Source: Diatrype stigma (Eukaryota > Ascomycota > Sordariomycetes > Xylariales > Diatrypaceae). Taken from it: DNA of 64,000 bases. The notes beneath the pieces are model-generated. The model saw only the letters and a program-made list of their open reading frames with translations. It made no database searches and was not told the origin of the DNA. The translations under genes and the position numbers were made by a program. The stretch is taken from assembly GCA_022225965.2 (NCBI GenBank), contig JAKJXP020000034.1:248001-312000 (forward strand), read 5' to 3'. Every line of letters starts with the position of its first letter. Position 1 is the first letter of the stretch. Of the stretch, positions 1 through 64,000 are shown piece by piece.

Positions 1-1100
1 GTCCTCCATGAATTATCTCCCTGAAAGTGTGTCGTGATGACCAACGTTCTAAATACGAACTCGTGCTGGTTATTCCTAAGAACAACTAGGTGTTCAAAGG
101 CGACTGGTGCTAGCCAACGTTCTTTCCGCCGCATTGATCAGATGTTCACCAACATTATGTGACTTCGTCCTTCCCCCGTTGATTCTCTTAGCATAGCATC
201 ACCTCTGTTCCTTCGGTGGTAACTGTAATCGGAGGCAACATCCATCAGTCGCCAGTCTTGGCATGTTAGGAGGCCATAAGCGGCAATCCCAGACCCCGGT
301 GGGTGATAATACTACCTCTACTTGACATCCTCTTAGTAATCTGTGCCGAGGCCGATATATGCTCCTTGACAATATCACCTCTTGTCTCTACAAAGCGGAG
401 TGGTTATGTATTGCTCCTGATACCAGCCCACGAACCGGTCAGAGCTTAGTACATCATTGCAGGGGTTTTCCTCGTAGTGATGGCATTCGCCGATACGAAA
501 TCAAAGATCAGTGTTTTCTATTGCCCTCCACGACCCCAAAGGTGCGCTGGTTAGAAGATGTTGGAAACCCTAACGTGTTGCGTACGTACTAAAACATAGG
601 CATGTATAAAAGCCATCAGCCGGTTCTTCTTTCGAGAAGGGAAAAGAAAAGGAATAGAAAAAAAACAAGGGGTTTCCTTTCGTTTCGTTTCCCATGCGGT
701 ACGGAATTTTGAGGGTGAAAAGTGTAACTTACAAGCACAACCATAAAGCACAACTTGGCTGGCGTACTCTATGGTAAAAAGCCAGAGGAGTTGACTATAA
801 AAGACTGTAGGAAACCCGGTCAGAGCAGCATTTTATAAACCGAGTGACACCTAGCTCCAGCCGGCTTCGGCTGACCAGGAGCCTGACCTAGGGTGGCATA
901 GCACCACATCCAATCACGGTGTCAGGCTGTAACACCAACTGATATTACTTTCAAACCTGTTGGGTAAATGTCTTCAAAGTTTCTCTATAGTCCCCCGTTA
1001 TTGATTTCAAGGCTCGTCCCTAGAAAGAGTAAATCGCCAACCAACCACCATGATATAGTGGGGATGTAAGAAGAACAGTTCCTACCTTTTGAGTCTTCAG
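1..1100. other. No gene recognised
   Basis: No reading frame here resembles a known protein and none shows a convincing splice pattern. The stretch contains a purine-rich run near 636-680 and a small hairpin around 860. It could hold the decayed 5' part of the FAD oxidase remnant that follows. Confidence 0.5.
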
Positions 1101-1102
1101 GC

Positions 1103-2252
1103 TGAGGTTACATCAGGTGTGATCTTCCCAAATGCACGGAGGAAGTCTCGGCCTTGTTAAAAATCATCCAGTCATGCACAGCAGGTGGCGCTACGTTTGC
1201 CATCCGTAACCCAGGACAACAGCCCCTCCCAGGTTGTGTCAACATACAGGATAAGATCACCTTGAATCTGGGCTTGCTAGAAGAAGTTCAGACCGACGAT
1301 GGTGTATCTATAGCTGCCGGTGAGCGCTGGGGCATTGTGTGTAGCGAGCTCTCGAAAGAAGGCCTGGGCGTCACGGGAGGCAGATCCGGCAACAGTGGAA
1401 ATGGTGGACTTGCCCTGTCAGGTACGTGAATGTGATATGCTGGAATCCAATGTTCTTCGTGTTAAGCTTACTTATATGTGGGTATATGGGGTTCTCTCGT
1501 TCTTCGGATTGCGCGAGGGGTTCATTTGTGACAACATGGTAAACTTCAAGGTCTTTCTAGCTTCTGAGAAGATGGTGATTGACAATGCCAAAGAGAGCCC
1601 AAACCTTCTCAAGGCGTTGAGAGGGGGTGGGAACAACTTTGGCGTAGTAACTCGATTTTACACGAGAACCTTCAAGTAAACTCCATGGGGAAGTACCGTT
1701 TTGTATTTCGCAGACCAGTTCCCTGCCCAAATCGAAGCGCTCGTGAGGAAAGTGACGAAGCCAGATGTGTCGGAGGAAACTCATATCATGGTCAGTTTGT
1801 TCTTTGCCGAAGAACTGGCCGTGGGCATGGGATTGGATCAGGCCTTGAGCTTAAACCAAGCCTACTATACCTGGGAGGTGGAAAGGCCGCCAGTCCTCGA
1901 CCCTTTCGTTGCTATGCAGCCCCAGATAGCCGGCTGAACTCCATGGAGATGATTATGCCCGTGGGTGTTGCTGAGGAACAAAATGTGATGGTAAGAATGG
2001 GCGTCAGGTACGTTTACCCCCTGACCACCACAGGAACTTGTTGAGCAGGTCGATGCGGACGCGGCTGCATGGGGCACGGCCGTCCCGTCCGAGTATCTGA
2101 ACTATGCATTCACAGGCCAGGACCCGATCGGCTCGTATGGTGCAGAGAATAAGAAGTTCTGCGGGAGGTTAGCAAGAAGTACGACCCGGAAGGACTATTT
2201 TAGGACGTTCCGGGAGGCTTCAAGCTATTCCCCTAGGACGGCATCCCAGTTG
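1103..2252 (+). pseudogene. Decayed FAD-dependent oxidase (BBE-like) pseudogene
   Basis: Pieces in several frames align in order with the FAD-binding PCMH/berberine-bridge oxidase family. They are the FAIRNPGQQPLPGC segment, the GERWGIV..GVTGGR segment near 1320-1390, FICDNMVNF near 1527-1550, GGGNNFGVVTRF near 1624-1660, and the C-terminal pieces YLNYAF, SYG and KYDPEGLF near 2096-2200. Breaks seen: an in-frame TGA at 1103-1105; an intron with donor GTACGTGA at 1422 whose expected acceptor near 1487 reads TATATGGG with no AG; an in-frame TAA at 1677-1679; a frame change near 1935; another near 2158; and a TAG at 2201-2203 just before the VPGGFKLF end. Intact relatives oxidise alcohols or secondary-metabolite intermediates using covalently bound FAD. 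The number of independent lesions argues against sequencing error. Confidence 0.85.
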
Positions 2253-3125
2253 ATGGCATGAGGACTTGCAGAAAGAGTAGATCACTCTCCCTCCAAACTT
2301 AAATAAACCGAGACAGACTTGGGGGACGAAATGATGAAGTCTACTTGAAATCATGCTTGTCGCATAGAACAAGGGCCATTGTGTTATCAGTCAATGGGAG
2401 TTATTAGTTAACTACTCTGCCACTGAGCTATTAGCGATACAACCTCCAGAGCCCCTATTTCTCTTCCCTCTCAGAAGCTTTAGTGGAGCAAATTCAGGGC
2501 AGTTGATGAGATGAATGCAACAACGCTTCGTCAAATGCAGTCTTCGTGTTGGTAGGATAGTGATCATGGCGTATATGTATTTGACATTGAATCGTAATCA
2601 CATAGACCATTATCGATGATTGCTTTGCTCTTGACAATTTTTGTTGCTCAGAACATAAAAGCCTTCCAGGGGTCGAAATGCATCAGCCGCAGCTGCGCCA
2701 CCCTGGAAACAGGCCTACAGTAAGAGATGAGGCAATCTCCCTAGCCTCCGGGTCCGATCGGTCCAGCTAGCAGGATCTAGCGCACATCAGTGACTTCACT
2801 CCTCACAAAGGAGCTAAAGCTCAGTGAACCACAGCGATGATATCACTGTAAGCCCGGATTTCTGTACCTAAGAATTAGTGGTCAGTAACAGCAACATCTG
2901 ATCGCCTTGGAGTCATTTACAACTTCAAAAAACATCGTCAAGCAACCAAGCCTACAAGCCGACAGATACCCGTACAAATCGCCAGTTCCCTGTCTGCATC
3001 TCCGACCTTCGATTTCCCTATTCTCGCAACCCATTCGCCCCAGACAGCCACCTCAGAATGACATAGCATCGCATCGCATCGCATCGTATCGCATCGCAGC
3101 TCGACCGAATTTACACTTCTGCACC
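2253..3125. other. Intergenic and 5' leader of the RING-CH gene
   Basis: No gene is seen. The minus strand at about 2397-2440 has a tRNA A-box-like string but no B box or cloverleaf. The last part is the likely 5' leader of the next gene and carries a GCATC pentamer repeat. Confidence 0.5.
3066..3095. repeat. GCATC pentamer tandem repeat
   Basis: Six consecutive five-base units are present: four GCATC, one GTATC and one GCATC. They sit about 30 bases before the chosen ATG of the RING-CH gene, so they are probably transcribed in its 5' leader. The length likely varies between strains. Confidence 0.85.
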
Positions 3126-4780
3126 ATGGCATCTGAACAGCAGTCGCCGCCGCCGTCGTCTCCCCCGCAGCCGACCACTACGTTGGGCTTCGACACCGGC
3201 GCTGACGCCGACGCCAACAACGAGCCATCACTTGGTCCCCATGCGGATCTGTCGTCGCCCTTGGGGTCCCCCATGGAGGAAGAAGCAGCGCCCCTCTCCT
3301 CCACCACCGACGGCGATGATGACGACGACAACAACCACAACCATAGCAGCAGCAACCACAACCCCAACCCCCACGACGAAGAAAACACGCACCGCTGTTT
3401 CATCTGCCTGACTGACGAGCCCGAAGAGACGCTCTCGCGCGCCGACTGGGTCACGCCATGCGGGTGCACGCTCGAGGGTCACCAGGCGTGCCTGCTAGAC
3501 TGGATAGCGGACCTCGAGGCGCAGGGCAAGGAGCTCTGGTGCCCGCTGTGCCACGGGCCGATCCGGCTTTCGGGGGAGCGGCGGTCGGCGGCGGTGCGGC
3601 TGCACCAGGCGTTGGGGTTGGCGCTGGCGAACTGGTCGCCGACGGTGGTGCTGGCTTTCCTGGGCGCGGGCACCGTGGCGGGCAGCGCCGCCTACGGGTT
3701 CGAGGCGCTCGAGCTGTTCGCCGGCCCCGACGTCGCCGCGTCCTTCCTGCTCCGCGACAAGCCCGTCAGCCCGTTTCCGCCCGAGTTGCAGCGCCGCGTT
3801 CCGGCCCTGTCGCTCGACGGCGGCTGGTTCGCCCTCCGGGCCCTCAGCTCGGTCCACTTCGGCCCCCTTTGCGTCTTGCCCCTGATCGGCCCTGCGCTTG
3901 TGCTGAATCGCCTTCTATTCCTGCCGCGCGTTATTACTATCCCTGTTTCCATAGTAGTAAGCAAGCAAAACCTTCCGCCCCCTTCCTCCCACACCCCCTT
4001 TTCTGTGCCCCCCTTGCTGCGTCGTGTCTACCGTCCGCTAAGATGATTCAATCGCAGGCCGTCGGTTGGAACTCCCTCATCGACCCGAAGACCCAGGCCA
4101 TCTCCTGGCCGCCAACAATGCAACAGGCCTTCACGCTGCTCCCCGCCGTCCAGTCGTCCTACACCATCCTCTACAACGAATTCCTCGGTCGTCTCGAGAA
4201 AAAATGGGAGAAGATGGCAAAGCGGCCGTATACGCCACAAGCAAGGGAGAATGGGGCAGCAACAGCAATAGGAGCAGCAGAACCAGGAGTGGTAGCAGTA
4301 CCACCACCACCGACACCGGGGGCGGAGGCGCAAGCCGCTAATCACCACGAAGACGACAACAACCACCAACATGAAGATGCTGCCGAAGACGGCGACGACG
4401 ACGCTGCCGCTGCTCCCCTGGCAAATCGTAACGGGATCCGGGTGGAGGTCGACGGAGTCGAGGACATGTGGATGGTGAGCTTCGTGGCCGGCGCGCTGCT
4501 GTGGCCAGGCGTGTGTTACGGCATGGGCGCGCTGATGCGGCTGCTGCTCCCGCGGCGCTTCGTCACGCGGCCTACTGCTGCTGCCGCTGCCGGCGGTAAG
4601 GGCCCTATCACGACGACGGGCCTCCTGCAGGAGCGGTGGGGCCGCAGCCTGGTGGGCGGCTGCCTGTTCGTCGTCCTCAAGGACGCCTTCTCCCTGTACG
4701 TCAAGTACCGTCGCGCTATGGACCGGCCGCATCGGCGCGTGCGGAATGTCGACCGGAGTCGGGTGAGGAACCGGAAGTGA
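3126..4780 (+). CDS. RING-CH (MARCH-type) membrane E3 ubiquitin ligase
   Basis: Two exons, 3126-3956 and about 4058-4780, give a protein of about 517 residues. The start has a good context (caccATGg) and begins the acidic, Asn/His-rich low-complexity N-terminus. Residues about 91-145 form a RING-CH (RINGv, C4HC3) domain: CFICL, then CGC, H-x2-C and CPLC. RING-CH proteins recruit E2 enzymes and ubiquitinate membrane proteins. Hydrophobic stretches follow the RING around residues 165-180 and again in the second exon near VSFVAGALLWPGVCYGMG and LVGGCLFVVLKDAF, so membrane anchoring is expected. A second acidic/His-rich linker lies between. The intron donor is GTAAGC. The acceptor could be CTAAG at 4042 or GCAG at 4057, both in frame. 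The specific substrate is unknown. Confidence 0.85.
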
Positions 4781-5905
4781 AAAAGACAAAGCAAAAAGAA
4801 GAAAAAAAAAAGAAAAGGAAAAACGCGAAGTGAAATCCTACTTGGTATCTATTTAGACTATTAGCCAACTGCGGAAGGAAGGGGGGAAATAAAAGGAGGG
4901 TCGAAGTGATGGGGTCCATCCAGCTAGCATATTTTGTTTTCAGGGTTGTATGCGAGCCTGCGAAGGGGAGTAGTCGACTTAGCCAGGAAAAAGGTGTGTT
5001 TTAGGAAGTAGGGAGGGAAAGGGGGGATGCGGGAGGGCGATTCTATGTTTTAGAACTGATGGCACAATGCTATAGCATGGCATGGCTCTGGCGTCTGGTA
5101 TGCTTCTGATATTGCAAATTGGCTACTGGTAGTTCTTAGGTGTCTACGCACATAGGCGTGCGTGGTGGATCGAGGGACGAGTATGGCAATACACACGCCT
5201 CACAAGTAGGCGAGTATAGGAGTACGGAAGGCAAAAAAATGACAAATGTGTCTAGACTCTGTTGAAATCGAGTGCACCTAAGAGCCCCCTGGTGTCTGGA
5301 TGCCGGATGCCACTTTGCATTTCCAGGTGAACTATTTCATTTACCTAAGACAGCTTGTCGTATTCGACCCCTTCCACGATGTTGAACTGCAGCAAAAGTG
5401 GAGTGGCCAGAATTATGACTATTCTGGATTTTATCACACGAGAAGGGGTGATTTTGTAGTTGATATCTAGCCTGAGCCTGCCTTCTAACATTCAAGAAAT
5501 ATATGCGTGTTTCGATCCATGGAAGTCTTCGGCGATGAGAATATGAGTGAGAATACGTACTCATGATCCATCTGGTATCGTCTGCCTGCGTCTACCAACC
5601 GAAGCCTACGGGCTGTCGCCAACGTCATCTCTATCGGCAAAATGTCAGAGACGAAGGGGTTCTATCTTTACATAGGGTCATGCATCAGATTGATAATATC
5701 AGCTGAATGCATCAAGAACAAGGCTGTGCTCTAGATAGAACATTTGCATATTGCTCCCAAAACACCATTGCATGTGTTACGTAGATACGATGGATAAATA
5801 TACATGACCAAAGCTGCAAACGACAAATGCTACCTTTGCAACGCAAAGAGGCCCCTCTAATTAACCCCATGTTTGCAGCGCGGCAAGAACACGCGCCATG
5901 CTACT
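4781..5905. other. Intergenic between convergent genes
   Basis: This is the 3' side of both the RING-CH gene and the leucine aminopeptidase gene. A purine-rich tract at about 4786-4830 directly follows the RING-CH stop. No supported gene is seen. Confidence 0.6.
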
Positions 5906-7687
5906 CTAAATGAAGAGGGATCGGCCGTGGTACTTGGCTCCCTCGGCATAGGCATCCGTCGCCGCCGAGGTCTCCCGCTCGGGGAAGCCCTTGAAGGACA
6001 CGGCGTAGGTGGCAACGGAGTGCGCGATCAACTGTGGACGGTACGAGTTAGTGAAGGATCTTCGGTAGACACGTGTGGATAGATAGCGAGGATGTCAGCT
6101 GCTAGCTAGCTTTGCCAAACTTACCTTAGTGTTGACCTCCCAGGCCGTCAGGTTGACGTTGCCGACGTCGTCGCAGAGCTGGTGGTAGCACGGGTCGTAC
6201 CAGGCGCCGGCCTTGCCGCCGAACTGGCGCTGCTCGGCGTCGGTCTTGACGCCCTCGGCCCCGGTGGCGATGCCGCCGGCCGGGATGCCATTGCGGATGA
6301 AGCCGTCGTAGTCGCTGCGGCCGTCGAAGGGGATGAAGGAGTAGTTGAGGCCGTGTGCCTCGTACCAGTCGACGTACAGGTCACGCAGCTCCTCGGAGCC
6401 CCGCGGGCTCGCCGCGTTGGTCGCGTTGTAGATCTGGTAGGCGAAGTTCGGGCTGCCCATCATGTCGTAGTCCATGAACAGGCGGATCTTGCGGTTCTCG
6501 TCCTCGGGCAGCACCGAGTTGTAGTAGTCCGACCCCAGGAGCCCTTCCTCCTCGCCAGACCACCAGGCGAACCGCACGCAGTTGTTGACGCGGTACCCGG
6601 CCAGGTGCGCGGCCACCTCGAGGATCGACAGGCTGCCCGACCCGTCGTCGTTGATGCCCGGCCCGTCGGCCACCGAGTCCGAGTGGCCGCCCAGCATGAC
6701 GCAGTTATCTGGGTCGCCGCCGACGGTCTGCGCCACGACGTTGTTCGTGATGGTGGTCTTGACCTCGGCGTCGATGTACGCGATGGCGTCGACGGGCTTG
6801 CCGGCCTTCAGCTGAGCTACCACCGGCGCGGCCTCCGACCCGCCCAGGCTGAAGGTCGCCACGTGGTCGGGCGTCGGCGACGACAGCGTCCCGTGCACCT
6901 CGCCGTCCTCGTAGTTGTAGACGACGGCGGCGACGGCGCCCGCGCGGCCGGCGAGCTCCGACTTGGCCCCGTACGTGCACGTGCCGCGCAGCACCAGCGC
7001 GATGTTGCCCGCCACGGCCGCCGGGTAGTCGGACGCGGCGCACCCGTCGTTCGCGACCAGCACCAGGTCGCCGTACACGGGCTGGCGATCCTTGGTCGGC
7101 GGCGTCAGCTGCAGCGGCACCGCCGACGAAGGCACCGCGTGACCCAGCACCAGGCGCGATTCGAACACCCGCCCCGAGTACGCCGGGAACGACTGGTTCG
7201 AGACGGTGTAGTAGTCGCCCAGCTCGTTGAGGGCCGAGAGCACATAGCTCAGAGTGCCCAGGTGTCCTGGATTTATGGATTCATGTTAGGTGCGTCAATG
7301 TAGCGAAGGGTTGACTTGATAAGCAAAATGGGAGATGGCGATAGTCTTCGATTCACGTGATGACGACAGTGGGTAGGTAGACTTACCATCGCTCCCGATG
7401 ACGCGGGTCGGGTGGTTGTATTCGTCCAGGGAGAGCTCAGCAATCTTGTAGAGCTCCTTCGCGCGGGCGAGAAGTGCATCCTGGTTGATCTTGGCCTGGA
7501 GCTCCTCCGAGTCCACCAGCGGTTTGTCGTCGTAGGGTATGTTGACGGCGGCAGCAGCAGCGGTCAGCTGGTCTTGGTGAGGTGCCGATAACGGCTTCTG
7601 GTCCGCAGGCTGGAACACGGATGCGGAAGCGCAACCAAGCGCTGCCGTCAAGGCCCCAAGGGCAAACATCTTCCTTCCTCCCGGCAT
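5906..7687 (-). CDS. lap2: Secreted leucine aminopeptidase, M28 family with PA domain
   Basis: Three exons (7687-7387, 7266-6125, 6031-5906) give 522 residues. The ATG at 7687 starts a clear signal peptide (MFALGALTAALGCASA). A PA domain lies at roughly residues 150-260. The M28 peptidase domain follows with the expected two-zinc ligands and catalytic residues: GGHSDS (His about 295), GINDDGSG (Asp about 307), GEEEG (general base and ligand Glu about 339-341), FMDYDM (Asp about 366) and a His in CYHQLCDD. Several N-glycosylation sequons are present. The family removes N-terminal residues, preferring leucine, outside the cell or in the vacuole; the layout matches aminopeptidase Y and secreted fungal Lap2. 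The short last exon (LIAHSVATYAVSF) is needed to complete the fold. It is convergent with the RING-CH gene. Confidence 0.93.
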
Positions 7688-8421
7688 TTTCAAAATGCCA
7701 GTTCGCTTCGGTGCTATGAGTCTTGGGTAGCAAGCTTGGTAAAAAAGGGAAGCAAAAGAGGAAGAAGATGAATGAATGATCAGGAGATGGTTTTGTTTTG
7801 TTTTGGTTGCATGGCGACATCATCCCAGGGATCCCCTGACCCTAAGCCAGCTGGCCATGCCCCTTTAGGATTGGACGTATACGCAGGGTGCGGCTAGATA
7901 TCCAAACGCCTGCAGCTGTGTTATCGAGCATCCGATGACATAATGCCCAGATACTTCCAGGGTTTATGTACCCATCTTTATCTTTATCTTCATCGAAGAC
8001 GGACGGGGACAACTGGCTTATACAATCTGGCAGGACGAATCGTGGAAAGCATGGCTGAAAGCGTGAATATATGGCGAACCCCAGAAATATCCCGACGAGT
8101 TGAGGTGTATATTTAGTTTACACTACCTAGTTCGCGCGTTGCTTGGATGCAAGAACGGAATCAATTGGCAACTCGAGGTACCTAGGCAACCATCGGGTCG
8201 TCGATTCGGAAGGTCGGAGGGTCGGAGGGTAGTCGGGGGATGGGCAGAGGACGCCCATATGAGGACGCCCATATGACTTAGACAAAGCCCTATAAACACA
8301 GCATCACAATACCTCGCATGGTCGGATTGATCCAGCTCATAGATTTTATTATTCATCATTTACGATTTATCTTTGATCGTCTACTATTTATCAACTATTT
8401 GCTACTCATTATCTTCCAACA
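7688..8421. other. Divergent promoter region
   Basis: The upstream sides of the aminopeptidase gene (minus strand) and of the Zn2Cys6 regulator (plus strand) share this interval. A small duplication, GGACGCCCATATGA, occurs twice in a row near 8250-8277, and GGTCGGAGG is doubled near 8212-8228. No gene is seen. Confidence 0.55.
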
Positions 8422-11247
8422 ATGTCACGGATGCAAGTTAGAACATACGGCCGCCTGACAACCCCTGAAGCGACTCCCGGAGACATATTACCCGAAGATA
8501 GGAGTCAGCTTCCCCTGGGACTGGGAGAGCGTCATCTCCCTCCTCCCAGCAGGCGTCGCGACAAACCTCAGCTGTCCTGCAACTTATGCAAACGTCGGAA
8601 GTGCGTGTTTTCTGGAGTTTAGAAACGCTTCCATGTGTACCGGGCACTAATCACCGCGATGCATAGAGTTAGATGCGATCGACAACAGCCCTGCACATCA
8701 TGCGCCGTAAGAGGGCTCGCATCGTCGTGCATCTATCCTCCCGATAGGCCGTCCAGGCCACCGGCGAGGAGGAGGAGCAGTCCGCGGGAGGCACCACCGC
8801 AACGTGGCTCGCTCCAAGACCGCATTCGCGAATTGGAGGATCATGTACTCGACATGATGCAGGATTCCACTCCTGTCCATCCTGCCAACTATACCGGCTC
8901 TGTTCCCACCCCTGATACGACTGGCCAGAGAACCATCATCGGGAATCGGAATCCCTATCTGTCCAGAAGGCTGTCTATCGGCTCTGCGCCTTACGCAACC
9001 CCATTCCACTCGCCGTCCGAACAAGGTAGTATAACACGAAGTCCGTCGGGCGACAATTATGTTGGGGGCGCTCATTGGGCTGCTATTCTCGATAGCATAG
9101 AGGAACTAAAGGGCCAGATTGGTGATGGCAGTGAAACGCAAATTGGTGTTCCAAGCGAAGAGCCAAGTCATACCGTACTATCGGATCAGAATACTGGCCC
9201 ACAGCTCTTATATGGGGGGTCTCCGAAGACTTCCAAAGAAGAGATCATAGCATCGATCCCACCACGCACCGATGTTGACCGACTTGTGTCTAGGTATTTC
9301 AACGCCTTAGACGTAACTCCGGGTGAGCTAATATCTATCTTTTCGGCTATTCGTTGGACTGTACCTTGGATGGGACGGCTATGTTGAAGGGTCATGTTCT
9401 GCTTTAGCTCATCGAACTCACAGCTCTTCTGCACAGCGCGAAATTCCGCCGCCAGGTAAGCAAGAGCCCATGAACCAGGATTTGGGTGTATTTCATGCCA
9501 TTATAAAGCTAATAACCATGAAGTATGAGCAATTCTGGGAGGACCCGGAAGCTGCACCGATTGTGTGGATAGGTCGTAAGTAGTATTCAGATCTTTACCT
9601 CCCTCTACTCATCAGCTCCGTCACTTCAAGACACAAGCCTGAGCTTGACCGATGTTCACTACAGTCATCCAAACACCAATGACTCAATCCATCCATCCAT
9701 TCCACAAACCCCCCGTCCCTCACGGTGTGAGGGCCATACTAAGTCTAAATCGTATTGCGGTAGTGCTATTCTTGCTCATGTGCCTCGCAACCTACAGTCT
9801 ACAGAGCTCGACTGCAGCCCAACCTCAGGGCATCGAGTTCAAAGCATGGGGAGACAAGTACCGCGAGAAGGCGATACAGTGTCTCATCCTAGGGAACTAT
9901 ACCAAGGGTGGGCCATACGTGCTAGAAGCACTGATCCTATACCTAGCCGCCGAAGCACTGCCTAGCGAGGATGCCATGTTCTGCAACTATCTCCTCGTGG
10001 GCATCATCGTGCACCTAGCCCTCCGGACGGGATACCACCGCGACTCGAGGCACTTCCCGAACATCTCGCCCTTCGAAGGAGAGATGCGCCAGCGCGTCTG
10101 GGCCACAGTGTACTATCTCGACGTCGTCGTATCGGGCCAGATGGGCTTGCCGCGGATGATCCGCGACCAGCAGGTCGACACCGAGGCACCGCGCAACCTG
10201 ATCGACAGCGACTTCGACGAGAACACGGCGGTCCTGCCCCCGTCGCGACCCGACACGGAGCTGACGCCGATCCTGTACGGCATCGCAAAATACCAGGTCG
10301 CCTCCCTCTGGAAGCTGGTCGACAACGTGTCGACGGACATCGAGCTGAGCCCCTACGACCAAGTCCTGCAAGTCGACCAGGCCATCCGGGACGCGCGGCT
10401 GGGGCTGCCGCCGCCGCTGCGCTGGACATCGCTAGCCGAGTCCGTCACGGACCCCCTGCACGTCATCATCCAGCGGCTCTGGCTGGAGACGTACTTCCTC
10501 AAGCTGCAGGTGGTGCTACACAAGCGGTACGCGCTGCCCTGGCTCGGGGCGGCGCCCGAGCGGGAACAGGACCACTACCGCCCGGGCTCCCAGGACGCCT
10601 GCGTCGCCGCCTCCATGCGCATCCTCGAGCTGCAGCACATGGTCCACGAGGAGACCCGGCGGCCCGGCGGCCGCTTCTGCGACCACAGCTGGAAGATCTC
10701 TTGTCTCCTGAACCAGGAGTACCTGCTCGCCGCGAGCATGCTCTGCGCGTACGTGCGGCGACGACAGCAGCGGGGCCACAATACTACAGCTGCAGCGGTG
10801 GCGCCGGCGTCGGCGGGGCCCGAGGTTACGGCGGCGCGGGTTCCGGATATACCAGAGCTCCAGATCAGGCAGCTCCTGGCGAAGTCGCTGGCGATCTGGG
10901 AGCGCTCGCGGATGAGCTCTGCCGAGTGTAAGAAGGTTGTCGAGGTGCTGACTGTCGTCTTGCGGGCAGCGGAGACCGGCGATGGAGGTGGTGATGATGA
11001 TGGTGGGGTTGCCGCTGACTGCGAGAAGCAGGATGCGAGAGTGGCGGTTTCGGCGTTCGCGTCTCAAGGTCTGTCGTGTCTTGTCCCACCATGTCATTTC
11101 CTTTCCGCTGACCAACGCATAGATTATCTAGCGAATTTCGACCTCCCATTCACCTTCGAAGATATCCTTGGTGAGAACATGTCGTTTCCTTTGCACCCAC
11201 AGGTCCAGATCCAGGGTTCGTTCTTAGATGATACATCCTACTTATAA
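8422..11247 (+). CDS. Zn2Cys6 transcription factor with fungal_trans domain
   Basis: Six exons are inferred: 8422-8600, 8667-9322, 9424-9455, 9524-9575, 9764-11068 and 11123-11247. Together they encode 782 residues. The binuclear zinc cluster spans residues 53-81, with Cys at about 53, 56, 63, 69, 72 and 81; it is split by the first intron and rejoined as CKRRKVRCDRQQPCTSC. A middle-homology fungal_trans domain begins near RYFNALDVTP and continues through the YEQFWEDP segment, carried on two very short exons, to TGYHRDS and VWATVYYLD. Such proteins bind CGG-containing promoter sites in the nucleus. The targets cannot be told from sequence; the neighbouring aminopeptidase gene is divergently placed and is a candidate. 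The last intron is 54 bases with no stop, so reading through it would add 18 residues. Confidence 0.88.
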
Positions 11248-11841
11248 CAGCGATGTAATGGTGGTAGAGGATATGGGCTACCTGGTAACGAGGAACGGAC
11301 TTTGATCTGACAATACACAGAAACCACGATGTTTCTATTAGACCGCCTACATGATTAGTTGGATACGTAGCAAGGACGCCTAGATTTGCCGCCGTGTCAA
11401 CTTCGGCTGGCCCGGCGACTTCATGTAATATTTACTATAAATCCATCCTGGGGCAAATATATAACGAATACCTATATCATTTATGTTGGAAACTCGATAT
11501 GCATAATTGCACAGCATGATCTCCTGTATATATGATACATCCTATAAAGCATAATCTAGGCTATCTATGATTTCGTCATATCTCACATCTTGCAAACATG
11601 ACCCTTGGATGTATGCGCTATCCTCGAGATGTATATGGGCATATGTAAGCTCGCACTGGGCTGTTGATCTGATATGTCAGATTTCCATGAATATTGGGAA
11701 ACGAAAGCGGAATACTTCTGTTCGTATATTACTGCCTCTATGTACAAACAAGATCTCCCATACCCTCAGCGTATATGCAGACTTTCGCTTACTGCGAAAA
11801 CGACAACCGTTTGCAGACAACCAAACTCTAACTTACTACCC
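11248..11841. other. Intergenic between convergent genes
   Basis: AT-rich 3' sequence of the regulator and of the DUF1275 gene. No supported gene is seen. Confidence 0.6.
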
Positions 11842-12866
11842 CTATTCCTCTTCCTCAGACGGCCACACGAACCACGTGATGACGACGGCCAGCTTGAGCG
11901 CGGCAGCGATCCACAGGGTTCCGGCCGTGCCCAAGGGGCTGCGCGCCAGCACACCGCCCATGACAGCACCGAAAAGGAGGGACAGCGGGGCGCCGACGCG
12001 CTGGTTGCGCTCGACGTTGTGGGCAGCCAGTAGGTTCGCGTCGGAGAAGAGGTCGCAGTAGATGCTGGTGAGCACGACACTGGTGAGGGCGTTATACTTG
12101 AGGGCGCGACTGGTGACGGCCTGGCCGCAGCTCTGGAAGGCGACGAGCGCGATGGGCGCCAGCACGGTCCAGGCGATGGACTCGCGCGGGTTGGCGCCCG
12201 CGGGGAGGGCCGGGCCGAACGACACGATCGCCGCCGCCCCCAGGATCAGCGACATCTGAAACGCGAACGACGCGCAGAGCACCCACCGCCGCTTCGGCGA
12301 GAAGTGCCGGTGGAACGAGCTGAAGAACACCGAGCCCACGCAGAAGCACCCTAGCGACGTCCCCGACTTGATCCAGCGCGTCGACTCGTGCGGTGCCGCG
12401 AGGCCGAGCCCGAAGTAGACGGTGTTTCCTGGAAAGGGGAAGATGGCGTGTTAGCGAGACGTGGTGAACTTCTCTTCCCTGCAACCCCCCTCCCCCTTCG
12501 CTACCTTTCACTGTATCCCCATTTTCGCAGCTGGGAATGTGACATAGAACGAAATAGAATGCATTGCGATGCAAGTGCACGCGCATGCCACGTACCCGTT
12601 TGCATCGATACGAAAGATCCCCAGGCGGATATCGATGCGCTGTCTAGGAGGCCGGTGATGACGTAACACAGCAATAAGACGATATCTGCCCTCTGTCGGC
12701 GAACATCGGCCATCATCCGTCGCTTCCAATGTCCGGACGTCTTGGACGATCGCTGCGATCCGAGCAGTGGCTGCTCTTCATCGATGACGCCGCCGCCGCC
12801 ACTGCCGCCATTCCCGCCCGCGTCTCTTGAGCTGGGAAGGGCGCCATATCCGTTGGAAGGAGGCAT
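11842..12866 (-). CDS. DUF1275 (YoaK-like) membrane protein
   Basis: Two exons (12866-12596 and 12428-11842) give 285 residues. The Gly/Ser-rich N-terminus of about 60 residues is probably cytosolic. Membrane segments follow: DIVLLLCYVITGLLDSASI, the second-exon stretch around TSLGCFCVGSVFF, WVLCASFAFQMSLILGAAAIV, WTVLAPIALVAFQ, LSLLFGAVMGGVLA and TLWIAAALKLAVVITWFVW. The segment GLLDSASISAWGSFVSMQTGN matches the conserved start of DUF1275 (YoaK) proteins, and the QAVTSRALKYNALTSVVLTS segment matches their second half. These are small integral membrane proteins of bacteria and fungi with no settled function. The donor GTACGT and acceptor TTTCCAG are clean, and the length is usual for the fungal family. 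It is divergent from the oxalate decarboxylase gene. Confidence 0.88.
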
Positions 12867-14524
12867 CGTGGGTTCAGAGATGCCGATATGCCCGAGAATC
12901 AGGGGAAGCTGCTTGGGGCTGTCAGCTCGTGCGTCGTATTTCTCGAATGAATAAATATCCCAATGTAATATAGCATAAGAACATACCTGCAGATACAGAC
13001 CTGAGAGAATTAGAATGTGTTCCGTCAGACCCGGGTGCTTGTTAGCTGTCTCTGGTTTCGCCGATGCCGGTATCCGTCTCTGGGGTCTGTGCTATGAGGA
13101 TCGATCGCAAGTTCGGAGGTTGCAGCTTGCGACCTTGAGTGTTTGACGTCAGCTGACCTATGAAGCTGCAGATCTGAGAGTTGCAGCAAGTCCGGGTTTC
13201 CTGGCTTGTTCAACACCCTACGAACTGGGCAACTAATGCGAATCCCAAGGCACGTAGCAGCGCTACTATAGGTTACGTCTAAGAAGGCATGGCTCCGTGC
13301 CTGCGTAAGGCGCCCGCCCTATAGAGTCATAGCTAGACTACCTAGTTTGGTATTGAATGAGTAATGGTTTTATCCCTGTCTGCCTCGTCTCCACCTGGCC
13401 TGGGAAGCTACCACGAATCCAGCCTAAGATCGCATCTTGCTACCGGGGAATTCCCACCCCTCCCCAAAAGGGCAGGCAGGCAGAATTGGGGAGTCTTGCA
13501 TTCAATGAGGTTTCACGACATCGCAAGGGCAACATTCCGCTAATAAGCTTCGTGCCAAGGCAAACGCCGAATGATAACCGCATTAACCGGGGAGTCGAGA
13601 GTCGAGACCGGCATTGGACAAGGTCGAAGGGGTTTCGAGCGGCTGAGCACAAGAGGAAGCTCTCCTTCAACAACCCAGACAGAGACACGCTGGGATATAG
13701 CCCATGTAAGCCCATGTCGGCCGTCAGCGGTGAGGAGCCTATCAGAGCCCGCCTCGCTTGCAGCATGTTAGACTCTACGGCGCCCTGTCACCGTGTTGCC
13801 GTGATATCCAGCATGACGACCACGACTGGGGTATTATGGATTGGGTATGGAGAACACTCGGTTTTGACTCGGCAATGTGACGGCGTCGGCACGCCTGCCA
13901 CGCTAACTCGTCGGTCGCGTTGAGCCTGTCTTGATTGGACTCCCTGAAGGGGTGAAGGGGTGAACTGGTCAAAGGATGGATGTCTTGGGGTTTTGGCGTC
14001 TACGTTACTAGCCAGTTAAGGAGTTAGTAACGAATAAGAAAGTCACGCAGGTCACGCAAATCACGGAAGCGGAAACGCAAACGCAAACGCAAACGACCCA
14101 CCGCCGCCGCCCAACCAGTACCTAGCTATTAGCCATTAGCCATTAGCTATTAGCTATTAGCTACGGCCCATGGGGAGCTTTGGGGATAGCTGAGGGGAGA
14201 AGGGGGGAGCTGTCACTATCACAAGCTCCCGCTTTTCCAGCTTGCTCGCTCCCTGCAGGTCCAGGATCGGAGCTCTCAGACTCCAAAATAATTTTGGACT
14301 ACGGGGACTGCTCCAGGATCTGTTCTAGATTCTGAAGTGGCCAAGTCGTGCGAACAATTATCTTGTCGAACGATCTTTTGTCACTCCCTCTCGTCTGACT
14401 TAAAAGCTGGTCTTGGTTTTCTAGCCGCTGCATTCCCAATTGAGTTTTACGTGTTCCTCAAGGTTCTCCTGTTCACGTCAATAACATCATCACGAGAGCA
14501 TCACGATCAACCATTCACCTGAAG
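12867..14524. other. Long divergent promoter region
   Basis: About 1.66 kb separates the DUF1275 gene from the oxalate decarboxylase gene. It contains a GGAAACGC/AAACGC hexamer run near 14068-14094 and a TTAGCYA heptamer repeat. An open frame at 13357-13923 has no recognisable protein features and is not called. The length suits a regulated promoter for the oxalate decarboxylase gene. Confidence 0.5.
14129..14163. repeat. TTAGCYA heptamer tandem repeat
   Basis: Five consecutive heptamers (TTAGCCA twice, then TTAGCTA three times) are preceded by a partial unit. They lie about 360 bases upstream of the oxalate decarboxylase ATG. They may be a simple repeat or an array of regulatory sites. Confidence 0.8.
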
Positions 14525-16252
14525 ATGCAGCTTCGGAGCTTTAACGGCGTTTCCGCCACCCAACTGCTGGCCTCCGGGCTGGCAATGAGCGGCTTGGGGC
14601 TCGCTGTTCCCATCGAGGACAGCCCGCGCCAGTATCTCGCTGCCGGTCTGGAGCTCCCGGCCAAGTACAGCAGCAGAAGCAGCAGCAGCAACAGCGAGGG
14701 TCAGGCTCCGGGGCCCAATGGTCCGTACAACCCGGACTACAGAGACCCCATCGACAAGTCCATCGACGCCGTGGGGAAGGAACTCGACCCCCTTCCATAT
14801 CGCAATGGCCTGGGTACCTCTGTCTTGGGCCCCTGGAACAGCGCGCGCTCCCGGCAGAACCCCGATCTCGTGCGACCTCCCAGCACCGACCACGGCGACA
14901 TGCCCAACCTGCGGTGGAGTTTCGCTGACTCACATGTCCGCATCGAGGTGAGTAGCATTCGATTCGTACGGCGGAGATCAATTTCTACGCATCTTTTAGC
15001 TCCAGGGTGCTCCAGAGATACTGACAGTTGTGTGTGTCGCATACAGGAGGGCGGATGGACTCGACAGACTACAGTCCGAGAGCTCGGCGCCAGCACCGAA
15101 CTCGCGAGCGTCAACATGCGACTCGACAACGGTGTCATTCGTGAGCTCCATTGGCACAAGGAGGCCGAGTGGGCCTATGTGTTAGATGGCGAAGTGCGAG
15201 TTACCGCCATCGACTACGAGGGTGGAAACTTCATTGATGATTTGAAGAAGGGCGATCTGTGGTATTTCCCAAGTGGTATGGTGCCCCTTATTACCGCTCT
15301 GCGCCAATTGTACCGCTACATTTCCGTGTTGGAGGACCTTAGAATGCAATCGCTAACACTGGGCGATATAAAGGCGTTCCGCATTCGCTGCAGGGCCTCG
15401 GCGAGAATGGCACCGAGTTCCTACTCATCTTCGATGACGGCAGTTTCTCCGAAGAGTCGACCTTCATCCTCTCGGATTGGCTTGGTATGTGCAAGGCCTC
15501 CCACCACTTTTTCTTGTCTTGTGTATTGCCCACGAATGCTAGCTAACACCTGACCAAAAGCGCACACGCCCAAGTCGGTGATCGCCAAGAACTTCAACCT
15601 CGCGCCCGAAGTGTTCGCGCACCTCCCGGAAAAAGAGAAGTACATCTTCCAGGGATCGGAGCCGGGCTCGATCGACTCCGAGAAGCCGACGGGCAAGTAC
15701 GTCAAGAAGTCCAAGTACAACTTCGTGCACCGGATGCTGGACCAGGAGCCCAAGGTGACGAGCGGCGGTGAGGTGCGGATCGCTGACTCGAAGAACTTCC
15801 CCGTGTCAACGACGGTGGCGGCGGCGCACGTCAAGATCGAGCCGGGCGCGCTGCGCGAGATGCACTGGCACCCCAACGCGGACGAGTGGTCGTTCTTCAT
15901 CGGGGGGCGGGCGCGCGTGACGGTGTTCGGGGCCGAGGGGACGGCCCGCACCTTCGACTACGTGTCGGGCGACGTCGGCATCGTGCCGCGCAACATGGGT
16001 CACTTTGTCGAGAACATCGGCGACGAGCCCGTTGAGATGCTCGAGGTCTTCCGCGCCGACGAATTCCGCGACTTCTCCCTCTTCCAGTGGCTGGGCGAGA
16101 CCCCCAAGCGCCTGGTCGTCGATCATTTGTTCCAGAACGACCCCGAGAACGGCGAGAAGTTCTGGAACCAGGTCAAGAGCGCCGAGAAGGACGAGGTCAC
16201 CCTCCCCTCAGACGAGGAGGTCAAGTCGGAGGTGACAGCGGATGAGTTGTAG
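14525..16252 (+). CDS. oxdC: Secreted bicupin oxalate decarboxylase
   Basis: Four exons (14525-14947, 15047-15275, 15374-15484, 15561-16252) encode 484 residues. A signal peptide covers about residues 1-27. The first cupin has HWHKEAEW (His176, His178, Glu182) and His221 in VPHSLQ. The second has HWHPNADEW (His356, His358, Glu363) and a His in NMGHF. Each set matches the manganese site of bicupin oxalate decarboxylases, which split oxalate to formate and carbon dioxide. The active-site lid reads SEES at residues 243-246; Bacillus OxdC has SENS there, so the Glu that favours decarboxylase over oxidase activity is kept. The long upstream region fits acid or oxalate induction, but that is inference. 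Confidence 0.94.
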
Positions 16253-19200
16253 AAACAGTTGCTTTTATATCTACTTGATCAGTTGTGTTGCTGGAGTGAT
16301 GTGAAGACGGACGAAAGCTTCCTGTTACATCTAATTAGATTTGCACGGCATTGTATTCTTGAATGGAGGCTGCCTGATGGGCTTTATTAATCTCAGCGCT
16401 GTATCTGTTCCTGCATGTCTGTCTATTGATTGCTATACGAATTTTACATGCTGTATATTATGTGAGACTGCACGTCGTTTATTTCCTGCATAGTGATGCA
16501 TCCCAGATCTGTGAAATAGGCTTCTCCTTACGCATCAGCAGTACCATACTGCAACCGCGTGGATATAGCTTCACATCCCTGACTATAGGATTGATAGACG
16601 GCTGTAACGGAACCTGCCTTCTACAACGTAGGTAGCTTCTAGGAACCCCCCTCCATATTACTTTTGCAAGCGGCGGACACTTCGTACAATTCTTGGATCA
16701 TGACTGACTTCTTTCAGACTACTTTCCCAGAAACACGCAAGCTATGTACGTGACGCAACTAGGGTCGGTATCCCTTTCCTACTCCCTAGGCCTGATTTTA
16801 GTGCTGATGTATCTATGCAGTCTCACGGCAAAGCATTGCCAGCCAGCCAACCAGCAACCTAGCCGTACAATCCCGCACCTAGGCACCTCCGCGTGGCATC
16901 TCAAACCCGGTTTCTTACGAGGTTCAGATATTGCTTTCTTTGCGCATCGACTGATGAGCATGGCGGCAAGCGTTGCTTTTGCTCTTAGCGACCGTCCATT
17001 CTTGGGAATACACACAGCAGAGGTGCGAAAATGGACGTCGCCAGAGAGGAGACGATCGGCCCGTCTCGCGTCTCTCCACTTCGTCTCCCTCTAGCTTGAA
17101 GAAACTAAATTCGCTCCCGTTCCGTCCGTGCCGCTTGCCACTGCTTGCGGGGAACCCTGCAACGGCTTTTTGCGGGATACTAATAACACTCAGGGGGTTA
17201 GATAGGGCATATCGGTCGAGCTAATAGGGGTGGGCCTTTCAGGACATTCTTCTGGGTATCATCTCCAGTAACTTCTCTGGTCCTTCAAGTCGACGGTAGG
17301 ATCTTAGCCTGAAAATAACTACAATCTAGAACACACCCAGGAAACGCCACACTTCCAACAGTCTAGACTAACGAAAGGCGCCTCGTTGACCCAAAGGCTA
17401 AAAGGTCTTGGGGGTTGTGATCACGATCGGTCACAGGCTCATCAAATATGCGAGGGCCGACATTGCATGCGCGATACATGCTCGATGCTGCAGGCATTGT
17501 GAGTGGCAGCTCGTCGAGCGTCAGCGGCGCAGGTGCTTCATTCATTGGCTGGACCTTCTAGCAATCTTGCAGATCAGAACACCTTCCCAAAGTGATGGTT
17601 GCCATACCTTGGCAATAATGATCAATAAATCGCTAAAAATAGCGGGCAATGGGCAATGGCCTAGGTGGATTAGTATAAGTCGTGGATGTCTCTTGAATAT
17701 TCTCACTCTACTATAGTATATCTATATGTTTCACGGACATGCATTACAGCTGCATCGTAGATCACGTCACTATCAAGCTCTGCGATCTACCTCTCGGCGC
17801 TAAGTCTTGTGTCCCTTGGCTCACTTGGCCAGCCAGTTTCACGCGTTGCCACGAAAGCTTAGCCCAGGCAAGCATTCTACCCTGCACTTGGGTCGGCTCG
17901 CCAAGTTGCCTAGCTTGAAGTTCGGTTGTGCATAAAGCTTGTTCCCGCCAATCCCAGCCTCTGTATAACCCACCAGGTTCCAGGATATAGGAAGGTATAT
18001 TCAGGGACTCACAATCGACTACTGACCACCATGCAACCCATACCCGTGAATATTCCTGGTGCCGAGTATAACCTTACGTGTACTAGAAGCACGTTATAGG
18101 CACTGTAATGTATGGAGCCCTAGATGGGCACTCCTTAGCAAGATGTGATTCCATGTGTTAAATGTTTCAGGTTGTGTTAGAGTATGTTCATATCTAAATG
18201 AATCAAAGGGGGGTCGATAGGAGTCCAGCTGCAAGTAAGATATTAGTAGTCAAAGTAATGGCCACATGAAGGCTGCGCGGCACGCCTTGGATACACGGCA
18301 CACCTTGAAGGGTTTACCCCGTTGGAGAGGCCGATTAGTAACGTCGAGAAGTCGAGACTCTACTGAGCTCCCTCCAATGGTTATCGAGACTTTCGCAGCG
18401 CCCGCTCCGAACTGCCGGACTTACTGTGATATGACTGGACGTCTCGGAGCAGCTTCCGGATTTACCTAATATATAGATATGTATCTCCACCAGACTACAG
18501 CCACCCATATCTTCCTTAACTAACTCCCCGGCATGGTCAGGGAGCATTTACGTCACCCAATACGTATCGTATTGTGTCTAGATTAGGGAAGAGTTCGAAT
18601 TTGTGGAAAACGAGCAACGCCAGCAGCAGTAGCAGTGGTGGTGGCAGTGGGAGTAGTAGCGGGAGTATCAGCAGAAGATGGATCTGCACACATACACATT
18701 CATCCCGACCGCAAGATAATAGCATCCAGAGACGTAGCAATCTCAGCCCAATGGTTTCCTGGTCCAAGGCGCTCGTACTTCCTGAGTAGGATTGGCTTAT
18801 CCATTGATCGCGGTGCTGACCCCTCGAAGGTGACCATCTGTAGCCCCGCTTGGGTGACAACCCGGACGCTGCAAGGGAGGCAAGCTACCATAACGGGACG
18901 TAAGATCGAACATCTCTACGAATGAGCATCTAGCCGCATGCAAATCGCTTAATGTTAACCTCGACTCTATTTGGTGGGCTTTGTGCCAGCGCTAAGCCCA
19001 CGGGCCCTGAGATCGCTACATAGATCGGTTGGATGAGCCAGGGGGTAGGGGGTAGGGGGTAGGGGGCGTCCTCGCAACTCGCCTCCCCCTCCCCCCCCGA
19101 CTTGGGGCCCTGCTTGCTAGGTGACATGCCTGGCTGAAGATGCCATCAAATTCGTTGATAGAGCACTTCTCGACACCGAAAGATGGCGAGAATACACCGA

Positions 19201-19607
19201 GGGGGGGTATGATCACATTATTGGTAGCTACTGGATCTATCTATCACTTCCAAAATGTAGCATTGCTTGCATGTGTCTGTCCAGTGGAAACGGAGTATGT
19301 GCCGTTAGACCTTCTATATCTGGAAGCCATCGAGTATCTATATTGCCTCCGTTGATTACCTTGAGATCTGTGTTGCCATTTTATACTATGCAACTGTCTT
19401 TGGAACACACCACATTGAGTTACACATGCCTTTCTTATACACTTGTCTTCGTAAATAGCTGGCTGGACTATATCTACCAGACCAAGTCTCTATGACCCTC
19501 ACATCAGAGGCCTTCATCGAATAGTGATTGTTGACATTCTACGTAACTGTTAATGGTGCTGCTTATAACCATCATCTATTCGGTTATTATATCATAAGTC
19601 CATAACA
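16253..19607. other. Gene-poor region of 3.3 kb
   Basis: No supported gene is seen. Open frames here are short, without introns that improve them and without recognisable motifs. The sequence contains AT-rich patches, a GGTGGT/GCAGTAGC-type simple stretch near 18605-18680, and a strong G-run repeat at 19041-19066. The last few hundred bases are the sulfate permease promoter. Confidence 0.55.
19041..19066 (+). repeat. GGGGGTA repeat, G-quadruplex-like
   Basis: Four runs of five G are separated only by TA, followed at about 19085-19099 by a C-rich run. Four G-runs with two-base loops fit the standard intramolecular G-quadruplex pattern. The unit resembles, but is not identical to, the fungal telomere repeat TTAGGG. 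Confidence 0.85.
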
Positions 19608-21899
19608 ATGGCTACAACGGTCCTCAACCAAAAGGTGGAAGCACTCAAGGAGGAGTTGCGGACAGACACTACGATCAACAGAGTGGTTGACTATGCTCGA
19701 GCGGGACCTAAGAAGTTCGTTCCGCAGGCCACCCAATATCTCATCGACAAGATCCCTATTGTGCAATGGCTTCCTCGATATTCTCCGAAATGGCTTATGC
19801 CAGATGCCATCGCGGGACTCACTATCGGAGTGATGCTTATCCCGCAAGGTTTAGCCTACGCCCAGATCGCCACTATTCCCATTGAGAACGGACTGTACTC
19901 TAGCTGGGTTCCTGCTGCCATAGCGGTTTTCATGGGAACATCTAAGGGTGAGTGCTAGGAGAAGGTGGAATGAATCTTCGTGTTTTCCGGCCTGTAACCT
20001 TTCACATCCTTTGAATTATTACAGACGATAATCATCTGAGAATTCGCACGGATATTAACATAGAGTGTTAGACCTTTCTTCAGGCCCAACTTCTATTCTG
20101 GGCCTCCTGACTTCTGAGATCGTGGCCGATCTGAAGGACGAATACTCGCCGGCGCAGATCGCCGGTGCCGTTTCCCTCATGGTTGGCATCTACTCCCTTG
20201 CTCTCGGTCTGACTGGGCTCGGATTCCTCCTCGACTACGTCTCGATCCCCGTCCTTACGGGTTTCATCTCCGCCACGGCATTGATCATCGGCGCCGGCCA
20301 GATTGGCTCGCTCGTCGGACTCAGCGATACCCCAGACGGGCTTTTCTACATCATCGGCGACGTGCTGAAGCGACTTCCGAAGTGGAACGGTCCGACGTGC
20401 GGCATCGGATTCAGCTCGATCCTCGTCCTGCTGGCGCTCGAGAAGGTGGGCAAGAAGTGGGGAAAGAAGCACTTCGCCATCAAGTATCTCGCCAGCAGCC
20501 GCGCCGTCATCGTGCTCGTCATATACACCCTCATCTCGTACCTGGTCAACCACGGCCGCGAGAAGTACGTCTGGAAGGTCAGCCAGGTCGACACGCACGG
20601 CATCGTCACGCCGCAGGCTGCCGATGCCACCCTAATTTCAAAGGTCGCGGGCCGCGCGATCGCCCCGCTCGTCGCCTGCTGCCTCGAGCATCTGGCCGTA
20701 GGCAAGGCGTTTGGCCGCAAGAATGGGTATTCCATCGACCAGAGCCAGGAGCTGAACTACCTCGGCGTCACCAACATCATCAACAGTTTCTTCGTTTCGA
20801 TGCCTGTTGGAGGAGCCATGTCCCGTACCGCGGTCAACTCCGAGTGCCATGTGAGAAGTCCTCTCAACGGTTCCGTCACGGCGGGCTTCATAATCTTGAC
20901 GCTCTATGTATTTTCCCCGGCGCTGTATTGGTTGCCGAAGTCGACACTTGCCGCTATCATTGTAAGTCACCTCAGACAGTGCAAGTGAAAATCCATGTAA
21001 GATCAAAATGGCAAAACGACAGAATGGAGATTTATAGAAAAGCAAAGACGGGAGGAAAGTTGGGAAGCAATGCTGACCAAATGATTTTTCCTTCCTTGTA
21101 GATCATGGCTGTCATCCACCTCTTCGGCCCCCTATCGCTGTTCTGGCGCTACTGGCGCATCTCCCTCGCCGACTTCATCGCCGCGCAACTGGCTTTCTGG
21201 CTCACTATCTTCACATCATCCGAGATCGGCATCGGCGCCGCGGCAGGCTGGTCCGTAGCCTGGTCGCTGATCCGATCGGCGTTCGTGAAGCCCGACGTGC
21301 GCACCGACGAGAACACCACGACACTACCGCCCCTGACGCCGTGGGGCAGCGGCGGCAAGATGGGCCGGATGGAAAACATTGGCACGTCGATCCCCGACGA
21401 CGTCGCCGTCGTGCACTTCACCGACTCGGTCTTCTTCCCCAACGCGAACCGCGCCAAGGTGACGGCGCTCGAGAGCATCAGCCTCGTCTGGCCGGCGGCC
21501 GTGCAAGCGGGAGACAGCGACGAGCGGTCGTGGAGCGTCGGCTCCGAGCGCCGCCTGGAGCGCCTGCGCGCCCACCACCGCCTCGTGCTGAAGAACACGG
21601 CCCTGTCCGCGGTGGTCTGGGACTTCAGCTCCGTGCCCTGGATCGACGTCACGGGCATCATCGCGCTCGGCGAGCTGAAGGACGATATCCGCCGCGTGCT
21701 GGGCCGCGGCGTCGCCATCCGCTTCGTCGGCTTAACGCCGCGGGTGCGCGCCAAGTTCCGCCGCGCTTGCTGGCCCCTCGTCCATGTGGAGGAGCCCCGC
21801 CTCGACGACGCCGATCGGCTGTTCGATACCATCGATCAGGCTGTCTGGCACAGAGATGGAACGAGCCTAGAGGGCATCACCGCGGAGAAGACTGCTTAA
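19608..21899 (+). CDS. SulP-family sulfate permease with STAS domain
   Basis: Three exons (19608-19947, 20084-20961, 21102-21899) encode 671 residues. The N-terminus ends in PDAIAGLTIGVMLIPQGLAYAQIA, the SulP signature. The second exon starts with GPTSILGLLTSEIV, the conserved segment of the first repeat, and continues through several membrane helices. The third exon has two further hydrophobic helices and then a STAS domain with WDFSSVPWIDVTGIIAL near its core. SulP proteins take up sulfate with protons at the plasma membrane, feeding cysteine and methionine synthesis. At 671 residues it is at the short end for fungal Sul1/CysB-type permeases. Sulfur-starvation control is likely from the family but not shown here. 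Confidence 0.93.
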
Positions 21900-22248
21900 G
21901 CAGTTGCACGATATAGTTGTTTTGGGGAAATCTTCGACGGAATTTTGGTGGAAGGCAAAGGCGCCAGGGGGCTGTTCTGGGTTTGGATTTGATTAGTGAG
22001 GGCAGTAAATTTACTATACGACGCAATATGCTATTGAGTGCTGGCTTTCTTTACACACGTTTCATAGGAATGTTATTGTAGGTAACCTCTTACGAATAAT
22101 GGAGCAATTAACAAAACAAAAATCGCTGGACATCTATCTTCTGATCTGACATAACTACGAAATACTCTGCGACTACCAACGGCCTAAAACCTGCAACAAA
22201 ACAAGTAGATATTTCTAAGATGCTTTTGAGGTACGACTTTATTGAGTG
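21900..22248. other. Intergenic between convergent genes
   Basis: 3' flanks of the sulfate permease and of the DHA2 transporter. Nothing else is seen. Confidence 0.6.
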
Positions 22249-24618
22249 TCAAGACCTTCGCGATGTTTCCTCTTCGTTCATGATGCCTTCTTCGCCACCG
22301 GAACTCATTGGCTTCTCGATCTTGCCCACGATCCCAGTTCCCCGGAAGGAGATGGCTACCAAAGCCATGCAACTCACCCCAAGAGAAAAATTGAACCAAG
22401 TTCCTGCTCGTAGCCCCGCGAGAGAAGCGGGTTCCCAGGCAAGAATGCCACCAGTTTCCTGAACAGGGAGACCTCTCTTGGCAGCCATGACACCTGTTTG
22501 GATTGCCGTAGTGATCGCCAACCCAATGGCTCGCCCGAGTTGGCCACTCGCATTAATTAGCGCACCCCCCATGGCCTGGTCCTCTTTAGGGAGCGATTTG
22601 GACATGAACAGCGTCAGGCACGGCCAAGCGATGTCCGCGCCTATGACGCTGAGCACCATCGCGGGCAGGCCGAAAGCGAAGTAGTTCGTATCCGGGGGGA
22701 TCGGGATCGAGAAGAGCAGACAGGAAACAGATGCCGAGAAGTTGCCGAAGAGGAGCAGCATCCAGGTGGGCAGGCGCGAGATGAGACGGCTCATGGCGAA
22801 GGCGACGAGGAACCCGGTCACGCCGGTGGGGATGAAGCGCAGCGTCGTCTGCAGCGCGCCCAGCCCCTGGAAGTCCTGCCAAAAGTAGGTGGCGAGCACG
22901 AGGAAGTCATTGAAGTAGCCGAAGAATAGGCCCATGATCACCAGGGCCGCGCTGAAGCGACGGTTCCCGAACATCGAGACCTTCATCAGTGGGGTGCGTG
23001 CCCCAGTCCCAGACCCAACCCCCGCGGCCGCGAGGTGCCGCTCCTGGTACCATTGCCACGCCACGAATATGCCCACGAGCAGCAGCGCGATCACGATCAG
23101 CAGGTAGATCCAGACGGTCGTCCAGCCCACCACGTTGCCCTCGGTCAGCGCGAACATGAAGGCGAGCAGGCCCGTCGTGACGAGGAAGCCGCCGATCCAG
23201 TCCACGCTCTTAAGGAGGGACGTGGCCTTCTCCGATCTGACCTCGCCAGGTGGCGGAGGCGGGATGCAGAAGATACCAGCAGCTGTCACTGCGATGGCGA
23301 GGCCACCGGTGGCGCCGAAGACCCATTTCCAGTTGGCGAAGGACGCGATGAAACCTGCAATCAAATTCCCCAAAACGGAGCCTAATGGTGCCCCAGCCGC
23401 TATAGTATGGAAAAAAAGCGTCGCATCAGCAGGAGCGCACAGGGGTCATCGGATAGGGGTGGGATCATGGCACACATACCGTAGGCGCTGAAAGCGTAGT
23501 TCTTTGCCTTCCCAGGAGGGAACGTCGTACCCAATATCCCAATCGCAGTAGGGACATTGGCTGCAGCACCCTTGTTATTTGAAAGACACTTAGTATGACT
23601 TACGTCGCGCTGAGAGGGGTGTGTCCATCTCCATGCGGGTGAGCAGTCGACTTACGATCCCTTGTAGCCCACGGAACAAATCGAATGCTATCTCGTTTGT
23701 GAGAAAGGGGTTTGCGATCATCGCCACCGCCACAAATGCGCTTCCCGAGACGAATATCGTACGTTTTCCGATGATGTCCGCTATCCGACCCCAGAGGAGC
23801 AGAAAGCATCCTATGAACAAGGTGGCCCAAGGATTAGCTCTTTCCAAGATATCATCATATGAGAGATCTGGGATACAGATGTGGGTTCACATCCGGAGTC
23901 AAGGTACAGATTGCTGGATACGTGCTAGATACTGGCCAAATACTAACAATCAAGCGATTGCATATTCGGAATATTATGGAGTTGTGCCCTTGTTGCCATG
24001 TTCCCATTTCCGACTGCACGAAGTATATCCGAACACAGGCGCATTTCTTCTTTCAATACATCTAGAATAGCGTTTCCATGGATAGTACGCAAAGGAAGCT
24101 ATCTACGGATATTCGTCCCATCGCGATAGAGTGATGAGAAGGGACTGAGAAGGAGGAAACATGAAGAATGATGAGCAACATACCAAACGTAAGCGAATAG
24201 GCAGAGACGACCCATTGCAACCTACTTTCCGGTATGCCTAGATCATTGCCAATCTGAGGCAAGATGATGACAACCGATTGGCTTGAAAGAGTCTGGCTAA
24301 TGTTAGCGACCACACACTCGTCCCAAAGCAAAACAGTTTGCAAGTAACGGATGAACACACGTTCAGAAGACTCGCCCCAGTTACAGTTACCACAAGGGCG
24401 ATGCACCTTGCCTTGGAGAACGGAAGCCCTGGTTTCGGATCAATGGTATCTTCTTCCCCATCATCGTCCCCGTCCGCTTCCCCTTCCCCGCTCGGCCCGG
24501 AGACCACCGAATCCGGCGATTGTTTCCCCTCGTCAGACTCGGGAGCACGGCCGTGAGCTTCTTTCTTCTCATCTGGCGCAGCACTCGATGCGACCTGGGC
24601 TATTGAGATCGTCCTCAT
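22249..24618 (-). CDS. Major facilitator transporter, DHA2 family (14 helices)
   Basis: Five exons (24618-24359, 24296-24184, 23810-23656, 23570-23480, 23399-22249) encode 589 residues. The acidic cytosolic N-terminus is followed by ALVVTVTGASLLN, then SSQSVVIILPQIGNDLGIPESRLQWVVS split over two exons. The conserved loop CFLLLWGRIADIIGKR lies between helices 2 and 3, and GAAANVPTAIGILG and GAPLGSVLGNLIAG follow. The large last exon carries the remaining helices and the GGALINASGQLGRAIGLAI segment typical of DHA2 proteins. The family exports drugs, toxins or small cations with protons. Its substrate cannot be told; it lies about 5.7 kb from the putative peptide cluster, across the GH76 gene. 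Confidence 0.9.
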
Positions 24619-25882
24619 CTTCTTGATACTCGTATCTTGACGTTCAGTTTTGTTTCAACGAGTGCCACCTGCAGACGTTTCTGAAAGTACTCAGATCAAT
24701 CAGTCCAATATCCACGGTCAACTTAGGCTAGGTAGATCAGCTAGATTTATCGATCAATTGGTCTCCGATACCGAAGAACGCTGAATCAGAAAATTTCGCC
24801 GAATTATTGCTGGATGAGGTTCTTATTGGTGCAGAGCAGCATTTGTTCTGTCATAGACCCTATAACAAGGATAGATAACAGCCGAAACATATACCGGGGC
24901 AAGTTTCTCCGCCTTCTTTCGAACTACCCCGGTAAATGATGTGGTTGGCGGTGAACTGCCCGTGGGGCCGATGGATGCCGGCGGCACCCCTGGATCCAAC
25001 CGGTCGGCAAGCCATGTATGCAATGATAACGGCATAAAAACCTGAATAATATCGCCCCTTTCTTTGACTGCTGACTGAGTCTCCCCCCCTATCTTCCAAC
25101 AACTAACCATATCTTTGTAGCTCTCGGTGATGTTAAGCGCAGCAACAAAACAACTCTCCCTTCACGAATGACGCAATCGGCATGCCAACCGAGGAATAGT
25201 TGGCTTACACATGAAGTACATATTGTCCCGACATAGTGGATCCCATCATCTATAAGCGATAGTTGCAACTGTTGCGTTTGCACCCGATCCGACTGGCAAT
25301 TAATTACGTAAAGAGGACACAAGCGAGCCTGGAGCACGTAATTTCATTGTACCTATATCCCGATACGATAGCCCTTCATTCCAACACCTTTCCCTTCGAT
25401 AGATCCAATATAGAGTGAATCGGAAAAGGTCTACTGTCATACCTGTAGAAGGAAACATTCCAACTTCTAGTCCAGAGGGGAAGAGCGTTAAAATAACATC
25501 CGCGCCAAGACAGTAGGTGTCTACCGCCCTGAACATATACTGAGTTTCATATAATCTACGCTCTCCTATCTAGCCCCTATTTCGCGACAACCGACTGCAG
25601 TCGCACTAGAGCTGTCCATACTACGGCTTCAGGAGCTTCACAATAGCATTCATCATTTAAACTGCAGTAATATAAAAGTGTAAGAGTTTACAACCCCTTG
25701 GGGTCCGCAAAGAATATGATATATTGTCAGGAGAATGCAAACCACCCGGTGACGTAGGAGTAGACTGAACTTGTGGTACTTGGCCACAATACAACCTGCA
25801 TCACCATGCCCCTGATCAAAGCACCCATCAGACGAACGAAGATAAAAAATCCCATAGCAACTGTTGTCGTATGCGTATCTCA
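24619..25882. other. Intergenic, AT-richer, with a dispersed motif copy
   Basis: No gene is recognised. This marks the start of the gene-poorer block. One copy of a 29-base motif (25561-25589) is also found at 29436-29465. Confidence 0.5.
25561..25589 (-). repeat. Dispersed CGCGAAATAGGGGCTA motif, copy 1
   Basis: The plus strand reads CTCTCCTAT, then TAGCCCCTATTTCGCGACA. It matches 29436-29465 at about 26-27 of 30 positions in the same orientation. It may be an end of a decayed transposable element. Confidence 0.55.
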
Positions 25883-26325
25883 CTATCTACGTGCGGCATG
25901 GCCGTTGGTCCCCGCATGGTCAATGCTGCCGGCGCGGCTAGTGCCAATGGGGGGCTCGGTGAGGATAGGGGTGCTACTGGCGGAGGTGTTTGAGGCACCT
26001 GGTTCGTTGCTTCGCTGGGCATTGCGAGCTTGGATAGAGTCCATCGAGATGCCACTAGAGCTGGCGGCCTACATTGTTGATATCCTATGTCAGTAATAGC
26101 CCTTTTCTAAAGATAGACAGGCAAGTCTAATACGAAACGTTGTAGGGCGTGGATTGAGACGGTCTTGTGGCGGCAGAAAAGACTGAGGCTACTTAAAAAG
26201 GGGGGGTTTATATAAACGAGGGGGGGGGGGGGCGGGGGGGCATCATGAAGTAGCTTATGGAGGTTACTTACATCGGCGCCACAGACGCATTTCAAGGCAC
26301 ATTTTGCGAGACGGGAGCAAACCAT
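25883..26325 (-). CDS. Small two-exon gene, Cys-rich N-terminus, function unknown
   Basis: Exon 1 is 26325-26272 and exon 2 is 26068-25883. Together they give 79 residues. The protein starts MVCSRLAKCALKCVCGAD, with four Cys in a short amphipathic stretch that could be palmitoylated; this is inference. The rest is Ser/Thr/Gly/Pro-rich and looks disordered. Support: a canonical donor GTAAGT directly after codon 18, a CTGAC branch site and a TGTAG acceptor, frame kept across the join, and TATAAAAA at 26485-26492 about 160 bases before the ATG. The intron contains a long C/G homopolymer. No family is recognised, and it could be a conserved small fungal protein or a chance structure. Confidence 0.5.
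26220..26240. repeat. Poly-G tract inside intron
   Basis: Thirteen G, one C and seven G lie in the inferred intron of the small gene (C-rich on the transcribed strand). It is liable to length variation and to sequencing error. Confidence 0.85.
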
Positions 26326-26484
26326 CTTGTTCTTGATTTTGAGTTGGCTATTCGTGGTATATGTCGAGGTGACTTGTATTGCAATTGTAATGTCGGGCTG
26401 GACTAGCTTTCAGGTGTTTCTGTTCGTTAACTATGGATATGTTTGATGCTGAACGGGAGAAATCCTGAGTGGGTATCAACGTGC

Positions 26485-26492
26485 TTTTTATA
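26485..26492 (-). promoter_or_regulatory. TATA box of the small gene
   Basis: TATAAAAA on the minus strand, about 160 bases upstream of the inferred ATG at 26325. It is a good match to a core TATA element and supports transcription of this small gene. Confidence 0.4.
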
Positions 26493-26622
26493 GTACTTTT
26501 TTATGGTCAGCTAAACCGAAATTCCAGATATTCGTGCGAGGAAGCCCGACATGACAGTCATAACTCGCCTGTGTAAAAGGTGTCAGATCTATGTTTGGTG
26601 GTTGTTTAACCATAAAGCCCAT

Positions 26623-26661
26623 TCCTTAGACTATCCTTAGACTTTCCTTAGACTTTCCTTA
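26623..26661. repeat. 11-base tandem repeat TCCTTAGACTW
   Basis: Three and a half consecutive copies of TCCTTAGACTA/T are present, about 300 bases upstream of the small gene's ATG. Confidence 0.85.
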
Positions 26662-27175
26662 TATGGCGGTGAATCACAGGCCATATATAGCATAGGTCAC
26701 CATGTCAAGGATGGGGCATTCCAAGCTCTTTTAGCTATTAAGGTAAGTTAGCCACACATTGATTCAGTAAAGCTATCCGAGTACTTGCGAAGGGAAATGT
26801 GGAGTTTTCCTGTATTATCGCGGACGGAAACCCTCATGGTATGGAGCGCGACCTCAAAGGCATGAAGTGCAACCGACATTTTGCCACTGTTGTGTCGCGT
26901 CGGGAAAGTTGTCACCGGGCAGGAAATTCCACTGCCCACATCGCCATGGCGTCACAATGAGCGTCTATAAGAATGATAGAGGATTTCAGGCCAGTACATA
27001 GAATGCTAAATGAGCCACACAGGTGCCAGTCTTCCCCGAGTACGACCGGGCGACATAGGGTACCACGCCGTTAGTGGAAAGCAAGTGAATCATTCAAATG
27101 GGACTATATACATATAATTAAGGATCTACGTAGAAAATCACAGTTACCCCTGACATATCCAAACCATTCCCAAGT

Positions 27176-28414
27176 CTATGGAGATGCAACTGCCGGCTTC
27201 GGTGCCGCGATGACCAGCAGACTCTGTACAACCTCGAGCGCACTAAGCTCCGTGCCAAAATCCGACTGGCCATCAAAATCGCCCTTAAACCACTGGACAC
27301 CACAGGTCGAGTTACCGTTCCCGCTGCAGCTCGCAGCGGCCCCTGCAGCGCTAGTCTCGAGCAAGCCCAGGATCTTCTCCTGCACACTCGGCACGAGGAC
27401 GGCCGTCTTTCCCAGCCAGCGAGACAGGCTGGCCTTGAAGCTCGTCTGGTCCGTCGTGCATCCGGTGTCCGTTTCGCATTTCTGCTCGTACATGATCCCC
27501 GCAGGGTTGGGATCCGACGTGAAGAAGGTGGTTGCGGCCGTGTCGACGAAGCCCTTGACGCGGTCCTCCCACACCTGGTCGCCGCCCGTGAAGGCGAACA
27601 TGTTCGCGGCGCCGTTCAGATACGAGGCGAGGTTGTAGGACCACTCGTCGTGGCTGACGGCGGTGCAGTTGTCGTCGCCGTTGTCCGACGTGCCGTCGTA
27701 GACATGGAAGTCGTCGCTGACGAGGCCGACGCGCGTCGACCAGTCCCAGATCCGGGTCGCCCAGTCGGCGTAGGTCTGGTTGCCGGTGTAGCGCGCGAGC
27801 CGCGCCGAGATCTGGAAGAAGCCCCCGTTGGTCACCGCGTTCTTGTAGTAGTAGCCGGAAGCCGCCGTGTTCCACTGCCACTTCAGCCCCCCACCGCACG
27901 TGTCGCTGGCCTTGTTCCAGCGGTCCACGTAGCCCTCCCACGCGTTGGTGCCGATGGCCAGCCAGGAGTTGGTACAATCCCCCGCAGCCCCGCCCTCGGA
28001 GGGTTCGCACGGCAGGGCCTCGAAGTCGTATTCGAGCGCAGTCAGCGCGGCGTACACCCAGTACATCTGGTCGTCGTTCGCCTCGGAGCTAGCTTGCTCT
28101 GGAGGGATGAAGTCGAAGTTCGGGCCAACGTTCTTGGAGAGGGCCGTGAGAATATCGGCCTGGTATGTCGTGTCGTTCGTGTAGACCGTGTAATCAATCA
28201 AGCCGGTCCAGCCGGAGCCGGACAGCCACCAGAACCACGCCTCCGGCTGGTTAAACTGGCCATCCGGCGAATCGATATTGTGGTAGACGTAGATGCCCTT
28301 GGCTATCTCACCAGCAGCAGCTGCTATGGAAGTCTCGTCATTTATGTCGAGTTGCAGCGCGGTGCCTAGTGAGGCGAGCGCCGCCCACGCGAGAAGACGG
28401 TACTGCTCCTTCAT
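27176..28414 (-). CDS. Secreted GH76 mannan-type glycoside hydrolase
   Basis: A single exon encodes 412 residues from the ATG at 28414 (MKEQYRLLAW...), which opens a signal peptide ending near SLGTALQL. The body matches glycoside hydrolase family 76 (alpha-1,6-mannanase/Dfg5-Dcw1 group): EAWFWWLSGSGWTGLIDY, NDDQMYWVYAALTA, CGGGLKWQW, YKNAVTNGGFFQISARLARYTGN and SHDEWSYNLASYL. Many Asn-X-Ser/Thr sequons suggest heavy glycosylation. The C-terminus lacks the hydrophobic GPI-attachment tail of Dfg5/Dcw1, so it is probably soluble and extracellular rather than a wall cross-linker. It is GC-rich compared with the sequence on either side. A TATATA lies at about 28539. Confidence 0.92.
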   Translation of the reverse strand: MKEQYRLLAWAALASLGTALQLDINDETSIAAAAGEIAKGIYVYHNIDSPDGQFNQPEAWFWWLSGSGWTGLIDYTVYTNDTTYQADILTALSKNVGPNFDFIPPEQASSEANDDQMYWVYAALTALEYDFEALPCEPSEGGAAGDCTNSWLAIGTNAWEGYVDRWNKASDTCGGGLKWQWNTAASGYYYKNAVTNGGFFQISARLARYTGNQTYADWATRIWDWSTRVGLVSDDFHVYDGTSDNGDDNCTAVSHDEWSYNLASYLNGAANMFAFTGGDQVWEDRVKGFVDTAATTFFTSDPNPAGIMYEQKCETDTGCTTDQTSFKASLSRWLGKTAVLVPSVQEKILGLLETSAAGAAASCSGNGNSTCGVQWFKGDFDGQSDFGTELSALEVVQSLLVIAAPKPAVASP

Positions 28415-28821
28415 CTTCGATAATTTAATCAAGAAAAATTGCGCCGCTAACAATAAGGAAACAGGCGGTAGAGAACATCATATACCAATAACAGATCCAA
28501 AAGTCCACCCACGCAGGTGACTGGGGACAAAGGGGTGATATATAACGGTAGTTAGCTGACCCCATGGTCAGGGTCACCCGCAAACTTGGCAAGACATTGG
28601 GGGAACACGCGCGTTCTCCCCCCTGCATCGTGCAGTAAGTGTGGAGGGTGGGCAAAGTAAGCAGCAGGTATGATTAGCCCCAAAGAGCCCGAGTTTATGG
28701 AGGCCCTTCTAGTTGGTTTTTACCACCATCTTGATTCGTTCTAGGCAACCTATGAATGTTTCATGTTTCTGGTAAAAAATATTGGGGGCGTTAGCGACGC
28801 CGCATCTTGGCCTCAAGCTAA

Positions 28822-28884
28822 CCTGCTAAGGGAAGGCCGCATCGCGATCTTTGGGCCCATTTTCTTAGCATGTCCCTTAGCAGG
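28822..28884. repeat. 12-base inverted repeat with 39-base spacer
   Basis: CCTGCTAAGGGA at 28822-28833 and its exact reverse complement TCCCTTAGCAGG at 28873-28884. It could form a cruciform or RNA hairpin. Confidence 0.7.
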
Positions 28885-29435
28885 AATCGCTTACCTCCGC
28901 GCGCGCGTAATACAAGCAAGCGTCCTTCCATTTTTAAACGACGCCGCTGCTATTTACGGACTCACAGATCTGGCTTGGATGAAGGAATTCTGGTTTGAGT
29001 GGCGCTCGTTTGGGGGCTGACATCGCTGACAGGGCAATCCACATATATATTGATTCCAGCTGCAAGCCCAAGAATCCCGTCGTCAGGGAGAATTGCTGAT
29101 TGGATGGTCATATTCGAAGGGGCCTAGGCGATGTGGTAGTACCTGTACTACATATAGCTAAGACGAACTGCTGTTGAACTATTCTAACGCTGTGATCCCC
29201 TTGCATTAGGCCAGGTCTTGAATCAGATCCAACAGTGCCATGTATGAAGAATATTCCCTGTCAGTCTTTTTAATACATACTGTCGCATTCAGAAGATCAC
29301 AGATAAGGATGGGTTCGGATACAGATTCAGTCATATAGAAGAAAAGAAGCGATCTCTAGTCTAAGGAGCGGAAGAGCTCTATATACACAGTATGCCAAGC
29401 CACTAGGTGCCGATCACCTGGTTATGTAATCCAAG

Positions 29436-29465
29436 CTCTCCTATTGTAGCCCCTATATCGCGACA
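29436..29465 (-). repeat. Dispersed CGCGATATAGGGGCTA motif, copy 2
   Basis: Same orientation as the copy at 25561-25589. The core GCGATATAGGGG also occurs exactly at 47269-47280 on the plus strand. Confidence 0.55.
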
Positions 29466-30334
29466 CATGCGTAATGCCTAGTCGTTCTGCTTTGAATGCA
29501 AGTAGAGTTGGTTGCACTGACACGAACTATGCCATCTCTCTTCGCCTGCAGAAACTGGAAGCGGAAAGTGGGCTGAGCCCTCGAAAACAAACTACCAGTA
29601 CCGACATATAAGTTGACTACCCCTTTTGTCAAACGTGACTAGACTTCGGCGACCAAATGCATGTCTTGGATATGAAAAACGCACTGCATCTTCCACACCA
29701 ACTATTATTAACGGTTGGTGGACAGGATACCGACGTGCAATACAACACTTGACAGTCGTGGGCAGGATGAACTATCTACCTCCGATCCTCTTCCTGAAAG
29801 GTGTTGGATTAGGGGGGTTGCTCACGATGCTATCGCAGCTATCCGGCTTCGTAACGAAATGGAGCGAGTAGCAGAAGCGAAGGTGCTTATCATTGCGTAG
29901 CCAAAGCTTGGTTGCTGCATGGAGGTATGAGATAGCCTAATTAGAAGATGTTACATCACAGCGAAATTATTTCTTTTCTTGCTAGCGTCACAGTATATCG
30001 GGAGCAATGTAAGGGGGCTATAGGGGTCCGTGTGGGTGGCTACAGTTCGAGGTAGTATCTTCCCCCTTTAGATCATGGAGACCAGGCTATCGGTCAAGTT
30101 TTACTCCTAGCTATAGATCCACCTGAAACATGACACACATGCCAATTCTCTTGTTTGTGGAAATACTATCTAGTCTGTATGCGGTTGCGACATGTATTCC
30201 TAACCCCGACCACTATTGTTTGTTGGTCTACTGTACTTTCTCTTCGCCCCATGTTGAGCATGGCCCTTGAGCAGTGTAAAATTGTCCCCCGGCTGCACTG
30301 AAGTAAGCAAGACGTCCTGCGTACCACCCGTTTA

Positions 30335-30754
30335 CTAGATGGTTCCGCCGCGGGTCATCGGCTCAACATCACCCTCCACCTCGCTTTCATCCTTCCGATA
30401 GATCGTGCCACCGCGGGTCATAGGCTCAACGTCACCATCGGTATCGCGCTCCGCCCTGCGGTAGATAGTGCCACCACGGGTCATGGGCTCAACATCGCCA
30501 TTGGCGTCACTCTCATCCTTGCGATAGATGGTCCCACCGCGAGTCTGCTCCTCGGCATCATGTCTGGGTTTCATCGAAAAATCATCATCGTCGTAGTAGT
30601 CCATAGGACTTCTCTCTAGTTGGCGATAACATCAGGAACCAATTGCGACGGGTGTTTTCACAGAATAAGGAGTTGCTCAACAAGACTTACTGGTTGCTGG
30701 AGCAGCAAGGGCAGCGCCACTGAGGGCCAGAACAAGGGCGGAGAGTAAACGCAT
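30335..30754 (-). CDS. Putative repeat-containing RiPP precursor (Kex2-processed secreted peptide)
   Basis: Two exons (30754-30691 and 30615-30335) give 114 residues. Residues 1-17 are a signal peptide (MRLLSALVLALSGAALA). Lys22-Arg23, formed across the splice, is a Kex2-type site. An acidic stretch with YYDDDD follows. From residue 46 come three 21-residue repeats (46-66, 67-87, 88-108), each starting TRGGTIYR(K/R) and ending GDVEPM, then a truncated fourth unit TRGGTI before the stop. Each repeat has a dibasic pair right after Tyr. Signal peptide, Kex2 site and near-identical repeats with a Tyr-containing core define dikaritin-type precursors (ustiloxin, phomopsin, asperipin, epichloecyclin). 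The neighbours include four double-HxxHC proteins. The exact core and processing are unknown. It could instead be a simple Kex2-processed secreted repeat protein with no modification. Confidence 0.8.
30338..30544 (-). repeat. 63-base coding tandem repeat of the precursor
   Basis: Units at 30544-30482, 30481-30419 and 30418-30356, plus a partial unit to 30338. DNA differences between units are mostly at the variable acidic part (DESDAN, AERDTD, DESEVE), while TRGGTIYR and GDVEPM are kept. Confidence 0.9.
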
Positions 30755-31631
30755 TCTCGTTGATTAAGTGGTTGTTGCAAAGCAGGAGGTGAACTGATGA
30801 GGCAAAGGGAGGCTGTTACTCAGTTGTGCTTGTTTGGTAACTATCTGCCCATACCACGACACGACTTTATGTATGTGAGCGCAGTTAAATGGATCTTGTG
30901 ATTATGACTATAGGGAGTTGGATGCACTGAGCGAGTGGAAGGACTTTGAAAACGTACCTGAAGGTACAAGTAATATTTCTCACGTCAGAACCGAAGGGTG
31001 ACGTAAACTAGGGCACTTAGCCATCACCTCGATATAGATGCCGTAATTCACAGCACGTCAAATAATAGTTAGGATTGACTTACGCGATGGTAGGTCTGTG
31101 TACATAATTTTTAAAGGAGTAGTGTAGTTTGTTTTGGCAGAGAAAAGAACAAGAATCATGCAAATTGGCTGATGGAGAAGAAAATGTAGGAATAGGGGCA
31201 GAAAGACCGTACATCTATGGAACATCCTTGTTTACACAGGGGCATCTTAAAGAAGGAGGTAGATTGAATATGGGAATTTCCATCAATTCTAATGGGAGAG
31301 GATAGCACTACGTATTTACTGCTAGCTCATGGACGGTCATATTTAAGGGCATAGCTGTCCACGCTGTATCCGTGTAATTGTGTACATAGAAGGGACCCAA
31401 TCACTTTTGAACAGTTGTAGCGCTTATGGTAACATAAACAAAGGCACATAGAGTAAACTTGACCCAATATTTCGCCAACGTCAAGTAGCTATCCAGGATT
31501 GCAGCTGTATTGTCGCATTGCAAAAACGGAACCGTTATTGCTCTAGTGGCAATAACGCTTTATATACTGGCTGCGACATGTATCTACCCCCTTTTCCGAC
31601 ACTGTCCCGTCAATATGGACTATACTATGAT
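30755..31631. other. Promoter of the precursor gene; otherwise empty
   Basis: AT-rich upstream sequence of the precursor and 3' flank of the next gene. A weak TATA-like ACATAAAG lies about 110 bases before the precursor ATG. No gene is seen. Confidence 0.5.
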
Positions 31632-32312
31632 TTAACAGTATTCCTGATATGATACAACAGGCGTTTTAGTGTTGATCAACGAGTAGTTTGCGTGTCCCCT
31701 GACGACGGGAAGAAGCATTTTGACGCAGTGCTTCAAGTGGTCGTAGTTGCGCAGCTTTGGCGTTGCGGGGGTGCCATCTTTGAGGACCTGTCCAACGCTT
31801 AGGAAGAAGAAGAGACAGTGTGTAAGGTGTTCGCCGTGCTTGCTGAAGAGTTGCAACTCGTTATCCAATCCTTTCTCCCACTCAATATCTGTAACCTCCG
31901 TACCCCATGGATCCGAGAAGAATTTCCAGTCGTCCGCTAAGAGGAAGTCGTCGTTGGCATAGTGAGGGCAACCCGGCGGATACCATGCCCACATGAGCTG
32001 GTCCCAGGTACAGCCGGCAGACCGGGCTTCTGCGGTAGAGTTTCCGCAGAGATGATGTGATGATCCTTCTTCATGATGAGCAGTCCTTTGGGTGATGAAC
32101 ACAGTAATGGCCATTGTGACAGTCAGGCCACATATGCAGGCCACCACGGAAGCCAGCCCCCATCTGTTCCTGGGAAAGCCACGGACGAACCCTAAAAACC
32201 GAGATCGGTAAGACTCATTGTTACAGGATTCCTCTGCCCTTTCGTCGCTTGTGTTCTGTTCAAGCTTTTGGTAGTCGTGCGAGTTCAATTTGAGGGAAGG
32301 CCATTGAGACAT
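31632..32312 (-). CDS. UstYa-like double-HxxHC membrane protein (diverged subgroup, A)
   Basis: Single exon, 226 residues. A hydrophilic N-terminus is followed by one membrane helix (about 51-74) and a lumenal domain. The domain opens with CGNSTAEARSAGC, then D..MWAWYPPGC (about 89-115). It carries two HxxHC motifs, HLTHC (162-166) and HLKHC (192-196). Paired HxxHC motifs after a single N-terminal helix are the mark of DUF3328/UstYa-type oxidases, which cross-link or oxidise ribosomal peptides. The rest differs from classical DUF3328 but is shared with the genes at 38551-39342 and 44391-45167. It lies about 880 bases from the precursor gene on the same strand. Catalytic activity is inferred from the motif and context only. 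Confidence 0.8.
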   Translation of the reverse strand: MSQWPSLKLNSHDYQKLEQNTSDERAEESCNNESYRSRFLGFVRGFPRNRWGLASVVACICGLTVTMAITVFITQRTAHHEEGSSHHLCGNSTAEARSAGCTWDQLMWAWYPPGCPHYANDDFLLADDWKFFSDPWGTEVTDIEWEKGLDNELQLFSKHGEHLTHCLFFFLSVGQVLKDGTPATPKLRNYDHLKHCVKMLLPVVRGHANYSLINTKTPVVSYQEYC

Positions 32313-32789
32313 TTTGAGCTGTGAAGGTTTGACTGCTAGACCAATCCAACAAACAAGGGAAATGAGGTTCGGTTATCGGTCCTCTGCAAATGTTCCAAGA
32401 TTTATCAGGTATTTGATAGAGCTGCATGTTTGGAACCTTGGGTACCTGACGAGATGTGGGTAGTAATGCAGCGAATGCCTTACGTTGAACTATAGGTGGG
32501 CATGTCAGATAGTTCACTGCATGGGGTATGCCTTACCAAATCGACACTGAAGTAAGCCACTTTCCCACGTAATCTGCCGCACATACCATCGAACGCAACT
32601 ATGAAGTATAATTATTTTGTTATCATATCCAAATTCGGGATGTATACCGTATCACCCATTGTTCCCTCTATTCTTAATGTTGAACAAAAGCGATTTAATA
32701 CCCCCACTGCCATGTTTCGATGCCACACAGAAGCCCTGCACATCGCTATTACCTGACACCATTTGTCCCTGTGTATCCACCTATCGAAG
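32313..32789. other. Divergent promoter region
   Basis: Shared upstream region of the UstYa-like gene on the minus strand and the DUF3328 gene on the plus strand, about 480 bases. This is consistent with joint control. Confidence 0.5.
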
Positions 32790-33876
32790 ATGGAAAAACT
32801 GTCTAGAAACAGTTCAGAATTGCAGTATCGCGATCCGTTGAGCAGTGATGGTCTTCTCTTCGAAGATGACAATAGTGACATTGAGAGCAGTCGAAAACCG
32901 CATGCTTCTGTTCTAATTCCCTGGCTATTATGCATTGCACTTCTCATTGCACTATTATTCAGTTCAGCCCTCGACAGGTCTCAGGAGTGTGTCCATGAAG
33001 GCTTCTGGAACCCGTATGAATTCAGTGGGTTTAGTGTCATCTTAACTGGATTGAGGAAATAGGGGGTTCTAACCAATAGTAGAACCCGCGACGAGAGATC
33101 TCCCCGAAAAATATCACGATGTCCGATTCGATGCCACTCTTCGGTACAACGAGAGTCATCTACTTTACCGCCCCATTACCGATCCTCCCTATGTTGGCCA
33201 ACCCTCGCCAGAGATTGATGCTGCATGGGAAAAACTGATGGGATGTAAGTACTATGAAACCATGATTATGTGTGTCATCGACTAATGTTAAACAGCCGTG
33301 GATGTATTTGTAACGCCCGAAGAGCAGAAGGAGCTGGGCCAAGACCTGTGGCTCGATCCTGAGACCGGCCTATACGTCGGATTGTACGTCCACTGATTCT
33401 TGCATTTGCCACGGTATACTAATGGGCGCGAAGGCTATCAGTTATGCATGATCTTCATTGCGTGGTGAGCTTTCGGAATACCATAAGAATCACGATATTG
33501 GCGACTAACTGGTTTATTAGAACATGATCCGTATGTCTTTATATCCAGAATACTATCCAAAAATGAATCATTACACGACCAAGAATCACATTGGTGAGAA
33601 CATGGTAACGATCTTACCGTCGGTTTTCGAGCTAATAATGTCTATCTAGAGCACTGCCTGGATGCACTGAGACTGAGCCTCATGTGCACAGGGGATTTGA
33701 CACTGATTCCCACGAAAGACTCTGATAGCCGACCGTTTGAAGCTGTTTTCGACACTGTCCACGCATGCCGAGATTTCTCGGCTATTAGGGAATGGTCTAT
33801 TGACCGAGACTCCGCAACCCCCGATAAATATCATGGAAATGCAGAGAAGCTTAAACAGAAGACGGGAAACTCTTAA
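32790..33876 (+). CDS. DUF3328 (UstYa-family) oxidase
   Basis: Six exons (32790-33024, 33083-33244, 33296-33383, 33434-33464, 33521-33593, 33650-33876) encode 271 residues. One N-terminal membrane helix lies at about 44-65. The DUF3328 domain follows: YHDVRFDATLRYNESHLLYR, PPYVGQPSPEIDAAWEKLM, VTPEEQKELG, then HDLHC (167-171) and HIEHC (195-199), LRLSLMCTGDLT and a C-terminal HACRDFSAIREW. This is the full pattern of UstYa-type proteins, copper-dependent enzymes that oxidatively cyclise RiPP core peptides in the ustiloxin, phomopsin and related pathways. They also hydroxylate or chlorinate in other clusters. It diverges from the gene at 31632-32312. All five introns have GT-AG ends and keep frame. 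It is probably the main tailoring enzyme of the cluster. Confidence 0.93.
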
Positions 33877-34318
33877 TTCAATCATCTGAATAATGTCCAG
33901 AGCGTCTTTGAGATATAGTTGAAACTATGTTTACGACGCTAATGGAAGTTTTGAATATAATATGCGTGAAACCTTTAGTCGATTTACGCTCAGATTCATT
34001 GTCCTTTTATCTCGGCGGTGAAAATTGGTGGTGGAAATGCGTTGAAGGGAAAATTATTATAAATAATATATTGCATCCGTATTATATGATATAATATACT
34101 TTACTCACATATTAGATTAATGACTATTAACCCCCAAGGCGGTAAATATAAGGCGCATAGATAATACCCCGGGCGTCAAGCTTTCAGGGGTGGTGGTCAC
34201 GTGCCACCATGAAATAGGGGCTAACAACAAGGTGCTCTATTCATGATTTCAGGATTTGGTCACCGTTCTCTAGTCTAAAGGTTCATACTGTATGATCAAA
34301 CTAATCAAGTCTGGATAA
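33877..34318. other. Intergenic, very AT-rich
   Basis: Contains an AT-rich stretch near 34055-34110 and GAAATAGGGGCTA at 34211-34223, similar to the dispersed motif. No gene is seen. Confidence 0.5.
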
Positions 34319-35973
34319 CTAGCTAATGCCCCATAGAGTACCAAGTTCGGTCTCAAATGCTCGTGCGACGACAAAAGTGGTTCCCACTCGTCGAAACAAC
34401 TTGATAACCTGATCGCGCTCCCATTTTTCCATACACCTCGCACCGGCGACTCTGAGAGGAAATAAGTGCAGTATTTGTGATATATTGGTCCGTTCCAGTG
34501 CATAGTTTATCGAGCTCAAGATTGTGACGACGTGACACTGCACATCCTCCTGGGCCAGTGTTGGGACAGGAATACCCCAACTGTCCCACAGACTAATACT
34601 ATAGTCATATATCCCGGAAAGATATATACTGATTGCAGCGAAGAAGGAACTCCCAAGCAACCCGGTATGGTAGTCTACTACACAAGGTGTGGGCGAGACC
34701 GTCAAGCCCGTGGCTACGTCGAGTAGCTCCGAGTTCATGTCTCTCCAGATCGCAAGGGATTGTCGTAAGCGATGGCCTTCTAAGGCCAGATCACTTCCTT
34801 TTTGGTTAACTTCGTTCTCGCTCAGCTGTTCCAGACTATCTTCGAAGCTTCCGGCTCTACACGATGATTAGGCATCTTGAATTCTGTCTCGCGGTTGTGA
34901 ATCAGAACGTACTGCACGCAAAGCTTTGAGCACATGGAAATAATATCCAAGAGACTTTCCAGCGGGTTCCATTCCGGAAAGATGCCATCGGTCCATGAAT
35001 GATTCGACAGAGTAACCCAGTCAGGGGCTGTCAGAAAGCTGGTCTCGTTGAACACAACAGCTCGGCATACTTCGAATATTCTCGCCTGGAGGAAAAAGCC
35101 TCTGCCCCGTCCAGAGCTAAATGATAATGGGCCGGCAGCTTGCATAGCCTTCGATGTTCCGTGTACCATATGTTTCACCCAAGCCTCCCCCGTCGAGTCT
35201 TCCATGAGCTAGAGCCTAGTAAGAGAACATCACTCCACGATACAAGCGGAATATGAAGTCGTCGGATAGACAAAACGAAGAGGGGACCGACCTCGAATAA
35301 TCCTAACAACAGTGTAGTCCACAGAACCTGGATCCGTGATGGGATACCGGGAAGCTCCATGGCGTCTCGAAGGGAGACGATTGAAGATGAATACGACATA
35401 AGACTAGAGTAGACATCAGACCGATGACTTGACACTTCGGTTGGGCTCGAAGTATTGGACTTGGAAGCCTCTAGAGCGCCAATAGCTAGCACCGCCTGGA
35501 CTAGGTGGTTCTCTGTTTCGGACCCTAAACACATTCTGATCTCCGCGTCGTAGGATGGATATCCGGTGTTGAAGGTATTCTTTCGAATAAAGAGATCAAA
35601 ATAGTACAGGTAGCGATACGTCGATCCCGAAGAAGGGGATTGAAGCAGATGCGGAGCGCTGTCGCCCGACGCCCAAACAGGGGAAAGTGTGCTGTTGCCA
35701 TAATATGTGGACGTCCTATGTTTCCCGTGATCAATGGTGATCACCTGAATGGCTCCCGCTTTTGGGTATGTGCAAGGCAGACTTCGGCGGTGGCAGTTCT
35801 TACAAGGGGTTTTCCCCGTACACTATAACCAACTGTTAGTCTAGTTCAAGCTCAAGCTTGCTAGAGGAGCTAACACGAAGCACAGTAGAATATGTACCTA
35901 CCTTCAAGTGACTGCTGGCGCACTGCAAGCATCGTGACCTCCTCGCCCTAGAATCGAAAGGTCCGATAGCCAT
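34319..35973 (-). pseudogene. Zn2Cys6 regulator with Fungal_trans_2-like body, apparent frameshift
   Basis: Exons inferred: 35973-35902, 35822-35292 and 35208-34319. The first two carry the zinc cluster CLQCASSHLK, joined to CTGKTPCKNC and a last Cys in SLPC, followed by a DNA-proximal linker. The body (YLYYFDLFIRKNTF, HLVQAVLAIGALEASK, AWVKHMVHGTSKAMQAAGP, FFLQARIFEVCRAVVF) fits the Fungal_trans_2 type seen in many cluster-specific regulators. In the third exon the reading frame changes between 34825 and 34867: one frame ends at a TGA, the other has a TAA just upstream, and no intron of usual size fits. The exon length is not compatible with one frame. The gene may be inactive in this strain, make a truncated regulator, or the base call may be wrong. 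If intact it would be near 497 residues. Confidence 0.7.
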
Positions 35974-36637
35974 CCCGGAGTTATTGCTCGGACTGAGTGA
36001 GGAGAGAAAGAACAGTCATAGGTCTCATCATCTGTGATATTCTACGATATTTCTAGATGTTAGCTGAATGATGAGAAGAACCAATAGGACCGGTTACAGA
36101 AATTCGGCTGGGGTTTCTAGCTCGAAGCGTGGGCTTAGCGGCTGAACGCCAACTATACCTGAAGGGGTATCAATCGAGCGAGAAAGCTCCACTGGGGGCA
36201 TAGGGGGGCCGCTAGCAAACTATGACAGCATATAGTTGAGGCGGGGAATATCAGGGGTTGGCTAGATCTGGTCTTGACTGCGGCTGGCTGCGATATCCAT
36301 CGCGCGCCAGTGTGCTGCCAAGGCGGTAGTATAGTTAGTATCGTGTTCGCCATGATATTACTGCAATAGGCAAAGATGTCCCATTCCACCATGTCGGATT
36401 ATAGACCATCAATGACAGACTCGTTGATAGAACTGTTATGTTTTGCTAGGGCAGGGACAGTAATGTAGGCAGTAATGGCTATAAAGTCTTTGACCCTCGA
36501 CCTGGGAAACATTGTCAGTAAAGTAACCACTCGTGCACATCAACATCTGATTAGACCTTCCACTCGTCCATCGGTTATTTCCTCGTCCAGGACACTCGTC
36601 CAGCACACTCAAATACTCGGTTCCGTGTAATAGAGTC
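35974..36637. other. Divergent promoter region
   Basis: Between the Zn2Cys6 regulator and the PAF-acetylhydrolase-like gene. CACTCGTCCA and related strings recur near 36562-36604. No gene is seen. Confidence 0.5.
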
Positions 36638-37874
36638 ATGATGCGTTACCCAACTTACCTCCTCCTCCTGGCATCAGCTCATGCTTTTCTCCTACCGGAT
36701 CCTACTGGGCCCTTCTCAGTTGGTGTATCAGTTGCCACGCTCACTGATGAGACGCGCCTGGATCCATTTGCCCCTGAAGATACGCCTCAGAAGCGTAGAG
36801 TCGTGACCTCCACGTTTATACCCTTCAACACGACGAGAAACCCATGTGTTTTTCGCTCAACGCCTTATATGACCCCCGCGGTAGCTGGAGACTACGACAT
36901 TCTTGCTGCTTCGGCTGGACTATCCAACTCGACATTCGCATCCCTAACAATGCAACTGTGTGATATCCCGCACCGGAAGCCATGCTCCATCGCTCGAAAT
37001 TCACGCCCTCTTCTTATGTTCTCACCCGGATTTGGGCAGTCCCGCCTCCTATACAGCATGATGGCTCAATCCCTAGCGAGTGAAGGTTACATCGTCGTAA
37101 CTGTTGATCATCCGTACGATGCTACTGTGGTTGAATTCAATGATGGCAGCTTTGTCAGAGCAGCGAACATCTCAACGGACGACGAAAAAGCCATGGAACA
37201 AGTCGTACAGGTAAGAAAAGGCAACCCGTCTCACTGCAACAATCCAAACCACCACGAGTACGAACCACTAACTAACGGCTTGAAAGGTTCGCGCGTCCGA
37301 CATCTCCTTTGTCATAGACCAGCTCCAAAACGCGACAGTCCTCCGGGGCCCCATCGAAAACTCCGGAAGCCGAATCGATTTCGACCGCATCCTCATGTAC
37401 GGCCATTCGCTGGGGGGAGCGGCGTCCGCGGCCACTATGCTATCGGATGCGCGCATCCAGGGCGGTGTCGATCTGGACGGCCAGTACTTCAGCCCGGAGA
37501 AGGAGCACGGGGTATTCCGGCCATTCCTCAGTGTCGGCCGGTCGGATCATCGCGTGGAGGACCCGACGTGGGATGAGTTTTACGGAAACGCGCGGGGACC
37601 CATTGCGGAGATCGCTGTCGCCGGAAACGTGCACGGCTCCTTCACGGATTATCCGACTATCGTTACCGCCTTGAAGTTGAATCTTACAGGGGACGCCAAG
37701 GCAAACATGCAGGAGTTTATAGGATCGGGGGACTGGGCTAGAATGGGCAGCATCGTTACAAACTTGGTCAAGGCCTTTGGGGATTTCGTGTTTGAACATA
37801 CCGTCACAAGGATCCTGCGGGGTGTCGATGTTGACTTTCCTGAAGTCAGTCTTGTACGCAGCCAGCAGTTGTAG
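36638..37874 (+). CDS. Secreted PAF-acetylhydrolase-like alpha/beta hydrolase
   Basis: Two exons (36638-37210 and 37287-37874) encode 386 residues; a second ATG at 36641 is equally possible. A signal peptide covers about residues 1-17 (MMRYPTYLLLLASAHAF). The catalytic domain shows the oxyanion segment FSPGFGQSR, VVTVDHPYDA, and the nucleophile elbow GHSLGGAA, followed by GGVDLDGQ and a late His in VHGSFTDYP. This arrangement matches PAF-acetylhydrolase isoform II-like lipases/esterases. Several sequons support secretion. Placed inside the putative peptide cluster, it could hydrolyse or acylate the product in the secretory pathway or be an unrelated extracellular esterase; no substrate can be named. 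Confidence 0.85.
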
Positions 37875-38550
37875 CGCGACTTATGGTAGGTAAACCCGGC
37901 GACTGCACAATGTTGCGGTGATGTCCCCTGCCCCAACCCTTTAGTCGTGAGGTAACGGAGCCGGTTATATACATATCTGAAGCTCACCTAAGAGGATAAA
38001 GTTTTTGTTTATGGTAACTAGATATCAATCCCCATGAATATTCAGTATATTCGCCTTGTTCCGTGCTTCGGTTTGTTAGACCAATTTTCATCCTAAAGGC
38101 CAGTGCCCTCATTTTACGCAAGACCTTTTCGATGTAACGGCTATTCTTGAAAAGGGCCGACGACTCTATTCTCCCGCCAGCTCTTGGTGAGCGTTTGACA
38201 CCGGCTCTAATGAGATGAAGGATGGCAGTTATAGAGGTAACAATTCAGTTATCACGATAGAGGCTAGATAGGGGAGATCGCATTACATAATAAGGTGATC
38301 GACATTTAGCGGCATGACATGTATATGGGTACCTATATAGAGCTTGCTCCCTGGACTGGCGGTCGATTCTATCCCCTTTTTGACAATATATTTGGTCCCG
38401 ATCCATTTTAAGTCGCTTCATCAAGAGCGAAAAAAATAATATGAATATGTATGAATTTTCTGATCTTGTGGAGAGCCGCACTGCCTCCGTAGAAGTTGGA
38501 TGAATACAACAGCCCCTTGCCCGAGCTTCAAGCAGATAGTGGCATTGGCT
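37875..38550. other. Intergenic between convergent genes
   Basis: No gene is seen. The stretch is AT-rich with no clear repeats. Confidence 0.5.
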
Positions 38551-39342
38551 CTACTCGGGCATGTCTTGCAACCATACACTGTACGGCGCACAGCGGAGAT
38601 ACCCTGGATCTACCTCTGTCGGCTTCGGACGTTCATCATGCTCAGTCGCATTCCACTCCGGCCCTAAAAGTATGCCGTTGCAGTGATGGGTATGGGTGAA
38701 TGAAATCAACTCATCCAGGAGTGGTCGCTGCTCCTGCAAGGCGCGTGAGGTAAGCTCCCAGGTGTAACTGCAATGCCGCTTGTGATAATCAGAGGGCGTG
38801 AAGGTTACACGATGGTCACCTCCGCGAACTGCGGCGTTCGGCGTCAGAAACTATGGCGTGATTCCGGGTCTTGCCGGCCTTGGGAATAGTGTTTACTTAC
38901 CAGTTGCATCATCCATTTCGTGCTCGAGATCTATGTCATAATACCATTTTCTTGGGTACTTTGCTAAAAACAGCTCGGAGTGCTCCTCGTCATAGCAATC
39001 GGCGGGGATCCATCGCTGCAGCATAAGATCAAACTTGCACCCCGCCGCTTTAGCTTCAGCGGGGGACTTCCCACAATCCATGATCTGAGCCAACGTGTCT
39101 GATGCTGTAGCCGCTGGCGTCTTGGTAGTTAACGGTACCGAGGTGCCGAAGATGAAACCGATGACCCCGGATGCAGCAATACTAGCTAAAAGTGCTGCGA
39201 CATGCATATTGCATCGCCGGCGCTGACGGTGCGGACAGGACTCTTCATTCTCTCCTATGAAATTCTCGTCCAGCTTGTCGATCGTGTCCGTACTGGCAGA
39301 GCCTGACACATGCTTATAGATATGCCGCTGGGTTTTATCCAT
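38551..39342 (-). CDS. UstYa-like double-HxxHC membrane protein (diverged subgroup, B)
   Basis: Two exons (39342-38901 and 38828-38551) encode 239 residues. One membrane helix lies at about 47-70. The lumenal part begins CGKSPAEAKAAGC, with D..LQRWIPADC (about 90-116), the same opening as the proteins at 31632-32312 and 44391-45167. After the intron come HKRHC (163-167) and HTHHC (193-197). The second exon reads through cleanly to a TAG at 38551, and without it both motifs would be missing. The function is inferred to be oxidation or cross-linking of a cluster peptide, as for UstYa relatives. The first exon alone ends in a run-on stop 13 bases past the splice site, so automatic annotation may miss the catalytic half. 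Confidence 0.8.
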
Positions 39343-40029
39343 ATCTGGCAGTTTCTTGTAAATTGTTAAAGGGGGGATTCGCCAAGGATGCGCTTTCGTC
39401 CATATGTGGAGGTAGAACCGGGGTAAGCTACGCCTCAGCTATCTGTGTAACTCACATGGGGAATGTGTATTTTATTGTAAATTACTTCTCCCACCATGAG
39501 TAATGTTTCATAGAGGCTTCTCGGTACCTAGCTACTCGTCGGTTGCTCCAACATTGCGACCCCCCTTATCTCATCCTCCCACCTCATCCCCCCAGTACAT
39601 CACCATCTCACATAATCTACCCACCTCATCTTCTTTATGTGGTCGTTCTTATTATGGGGTGATATGCGGGGTGTTGGTTATGCTGTAGTATGTTGCACAG
39701 CCGACTTAGGTCTGCAACCTTTACCCGAGCTGCTACGAGACAAGCCACTGCAAGATACGTATAGGAGATAAGTATTAATAAGCGCATCAATAGGGTGTTA
39801 CTGCATACGTGTGGTGCCTGACACTTATATTACGAAAATCGATTCGTCACGTAAATGGACATTGCCCATCGCTCAACAATAACCAGAGACGTGTCTTGCT
39901 ATACGTTGAAGTTGACCTACGCAAATAACTGTCAGACAACCACGAGGAGAAGTCGCGTGATTCGATTCATTCACGACACACAGAAAGTATCTACTACTAG
40001 TTGTTCCGACCTATCACAAGACGTGAATC
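39343..40029. other. Divergent promoter region
   Basis: Between the UstYa-like gene on the minus strand and the M3 peptidase gene on the plus strand. It includes a pyrimidine-rich stretch near 39558-39600 (ACCCCCCTTAT and CCTCATCC). No gene is seen. Confidence 0.5.
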
Positions 40030-42217
40030 ATGGACTGCCCGCCGCAACCGCCCCTCACGTTTGCTGTAAATCCTGAATGGATCGCTCAGGCCAGCGAGGA
40101 GCTATTCCAGAAGCATCGCACGGTCGTAGATCAGCTCGTATCTACCGTTAAGCCGGAAACCGCGACATTCAATAATGTTATCGCAGTTCTCTTACAGCAC
40201 GAGAACGAGACACAACTTACTTACAATCTTATTAGTGCTTACTCCCTCGTCTCACCCGATGCGTCGCTGAGAGCTGCTGCAGCTGAGGCCGCGGACCAGA
40301 TTTCGCATTGCCTGATCGGCTGCAAAGAGGACACAACGTTGTTTTGCCTTGTCGATGCGGTATATCAAAAGCAGAAAGATGATCCCACCCTTGATGTCGA
40401 GAGCCACAAGGCCCTTGTTGAAGCGAGGCGGAGTTATGTGCGCAAAGGCATGTCACTACCCCTCGCAGATGCCAGCGGGGCTCGACGCGCTGTCACTGAT
40501 ATTGCGCGGAGGCTGAAAACCATCAACTCTGAATTCACGAGAAATCTGGATGAAAAGCAACATTATATTTGGCTTACTCGCGATGAGCTCGCCGGCATTC
40601 CTAATGATGCGCTTTCTGGTTTGGAGACCGGGGCTGGAGAGATGAGTAGCAAACTAGGGCTCAATTTGAATGGCCCGCACGCCCGATGGATGCTGGGTTT
40701 GGCGAGCTCGCCAGAGACGAGGGAAAGAATATATTTGGCGACCAGACGGGTAGTATGTGCTATTTATCTCTCTTTATTGTTCCTGTAGCTGTGTTAATGC
40801 GTCCATAGGCGAGTGAAAATGTGGCGCTGTTCGAGGAAGCTATCCGGCTGCGCTACCAATCAGCACAACTCTTAGGTTACCCGAGCCATACGGCATATAA
40901 GGTGGAGGTCATGATGGCGAAAACTCCTGCGGCTGTGATGGACCTTCTGGACAGTGTTCGTGATCGCGTCATCCGACAGTTGCCATATGATATTGATAAG
41001 CTTCTCACACTGAAAAGGGGTGATCCAGCTGCCCAGGGCCAGACCAATGGCGACACCATACTCTGGTCTGACATACCGTATTACAGTCGCATATTCGAAG
41101 AACAAAAATATTCCGTGGACCACAGTCTGATCTCGGAGTACTTCCCAGTTCAACAAACAGTCTCCAGAATGCTAACGTTGTTCGGCAAACTGTTCGGCTT
41201 CATATTTGTAGAGCTAACAAACACGGACCGTAGGCCGAGCGCCTTAGAGGAAGGTCTTATCTGGCACCCAGACGTCATGCTATATGGTGTCTGGAACGAC
41301 GAGCAGGAGGGAGGAGACTTTACTGGATTTCTGTACCTAGACCTGCATCCACGGCCCGGGAAGAGCGGTGGCGCCCAGTGTCGCCCTTTGCAGCTGGGTT
41401 TCGAGCGCTCAGACGGGCAGCGGCATCACCCATCGACGGTGTTGCTGACCAACTTTGACAAGCCAGCAGTAGGGAAACCGTCCCTCCTACAACACTCCGA
41501 CGTGGTTCTACTATTCCATGAACTCGGGCACGGCATGCATGACCTTTCGGGGCGATGCAAGTATTCGCGCTTCCATGGCGCAGAGACGGTCGGGGACTTC
41601 AACGAAGCCCCATCTCAGATGTTGGAGAACTGGTGCTGGGATGCCACGGCTCTGAAACATCTCTCGGGCCACTACCAGACAGGGGACGCCTTACCGGATC
41701 CGCTGATTGCGTCGCTTCTCCGCACTAGAGTCGTACTTCCTGCCGTGAAGCTCCTGCCACAGCTGAGAATTACGCTTTTTGATGCAGCGGTGCATTCTAC
41801 GTGCCCATCGGGGGAGCGCTTTCCAAACGTAGCGAGGATATATAGTGAATGTAATGAGCTCGGTGGGGTCGGGACTGTTGGCGATGAGTAAGACTACATC
41901 CCAATACGTGCTGTGTGCATCGCAGCAGAACCAAGACACAAAACTAATAGGTCTACAGATACGGCTACGCGGGCTACAGGCACCTCTTCTCCGGCAGTGA
42001 CGCTGGAATGTATGGATATCTCTGGTCAAAGGTTATTGCTATGGACATGTACGACACAGTGTTTAAACAGGATCCCTTGGATGACAAGGCCGGGAGGCGT
42101 TATAGGCACCTGGTTCTCGAGAAGGGGGGTAGTCAAGACGAGATGAAAACTTTTGTTCGATTCCTTGGTCGAAAGCCAACATATGGACCTTTCTATCGAT
42201 CACTTGGGCTAGAATAA
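40030..42217 (+). CDS. M3 family metallopeptidase (thimet oligopeptidase-like)
   Basis: Three exons (40030-40752, 40809-41887, 41959-42217) encode 686 residues. The zinc site is HELGH at about 478-482 within VVLLFHELGHGMHDL, and the third ligand Glu is in DFNEAPSQMLENW. The C-terminal GYRHLFSGSDAGMYGYLWSKVIAMDMY segment, on the last exon, is the family's substrate-binding end. M3 oligopeptidases (saccharolysin, thimet oligopeptidase) cut short peptides, usually below about 20 residues, in the cytosol or mitochondria. No signal peptide is seen. In the putative RiPP cluster it could trim released repeat peptides, give self-protection, or be a bystander. It has three exons and normal length, so it looks intact. 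Confidence 0.92.
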
Positions 42218-43457
42218 GAACCTACGTTAGTCTTAAGGCGCTTGTGGTCCTCCACTGCCTAGACATACACATGTTCATTCCACTGCTGATAGCCTTAAAT
42301 AGTTTCAAATCAAGGGCGATGATCTGTGAACTGTACCCGCATGCTTCTCTCTTCGTCTGTTTCGAGGTAATGTATATTCTGTCGCATCGCCGAAGTGACG
42401 CGGGAACCGAGAACTTAAGCAGTTAAGATCCTTTGTCAAACACTAGGTATACACCAGTGAGGATACCGTTAATTATAGGGGGTAGTGAGGTTATTTTCTT
42501 TCAGCCTGACGCAACTGCATACTGTAGGATTCCGCCCATTTCTTGGCCCCTTACATCGGCAGTGAATAGTTCAGGCCATGCAACATTTCTGGCCTATCGT
42601 GATATGGGGTTGGGGCTGACACATGGTTGCCTTACGCACCTGTTGGTTACCTATAGTCAATACACATGCATGTGACCAACTTGTTGGTTCATAGTCATTT
42701 GGCTAGGCTATACCCCTTTGTTGCGCTAAGGAATTAGGGCTGCAGCACTTCCAAACCTCCTCTATAGTGTCTACTGAAGCTTGATTGGTTAAGTAATCGT
42801 ATATCGGTCTATCTTATATATATAGTATAAGCTTACCCCGTTTTGACAAGTCTAGGACTACGGTACATACACTTAGAAAGAAGCAGCAGGATCCATATCC
42901 CTGACCGCATGAGTCGCCACCAGTACAGCTCCTCGAGCCCATGAACAGTTCAATCTACCTCCAACAAGTTATAACTGCATAACATGAGCACCAATAAGGA
43001 GGCCATCCCAAATGTCTCAAACAACTTTCCCGCTCGGAGAGATTCTTTGCGATGTAAGCCAATGGTACTAAGAGGTCTATTTCTTATGCTGCAACGAATC
43101 TAAGATCATCGCTGACGGCAGGAACTCGTCTATAAATCGATTCCAATACGCCAGCAAGTGGTGCATGTCTTCGAAGTCACACCGCTAAAGACTGCCTGGG
43201 TTTGTTTATTTATAACGTAAGTAAATAAGGGAGAGAAGGAGTGGTGAAATCGGTATATGTAAGTGTGTAGGATCCAGCTGTGAAGCTGAGTGTGAGAGCT
43301 AGCCTATATATACTGGAGTGGATAGGATGACTAAGGTACTAGCCACCCAACAATTTATGTAATAGAGGCATCCCCTGGGGAAGAGCCTGCTCCTCCAGAT
43401 GTATCTTGGTAATCATTGATACGCCTTGTCCACTAAGCGTCGGGTAACCGTAGAAAT
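42218..43457. other. Gene-poor stretch of 1.2 kb
   Basis: No supported gene is seen. AT-rich, with a TATATATATAGTATA run near 42815-42832. The last part is the promoter of the bANK gene. Confidence 0.5.
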
Positions 43458-44277
43458 ATGATGCGCAACCAGCCTCGGGGCACGACCAGCCATGCCACAA
43501 GCACTACATCACTTAAAGCTTATGATGATAGGAAAGAACGCAAGAGGCTTCAGAACCGCATTGCACAGCGGACATACCGTGAGACCTATTGGAATCCTGC
43601 GAAATGTTAGTCCTCGTTGCGGAAATTAATGGGGTTAGGTAGGACAAAACCAAAAGCAACGCATGATGGCCTTGGAAGCGGCTGTATCCGTACAGACGTC
43701 CGACACAGTGCTTGTGTCACCCCCCGCGACAAATATATCGAATAACGAATCTTCAACTACCGATATAACGCCTGTCCTTCACGACTCCAGTGCGTTCGAT
43801 GACCCGGGCTTGTGGCCTCTCAACTCCGAGCCAGAATGGACTGAAATGAGTCCCCCTCCTCCCCAGCCTACGCACCCCCCGGTAATAGGTCGGGCCGCCC
43901 TCCACCTTGCAGCATGTGACGGGAACGAGTCGATGACCAGGCTGCTTCTTGACAGCGGCGCTGATGTAGCCCGGCAGGACAGCAGTGGCTGCACACCGTT
44001 GCACATCGCTGCTGAAGCTGGACATGATAACATTGTCAAAATACTACTGGAGAACTCGGCTGATCCCAAAGCCATGGACTTCTTAGGTCGGACAGTCCTG
44101 TTTTCCGCCATTAAGGGGGGACATGAGAATACGGTGAGGGCCCTTCTAGAGGAACCAACGGTGGATGTCAACACAAAGGATGTTATGGGCCAGGTGCCCT
44201 TGCATATTGCTGTTGAGACGGGGTCAGAATCGATTGTTAGGCTTCTTCTGAAGAATGGAGCTAATATAGATGCTTGA
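43458..44277 (+). CDS. bANK transcription factor (bZIP basic region plus ankyrin repeats)
   Basis: Two exons (43458-43578 and 43643-44277) encode 251 residues. Residues about 24-48 form a bZIP basic region (RKERKRLQNRIAQRTYRQ), completed across the intron by QNQKQRM. There is no heptad leucine zipper. From about residue 123 to the end come four ankyrin repeats: AALHLAACDGNESMTRLLLDSG, TPLHIAAEAGHDNIVKILLEN, TVLFSAIKGGHENTVRALLEE and VPLHIAVETGSESIVRLLLKNG. A basic region without a zipper but with ankyrins defines bANK regulators such as ToxE of the HC-toxin cluster and Apf2 of the apicidin F cluster. These bind specific promoter elements of their own cluster. It is the best candidate pathway regulator here. 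The protein ends soon after the last repeat and is shorter than ToxE. Confidence 0.9.
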
Positions 44278-44390
44278 CACTCATATTATGGTCTTTTTAC
44301 ACTAATACTGTGGTTCCTAACATCGATGACCCCCCTTATTCTAATATCACTCTTCTCACTATCTGAGTTGAACAAGACAATGAGATACTA

Positions 44391-45167
44391 CTACGATTTT
44401 TGTACACCATCACCCTCGTGGTAATCTTTCGCGTGGTTGCAACCTCCCTCACGAACCCAACAGCCAGCATGCCCAACTTCGACTTTGATGGGAATTTTCC
44501 TAAAATCAGGTCCTTTGTCCGTCATGTCGACTAAGAAGTCAGCACAATGGTACGTATGCTGGGGGTCTAAGATGAGAGAGTCGTAGTATATCCTCTCCTC
44601 GAAGAAGGCTTTGAACTGTTTCTTCCACAGAGCGGCGCAGTGAACGATGTGATCCCTCATATTGGTGTAGTAGACCTCCACATTCCCCATCGCCTCGATG
44701 CTATCAATACGCTGCGTCCGGTTCTCATCCACATATCCGAACCATGACCTATCCGCTTGGTACACTTCGACGGAACCTTCATCCATACACGGTGCGGGCA
44801 CCCAGTGGTTACTAAGGATGTCGTATTTGCATCCAAGGCTCCTCGACTCGGCTATGGAACTGCCGCAACTCATGTAATTGGCGTGTGTCTTGAAGTTTGC
44901 TCCTGGTTCAATGGTCCCTGGATGGCTTTGAGAGATAGCAGTTCGTTCAAGAAGGCATGATTTTTGGAGTTGAAGAAGAATTATGCCCCAGAAGAGCGAA
45001 GTGAATGTGAAAATTAACAATCCATAAGGTAATGGAGACCATAGACTAGTTGTTCGTCCAGCCCAGAGCGGGCGCAGGTGACGGAACTTGTCGGGACGAG
45101 GTTTGCTTCGATCTTGCTCATGAGGTTGACCAAGGAATGGCTGGTTCTCTGCACTTGAATCCATCAT
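44391..45167 (-). CDS. UstYa-like double-HxxHC membrane protein (diverged subgroup, C)
   Basis: Single exon, 258 residues. A basic, proline-rich cytosolic N-terminus is followed by one membrane helix (about 47-67) and a lumenal domain opening CGSSIAESRSLGC, with D...HWVPAPC (about 101-127). The motifs are HIVHC (173-177) and HTYHC (204-208). A Cys-containing tail (GHAGCWVREGGC) follows. It is convergent with the bANK gene, only about 110 bases away. It is inferred to be a peptide-tailoring oxidase like the other three double-HxxHC proteins. A second in-frame Met directly follows the first. Confidence 0.8.
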   Translation of the reverse strand: MMDSSAENQPFLGQPHEQDRSKPRPDKFRHLRPLWAGRTTSLWSPLPYGLLIFTFTSLFWGIILLQLQKSCLLERTAISQSHPGTIEPGANFKTHANYMSCGSSIAESRSLGCKYDILSNHWVPAPCMDEGSVEVYQADRSWFGYVDENRTQRIDSIEAMGNVEVYYTNMRDHIVHCAALWKKQFKAFFEERIYYDSLILDPQHTYHCADFLVDMTDKGPDFRKIPIKVEVGHAGCWVREGGCNHAKDYHEGDGVQKS

Positions 45168-45746
45168 CCCTTTTGTGGAGACCGATCAGAAATTTTTGGG
45201 TTCAATGACAATACAAGCACTTTCGAAACACCAAACAATAGAGAAATATACGCATCTAAAGCGCTGGCTCACGGTAGAATGCGATATCGTATCAACTCGC
45301 AAGTGAGCTAGCACTTACTCCTCACACATTTGGTATCACATGTGTTGACTTACGTGATTCGAATTACAGTACTTACTGATATACTAAGACCCTTAAGTAG
45401 ACATCAGATCACTTACGTCAGCCAGTATTGTTGGACGTGAGATATCAAATCTGACAGAGTTTGCTAATCTCCCTTTCGCTACTTATGCCTATGACGTTAT
45501 CAAGTAAGTAGTAAGATGCCCTCCCGTATTAGTCAAGTCTCATACCACTTCTTTCCAAATTTCGTCTATTGGTTTCGCGCAATAAGTGACGTGATATCCG
45601 AAGGGCAGCCACAGGGAAGAATAAGGTACCACATCCGCGCTTGGCCCGTGCTGGGATTGGTGGAATAGGGGTAAAATATCCCACAGAGGGGTTCAATAGA
45701 ATATAGAACATGGGTATCGATATGCATGCTCGCGAAATCAAAGCCT
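45168..45746. other. Intergenic
   Basis: Promoter of the UstYa-like gene C and 3' side of the dehydrogenase gene. It carries GATTGGTGGAATAGGGGTA near 45655, similar to a string at 47262. No gene is seen. Confidence 0.5.
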
Positions 45747-46814
45747 TCAAACATAAGCTATCACTTGATCCTCATTCCACTCCCAGAACTTCTCCGTGCC
45801 ACCGGTTCCACCCTCAGCCACAGATTTCGTTGCTTTGACCAGATCCTCCCGGATGGGATAGAACAGGCCAAAGGGGACGACTATACATCGTAGTTAGCTG
45901 GTAGTTATCAACGAGACCCGCCTCGGATCGGCAAAGTATGTATGATTCGACTTACCCCAACTGCCGGTTGTATCCAATGTCGCCTCTGGAGACAGTCCAG
46001 CGAACAACTGCGTACAGGCTCCCTTCCACGGCGGATACCCGACCACTTTCGCTGCCAACCTGATGCTCAAGGGCTGATCACGAGCAAGCTCCGAGGCAAG
46101 ATTTCCCGGGTTCAGCGGGAAGCTAGCGATGCTGTCGGCGCGGTGCCGCTTCGCGTACTCGACGCCGAGCGCCCACGCAGCGGTCTTGCTAAGGCCGTAT
46201 CGGACGATGGCAGGCTTTTTGGTGATCTCGCCCAGAGCGCCCACGTCGATCCCGACGTCCTTCTCGCCGTACACCTCGGTCCCGAAGGAGGACGGCCAGG
46301 TAACGCGGACCGAGCCGGCCGGCTCGGACTTGGCCGTTTGCACCAGGAGCGGGGTCAGCAGCTTGGTGAAGAGGAACGTGCCGATGCAGTTGACCCCCAT
46401 GTTCAGCTCGTAGTTCTGGGCAGTCGTCGGGGCTGGCCCCTCGCTGCCTGTCATGACGCCGGCGTTGTTGAAGAGTACGTGGAGCTTCGTTTCCAGCGAG
46501 AGGAAGTGCTGGGCAGATTCCTTGACTAGGGTGAGGTCGGCAAGGTCGAGGTGTAAGTACTGTAGCTCTCCTTTGGACAAAGGCACCACTTGCTTAATGC
46601 TCGTGATCGCATCCGTCGCCTTTTTCTCGGAGCGAGCCGCGACGTACACTTTGGCATTCTTGGCGTAGAGTATCAGGGCGATCTCTTTTCCAACACCGGT
46701 GTTGGCGTCAGTTACGATGTAGACCTTTCCCTGAAGATTGGGGATGTTTTCCTCCGTGTATTCGGGGGAGGGAGGATGGAAGTTAGTCCATACTGTCGAG
46801 ATAGGGGGGCCCAT
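45747..46814 (-). CDS. Short-chain dehydrogenase/reductase
   Basis: Two exons (46814-45956 and 45880-45747) encode 330 residues; the ATG at 46814 has a good context (tcaccATGg). A Rossmann fold is seen with GKVYIVTDANTGVGKE, where the usual TGxxxGxG has Asp for the first Gly, then VYVAARSEKKA, the NNAGVM loop and the catalytic Ser and Tyr-x3-Lys in WPSSFGTE and YGLSK. It resembles the retinol dehydrogenase/light-induced reductase branch of fungal SDRs. It oxidises or reduces an alcohol or ketone with NAD(P). The second exon adds the conserved C-terminal FWEWNE segment. It is a possible tailoring enzyme of the neighbouring cluster; the link is by position only. Confidence 0.9.
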
Positions 46815-47465
46815 GGTGAATGATGGATGATGGTAGACGATGGAGGGACTGAAGTGTATGGACAATGAGGGATTTTCGTTTCAAGGCATCAGGGGCACAT
46901 GATAGTCGCAGCAGATGTCAAATACGCAATTGTGATCGGGGGCACAGCAGGTGAGACCTTCCCGGCCGTTCGCTCGCTCGGATAGTGCGCGGCCGAAGCC
47001 CGCGTAAAAAGCCTGTTGACCGAAGCTCCCTAGTCCAATCCCGGCGATCCGAGCTGCTCTAAGCCCGCGGAGGCCCGCCGGCAAAGACTGGCCCAAGCTC
47101 GACCGCCGCGGCTATTCGGACGGTCGCTAGTGTTCTACCTTCAACACCCACAACATCACCACTTTGATTATCACCAGCTTGACTTAGGACCATATATTAT
47201 AGGACAACAGGACATAAGCATCACTTTTCCAGCGAAAAAATAAAGAATCCGGATTGCCCTAGATTGGTGCGATATAGGGGTATAATAGTTAGTGCTCGTC
47301 CGTCGCTTAGACCGAACGTTGAAGATCGGATTTTTCCACCTGTATGATAACCTATCTGTTTCCAAATCACAGTATATTTGATCTCCTGAATTACACACCA
47401 ATCGGATTATATTATGCACTTGATGAACATCAATTTAGCCTGCCGGCTAAGCCTGAATCCTTTAT
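46815..47465. other. Intergenic
   Basis: 5' side of the dehydrogenase gene and 3' side of the permease gene. It carries GATTGGTGCGATATAGGGGTATAATA at 47262-47287. No gene is seen. Confidence 0.5.
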
Positions 47466-49198
47466 CTATACCTCCTTAATCGGCCCCTTGAAGTAGGTCT
47501 TAGCTCGCACGACGTACCAAAGAATGCTGAAAAGAACGACGACGCCAAACACCAGAATACTCCAGTTGAATGATGCAGGTGTCGGGTCGTTCGTCTGGGG
47601 CCAGAAGGACCAGAAGAGGAGAAATATGGTATATATACAGGCGACAATGTTATTGATTGTTCCAAACGGTTCGGGCACTCTCCAAGGTCCCCAGCTGGGA
47701 CCACCATGCTCCTCACTTGAACCCGCCGAATACGGCCGAAAGTATCCAGTGCAACGTCTCCAAAGAAGAAGGGCACAGACGATCAAGTAGGATGAGTATA
47801 GTGCGGCGACTATAAGCGAGAGTAACGCTGACAGCGCAACACTAGAGCCAAGGACGATCAGAGAAAGTAGAACTGTTGCGCCCATGGTACTGGCGATAGC
47901 ATATAGCGGTAATGATGATACCGGCGTGAGCTAAAGTTGATTAGATGGTGCAAACGAACACTGGCACTTTGATAATTCTCACCTTCACCAAATATCTGCT
48001 GAATGGTAATCCCTTGTCTCGGGCAAATGCCCACACCATTCGGGATGTCGTTGCATAGACACCAACGGTGCTGGCGATTGCCAATACCAGAACAAGACCA
48101 GCCATCACACATGCGCCTGTTGTTGACTTGACGCTGGACTCAAATACCTGGAGGAACGGGTAAAACATAGTGTCTGCCGCTTCCGCTGCCGAGTCGATAT
48201 CTGTGAGGCAGAATAGCAAAGCAATGATTGTGGCGAAGGCAAGACACCCGTTTATGATGATGGTACATAACAAAGCCTTGGGAACCACCGTCGCCGCCGA
48301 TTGTATCTCTTCTGACATATGTACAGCACAGTCGGCGCCAACCAGGGTACTCGCAATAGAGGGTATGCCGACGAAGAAGGCCAGTCCCTCGGTAGGCCAA
48401 CCCCCGTTGTTGTAAAAGGTGGCAAAGACAGCTTCAGCTCCATTGTGAGGTGCGAAATAGACCAACGGGACCAATATCCCGAAGAACCCGGCGAGGTGAA
48501 GTATTAGGATGAAACCTTCGAACCTGGCTAATATACGTCCCACGAAGTTGACCGTATTGGCGAATAATACAGTAGCCCAGATGATAAGTACGGTGTGCCA
48601 CGCCAGTGGTACGTACGTAGGCCGCGCCAATACTATAATGCCCTGGAGAATGGTCGTACTCAGATAGCTAGTCGTGATAGCTGTAGCCTGCCAAGCGAGA
48701 GTCGTAAGCCAACCCGTGAGGTAGGCAAGAAAGTTGGCGGACGATTTCGGTGCCATCATGGCCACCCAATGATCTACACAATATGCGTATTTAGTACAGC
48801 GATCGTAGAATCCGAGTTCGCAGGTATATATAGAGAGGGGAGAGCATACACTGTCCGCCCGCGGTTGGGGCTACTGATGCTAACTCAGCTATCACAACAT
48901 AGACGGAAATAATTCCCACCCAGGCGATGAAAAACGACCATACCACAGCGGCTGGCCCTCCAGTCAGGAGACTCGGGACAGAAGAAACCAGAGCACCTTC
49001 CCAAGAACAGAGAGCTGAGCAAGACAATCCAAGAATAGACATGAACCCGAAGCTACGAACTAGCAAAGGGCGTTTGCCCAGTCGCCGTAGGGTCTCATCG
49101 TCAGTGTAGTGTAGGTGGTTACTACCAGAATGCGCTGTAAGGACTTGTCCTTTATCAGGAGGAGAAGCACTGTGAAGTTCGATATCGTCTGCTGACAT
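47466..49198 (-). CDS. APC-family amino acid/choline permease
   Basis: Three exons (49198-48850, 48773-47983, 47930-47466) encode 534 residues with about 12 membrane helices. The N-terminus DDETLRRLGKRPLLVRSFGFMSILG and the first-helix loop APTAGGQYHWVAMMAP are hallmarks of the fungal GABA/choline permease group (Uga4/Hnm1-like). HMSEEIQSAATVVPKA and SRMVWAFARDKGLPFS are further conserved points. Such permeases import amino acids, GABA or choline with protons at the plasma membrane. It could serve the cluster or be unrelated; direction and substrate cannot be read from sequence. The intron joins restore the conserved GGQYHWV loop. Confidence 0.92.
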
Positions 49199-50283
49199 GG
49201 TGGCAACTCAATATCAGTAGTAGTGTAATCGAGAGTCTATTGAATTCATTCCCGAATGACAGAGTATACTTCATGAGGACCGTGAGGAGGACTTCATATC
49301 ATGAGAAGAAATCTAGGGGGGGGGGCAAGAATGATGAGAGTGGCACCTCTGAGTTTTGCTATTGGTATCGCATAGTATCCAGGGGGTCCTCGGTCTGGAC
49401 TAGTCGAATGGTTTGGGGTTCTAAGGTTACGGGAGGCTATCTACCCAGGGTCGCCTGAATGATAAGTGACACAAGTACTCTGCTAATATCGTATCGATAT
49501 GGAATACCCGGCCATAAAATGTTGGCCGGTTGCATCTCTTAATTAACTGCAACCTTAGGTAGGCTGCGTATCATGCCAACTACCATATTATACAGGGATA
49601 ACATGCAGCATGCATTGGTGCTAAGAACTCCATGAAGCCCATGAATGTAACGCTGTACTAACAATCTATATACAACCCCGCGTCGACCTAATACACACGG
49701 AAAAATCATATTTGATTCGCCAAGTCACCGCGTTTAGATGTCATGGTGGTCTCACTTAGTTCCGATGGATATGGACAGCCCGGGGGGCTCTACGCGCCCG
49801 CATCGCATGAGTCCCGCAGGTACGTATGTAACTGGTGCCAGACAACGGCAGTTCTGTACTACGGATATTGAAAGGCTCGTAGAGCAATATCGTGATGCAA
49901 AACATGGAGATAGGATAACCACCCAGCGGTCTTTCATGTTGGAATGGATCCCGAGCACCGGTAACACCTGAAGGGTTCTGAACGTTGGCTAGGGAGCTGC
50001 AACATGACTAATCACAAGATGGCTTACAAGGTGGTTTATATTCATATGTATGTTGCATTAAGCGGTACCAACCGGAACGCGTCCGAAATTAATGGCGAGG
50101 GATTGGTGTTCTAGCTGCCTTCCATCTACTGAACGTACGAGCAAGTCATGTGTTATAACTAACTCGCTCATCTGTGAATGGTTTTAGGTTATGTATGTAG
50201 TAGCTAAGGTCATACACCCAAAGTTTGCCCGTGGACCATCCTCAATCTATCATAGCCGTTGAGGAACCTCATAAGTTTTCAGT
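49199..50283. other. Intergenic of 1.1 kb
   Basis: No supported gene is seen. A G-run of ten lies near 49316-49325. An open frame at 49738-49971 has no recognisable motif. Confidence 0.5.
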
Positions 50284-51624
50284 ATGTCTCATGCAGTTTA
50301 CCGAGCTGTTGATGATGCCGCTAGCTCAGTATCAGTGGGAAATCTCGTTACAGATACGAGTCTCAATCCGATTCTTCAGATGACTACATGGCTTCTTATT
50401 GCTATCACCTCGCTTGTACTCGGATTCCATCAATTGACGAGGTTCTATATCAAGATCGGCAGACCATTCGAATGGGATGATGTTTGCATCATCACTTCAT
50501 ATGTACGGATTACTTACTGCGTTTGAGTTCTGCAATTTCGACAAAACGCCATGCCATGCCCGCTGACATTGATATCTAGGTAATCGGGCTTGGTGAATCT
50601 GTCACGGTGCTCTTACCACAAGGTGCTATTTATGGGAAGGATATCACTATGGTGTCGAGAGAACAGTTGAGTGCTGGTCTTAAGGTAGCTATATCACACA
50701 ATAGCGATATCGAGGCGACACTAGACTAACATACAGCCATAGACCGGGTATGCCAGGGACCTTTTGTTCATCCTTTGTCTGACATTTTCGAAGTTATCCG
50801 TCTATCTCAACCTCCTCACATTATCGCCAAACTTCATTCATCGCCTTATGACACATGCACTGGGGAGCTTCATTGTGGCATGGTCAATAACATCGTTCTT
50901 GGGCGCGGCGTTCCAATGTAGGTCACATGGTCCCTGGGAAGGTGACGGGGTACAGTGTAGTGATATGGTAAGATATGACACCATCATGCTCATATGTCAG
51001 CTTTAACTCATAGGTGTTGAGTAGCATATTTTCTGGAACTATGTAGGGGTTACCAATACCCTTACCGATATAGTTTCCATGGTCATTCCAGCTGTAGTTG
51101 TATTTCCACTACGCATGGCCCTACGTGTACGAATAATAGTCATCACCTTCTACATGATACGGGTGCTGTAAGTTTCCCTGATTATCTCCCTGTCACTAAC
51201 ATGTCTCTAATTCCAATGAAGCGTTGTTGCGTCGACGATTTGCCAATTGATATACCTTCCAAGACTGTTCGAAGAGAACTTCACTCTCCGCTCCTTTCCT
51301 TACTATATCTCTACCCAGTTTGTTCAATTTACCAGCATATCTGCATCCTGTGTGGTCTATCTTTGGCCTTTGCTTCAGTCGCTGGAGACTGGATTCATGT
51401 TATCCAACCATCCTGAAGGCTTGCACAAACATCCATTGAAAACACTATCCAAACCGACTCAACCGCAATCAACTTCAGGTACAGCTACGCTTGATTCACG
51501 CAGACGGAATCGAAGGGAATATATAGAGATCAGAGCAGACATTGATATACACCAGGTTGTGGGAAGACCAGGTGCATCTATTCCAACAACTGAAAGGTAC
51601 AATCTCGCCTGGGAGCGGAGGTAA
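50284..51624 (+). CDS. Seven-helix membrane protein, rhodopsin/SAT4 family
   Basis: Five exons (50284-50502, 50580-50684, 50743-50967, 51025-51167, 51222-51624) encode 364 residues. Seven hydrophobic segments are visible, beginning WLLIAITSLVLGFHQLTRFY and ending near FTSISASCVVYLWPLL. The family features are EWDDVCIITSY, GLGE, LLFILCLTFSKLSVYL, FQC with a following C-D, WNYVGVTNTLTDIVSMVIP and LYLPRLFEE-like helix 6. The SAT4/PTH11-related rhodopsin-domain family is common beside secondary-metabolite genes; some members act as plasma-membrane sensors, most have no known role. The C-terminal tail is hydrophilic and Arg/Ser-rich. All four introns have clean GT-AG ends, so the gene looks intact. 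Confidence 0.87.
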
Positions 51625-52186
51625 ACGGTTCCTAAGATGCTACGGATGGGCAGAGAAGGTCACCTTGTTTCGGGTAGTTAGAGATGATTCTAGTTTACAG
51701 TGGTAACTCGTGGTTTCACAGACATGGTTGTGTTACATACCTAGGTAGTCTATATACCTAGGAAGGGCTCATACTATGTTGCAGTCCAAGATATCATAGT
51801 CAAAACGTGGCTGTGCAAACGGCCGATACTACGATGCATCATGTGCTTTTAGCCGCCATGAGAAATCTGTTTACATGCATGCATGTTTGCCTTTCTAACG
51901 TACCAACGGGCTGAACCAAAAGTGTGTCCTTTGTAGCCCCCAACGTACCTGTGTGTCGAGTAATACCAGTCTAACCTGCTTGGGTATTCACAATAGCCTC
52001 GATGTTACCATACCCGTGGGGCAACGAAGCCAGGGACAAGTTTGGTTACATATATTTAAGACCAACAAGGAGTTCAATCTTGCGTTTACAAGCCCGGTCC
52101 AACTCTTGCAATTCAAACTCCAGCCTTCTCTACTTCCACTTGCTCCCAAACACACTATCCCGATTCCTTTCCAACACTACCGGACT
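51625..52186. other. Intergenic with promoter
   Basis: The promoter of the next gene includes TATATTTAAG at 52051-52060, about 128 bases before its ATG. Nothing else is recognised. Confidence 0.5.
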
Positions 52187-53318
52187 ATGTCATCGCCGAG
52201 CATCACCGTGGGGGAGATCCCCTTTGACGCCCCCGGCGCATCAAAGCCATGCAAGACGTGGTACAAGGTCGTCGGAGATCTGACGACCCCGCCCCTCGTC
52301 GCTCTGCACGGCGGTCCAGGTGCCGGCCATGAGTACCTGTCGAGTCTTACCGACTTGTACGAGAAGCACAAGATCCCCGTGATCTATTACGACCAAGTCG
52401 GGTGCGGCCGCTCCACGCGCTTCCCCGAGAAGAATGGAGACGACTCGTTCTGGACGTTCGACCTGTTCATCCAGGAGCTCGAGAACCTCGTCACGCACTT
52501 CAACCTGCACCAGTTGGGGTTTTATATCCTCGGCCAAAGCTGGGGTGGCAGTAGGTATCATTCCAACCCCGCTCTGGCTCCGTTCCGCCTCTGGACTCGC
52601 TTATCTGTCTATGCACACACCAGCCATCGAAGTCTGAAAGAAAGTAATCACTAACGGAACGGCATCTAGTGCTGGGCGGGGCCTACGCTTCCCGCCGCCC
52701 GCAGGGATTGAAGAAGCTCGTCCTCGCTGGAGCGCCTGCGAGCATTCCACTGTACGCCAAAGGCTGCAGAGACCTGCTTGCTCAGCTCCCCAAGGATGTA
52801 CGCGAGACGATCGAAGAGTGCGAGAGGAAGGGGGACTTTGAGAGCCCCGAGTACGAGAAAGCGAGCGGCGTATTCTACAGTCAGCACGTGTGCCGATTGG
52901 ATCCCTTCCCCGAGCCAATCCTAGTGGCATTCCAGCACCTACACGAAGACCCTTCTGCCTATTTGACGATGTAAGTTCTTCTGAAATTGGAAGCCTTTGC
53001 CGATTCATTACAATGATAAAACGCCGTAGTGACTAACTTTATCTTTACCTACCCACGTAAAGGCAAGGACCGTCCGAGTTCACCATAGTCGGTAACTTCA
53101 AGGATTGGGAGGGCTGGAAAGAGGCTCATAACATCAATGTCCCAACTTTGCTCATCAATGGGAGATACGACGAGGTTACGGATTCTTGTGTCCAGCCCTG
53201 GTTCGATACCATCCCTCGCATCAGATGGGCCACGTTGGAGAAGTCGTCACATATGACTCACTTTGAGGAGCGAGGTCGATTCATGGAACTCTGCGGGAGG
53301 TTTCTGGGCAGTGACTAG
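52187..53318 (+). CDS. Proline iminopeptidase-like alpha/beta hydrolase (S33)
   Basis: Three exons (52187-52550, 52670-52970, 53063-53318) encode 306 residues. The start is MSSPSITVGEIPFDAPG. The oxyanion segment HGGPGAGHEYL, YYDQVGCGRS, and the nucleophile elbow GQSWGG (Ser about residue 119, just before the first splice) define the prolyl aminopeptidase family. The acid and base are in NGRYDEVT and SSHMTHFEE on the last exon. It releases N-terminal proline or similar residues from small peptides or amides. There is no signal peptide, so it is cytosolic. It could process cluster peptides; this rests on position only. Confidence 0.92.
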
Positions 53319-54392
53319 AGCAGGTAAAGTTCAAAATCGCGGTTTAAGAAGGTCCGGGCCGTCCATCTTTATAGCTATTTTCCCCGCCTTCACGCCAACC
53401 ATACTTTGTGCTCTACTTTGTTTGTCTCGTTGATTAGGTGATTCATAGAGTAACCGAGGTCTCCCTGTTTTCCCATGCTTTTCTCGGCGGGTTTGGTAGT
53501 TCCTATCACGCCCTCCAACAATTAAATCGATCTCCAATAGTCCCTTATACCAATGCCATAAAGTTAGTATGTCGCAACTGACCATCAAGTCCGAAGGACA
53601 TAAAAGCCAGATGTAATCAAGTAATTATAATAGTTCTACAACCCGAGAAACAAAGACAGTAATACTAAAAGAACACTGCGTGTATGCGTATGCGTATGCG
53701 GAGAACCGGCTAACCATGTTGATGCACCCTTCCTCTCCTCATACTCTGCCCCCTTTGCACTCCCTTGCTCCCATGCCCTGTCTTGAAACAATAACAATAA
53801 TAAAAACATACAAAACGATGGGGGTATAGCTACTTGATATTACTAATAGGCATTATCCACTCCTTCTTTCCCTTTCTTCCCCTTCGTTTTTTTTCCATGT
53901 CTATTTTTCTCTTTCCTGTTTGAGCCGGCCACGATAGGCCGGTTTAATAGAATTCGTATGCATGCAAAGTGTGCATGACTCGATTCGATTCGATGGCGAT
54001 CCGTGGATTGCATAGGGCAGGCATAGGGCAAAGTTGCGGCTGTAGACGTTGCGTTGCGGCTCCCCACCATCATCCTGATCATCATATCATCCAAACTTCC
54101 GCTCCGAATAGCAGCAACGCCCCCGACTCAGCCGCTTCTCCCTCCTCTTCTGCACCCCGCCCACCACGAGGCGGTTGTCGAGCGGAATGAGGCGACCGAA
54201 CCAGTCCAGCGCGTGGAACCCCACGTTATCCGCGTACACCGAGTTGCGGCGGCGGTAATCGGCACTTTTACCTTTACCTTTCCCTCTATTTCTGCCTTGA
54301 CCTTGCCTTTTAGCCTGGCCTGCGGTGACACTACTTGCCTTGGCTTTCTCTCGCCACGACCACCAACTTCGCCGCCGTTTCACCGCCCCTCT
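53319..54392. other. Intergenic between convergent genes
   Basis: Pyrimidine-rich near 53860-53920 and a short TATGCG repeat near 53682-53700. No supported gene is seen; open frames overlapping the PhoD-like 3' end are shadows. Confidence 0.55.
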
Positions 54393-57107
54393 CTAATGAC
54401 TAGCGGCTCGGATCGACGCGGCGGCGTCACCATTTTGACTCGCGGTCCCCGTGTATGCCGTCCCCCTCGTAGCCGCCGTAGCACGCGTGTCGGGCCGGCT
54501 GCGGTGGCGGTGGATGTGGTGGTGGCTGGAGATGTTAGTGCGCTCCCCGTACTTGCTCGCCTCGTAGTTGAGCACGGGGATGGTGAGGCCATAAGGCAGG
54601 GTGCGGCCGTCCGGGTCGTGCTGGTCGACCTCGACGAAGATGCGACAGTCAAGCGAGCCGTCGTGGCCGGCGCCGTGCGTCTCGTCCGCCGCTGCCTTGT
54701 GCGTTGTGCCTGCGCCCTCTTCGCCCGCGTGCAAGTAGGCGTGCCCGTCTTTGCCGTCGAATGGGTTGTTGCTGTTGGGAGTGTTGTCGGTCACATCATG
54801 ATGCTCGATATCCTCTGGCGCGGTCTCCGCAGCACCATCACCACCATTCATGGCTGCTCCGTTTCCGTTTCCGTTTGCCGTGCCATTCATGGCACTGGGC
54901 GCATGACCCGGCGGATGGTTGTTCGGCGAGTTCTCCGTAAGGATGGCGTAGTTACGACTAGGCATGGTGACGTGGTTGGAGTCGCGCGTCTTCTTCGACT
55001 TGCCAGGGTCCTTGTCGAACAGGCTTAGGAGAGTCTCGTCCGTGTCCGGGTTCAGATGGTGGATTTTGTTGCGGCTCGCCAGTAGGTTGGCGATGGCGTT
55101 CGGCGGGGGCTTGTTCGTGATGGCCGACGACACCACGTTGACCATGTAGCGGTGGTCGGCTTCGGCCGGGATGTGCAGGTTCGGGTTGGAATAGAACCGC
55201 CCGAGTGCCGCCAGGTGAACATCGCCGCCCAGGATGGTGAGTCGAACGGAGAACTCGGCGCAGACGGTCTGTAGACGTTCGATCAGAGCATTCCGTTCCT
55301 TTTTGTGGGTTCTAGCCGTGTAATGATCGTCCAGGTCGTCCAGCAGGTCCACACTTCCGTCAAAGTGGTTAAAGACACCACCCCCTATATATAATCAGCT
55401 CCCGAACCGGACAAATACCTGTGTTCAAATTTTCACATACCAAAACCAAACCTGCGGTTCAAAAACTTGATAGGTGCAATGAGCGGGCTGGAGAACACAT
55501 TTTCGAGCCAAGTAAGACGCTAGATCAGTCAGCGACATGAGCATCCAAACGGATAATTTGCAACCTACAGGATAAGCAATGGGGATGCCTAGCAGGAGTA
55601 CGAGATGCCTATAGGCTCGGCCCTCATTGGCGGCGTCACGGAGTTCCTGCCTCACACGGTCGAAGATTAAGTCATACGTTTCGGGATAGTTGACCTGGTG
55701 GCGGGTACGCTCGGTCCGTGCATCAATGCCCATAAAGGCAATTCGAGCTCCCAGTTGCGTAAACATATTCATAGAGTGCTCCGCGACGTAAGGCCCGGGT
55801 TTTGACCCTATTATGTAGGATTTGTCCCACGTCTGCTGGCCCACAAAGGTGTCCTTCAGCTGGGCAGGATCATGGTTGGGAGTCTCATCCATAGTCGTAG
55901 GCACATCCGAAGTATAGGTTGCGGCTGGTGGAGGGACGTGGTGCTGGAAAAGGAGATAATACTTGTGAGCAGTGCCGCCAATGCCACGGAAGACATCACA
56001 CTTCATGAATTCGTTTACGTAGGATCCAAAGCCGTCGATGATGTCGTGGTCATCCCAGATATTCAGCTGCGGTATCTGACCGTTAGCCTGCGCAAAGGGG
56101 TCGGTAGAGTACCACTCGAGGTAATTGTTTAGATAGTAGTCGTCGCATGCTGCGCGCAGACTCTCAGGGAAGGGGTAGTCTCGGCGCTTCTTGGGGTTGC
56201 CGATATTTGTCCATTCGCGCAGAGGTCCATCCACACGGATTCCGTCGTTGTAGATTTGGTCGCCGCCTCCGATCATAACGTGCAGCGGGGTTTTCGCATG
56301 GACTCTCATGACGTCGTTCCACAGCGCCGGGCCACACCAAGCATCCTCATCCGTACCAACACTGAAACCATTGCACGAGCAGAACATGATCCTCATCGAC
56401 TCGGTGAGGGCAGGGACGAAGAAATAGTTGGTCCTAGGCTTGGTTGCGCTCTTGTAGGTTAGATCCTCAATGCTGTAAGCCCATTTCGTCTCGGTATCGC
56501 CAATGTCGCAAGCCAAGGAGAACTGCCAGAAGGTCGCACGCGGATCCGAGTACAGACAGGACCCTGGTATATCGGTTCCATGGGGGCTCTGTACACCATT
56601 GGTTTGGGATACTTCGGTGCCATTGGCCCCGGCTCCAGCTCCCACCAGACCTTCTTGGCCATCGGCGATATCAACGCGACCCAGGTGCAGCACAGGTTGG
56701 AAGCTCTGCGTCTTGCCGCCACCAGCAGTAACCACGAGTACGCTGCCATACCAGACCCCATCTTCTGTGCGCCTATAGTTCAGTAGAGGCCCGCAGAGGA
56801 CCTCTTTTGTGCCACCGGACGCTCCGCCGGCTGCTCCCGCTGTCGCCCCGTTATTAGCGCCGATCGTGATGGGCTGGAAATTGCCAGCGCCGTTGGGGGC
56901 AGAGTGCTCTGGCTCGACTCTCATCGAGTTGAAGAAGTTAGATAGGTCTCTCGTGTTGGAGCTCGACGTCTGAGCATCGCGGGCAACGGCGGCACGGGCA
57001 AAGGCGGAAGACTCTTGATGCCTCCACCTATTAGACGAGGCGTGAGGGTTGTGCGGCTCTTCATCTGACAAGGAGTCCAGGTCGTCGTGGTCGTGGTGGG
57101 CTGCCAT
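54393..57107 (-). CDS. PhoD-like metallophosphatase
   Basis: Three exons (57107-55569, 55519-55441, 55384-54393) encode 869 residues. The disordered acidic N-terminus is followed by the PhoD-like domain. Metal-binding segments are visible: GGGDQIYNDG, WDDHDIIDGFGSY and, in the third exon, LTILGGDVHLAALG. MFTQLGARIAFMGIDARTERTRHQV and a central FFVPALTESMRIMFCSCNGFS fit the fungal PhoD-like group. The C-terminal 200 residues are Gly/Asn/Thr-rich and look disordered. The family hydrolyses phosphodiester or phosphomonoester bonds with metal ions; the role of the fungal cytosolic members is not settled. No signal peptide is seen. The middle exon is only 79 bases but restores the conserved FNRRFGFG to HFDGSVDLLDDL connection. 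Confidence 0.9.
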
Positions 57108-57569
57108 TGTGTTTGCGACTGGTCTGACAGGAGGCTTCGGCGCGATCTACGAAATATAGCGTGGGGGGTACGACGGGTTCGCGACCTTATTCGCGATGGA
57201 ATTGGATAATGGGAGCTTGTAACAGACAACTGCTTCGTAAACCAATGTTAGCACTAACAGCCAGGCCGATCTCCTGAATGTTCACCTTGGTCTAACGAAT
57301 AAGGCGATCGAGGAACAAGCGTGACGGGGAGGGCCAGATATCGAAATGGGATGAATCCAGCTTAAGAATTAAACGGCCAATCTATTCAGAACTGGGTACA
57401 GGAAGATGCCTGGACAAGAAATAATGCTTGGGTATATTGCCCTGAGACAAAAGGAATGGCATATGGTATGAGGGAGAGTGTTGGTGACAGCCATGCCGTT
57501 AAGACGCGACAACAAGAAGCTGAAAAGACGTACGCCAAGAAGGGACAGCGCAAAGGTATAGATACCAAG
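57108..57569. other. 5' flank of the PhoD-like gene
   Basis: Promoter and leader region. No other feature is recognised before the transposon-like element. Confidence 0.5.
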
Positions 57570-57600
57570 TACTTACCGTAGCGGGAAAATGTGCGGGGCA

Positions 57601-57666
57601 ACAATGATTGTAGGAGCTTACAATGATTGTTATGGGCACAATCATTGTATGGCTAACAATCATTGT
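57601..57666. repeat. Left array of ACAATSATTGT near-palindromes
   Basis: Four 11-base copies start at 57601, 57620, 57638 and 57656. The first two have G at the centre and the last two have C. Confidence 0.95.
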
Positions 57667-57863
57667 GCAATTTAGTGGGGTGTTACCGGTATGGGCTACC
57701 TGGATATAAAAGGTCCAATTGGAAAGGAAAGGGGCATAGTGATAATTGTGACCTGTAACTGCGTAGCCTGTAGCCTAATTGTAAAACCGTAATTGTAACC
57801 TGTATGTATGTAAAAAATGTGACTAACTTCCCTAGCCTGTATGTATTAACTCCAGAAGTAAGT

Positions 57864-57901
57864 GGTTCAATTCCCGGTATGAGTTTCATTTTTTCTTTTT
57901 T
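57864..57901 (+). other. tRNA B-box-like string and T-run inside the MITE
   Basis: GGTTCAATTCC (57864-57874) matches the polymerase III B box and is followed by T-runs at 57889-57894 and 57896-57901. No cloverleaf or A box is found upstream, so this is at most a tRNA-derived remnant. Confidence 0.3.
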
Positions 57902-57999
57902 GCGCAGCGCCAGCAATTTTGCCCCACCCATTAAATTTGACCAATCAGAGCAGCTACTGGCGCCCATCTGACCAATCATAACGCTTGCATCAAACCTAC

Positions 58000-58084
58000 A
58001 CAATGATTGTTAGCTACACAATGATTGTAAAATGATACAATGATTGTAATCCTGCACAATGATTGTAGAGCCAACAATCATTGT
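58000..58084. repeat. Right array of ACAATSATTGT near-palindromes
   Basis: Five 11-base copies start at 58000, 58018, 58037, 58056 and 58074. The first four have G at the centre and the last has C, mirroring the left array. Confidence 0.95.
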
Positions 58085-58109
58085 GTGGGCCCACCCATTG
58101 CCGCTACGG

Positions 58110-60034
58110 TACTTACCTATGTAGGTAGGTATGTAGGTTTGTAGTACCTACGATCAACCGGAGCTTTGCGTGCCTGTCCAGCTAACACCTGCAGTAAGTA
58201 CAGCTACTTCTAAGAAGTTAAGGGGCTCCCGGGGTGCCAATTGAGTGTTAGTTGTTCTGTCACCTCTACAAATTCCAATGCTCCTCTCAATCCAAGATAT
58301 GTAAATGGGAGAATCCAAGAATAGGGAATGGAAAAAAGTTTGAGAAGGCTGAAAGGATGAAATGTTAGTCAGACCTGAGACCTGGAAACTGGATTCCTAG
58401 AAACTGGGTTTCCTGGAAGTAAGTACTACCTACATACACGTACACACACCAGCTACTGCTACCACGCTGTTGCTGAGTTACAGCGCCTTTACTGCTGAAG
58501 TTGGAGGTACAATACGTAATAAAACGGGAATCCTACATACGTACCCCGGAAAGTCGGCACCCTGCAGTTACATCCACATGGGGCCGTCTATTACCTACTT
58601 TACCTTAGGTATTCAAGTTGAGCTCCGGGGGTAACGAGGAAGTAATCGGGTAGGTAATCTCGTGGCATTTCAATCTCTAATCTCCTTCCTCGGTATCCAT
58701 TGCCTCACCACTACCCACTACCACCACCACCGTCACTGTCACCGTTGCCGTCACCTTAGGGACCGATCCTGCCAACCGAGGATTCAGGGTCGTGAGGTTA
58801 ATCATACTTATCGTGAGCCGTGGCAGGGCGGCCGCCTACATGCAGCATACTACCTAGGTATATACCACATACGTACGTATGTAGTCGCATGGGTTCCGTG
58901 TGCCTGTGCCTACCTGCGCACTGAGCTGAAGGGCCTTACTATATGTATTGGTCAAGCACTATAGCTTAGGGGCCATGGATAACCTCCACTAGGTGACGAT
59001 CGTATGTTCTTAGTGTTATGTTTTGTTAATTATTTCCATATGATTGACGGGGGCTTCTAGCTTCTGGGTCATCAAGCAGGGATACTCGACGTTTGTCCCA
59101 TTCAGCTAGTACCCAAGTTATATTCAACTCCGGTTGCTTGCACGCGAGTGGGAATTTCTCATCTCACAGCCCGACTGCCCGATAGCTCACGACCAATGAG
59201 AAAAATGATGAGCATCTCAAGCGCCAGAAACTAGGCCAAGCCTTAAGTTACCGGATACCAACTTAACGCAGGTGCATGAGACCGGTTCTGGTCCCGCATG
59301 CGCGGTCCCTTTAATTACGTGATGTCGACCTTGATTTTCTCGCTTCCACCAGTGCCCCTCCGAACGCTTCACCTATGAAGTACCTACTTGTTATGACGAA
59401 GCACCAACAATAGCAACATTCTCGTACAAGAGGCGACCAGAGGCAGCAGGTCAAGCACCATCCTCATTCGCGGTTCGCATACATAAGCAATGTCTATTAT
59501 GTAGGTAGGTAGCAAAGGAGGAAGGAGTCCCGCGTCAGCATCGGGATAGATAGGGGCACGTCAGCTAGCTACCTTACCAGGTAACTGCCGGTTCATTAAG
59601 CTCAGGCCTCCCGTCCGACTGGGCACCTGAGGTTATCAAGGAATTCTCCGGAATTACCTAGGTATGATTAGCGCCGGTTGCCGTCGCGCAAATGACGTTG
59701 CCCGCCTTGCGAAAAAGCAGCAGATCGATATCACAAGAATTGTAGAAATCGGGCAAATGAAAGGGGTTCATGTTCATAGGACCTATTGTAGCACAAAAGG
59801 CATTGACGCCAAATTTGAAGTATACCAGAATAGGTATGTATAGCTGAGGCGTTCTATTTGAGTAAGTACCTATATATACATTGCGGGAACTAAAAGAAAT
59901 CAACGCATCGCCAACTCTTATCTACCCAGAATCGATCTATATCTGTACAGTACGTATGTAAGTATCATCGCCAAAGCCGACGGAATCAATCAAAAAGCGC
60001 ATCATGACTGAGCCGGAGTGGAGTTGTTCATCGA
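58110..60034. other. Gene-poor region of 1.9 kb
   Basis: Many short GTAGGTA and ACGTACGTATGTAG-type strings occur (for example 58124-58140, 58870-58882, 59498-59512), a simple-sequence flavour common in fungal intergenic DNA. No supported gene is seen. Confidence 0.55.
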
Positions 60035-61825
60035 CTACGATGACGACGGGCTCCGTCCCTCCCCCGCCCCTTTCTTCTCCACCACGACCTTATCCAGCCC
60101 GCCACCGCCCGCAGATTGCAAGCGCTGCTGCCGCGCGCGCACCAACCCATCGCGATGGCGCTGAATGAGCTCGACGCCCGCGATGCCCGCAGCCATGCCG
60201 CCAAAATGCGACGCCATATCGATCGCGTGGCCGCGCTTCGTGAACCCCACGGCGTGGTGGATGATGAGCAGCGCGAGGAAGGCGAGGCCCTGCGGGCCCT
60301 GCATGGGGTCGGGCGGGTAGCCCAGGACCTTGAACTCCTCGAAGCGGTGGCGCCAGAAGAAGGCCGCGGCCAGGCCGTAGACGGCCCCGCTCGCGCCGAG
60401 CGTGGTGTAGCGCAGCCCCCGGGCGCGGCGCAGCACGAGGTCGGCCAGGCTGGCCAGGAACCCCAGGACGCCGCCGGACAGGTACAGGGCAAGGAAGGCG
60501 CCGCGGCCCAGCTCGTCGTGCAGGCGCGTGCCGAAGAACCACAGCGCGACCATGTTGGCGGCCAGGTGGCCCGCGCTCTGGTGCGAGAAGACGGCGCCGA
60601 GCAGCTGGAGCGGGCGCGGCGTCGCCGCCACCACGATGAAGTACCGGTTGAGCCCCACCCAGAAGGGCGGCACCTTCCAGCACGCCCACACGGCCAGGTT
60701 GAGGGCGATGAGCGCCGCGCACGTCGCCGCCGCGGGCGGCACGTCCGGCAAGAAGCGCTGCGCCAAGCGCGGCGGCTTGTAGTAGACGGCCAGCGCGGCG
60801 CAGGCCCCGCACAGCAGGACGGCCATGGCGAGTGCCGGGAGCAGGCGCTCCCACGCCTTCATCTCGGGCGGGGCCTCCAAGTTCGACGACGCGAGCTCTG
60901 CGTACTTCTGCCGGTAGGGGCTGATCTGGCGCGGCTGCTCCTGCGTCATTTGTAGCGTTCCGCTGTTGCCCTGGGCCGCCTCTTCTTCCTCGCGCTTGAT
61001 CCGCTCGGCCTCGAGTCGCTTTTCCTCCGCTTCCTGCTTCGCTATGTTCTCCGCCCGAATCCGGTCGAAATTGCTCACGCCGTAGGGGGAGTCGGTCTCC
61101 CGTCTTCGGAGAGGTAGGCGGCCGCTGTTATCTGGAACCTGCGGGTCCTGGTCGTCATGGTCACGCTCCGTCTCGGATGGCGCATTTTCCTCGGGGACAA
61201 CAATCTCTTCCCAGCCATCCTCCCCGAGTTGTCCTTGCTCTTCGAGGGCCTTGAGCTCGTCCTCGGCTCGCAGACCGGCATTGACAACTTCATCGACAGG
61301 GATATGGGTGCGCAGATATTCTAAAGCGGCCATTTTTTCCTCGGTGCTGAAGCGCGACGTGTTCCCTTGCAATGCTGGATCGTCTAGAGACCCCGCTACT
61401 CGGCGCCCGTGTATTATCCTCAGTAGTTTGTTGGCTGATGGTGCTGGGAGGTGTGAGGGGAAGATCGCATCCACCTCTCGTTGATTGAGATCCTCTTTCC
61501 TAAAAGGCAGGCCCTTTTTGTCCTCGTAGTCATTTGGTAGCTCCGTGTAGTGTGTTGTGGCGCGAAACCTGTTGAAGACCGTTCGTACTTGGAATCGTGG
61601 CAATAGCTTGTGCGGTTGCTCATATCGTCCCAAGCTCCTCGAGGGGCTTGAGAGACCCCGAATTTTATGATATTGTCGACATGGTAGACATGTTGGTGGT
61701 GTCCAGCTTATCGCGGGCAGCCATCGAGTTGCAGAGGGGTGCAGCAGCTTTCCGGTGCCGCCCGATACCGCTCGAATGCCGATTTGGAAACATGAGGGCG
61801 GGGTGAGGACGGGGAGGATAGACAT
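60035..61825 (-). CDS. Mitochondrial-type rhomboid serine protease
   Basis: Single exon, 596 residues. The N-terminus is basic and rich in Ser/Arg without acidic residues, fitting a mitochondrial presequence. A long charged middle (about 225-310) includes an Ala/Glu/Lys/Arg coiled-coil-like stretch (KQEAEEKRLEAERIKREEEEA). The rhomboid domain follows with several helices, FSHQSAGHLAANMVALWFFG, the catalytic GASGAVYG (Ser479) and ASHFGGMAAG (His540). Mitochondrial rhomboids of the Pcp1/Rbd1/PARL group cut inner-membrane proteins such as the dynamin-like Mgm1. The match in order and motifs supports this group. Strong GC bias marks the rhomboid half. Confidence 0.9.
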   Translation of the reverse strand: MSILPVLTPPSCFQIGIRAVSGGTGKLLHPSATRWLPAISWTPPTCLPCRQYHKIRGLSSPSRSLGRYEQPHKLLPRFQVRTVFNRFRATTHYTELPNDYEDKKGLPFRKEDLNQREVDAIFPSHLPAPSANKLLRIIHGRRVAGSLDDPALQGNTSRFSTEEKMAALEYLRTHIPVDEVVNAGLRAEDELKALEEQGQLGEDGWEEIVVPEENAPSETERDHDDQDPQVPDNSGRLPLRRRETDSPYGVSNFDRIRAENIAKQEAEEKRLEAERIKREEEEAAQGNSGTLQMTQEQPRQISPYRQKYAELASSNLEAPPEMKAWERLLPALAMAVLLCGACAALAVYYKPPRLAQRFLPDVPPAAATCAALIALNLAVWACWKVPPFWVGLNRYFIVVAATPRPLQLLGAVFSHQSAGHLAANMVALWFFGTRLHDELGRGAFLALYLSGGVLGFLASLADLVLRRARGLRYTTLGASGAVYGLAAAFFWRHRFEEFKVLGYPPDPMQGPQGLAFLALLIIHHAVGFTKRGHAIDMASHFGGMAAGIAGVELIQRHRDGLVRARQQRLQSAGGGGLDKVVVEKKGAGEGRSPSSS

Positions 61826-62445
61826 CGTTTAAGAGATTGTTCGGACCATTATAGTGTCATGCTGGTCGGCCTATCCTCGACGCATGTAGCCCATTAATGT
61901 GGCGCGCGCAAAGGCGATACTGCAAATTCGGAACGAGTGTGTTTGGGGAACGATCGATATCGGGAGAGGCCTTGCATAGGTATTTTAGGTACCCCCAGCT
62001 ATGTCATTGCAGGTGGGCTGGTAGAAATTTCACATGCCGGCTGATTGGCAGGCAGGTGGTGAGACATGGCAGTTGCAGGTGCCCAGGTGCAGGTGCATGT
62101 GCTGTGGGCGTTATGGACATTTGTTGTACCCTGAAGATGATAAGCCCATCCATCCCCTAATACCCCTGTTATGTCCTCTGTTGCCCCTGGTCTACACCTT
62201 TCTGATGAGGCAGTAACACACTCACGAAACCTCTTTCCGGTGGTCAAATCATTCACGTAAATACTTCGTATCCCGGACTTGTTTAATCTAGTTCGTATAA
62301 CTGAAACAATATATGCAGATTGGAGATACTCTGGAAACAAAAAACATAGCGTAGTGCTATACATAAAAAGGGGTGGTGAGGGCCCCTCCCTTCCCTGGTT
62401 CGCTCACTCCTTTTCTTCCCTCCTGGTCCCTTTCCTTTTTTATCC
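61826..62445. other. Intergenic
   Basis: 5' flank of the rhomboid gene and 3' flank of the small membrane protein gene. CAGGTGCCCAGGTGCAGGTGC near 62077-62097 is a short direct repeat. No gene is seen. Confidence 0.5.
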
Positions 62446-62955
62446 TCACCAACCCGCCGCACCCGGCAGCCTCCCATCGAACCTTCCCAGCACCCACCCC
62501 GCCACAACGCCCAACACACCATCAGCAAGCACGAGCATCCACATATCGGCCCTCGCCTCCGCCTGCTGCCGGCGTGCCAGCCGCCCCGACCCCGGCACGA
62601 GGACGTAGTGATAATAGCACAGCCTGACCCCGGCAGCGCCCGCCATGAAGAGCCGCAGCGGCACGCTGGCGTAGAGCCAGATGTTCTGCGCCGCGGGCAC
62701 GTAGGCGCCCGTGATGAGGTAGGCGAGGCCGATGCCGACGAGGAGGAGGCCTTTGAGCGTGTCGTCGACGAGGATGGTGGTAGGGTTGGGGTTGGCTCCT
62801 TCTTCTCTCTTTGGAGTGTGCTTGTCGTCGCTGTCGCGGATTCGTATCGTTCTTGGGCTCTGCAAGACCGTCCGCGTCCCGTGCAGGGTCAGCCCCACTG
62901 CGTGTAGCAGGACGATAGGGGGGAGGTCGATCGGGATGGAGCTGAAGGGGAACAT
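62446..62955 (-). CDS. Small multi-pass membrane protein, function unknown
   Basis: Single exon, 169 residues. Four hydrophobic segments are visible: PPIVLLHAVGLTL, LLLVGIGLAYLITGAYV, LRLFMAGAAGVRLCYYHYVLV and MWMLVLADGVLGVVAGWVLG. A charged loop (about 38-62) lies after the first. Codon use is GC-rich like the neighbouring rhomboid gene, and the frame is open over its full length, supporting a real gene. No family is recognised with confidence; it could be one of the many short fungal membrane proteins without known role. Confidence 0.65.
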   Translation of the reverse strand: MFPFSSIPIDLPPIVLLHAVGLTLHGTRTVLQSPRTIRIRDSDDKHTPKREEGANPNPTTILVDDTLKGLLLVGIGLAYLITGAYVPAAQNIWLYASVPLRLFMAGAAGVRLCYYHYVLVPGSGRLARRQQAEARADMWMLVLADGVLGVVAGWVLGRFDGRLPGAAGW

Positions 62956-64000
62956 TCTGGCCGACGGATTGTATACAGACTTAGGTCGTTCGGCTGGAGG
63001 TGCTTGGAATAGGGGGTTAGGTCTTGGAAACCAATCGTCGTTCTGTCCTGGTCAGGCAGGATTAATCAACGTATTGTCGACTGACGATGTGTCAAATTAT
63101 CGCATGAGCCAGGAGGTTTGGTATAAAAGCTCACAACTTATCGAGTTTACGGAAAGGACAGAGCACCTAGCTACGTTGAATTTATATCCAACACTAGGTA
63201 CTGAGCTACGTATGTAGTAATACAGCTACAAGAAACATATTATTAATTTACCCGATCGCATGACTTCAGAATTATTTCATCCTTGTCTTGTCATTTTCCT
63301 CTCTGAAGATCCACGTCCGTTCCTACCCGAGTCGATAACACGGCCCTCTTATTTGCAGTGTCCGCTCGGTGAGTCACTTAAAGAATGCGATCCAAGCCCG
63401 TTCCGATGCAGCCGGCCGAGAAGAAACGGCGGTAGATTGTTAGGGCTGACAAAGATCGATTGGCTAGGTACAGCTGCACGGGACTTTGAGTATGTAATGC
63501 ATTTATGTTTATTTTCGTTTTGTCATATCCGACTTTCTGTCTTGGGCTACCAGTAGTGAGAATATCTGTAAGACTGGGAATCTCTGGCAGTTGGCTAATT
63601 CCTTAATACATGCAGTTGTATGAGCGCACCATTGCTCTATCCTATCTAATCTTTTCCACTTGACTCCTAGCTACCAATTTATCATATATCATTTTCAGTG
63701 CCATCAGTAAGTTCTAACGCAGTCTTACATTGTCCATAAGTGCTTGCACAGCTACTCAGGATGAGCTAGTGATATTTTGTTCACCAGTGTGGTTCCGGCC
63801 AGATAACGTCAACTCTGCCACGAGCCTGCCGTGGGGAAGCTACGCCAAACCCGAGTGTGTGCACGCATGTACCAAGGTGCAATGACGGCATTCTTGCTGT
63901 TGGTTGGGTGGACATAGACCGCTGAGTAGTCTGGCTGGAGACCGTCTATATCAATGAGATTCCTTTCGTTTCCACCTTCGCCACCTTGTCATCTAGGCTC
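62956..64000. other. No gene recognised at the right end
   Basis: Upstream of the small membrane protein gene. Open frames are short and without motifs. A gene may begin beyond the window. Confidence 0.5.

What the first reader, a model, noticed from the sequence alone, without database searches (positions are those of the whole stretch)
30335..45167. Candidate undescribed RiPP (dikaritin-like) biosynthetic cluster
Within 15 kb there is a secreted precursor with near-identical repeats and a Kex2-type site, four membrane-anchored proteins each with two HxxHC motifs, a bANK regulator, a Zn2Cys6 regulator, an M3 oligopeptidase and a secreted esterase-like enzyme. No PKS, NRPS, terpene synthase or tyrosinase is present, so standard cluster finders keyed on those would miss it. 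Known dikaritin clusters (ustiloxin, phomopsin, asperipin-2a) combine the same core parts. The gene set and the core sequence are not ones I recognise.
Basis: partly seen in the sequence, partly recalled or inferred. Interest (0 to 1): 0.92.

Follow-up and report, generated by a model that had tools for sequence, protein, structure and literature searches.

The report
Fungal cyclic-peptide (RiPP) gene cluster
A wood-inhabiting fungus carries a compact set of genes that most likely cuts a repeated seven-residue peptide out of a secreted protein and oxidatively modifies it with copper enzymes, several of which are too divergent for the usual domain searches to recognise.

Summary
Window 30335-45167 carries nine genes: a repeat precursor, four membrane proteins each with two HxxHC motifs (Y1-Y4), an M3 oligopeptidase, a bANK and a Zn2Cys6 regulator, and an esterase. 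The window is Diatrype stigma. Precursor homologues in Corynascus sepedonium and Coniochaeta sp. 2T2.1 keep TRGGTIY while spacers differ. In both, a related M3 lies on the same contig: 16.6 kb, tags 7460 and 7463, in C. sepedonium, but 1.12 Mb in Coniochaeta. Hypoxylon sp. EC38 has M3, Y4- and Y1-type on one contig. Best reading: a conserved dikaritin-type RiPP cluster. Only Y2 reaches the Pfam UstYa cut-off; Y1, Y3 and Y4 belong to a distant family spread over ascomycetes, whose Y1- and Y4-type members share a contig in seven cases. A published antiSMASH run lists no fungal RiPP here (PMC12217926). The predicted core is TRGGTIY, not GGTIY. Gene order in relatives, product and chemistry are inferred. 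A new variant of a known kind.

The parts
30335..30754 (-). Precursor gene: exons 30691-30754 and 30335-30615, 114 aa; signal-like segment, KR, acidic block MDYYDDDDFS, TRGGTIY x3 plus one copy one residue short
   Evidence: homologues P0001 and P0002
30336..30545 (.). 63-nt tandem array encoding the TRGGTIY repeats
   Evidence: TRF score 238; codon comparison
31632..32312 (-). Y1: 226 aa, one TM segment, HLTHC and HLKHC 25 residues apart; divergent HxxHC family
32790..33876 (+). Y2: six exons, 272 aa, Pfam UstYa (DUF3328); HDLHC and HIEHC 23 residues apart
   Evidence: (E 6.3e-42)
34319..35973 (-). Zn2Cys6 regulator, four exons, 478 aa
36638..37874 (+). PAF-acetylhydrolase-like esterase, two exons, 386 aa, signal-like N-terminus by eye; cluster membership uncertain
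   Evidence: no Api-box-like site in its promoter region
38551..39342 (-). Y3: two exons (38901-39342, 38551-38828), 239 aa, HKRHC and HTHHC 25 residues apart; public model SLS62_005201 stops before both motifs
40030..42217 (+). M3 oligopeptidase, three exons, 686 aa; no N-terminal hydrophobic segment
43461..44277 (+). bANK regulator, two exons, 250 aa, basic region plus ankyrin repeats
44391..45167 (-). Y4: 258 aa, one TM segment, HIVHC and HTYHC 26 residues apart; divergent HxxHC family
30980..31612 (.). Four Api-box-like sites (TGACGTGA, up to 1 mismatch) in the precursor promoter: 30980 (exact), 30999, 31053, 31605
32447..32454 (+). Api-box-like TGACGAGA between Y1 and Y2; a single site is no more than chance here
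39847..40026 (.). Three Api-box-like sites between Y3 and M3: 39847, 39971, 40019
45350..45594 (.). Five Api-box-like sites upstream of Y4: 45350, 45413, 45433, 45492, 45587 (exact)

Best explanation
A ribosomal-peptide (dikaritin/ust-type RiPP) cluster. The precursor enters the secretory pathway, its signal segment is removed, and dibasic (Kex2/Kex1-type) cleavage at KR, RK and RR frees fragments ending in TRGGTIY. Membrane-anchored HxxHC proteins with lumenal catalytic domains (Y2 a true UstYa; Y1, Y3 and Y4 distant relatives; Y1 and Y4 probably acting as a pair) oxidise the core at a binuclear copper site, most likely joining the Tyr phenol oxygen to the beta-carbon of an upstream residue such as Thr5, without a tyrosinase, as proposed for AprY in asperipin-2a. 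A dedicated M3 oligopeptidase trims the variable N-terminal spacer. The bANK protein switches the set on through TGACGTGA-like promoter sites. SHOWN: genes, repeats, motifs, same-contig linkage in relatives, conserved core, enriched sites. INFERRED: gene order in relatives, order of steps, copper chemistry, cross-link position, role of M3, Y1-Y4 pairing, regulation.
For: Precursor homologues in two other orders keep KR, MDY(Y/H)DDDDFS and repeated TRGGTIY, mostly followed by RKDE, while the spacers change. Precursor and M3 share a contig, judged by species and contig length, in 2 of 2 other species with a precursor hit; in C. sepedonium it is 16,626 bases, tags 7460 and 7463. EC38 has M3, Y4- and Y1-type on one contig; Coniochaeta 2T2.1 has precursor, M3 and Y1-type on one 1.12-Mb contig, which is weaker. 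The M3s of these clusters fall in a group apart from widespread fungal copies, and the genome keeps two other M3 loci. Codon-pair differences among the three full core copies are all synonymous (11 of 11), against 13 synonymous and 14 non-synonymous in the rest of the repeat. Y2 is UstYa. Y4 and Y1 models put each HxxHC on one of two successive helices after one long N-terminal helix, as described for copper-dependent CctR (PMC12435403, passages). Api-box-like sites: 13 in 4.67 kb of promoter regions, 3.1 expected from 200 kb of the same genome.
Against: No expression or metabolite data. RK with Asp after it is not a favoured Kex2 site (recalled), although Umemura's definition accepts RK (PMC7329392, passage). 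M3 has no N-terminal hydrophobic segment, so how it meets a lumenal peptide is unexplained. No precursor hit in Hypoxylon or Sphaceloma, and no M3 hit on the H. fuscum, C. novoguineensis or Sphaceloma contigs in the listed rows. The four linked M3s are not a clade of their own: Pseudogymnoascus, Nemania, Xylariaceae and other Coniochaeta sequences are mixed in, and those showed no Y or precursor hit on their contigs in the lists, which are capped at 120 of 137 and 120 of 199. Profile comparison of the Y4 and Y1 families with UstYa is weak (probability 7 to 11%). Much of the Y1 model around the motif helices has low confidence. The per-position codon test is not significant (P 0.09).
Confidence: 0.75

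Rival explanations
1. The precursor is a Kex2-processed repeat protein that releases unmodified linear peptides (a signal, effector or surface peptide); the HxxHC, M3 and regulator genes belong to another pathway that happens to be adjacent.
For: Umemura found that most such precursors (6120 of 7878) have no DUF3328 gene nearby (PMC7329392, passages). M3 has no N-terminal hydrophobic segment. The Zn2Cys6/esterase promoter region lacks the shared site.
Against: Precursor and M3 stay on one contig in two other orders, and a Y1-type gene is on the Coniochaeta contig too. The precursor promoter shares the site type with the Y3/M3 and Y4 regions. The core ends in Tyr, the residue cross-linked in known dikaritins (passages).
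Confidence: 0.14
2. A UstY-type pathway whose product is not a cyclised TRGGTIY: for example a hydroxylated, halogenated or dehydrogenated linear peptide, or a second peptide cut from the conserved MDYYDDDDFS block.
For: DUF3328 enzymes are also implicated in hydroxylation and halogenation (PMC12435403, abstract). The MDY(Y/H)DDDDFS block is nearly as conserved as the core (9 of 10 positions) and follows a KR site in all three precursors.
Against: The block is single-copy, while TRGGTIY is repeated. The characterised Tyr-containing cases in the passages seen are cyclised.
Confidence: 0.2
3. A decayed or silent remnant: the last core copy ends one residue short, and the genes are not functional.
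For: The last copy ends TRGGTI-stop, with a second stop codon directly after it.
Against: All nine models have open frames with GT..AG introns where spliced. The eight HxxHC motifs are intact and M3 keeps HELGHGMH. The core copies differ only synonymously.
Confidence: 0.06

Closest known systems
Asperipin-2a cluster (aprA, aprY, aprT, aprR; Aspergillus flavus)
   Same: Repeat precursor, DUF3328 protein, no tyrosinase in the four-gene list given in the review passage (PMC6514808)
   Different: Core FYYTGY; one DUF3328 protein; transporter and reductase, no M3 or bANK in that list. Here one UstYa plus three divergent HxxHC proteins
Ustiloxin B and phomopsin clusters (dikaritins)
   Same: Signal-like leader plus repeated core between dibasic sites; DUF3328 proteins; zinc-finger regulators (PMC6514808, passages)
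   Different: They use a tyrosinase and a methyltransferase, and S41 peptidases are listed; none of these is among the nine proteins scanned here, which include an M3 peptidase
CctR (cyclochlorotine hydroxylase, DUF3328)
   Same: Single TM helix and HxxHC(x)nHxxHC on paired helices; binuclear copper site shown for CctR (PMC12435403, passages)
   Different: CctR is a homodimer acting on cyclochlorotine; copper binding is not shown here, and Y1, Y3 and Y4 are below the Pfam UstYa cut-off
bANK regulators ToxE, Aps2, Apf2
   Same: Basic region plus ankyrin repeats in a peptide cluster; Api-box-type sites missing from the regulator's own promoter (PMC4109984, passages)
   Different: Those regulate non-ribosomal peptide clusters; binding here is untested and 11 of the 13 sites have one mismatch

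Membership tests
Dikaritin / ust-type RiPP cluster | Precursor with ER signal segment and tandem repeats between dibasic sites | tested here: met
   Three full 21-residue repeats plus a short fourth; KR, RK, RR, RK; hydrophobic N-terminus. By eye it fits the definition in PMC7329392 (at least 3 repeats of at least 8 aa between KR, KK, RK or RR); their pipeline and SignalP were not run.
Dikaritin / ust-type RiPP cluster | At least one UstYa/DUF3328 protein nearby (class-defining enzyme) | tested here: met
   Y2, PF11807 E 6.3e-42, second gene from the precursor
Dikaritin / ust-type RiPP cluster | Tyr-containing core, conserved across relatives | tested here: met
   Full TRGGTIY copies: window 3, P0001 4, P0002 2; the last copies of the window and of P0002 depart
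Dikaritin / ust-type RiPP cluster | Tyrosinase and methyltransferase (older five-part definition, relaxed later; PMC12048977, passage) | tested here: not met
   None among the nine proteins scanned; asperipin-2a also lacks them in the list seen
Dikaritin / ust-type RiPP cluster | Oxidatively cross-linked product | not testable with these tools
   Needs mass spectrometry
UstYa (PF11807) | Score above the curated cut-off | tested here: not met
   Met by Y2 only; Y1 12.9 bits against 25, Y3 and Y4 no hit. 6 of 59 rows of the Y4 alignment and 3 of 36 of the Y1 alignment match at E up to 0.01, best 6.5e-4 and 1.1e-3
UstYa (PF11807) | HxxHC(x)nHxxHC after one TM helix | tested here: met
   All four proteins; 117 of 120 listed relatives of Y1/Y3/Y4 have two or more motifs, first spacing 25 to 27
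UstYa (PF11807) | Binuclear copper and O2-dependent oxidation | not testable with these tools
   Shown for CctR (PMC12435403, passages)
bANK regulator | bZIP-type basic region without zipper plus ankyrin repeats | tested here: met
   bZIP_1 partial match to residues 23-55, below cut-off; Ank with four stretches
Solved-structure relative of Y4 | Match of the Y4 model to a solved fold | tested here: inconclusive

The most novel reading that the evidence does not exclude
Y1 and Y4 are the two subunits of a second, so far uncatalogued kind of HxxHC binuclear-copper peptide oxidase that is inherited as a pair across Ascomycota. The pair marks a whole class of ribosomal-peptide clusters that Pfam-based cluster finders do not see, and its partner M3 peptidase is the missing core-trimming protease of such pathways.
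Probability: 0.32. Interest if true: 0.78.

Novelty: new variant of a known kind. Interest (0 to 1): 0.62.

Why it matters
[quoted passage not shown] It points to HxxHC oxidases below the UstYa cut-off, so Pfam-based counts of such clusters may be too low. It offers a candidate for the core-trimming protease that a 2019 review calls still unknown for ustiloxin (PMC6514808, passage).

Tried and rejected
GGTIY as core: rejected, because TR before it is invariant in the aligned copies. SDR gene at 45894-46865 as a cluster member, prompted by a Pseudogymnoascus M3 model fused to an SDR: the two SDRs share 24% over 131 columns, so not taken as orthologous. Tox-box ATCTCNCGNA: none in the six promoter regions. 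Zn2Cys6-type CGGN11CCG sites: 2 of 32 lie inside 30335-45167, both in coding sequence. Y1 relatives in prokaryote genomes and Y4 relatives in viral contigs: none confirmed. Solved relatives of Y2 by sequence: none at E up to 1. Fold search with the Y4 model: no credible match, which says nothing about novelty of the fold. Further small genes in two intergenic gaps: short ORFs of 35 to 85 aa, not pursued. Codon test by position instead of by pair: P 0.09, not significant. In a ranking of all 8-mers by enrichment in the promoter regions TGACGTGA is 8th of 32,896, not first. The single site between Y1 and Y2 is no more than chance (1820 of 7620 background windows of that length have one). I had noticed ACGT cores in these promoters before choosing the Api-box, so that test is partly post hoc, as is any split into promoters with and without sites.
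Full report
WHERE IT IS. The window lies in contig C34, 431,385 bases long. A public Diatrype stigma M3 model is 100% identical over 88% of the window's M3 and lies on a 431,385-base contig (P0123); public model SLS62_005201, from a contig of the same length, equals the start of Y3 (P0007). So the window is D. stigma (Xylariales, Diatrypaceae), a genome described in PMC12217926 (passages seen). That paper gives 420 contigs and 49.15 Mb; the copy held here has 224 and 48.98 Mb, perhaps because short contigs were left out.

WHAT IS THERE. I rebuilt nine gene models by hand with GT..AG introns and no transcript support. In order: precursor (-), Y1 (-), Y2 (+), Zn2Cys6 (-), esterase (+), Y3 (-), M3 (+), bANK (+), Y4 (-). 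All four Y proteins have one strong hydrophobic segment and two HxxHC motifs. The public Y3 model stops before both motifs and the public M3 model lacks the last exon.

THE PRECURSOR IS REAL AND CONSERVED. A search of 5.8 billion proteins gave two homologues at E up to 1, from Corynascus sepedonium and Coniochaeta sp. 2T2.1, which belong to other orders. All three share the KR after the signal-like segment, the block MDY(Y/H)DDDDFS and repeated TRGGTIY, mostly followed by RKDE, but the spacing differs: 11 residues per repeat in those two, 21 here. In C. sepedonium the protein ends exactly at TRGGTIY; in the window the last copy ends TRGGTI-stop with another stop codon after it; in P0002 the last copy is degenerate. 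Among the three full window copies the 21 codon pairs of the core differ 11 times, all synonymously; the other 42 pairs differ 13 times synonymously and 14 times not (Fisher P 0.003 on non-independent pairs, 0.09 by position). The precursor is single-copy in the genome; the only other hit has E 0.5.

LINKAGE IN RELATIVES. The protein search gives no gene maps, so I used contig length plus species as a tag. Precursor and M3 are on one contig in 2 of 2 species: C. sepedonium (16,626 bases; VTI28DRAFT_7460 and _7463) and Coniochaeta 2T2.1 (1,124,188 bases, with a Y1-type protein as well; such a long contig is weaker evidence). Hypoxylon sp. EC38 has M3 (73%), Y4-type (66%) and Y1-type on its 899,206-base contig; H. 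fuscum has Y4-type (72%) and Y1-type on one contig but no M3 in the list. Corynascus novoguineensis has Y4-type (69%) on a 6.9-kb contig. I built an M3 tree from 34 of the 120 listed hits plus the window. Window and EC38 pair (97/97), Coniochaeta 2T2.1 and C. sepedonium pair (100/100), and both pairs fall in an 18-row group (100/100) apart from the copies found widely in fungi, including EC38's own second copy. The four linked M3s are not a clade of their own: Pseudogymnoascus, Nemania, Xylariaceae sp. FL0594, Coniochaeta PMI_546 and a second Coniochaeta 2T2.1 sequence are mixed in, and these show no Y or precursor hit on their contigs in the lists, capped at 120 of 137 and 120 of 199. D. stigma has two further M3 loci.

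A HIDDEN HxxHC FAMILY. A profile of Y4, Y3 and Y1 found 137 proteins at E up to 0.001; of the 120 listed none has a precomputed Pfam domain. Of the 120, 115 have two HxxHC motifs, 2 have four, 1 has one and 2 have none; the first spacing is 26 (76), 25 (40) or 27 (1). A tree of 53 of them plus the three window proteins gives a Y1 clade and a Y4 clade, with Y3 on a long uncertain branch. Seven contig lengths hold one of each: H. fuscum, EC38, Sphaceloma murrayae (CAC42_6557 and 6559), Lepraria neglecta (OEA41_005546 and 005549) and three unnamed, for which length is the only tag. Sphaceloma branches just outside the window's group in both clades, and Lepraria pairs with the same unnamed contig in both, so the pair looks co-inherited. 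Named hosts range from Sordariomycetes to Dothideomycetes; the lichen, Aspergillus and Leotiomycete placements are recalled. The two families are homologous (hhalign probability 98.4%, E 6.5e-15), and a three-sequence Y3 group matches the Y4 family (99.8%). Relation to UstYa is distant: 6 of 59 and 3 of 36 alignment rows reach E 0.01 against PF11807, best 6.5e-4, and profile comparison aligns the motifs but with probability of only 7 to 11%. Predicted models of Y4 (mean pLDDT 81) and Y1 (68, low around the second half of its motif region) show one long N-terminal helix and the two motifs on two successive helices, the arrangement described for CctR. Two Colletotrichum proteins carry both modules in one chain, a true fusion or a gene-model error (P0052, P0074).

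REGULATION. The bANK regulator Apf2 belongs to a cluster with the Api-box TGACGTGA in all promoters except its own (PMC4109984, passages). Sites with up to one mismatch number 13 (2 exact) in 4,674 bases of the six promoter regions: precursor 4, Y1/Y2 1, Y3/M3 3, Y4 5, Zn2Cys6/esterase 0, bANK 0. Twenty 10-kb stretches of the same genome give 134 sites, 0.67 per kb, so 3.1 expected (Poisson P 2.5e-5); first-order Markov sequences reach 13 in 0 of 300. Window by window, 5 sites in 726 bases occur in 4 of 7420 background windows, 4 in 877 in 54 of 7300, 3 in 687 in 164 of 7460, 1 in 477 in 1820 of 7620, so the Y4 and precursor promoters carry the signal. The background is not promoter-only, and the motif was chosen after I had seen ACGT cores. 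Esterase and Zn2Cys6 may lie outside the regulon.

MECHANISM. Secretory-pathway release at dibasic sites, oxidative modification by lumenal HxxHC domains and trimming by M3 is the reading that uses all linked parts. A Tyr-to-beta-carbon ether follows asperipin-2a, whose listed genes include no tyrosinase. Umemura's criteria (at least three repeats between KR, KK, RK or RR) appear met. Weak points are the RK sites and an M3 without a hydrophobic N-terminus.

NOVELTY. GGTIY occurs in one held paper, an unrelated one; supplementary tables of the repeat-precursor surveys could not be read, so a relative may be listed there. The genome's published antiSMASH table gives D. stigma 0 fungal-RiPP clusters. 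A search for dikaritin, UstYa, M3 peptidase and oligopeptidase gave 16 papers with two or more terms; I saw passages of PMC6514808 and PMC12048977, and the passages shown do not name an M3 peptidase in a dikaritin cluster; the others were not opened for this. I rate it a new variant of a known kind.

Noticed in passing
window 57569-58116: About 548-base element with long inverted arms built of ACAATGATTGTA-like palindromes and TACTTA next to both ends (read by eye); MITE-like, with three other near full-length relatives at 69 to 86% identity in the genome (C53, C17, C2).
   Followed up: partly
L013 (G000:C19:223418) and L001 (G000:C19:226941): A Y4-type HxxHC frame (E 0.002) lies about 3.4 kb from a strong UstYa frame, so a second mixed HxxHC locus may exist in this genome.
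   Followed up: no
precursor residues 26-35 (within window 30335-30615): The acidic block MDYYDDDDFS after the KR site is conserved at 9 of 10 positions across three genera; it could be an enzyme recognition element or a second peptide.
   Followed up: no
P0052, P0074 (Colletotrichum): Proteins of 372 and 377 aa with four HxxHC motifs, i.e. two modules in one chain; possible fusion supporting a two-subunit enzyme, or a gene-model error.
   Followed up: no
window 38551-39342 and 40030-42217: Public D. stigma gene models for Y3 and M3 are shorter than the models here and lack, respectively, both HxxHC motifs and the last exon (P0007, P0123).
   Followed up: yes
G000 whole genome: PF11807 gives 23 exon-level matches over 15 contigs, so D. 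stigma has many other UstYa genes although antiSMASH listed no fungal-RiPP cluster.
   Followed up: no
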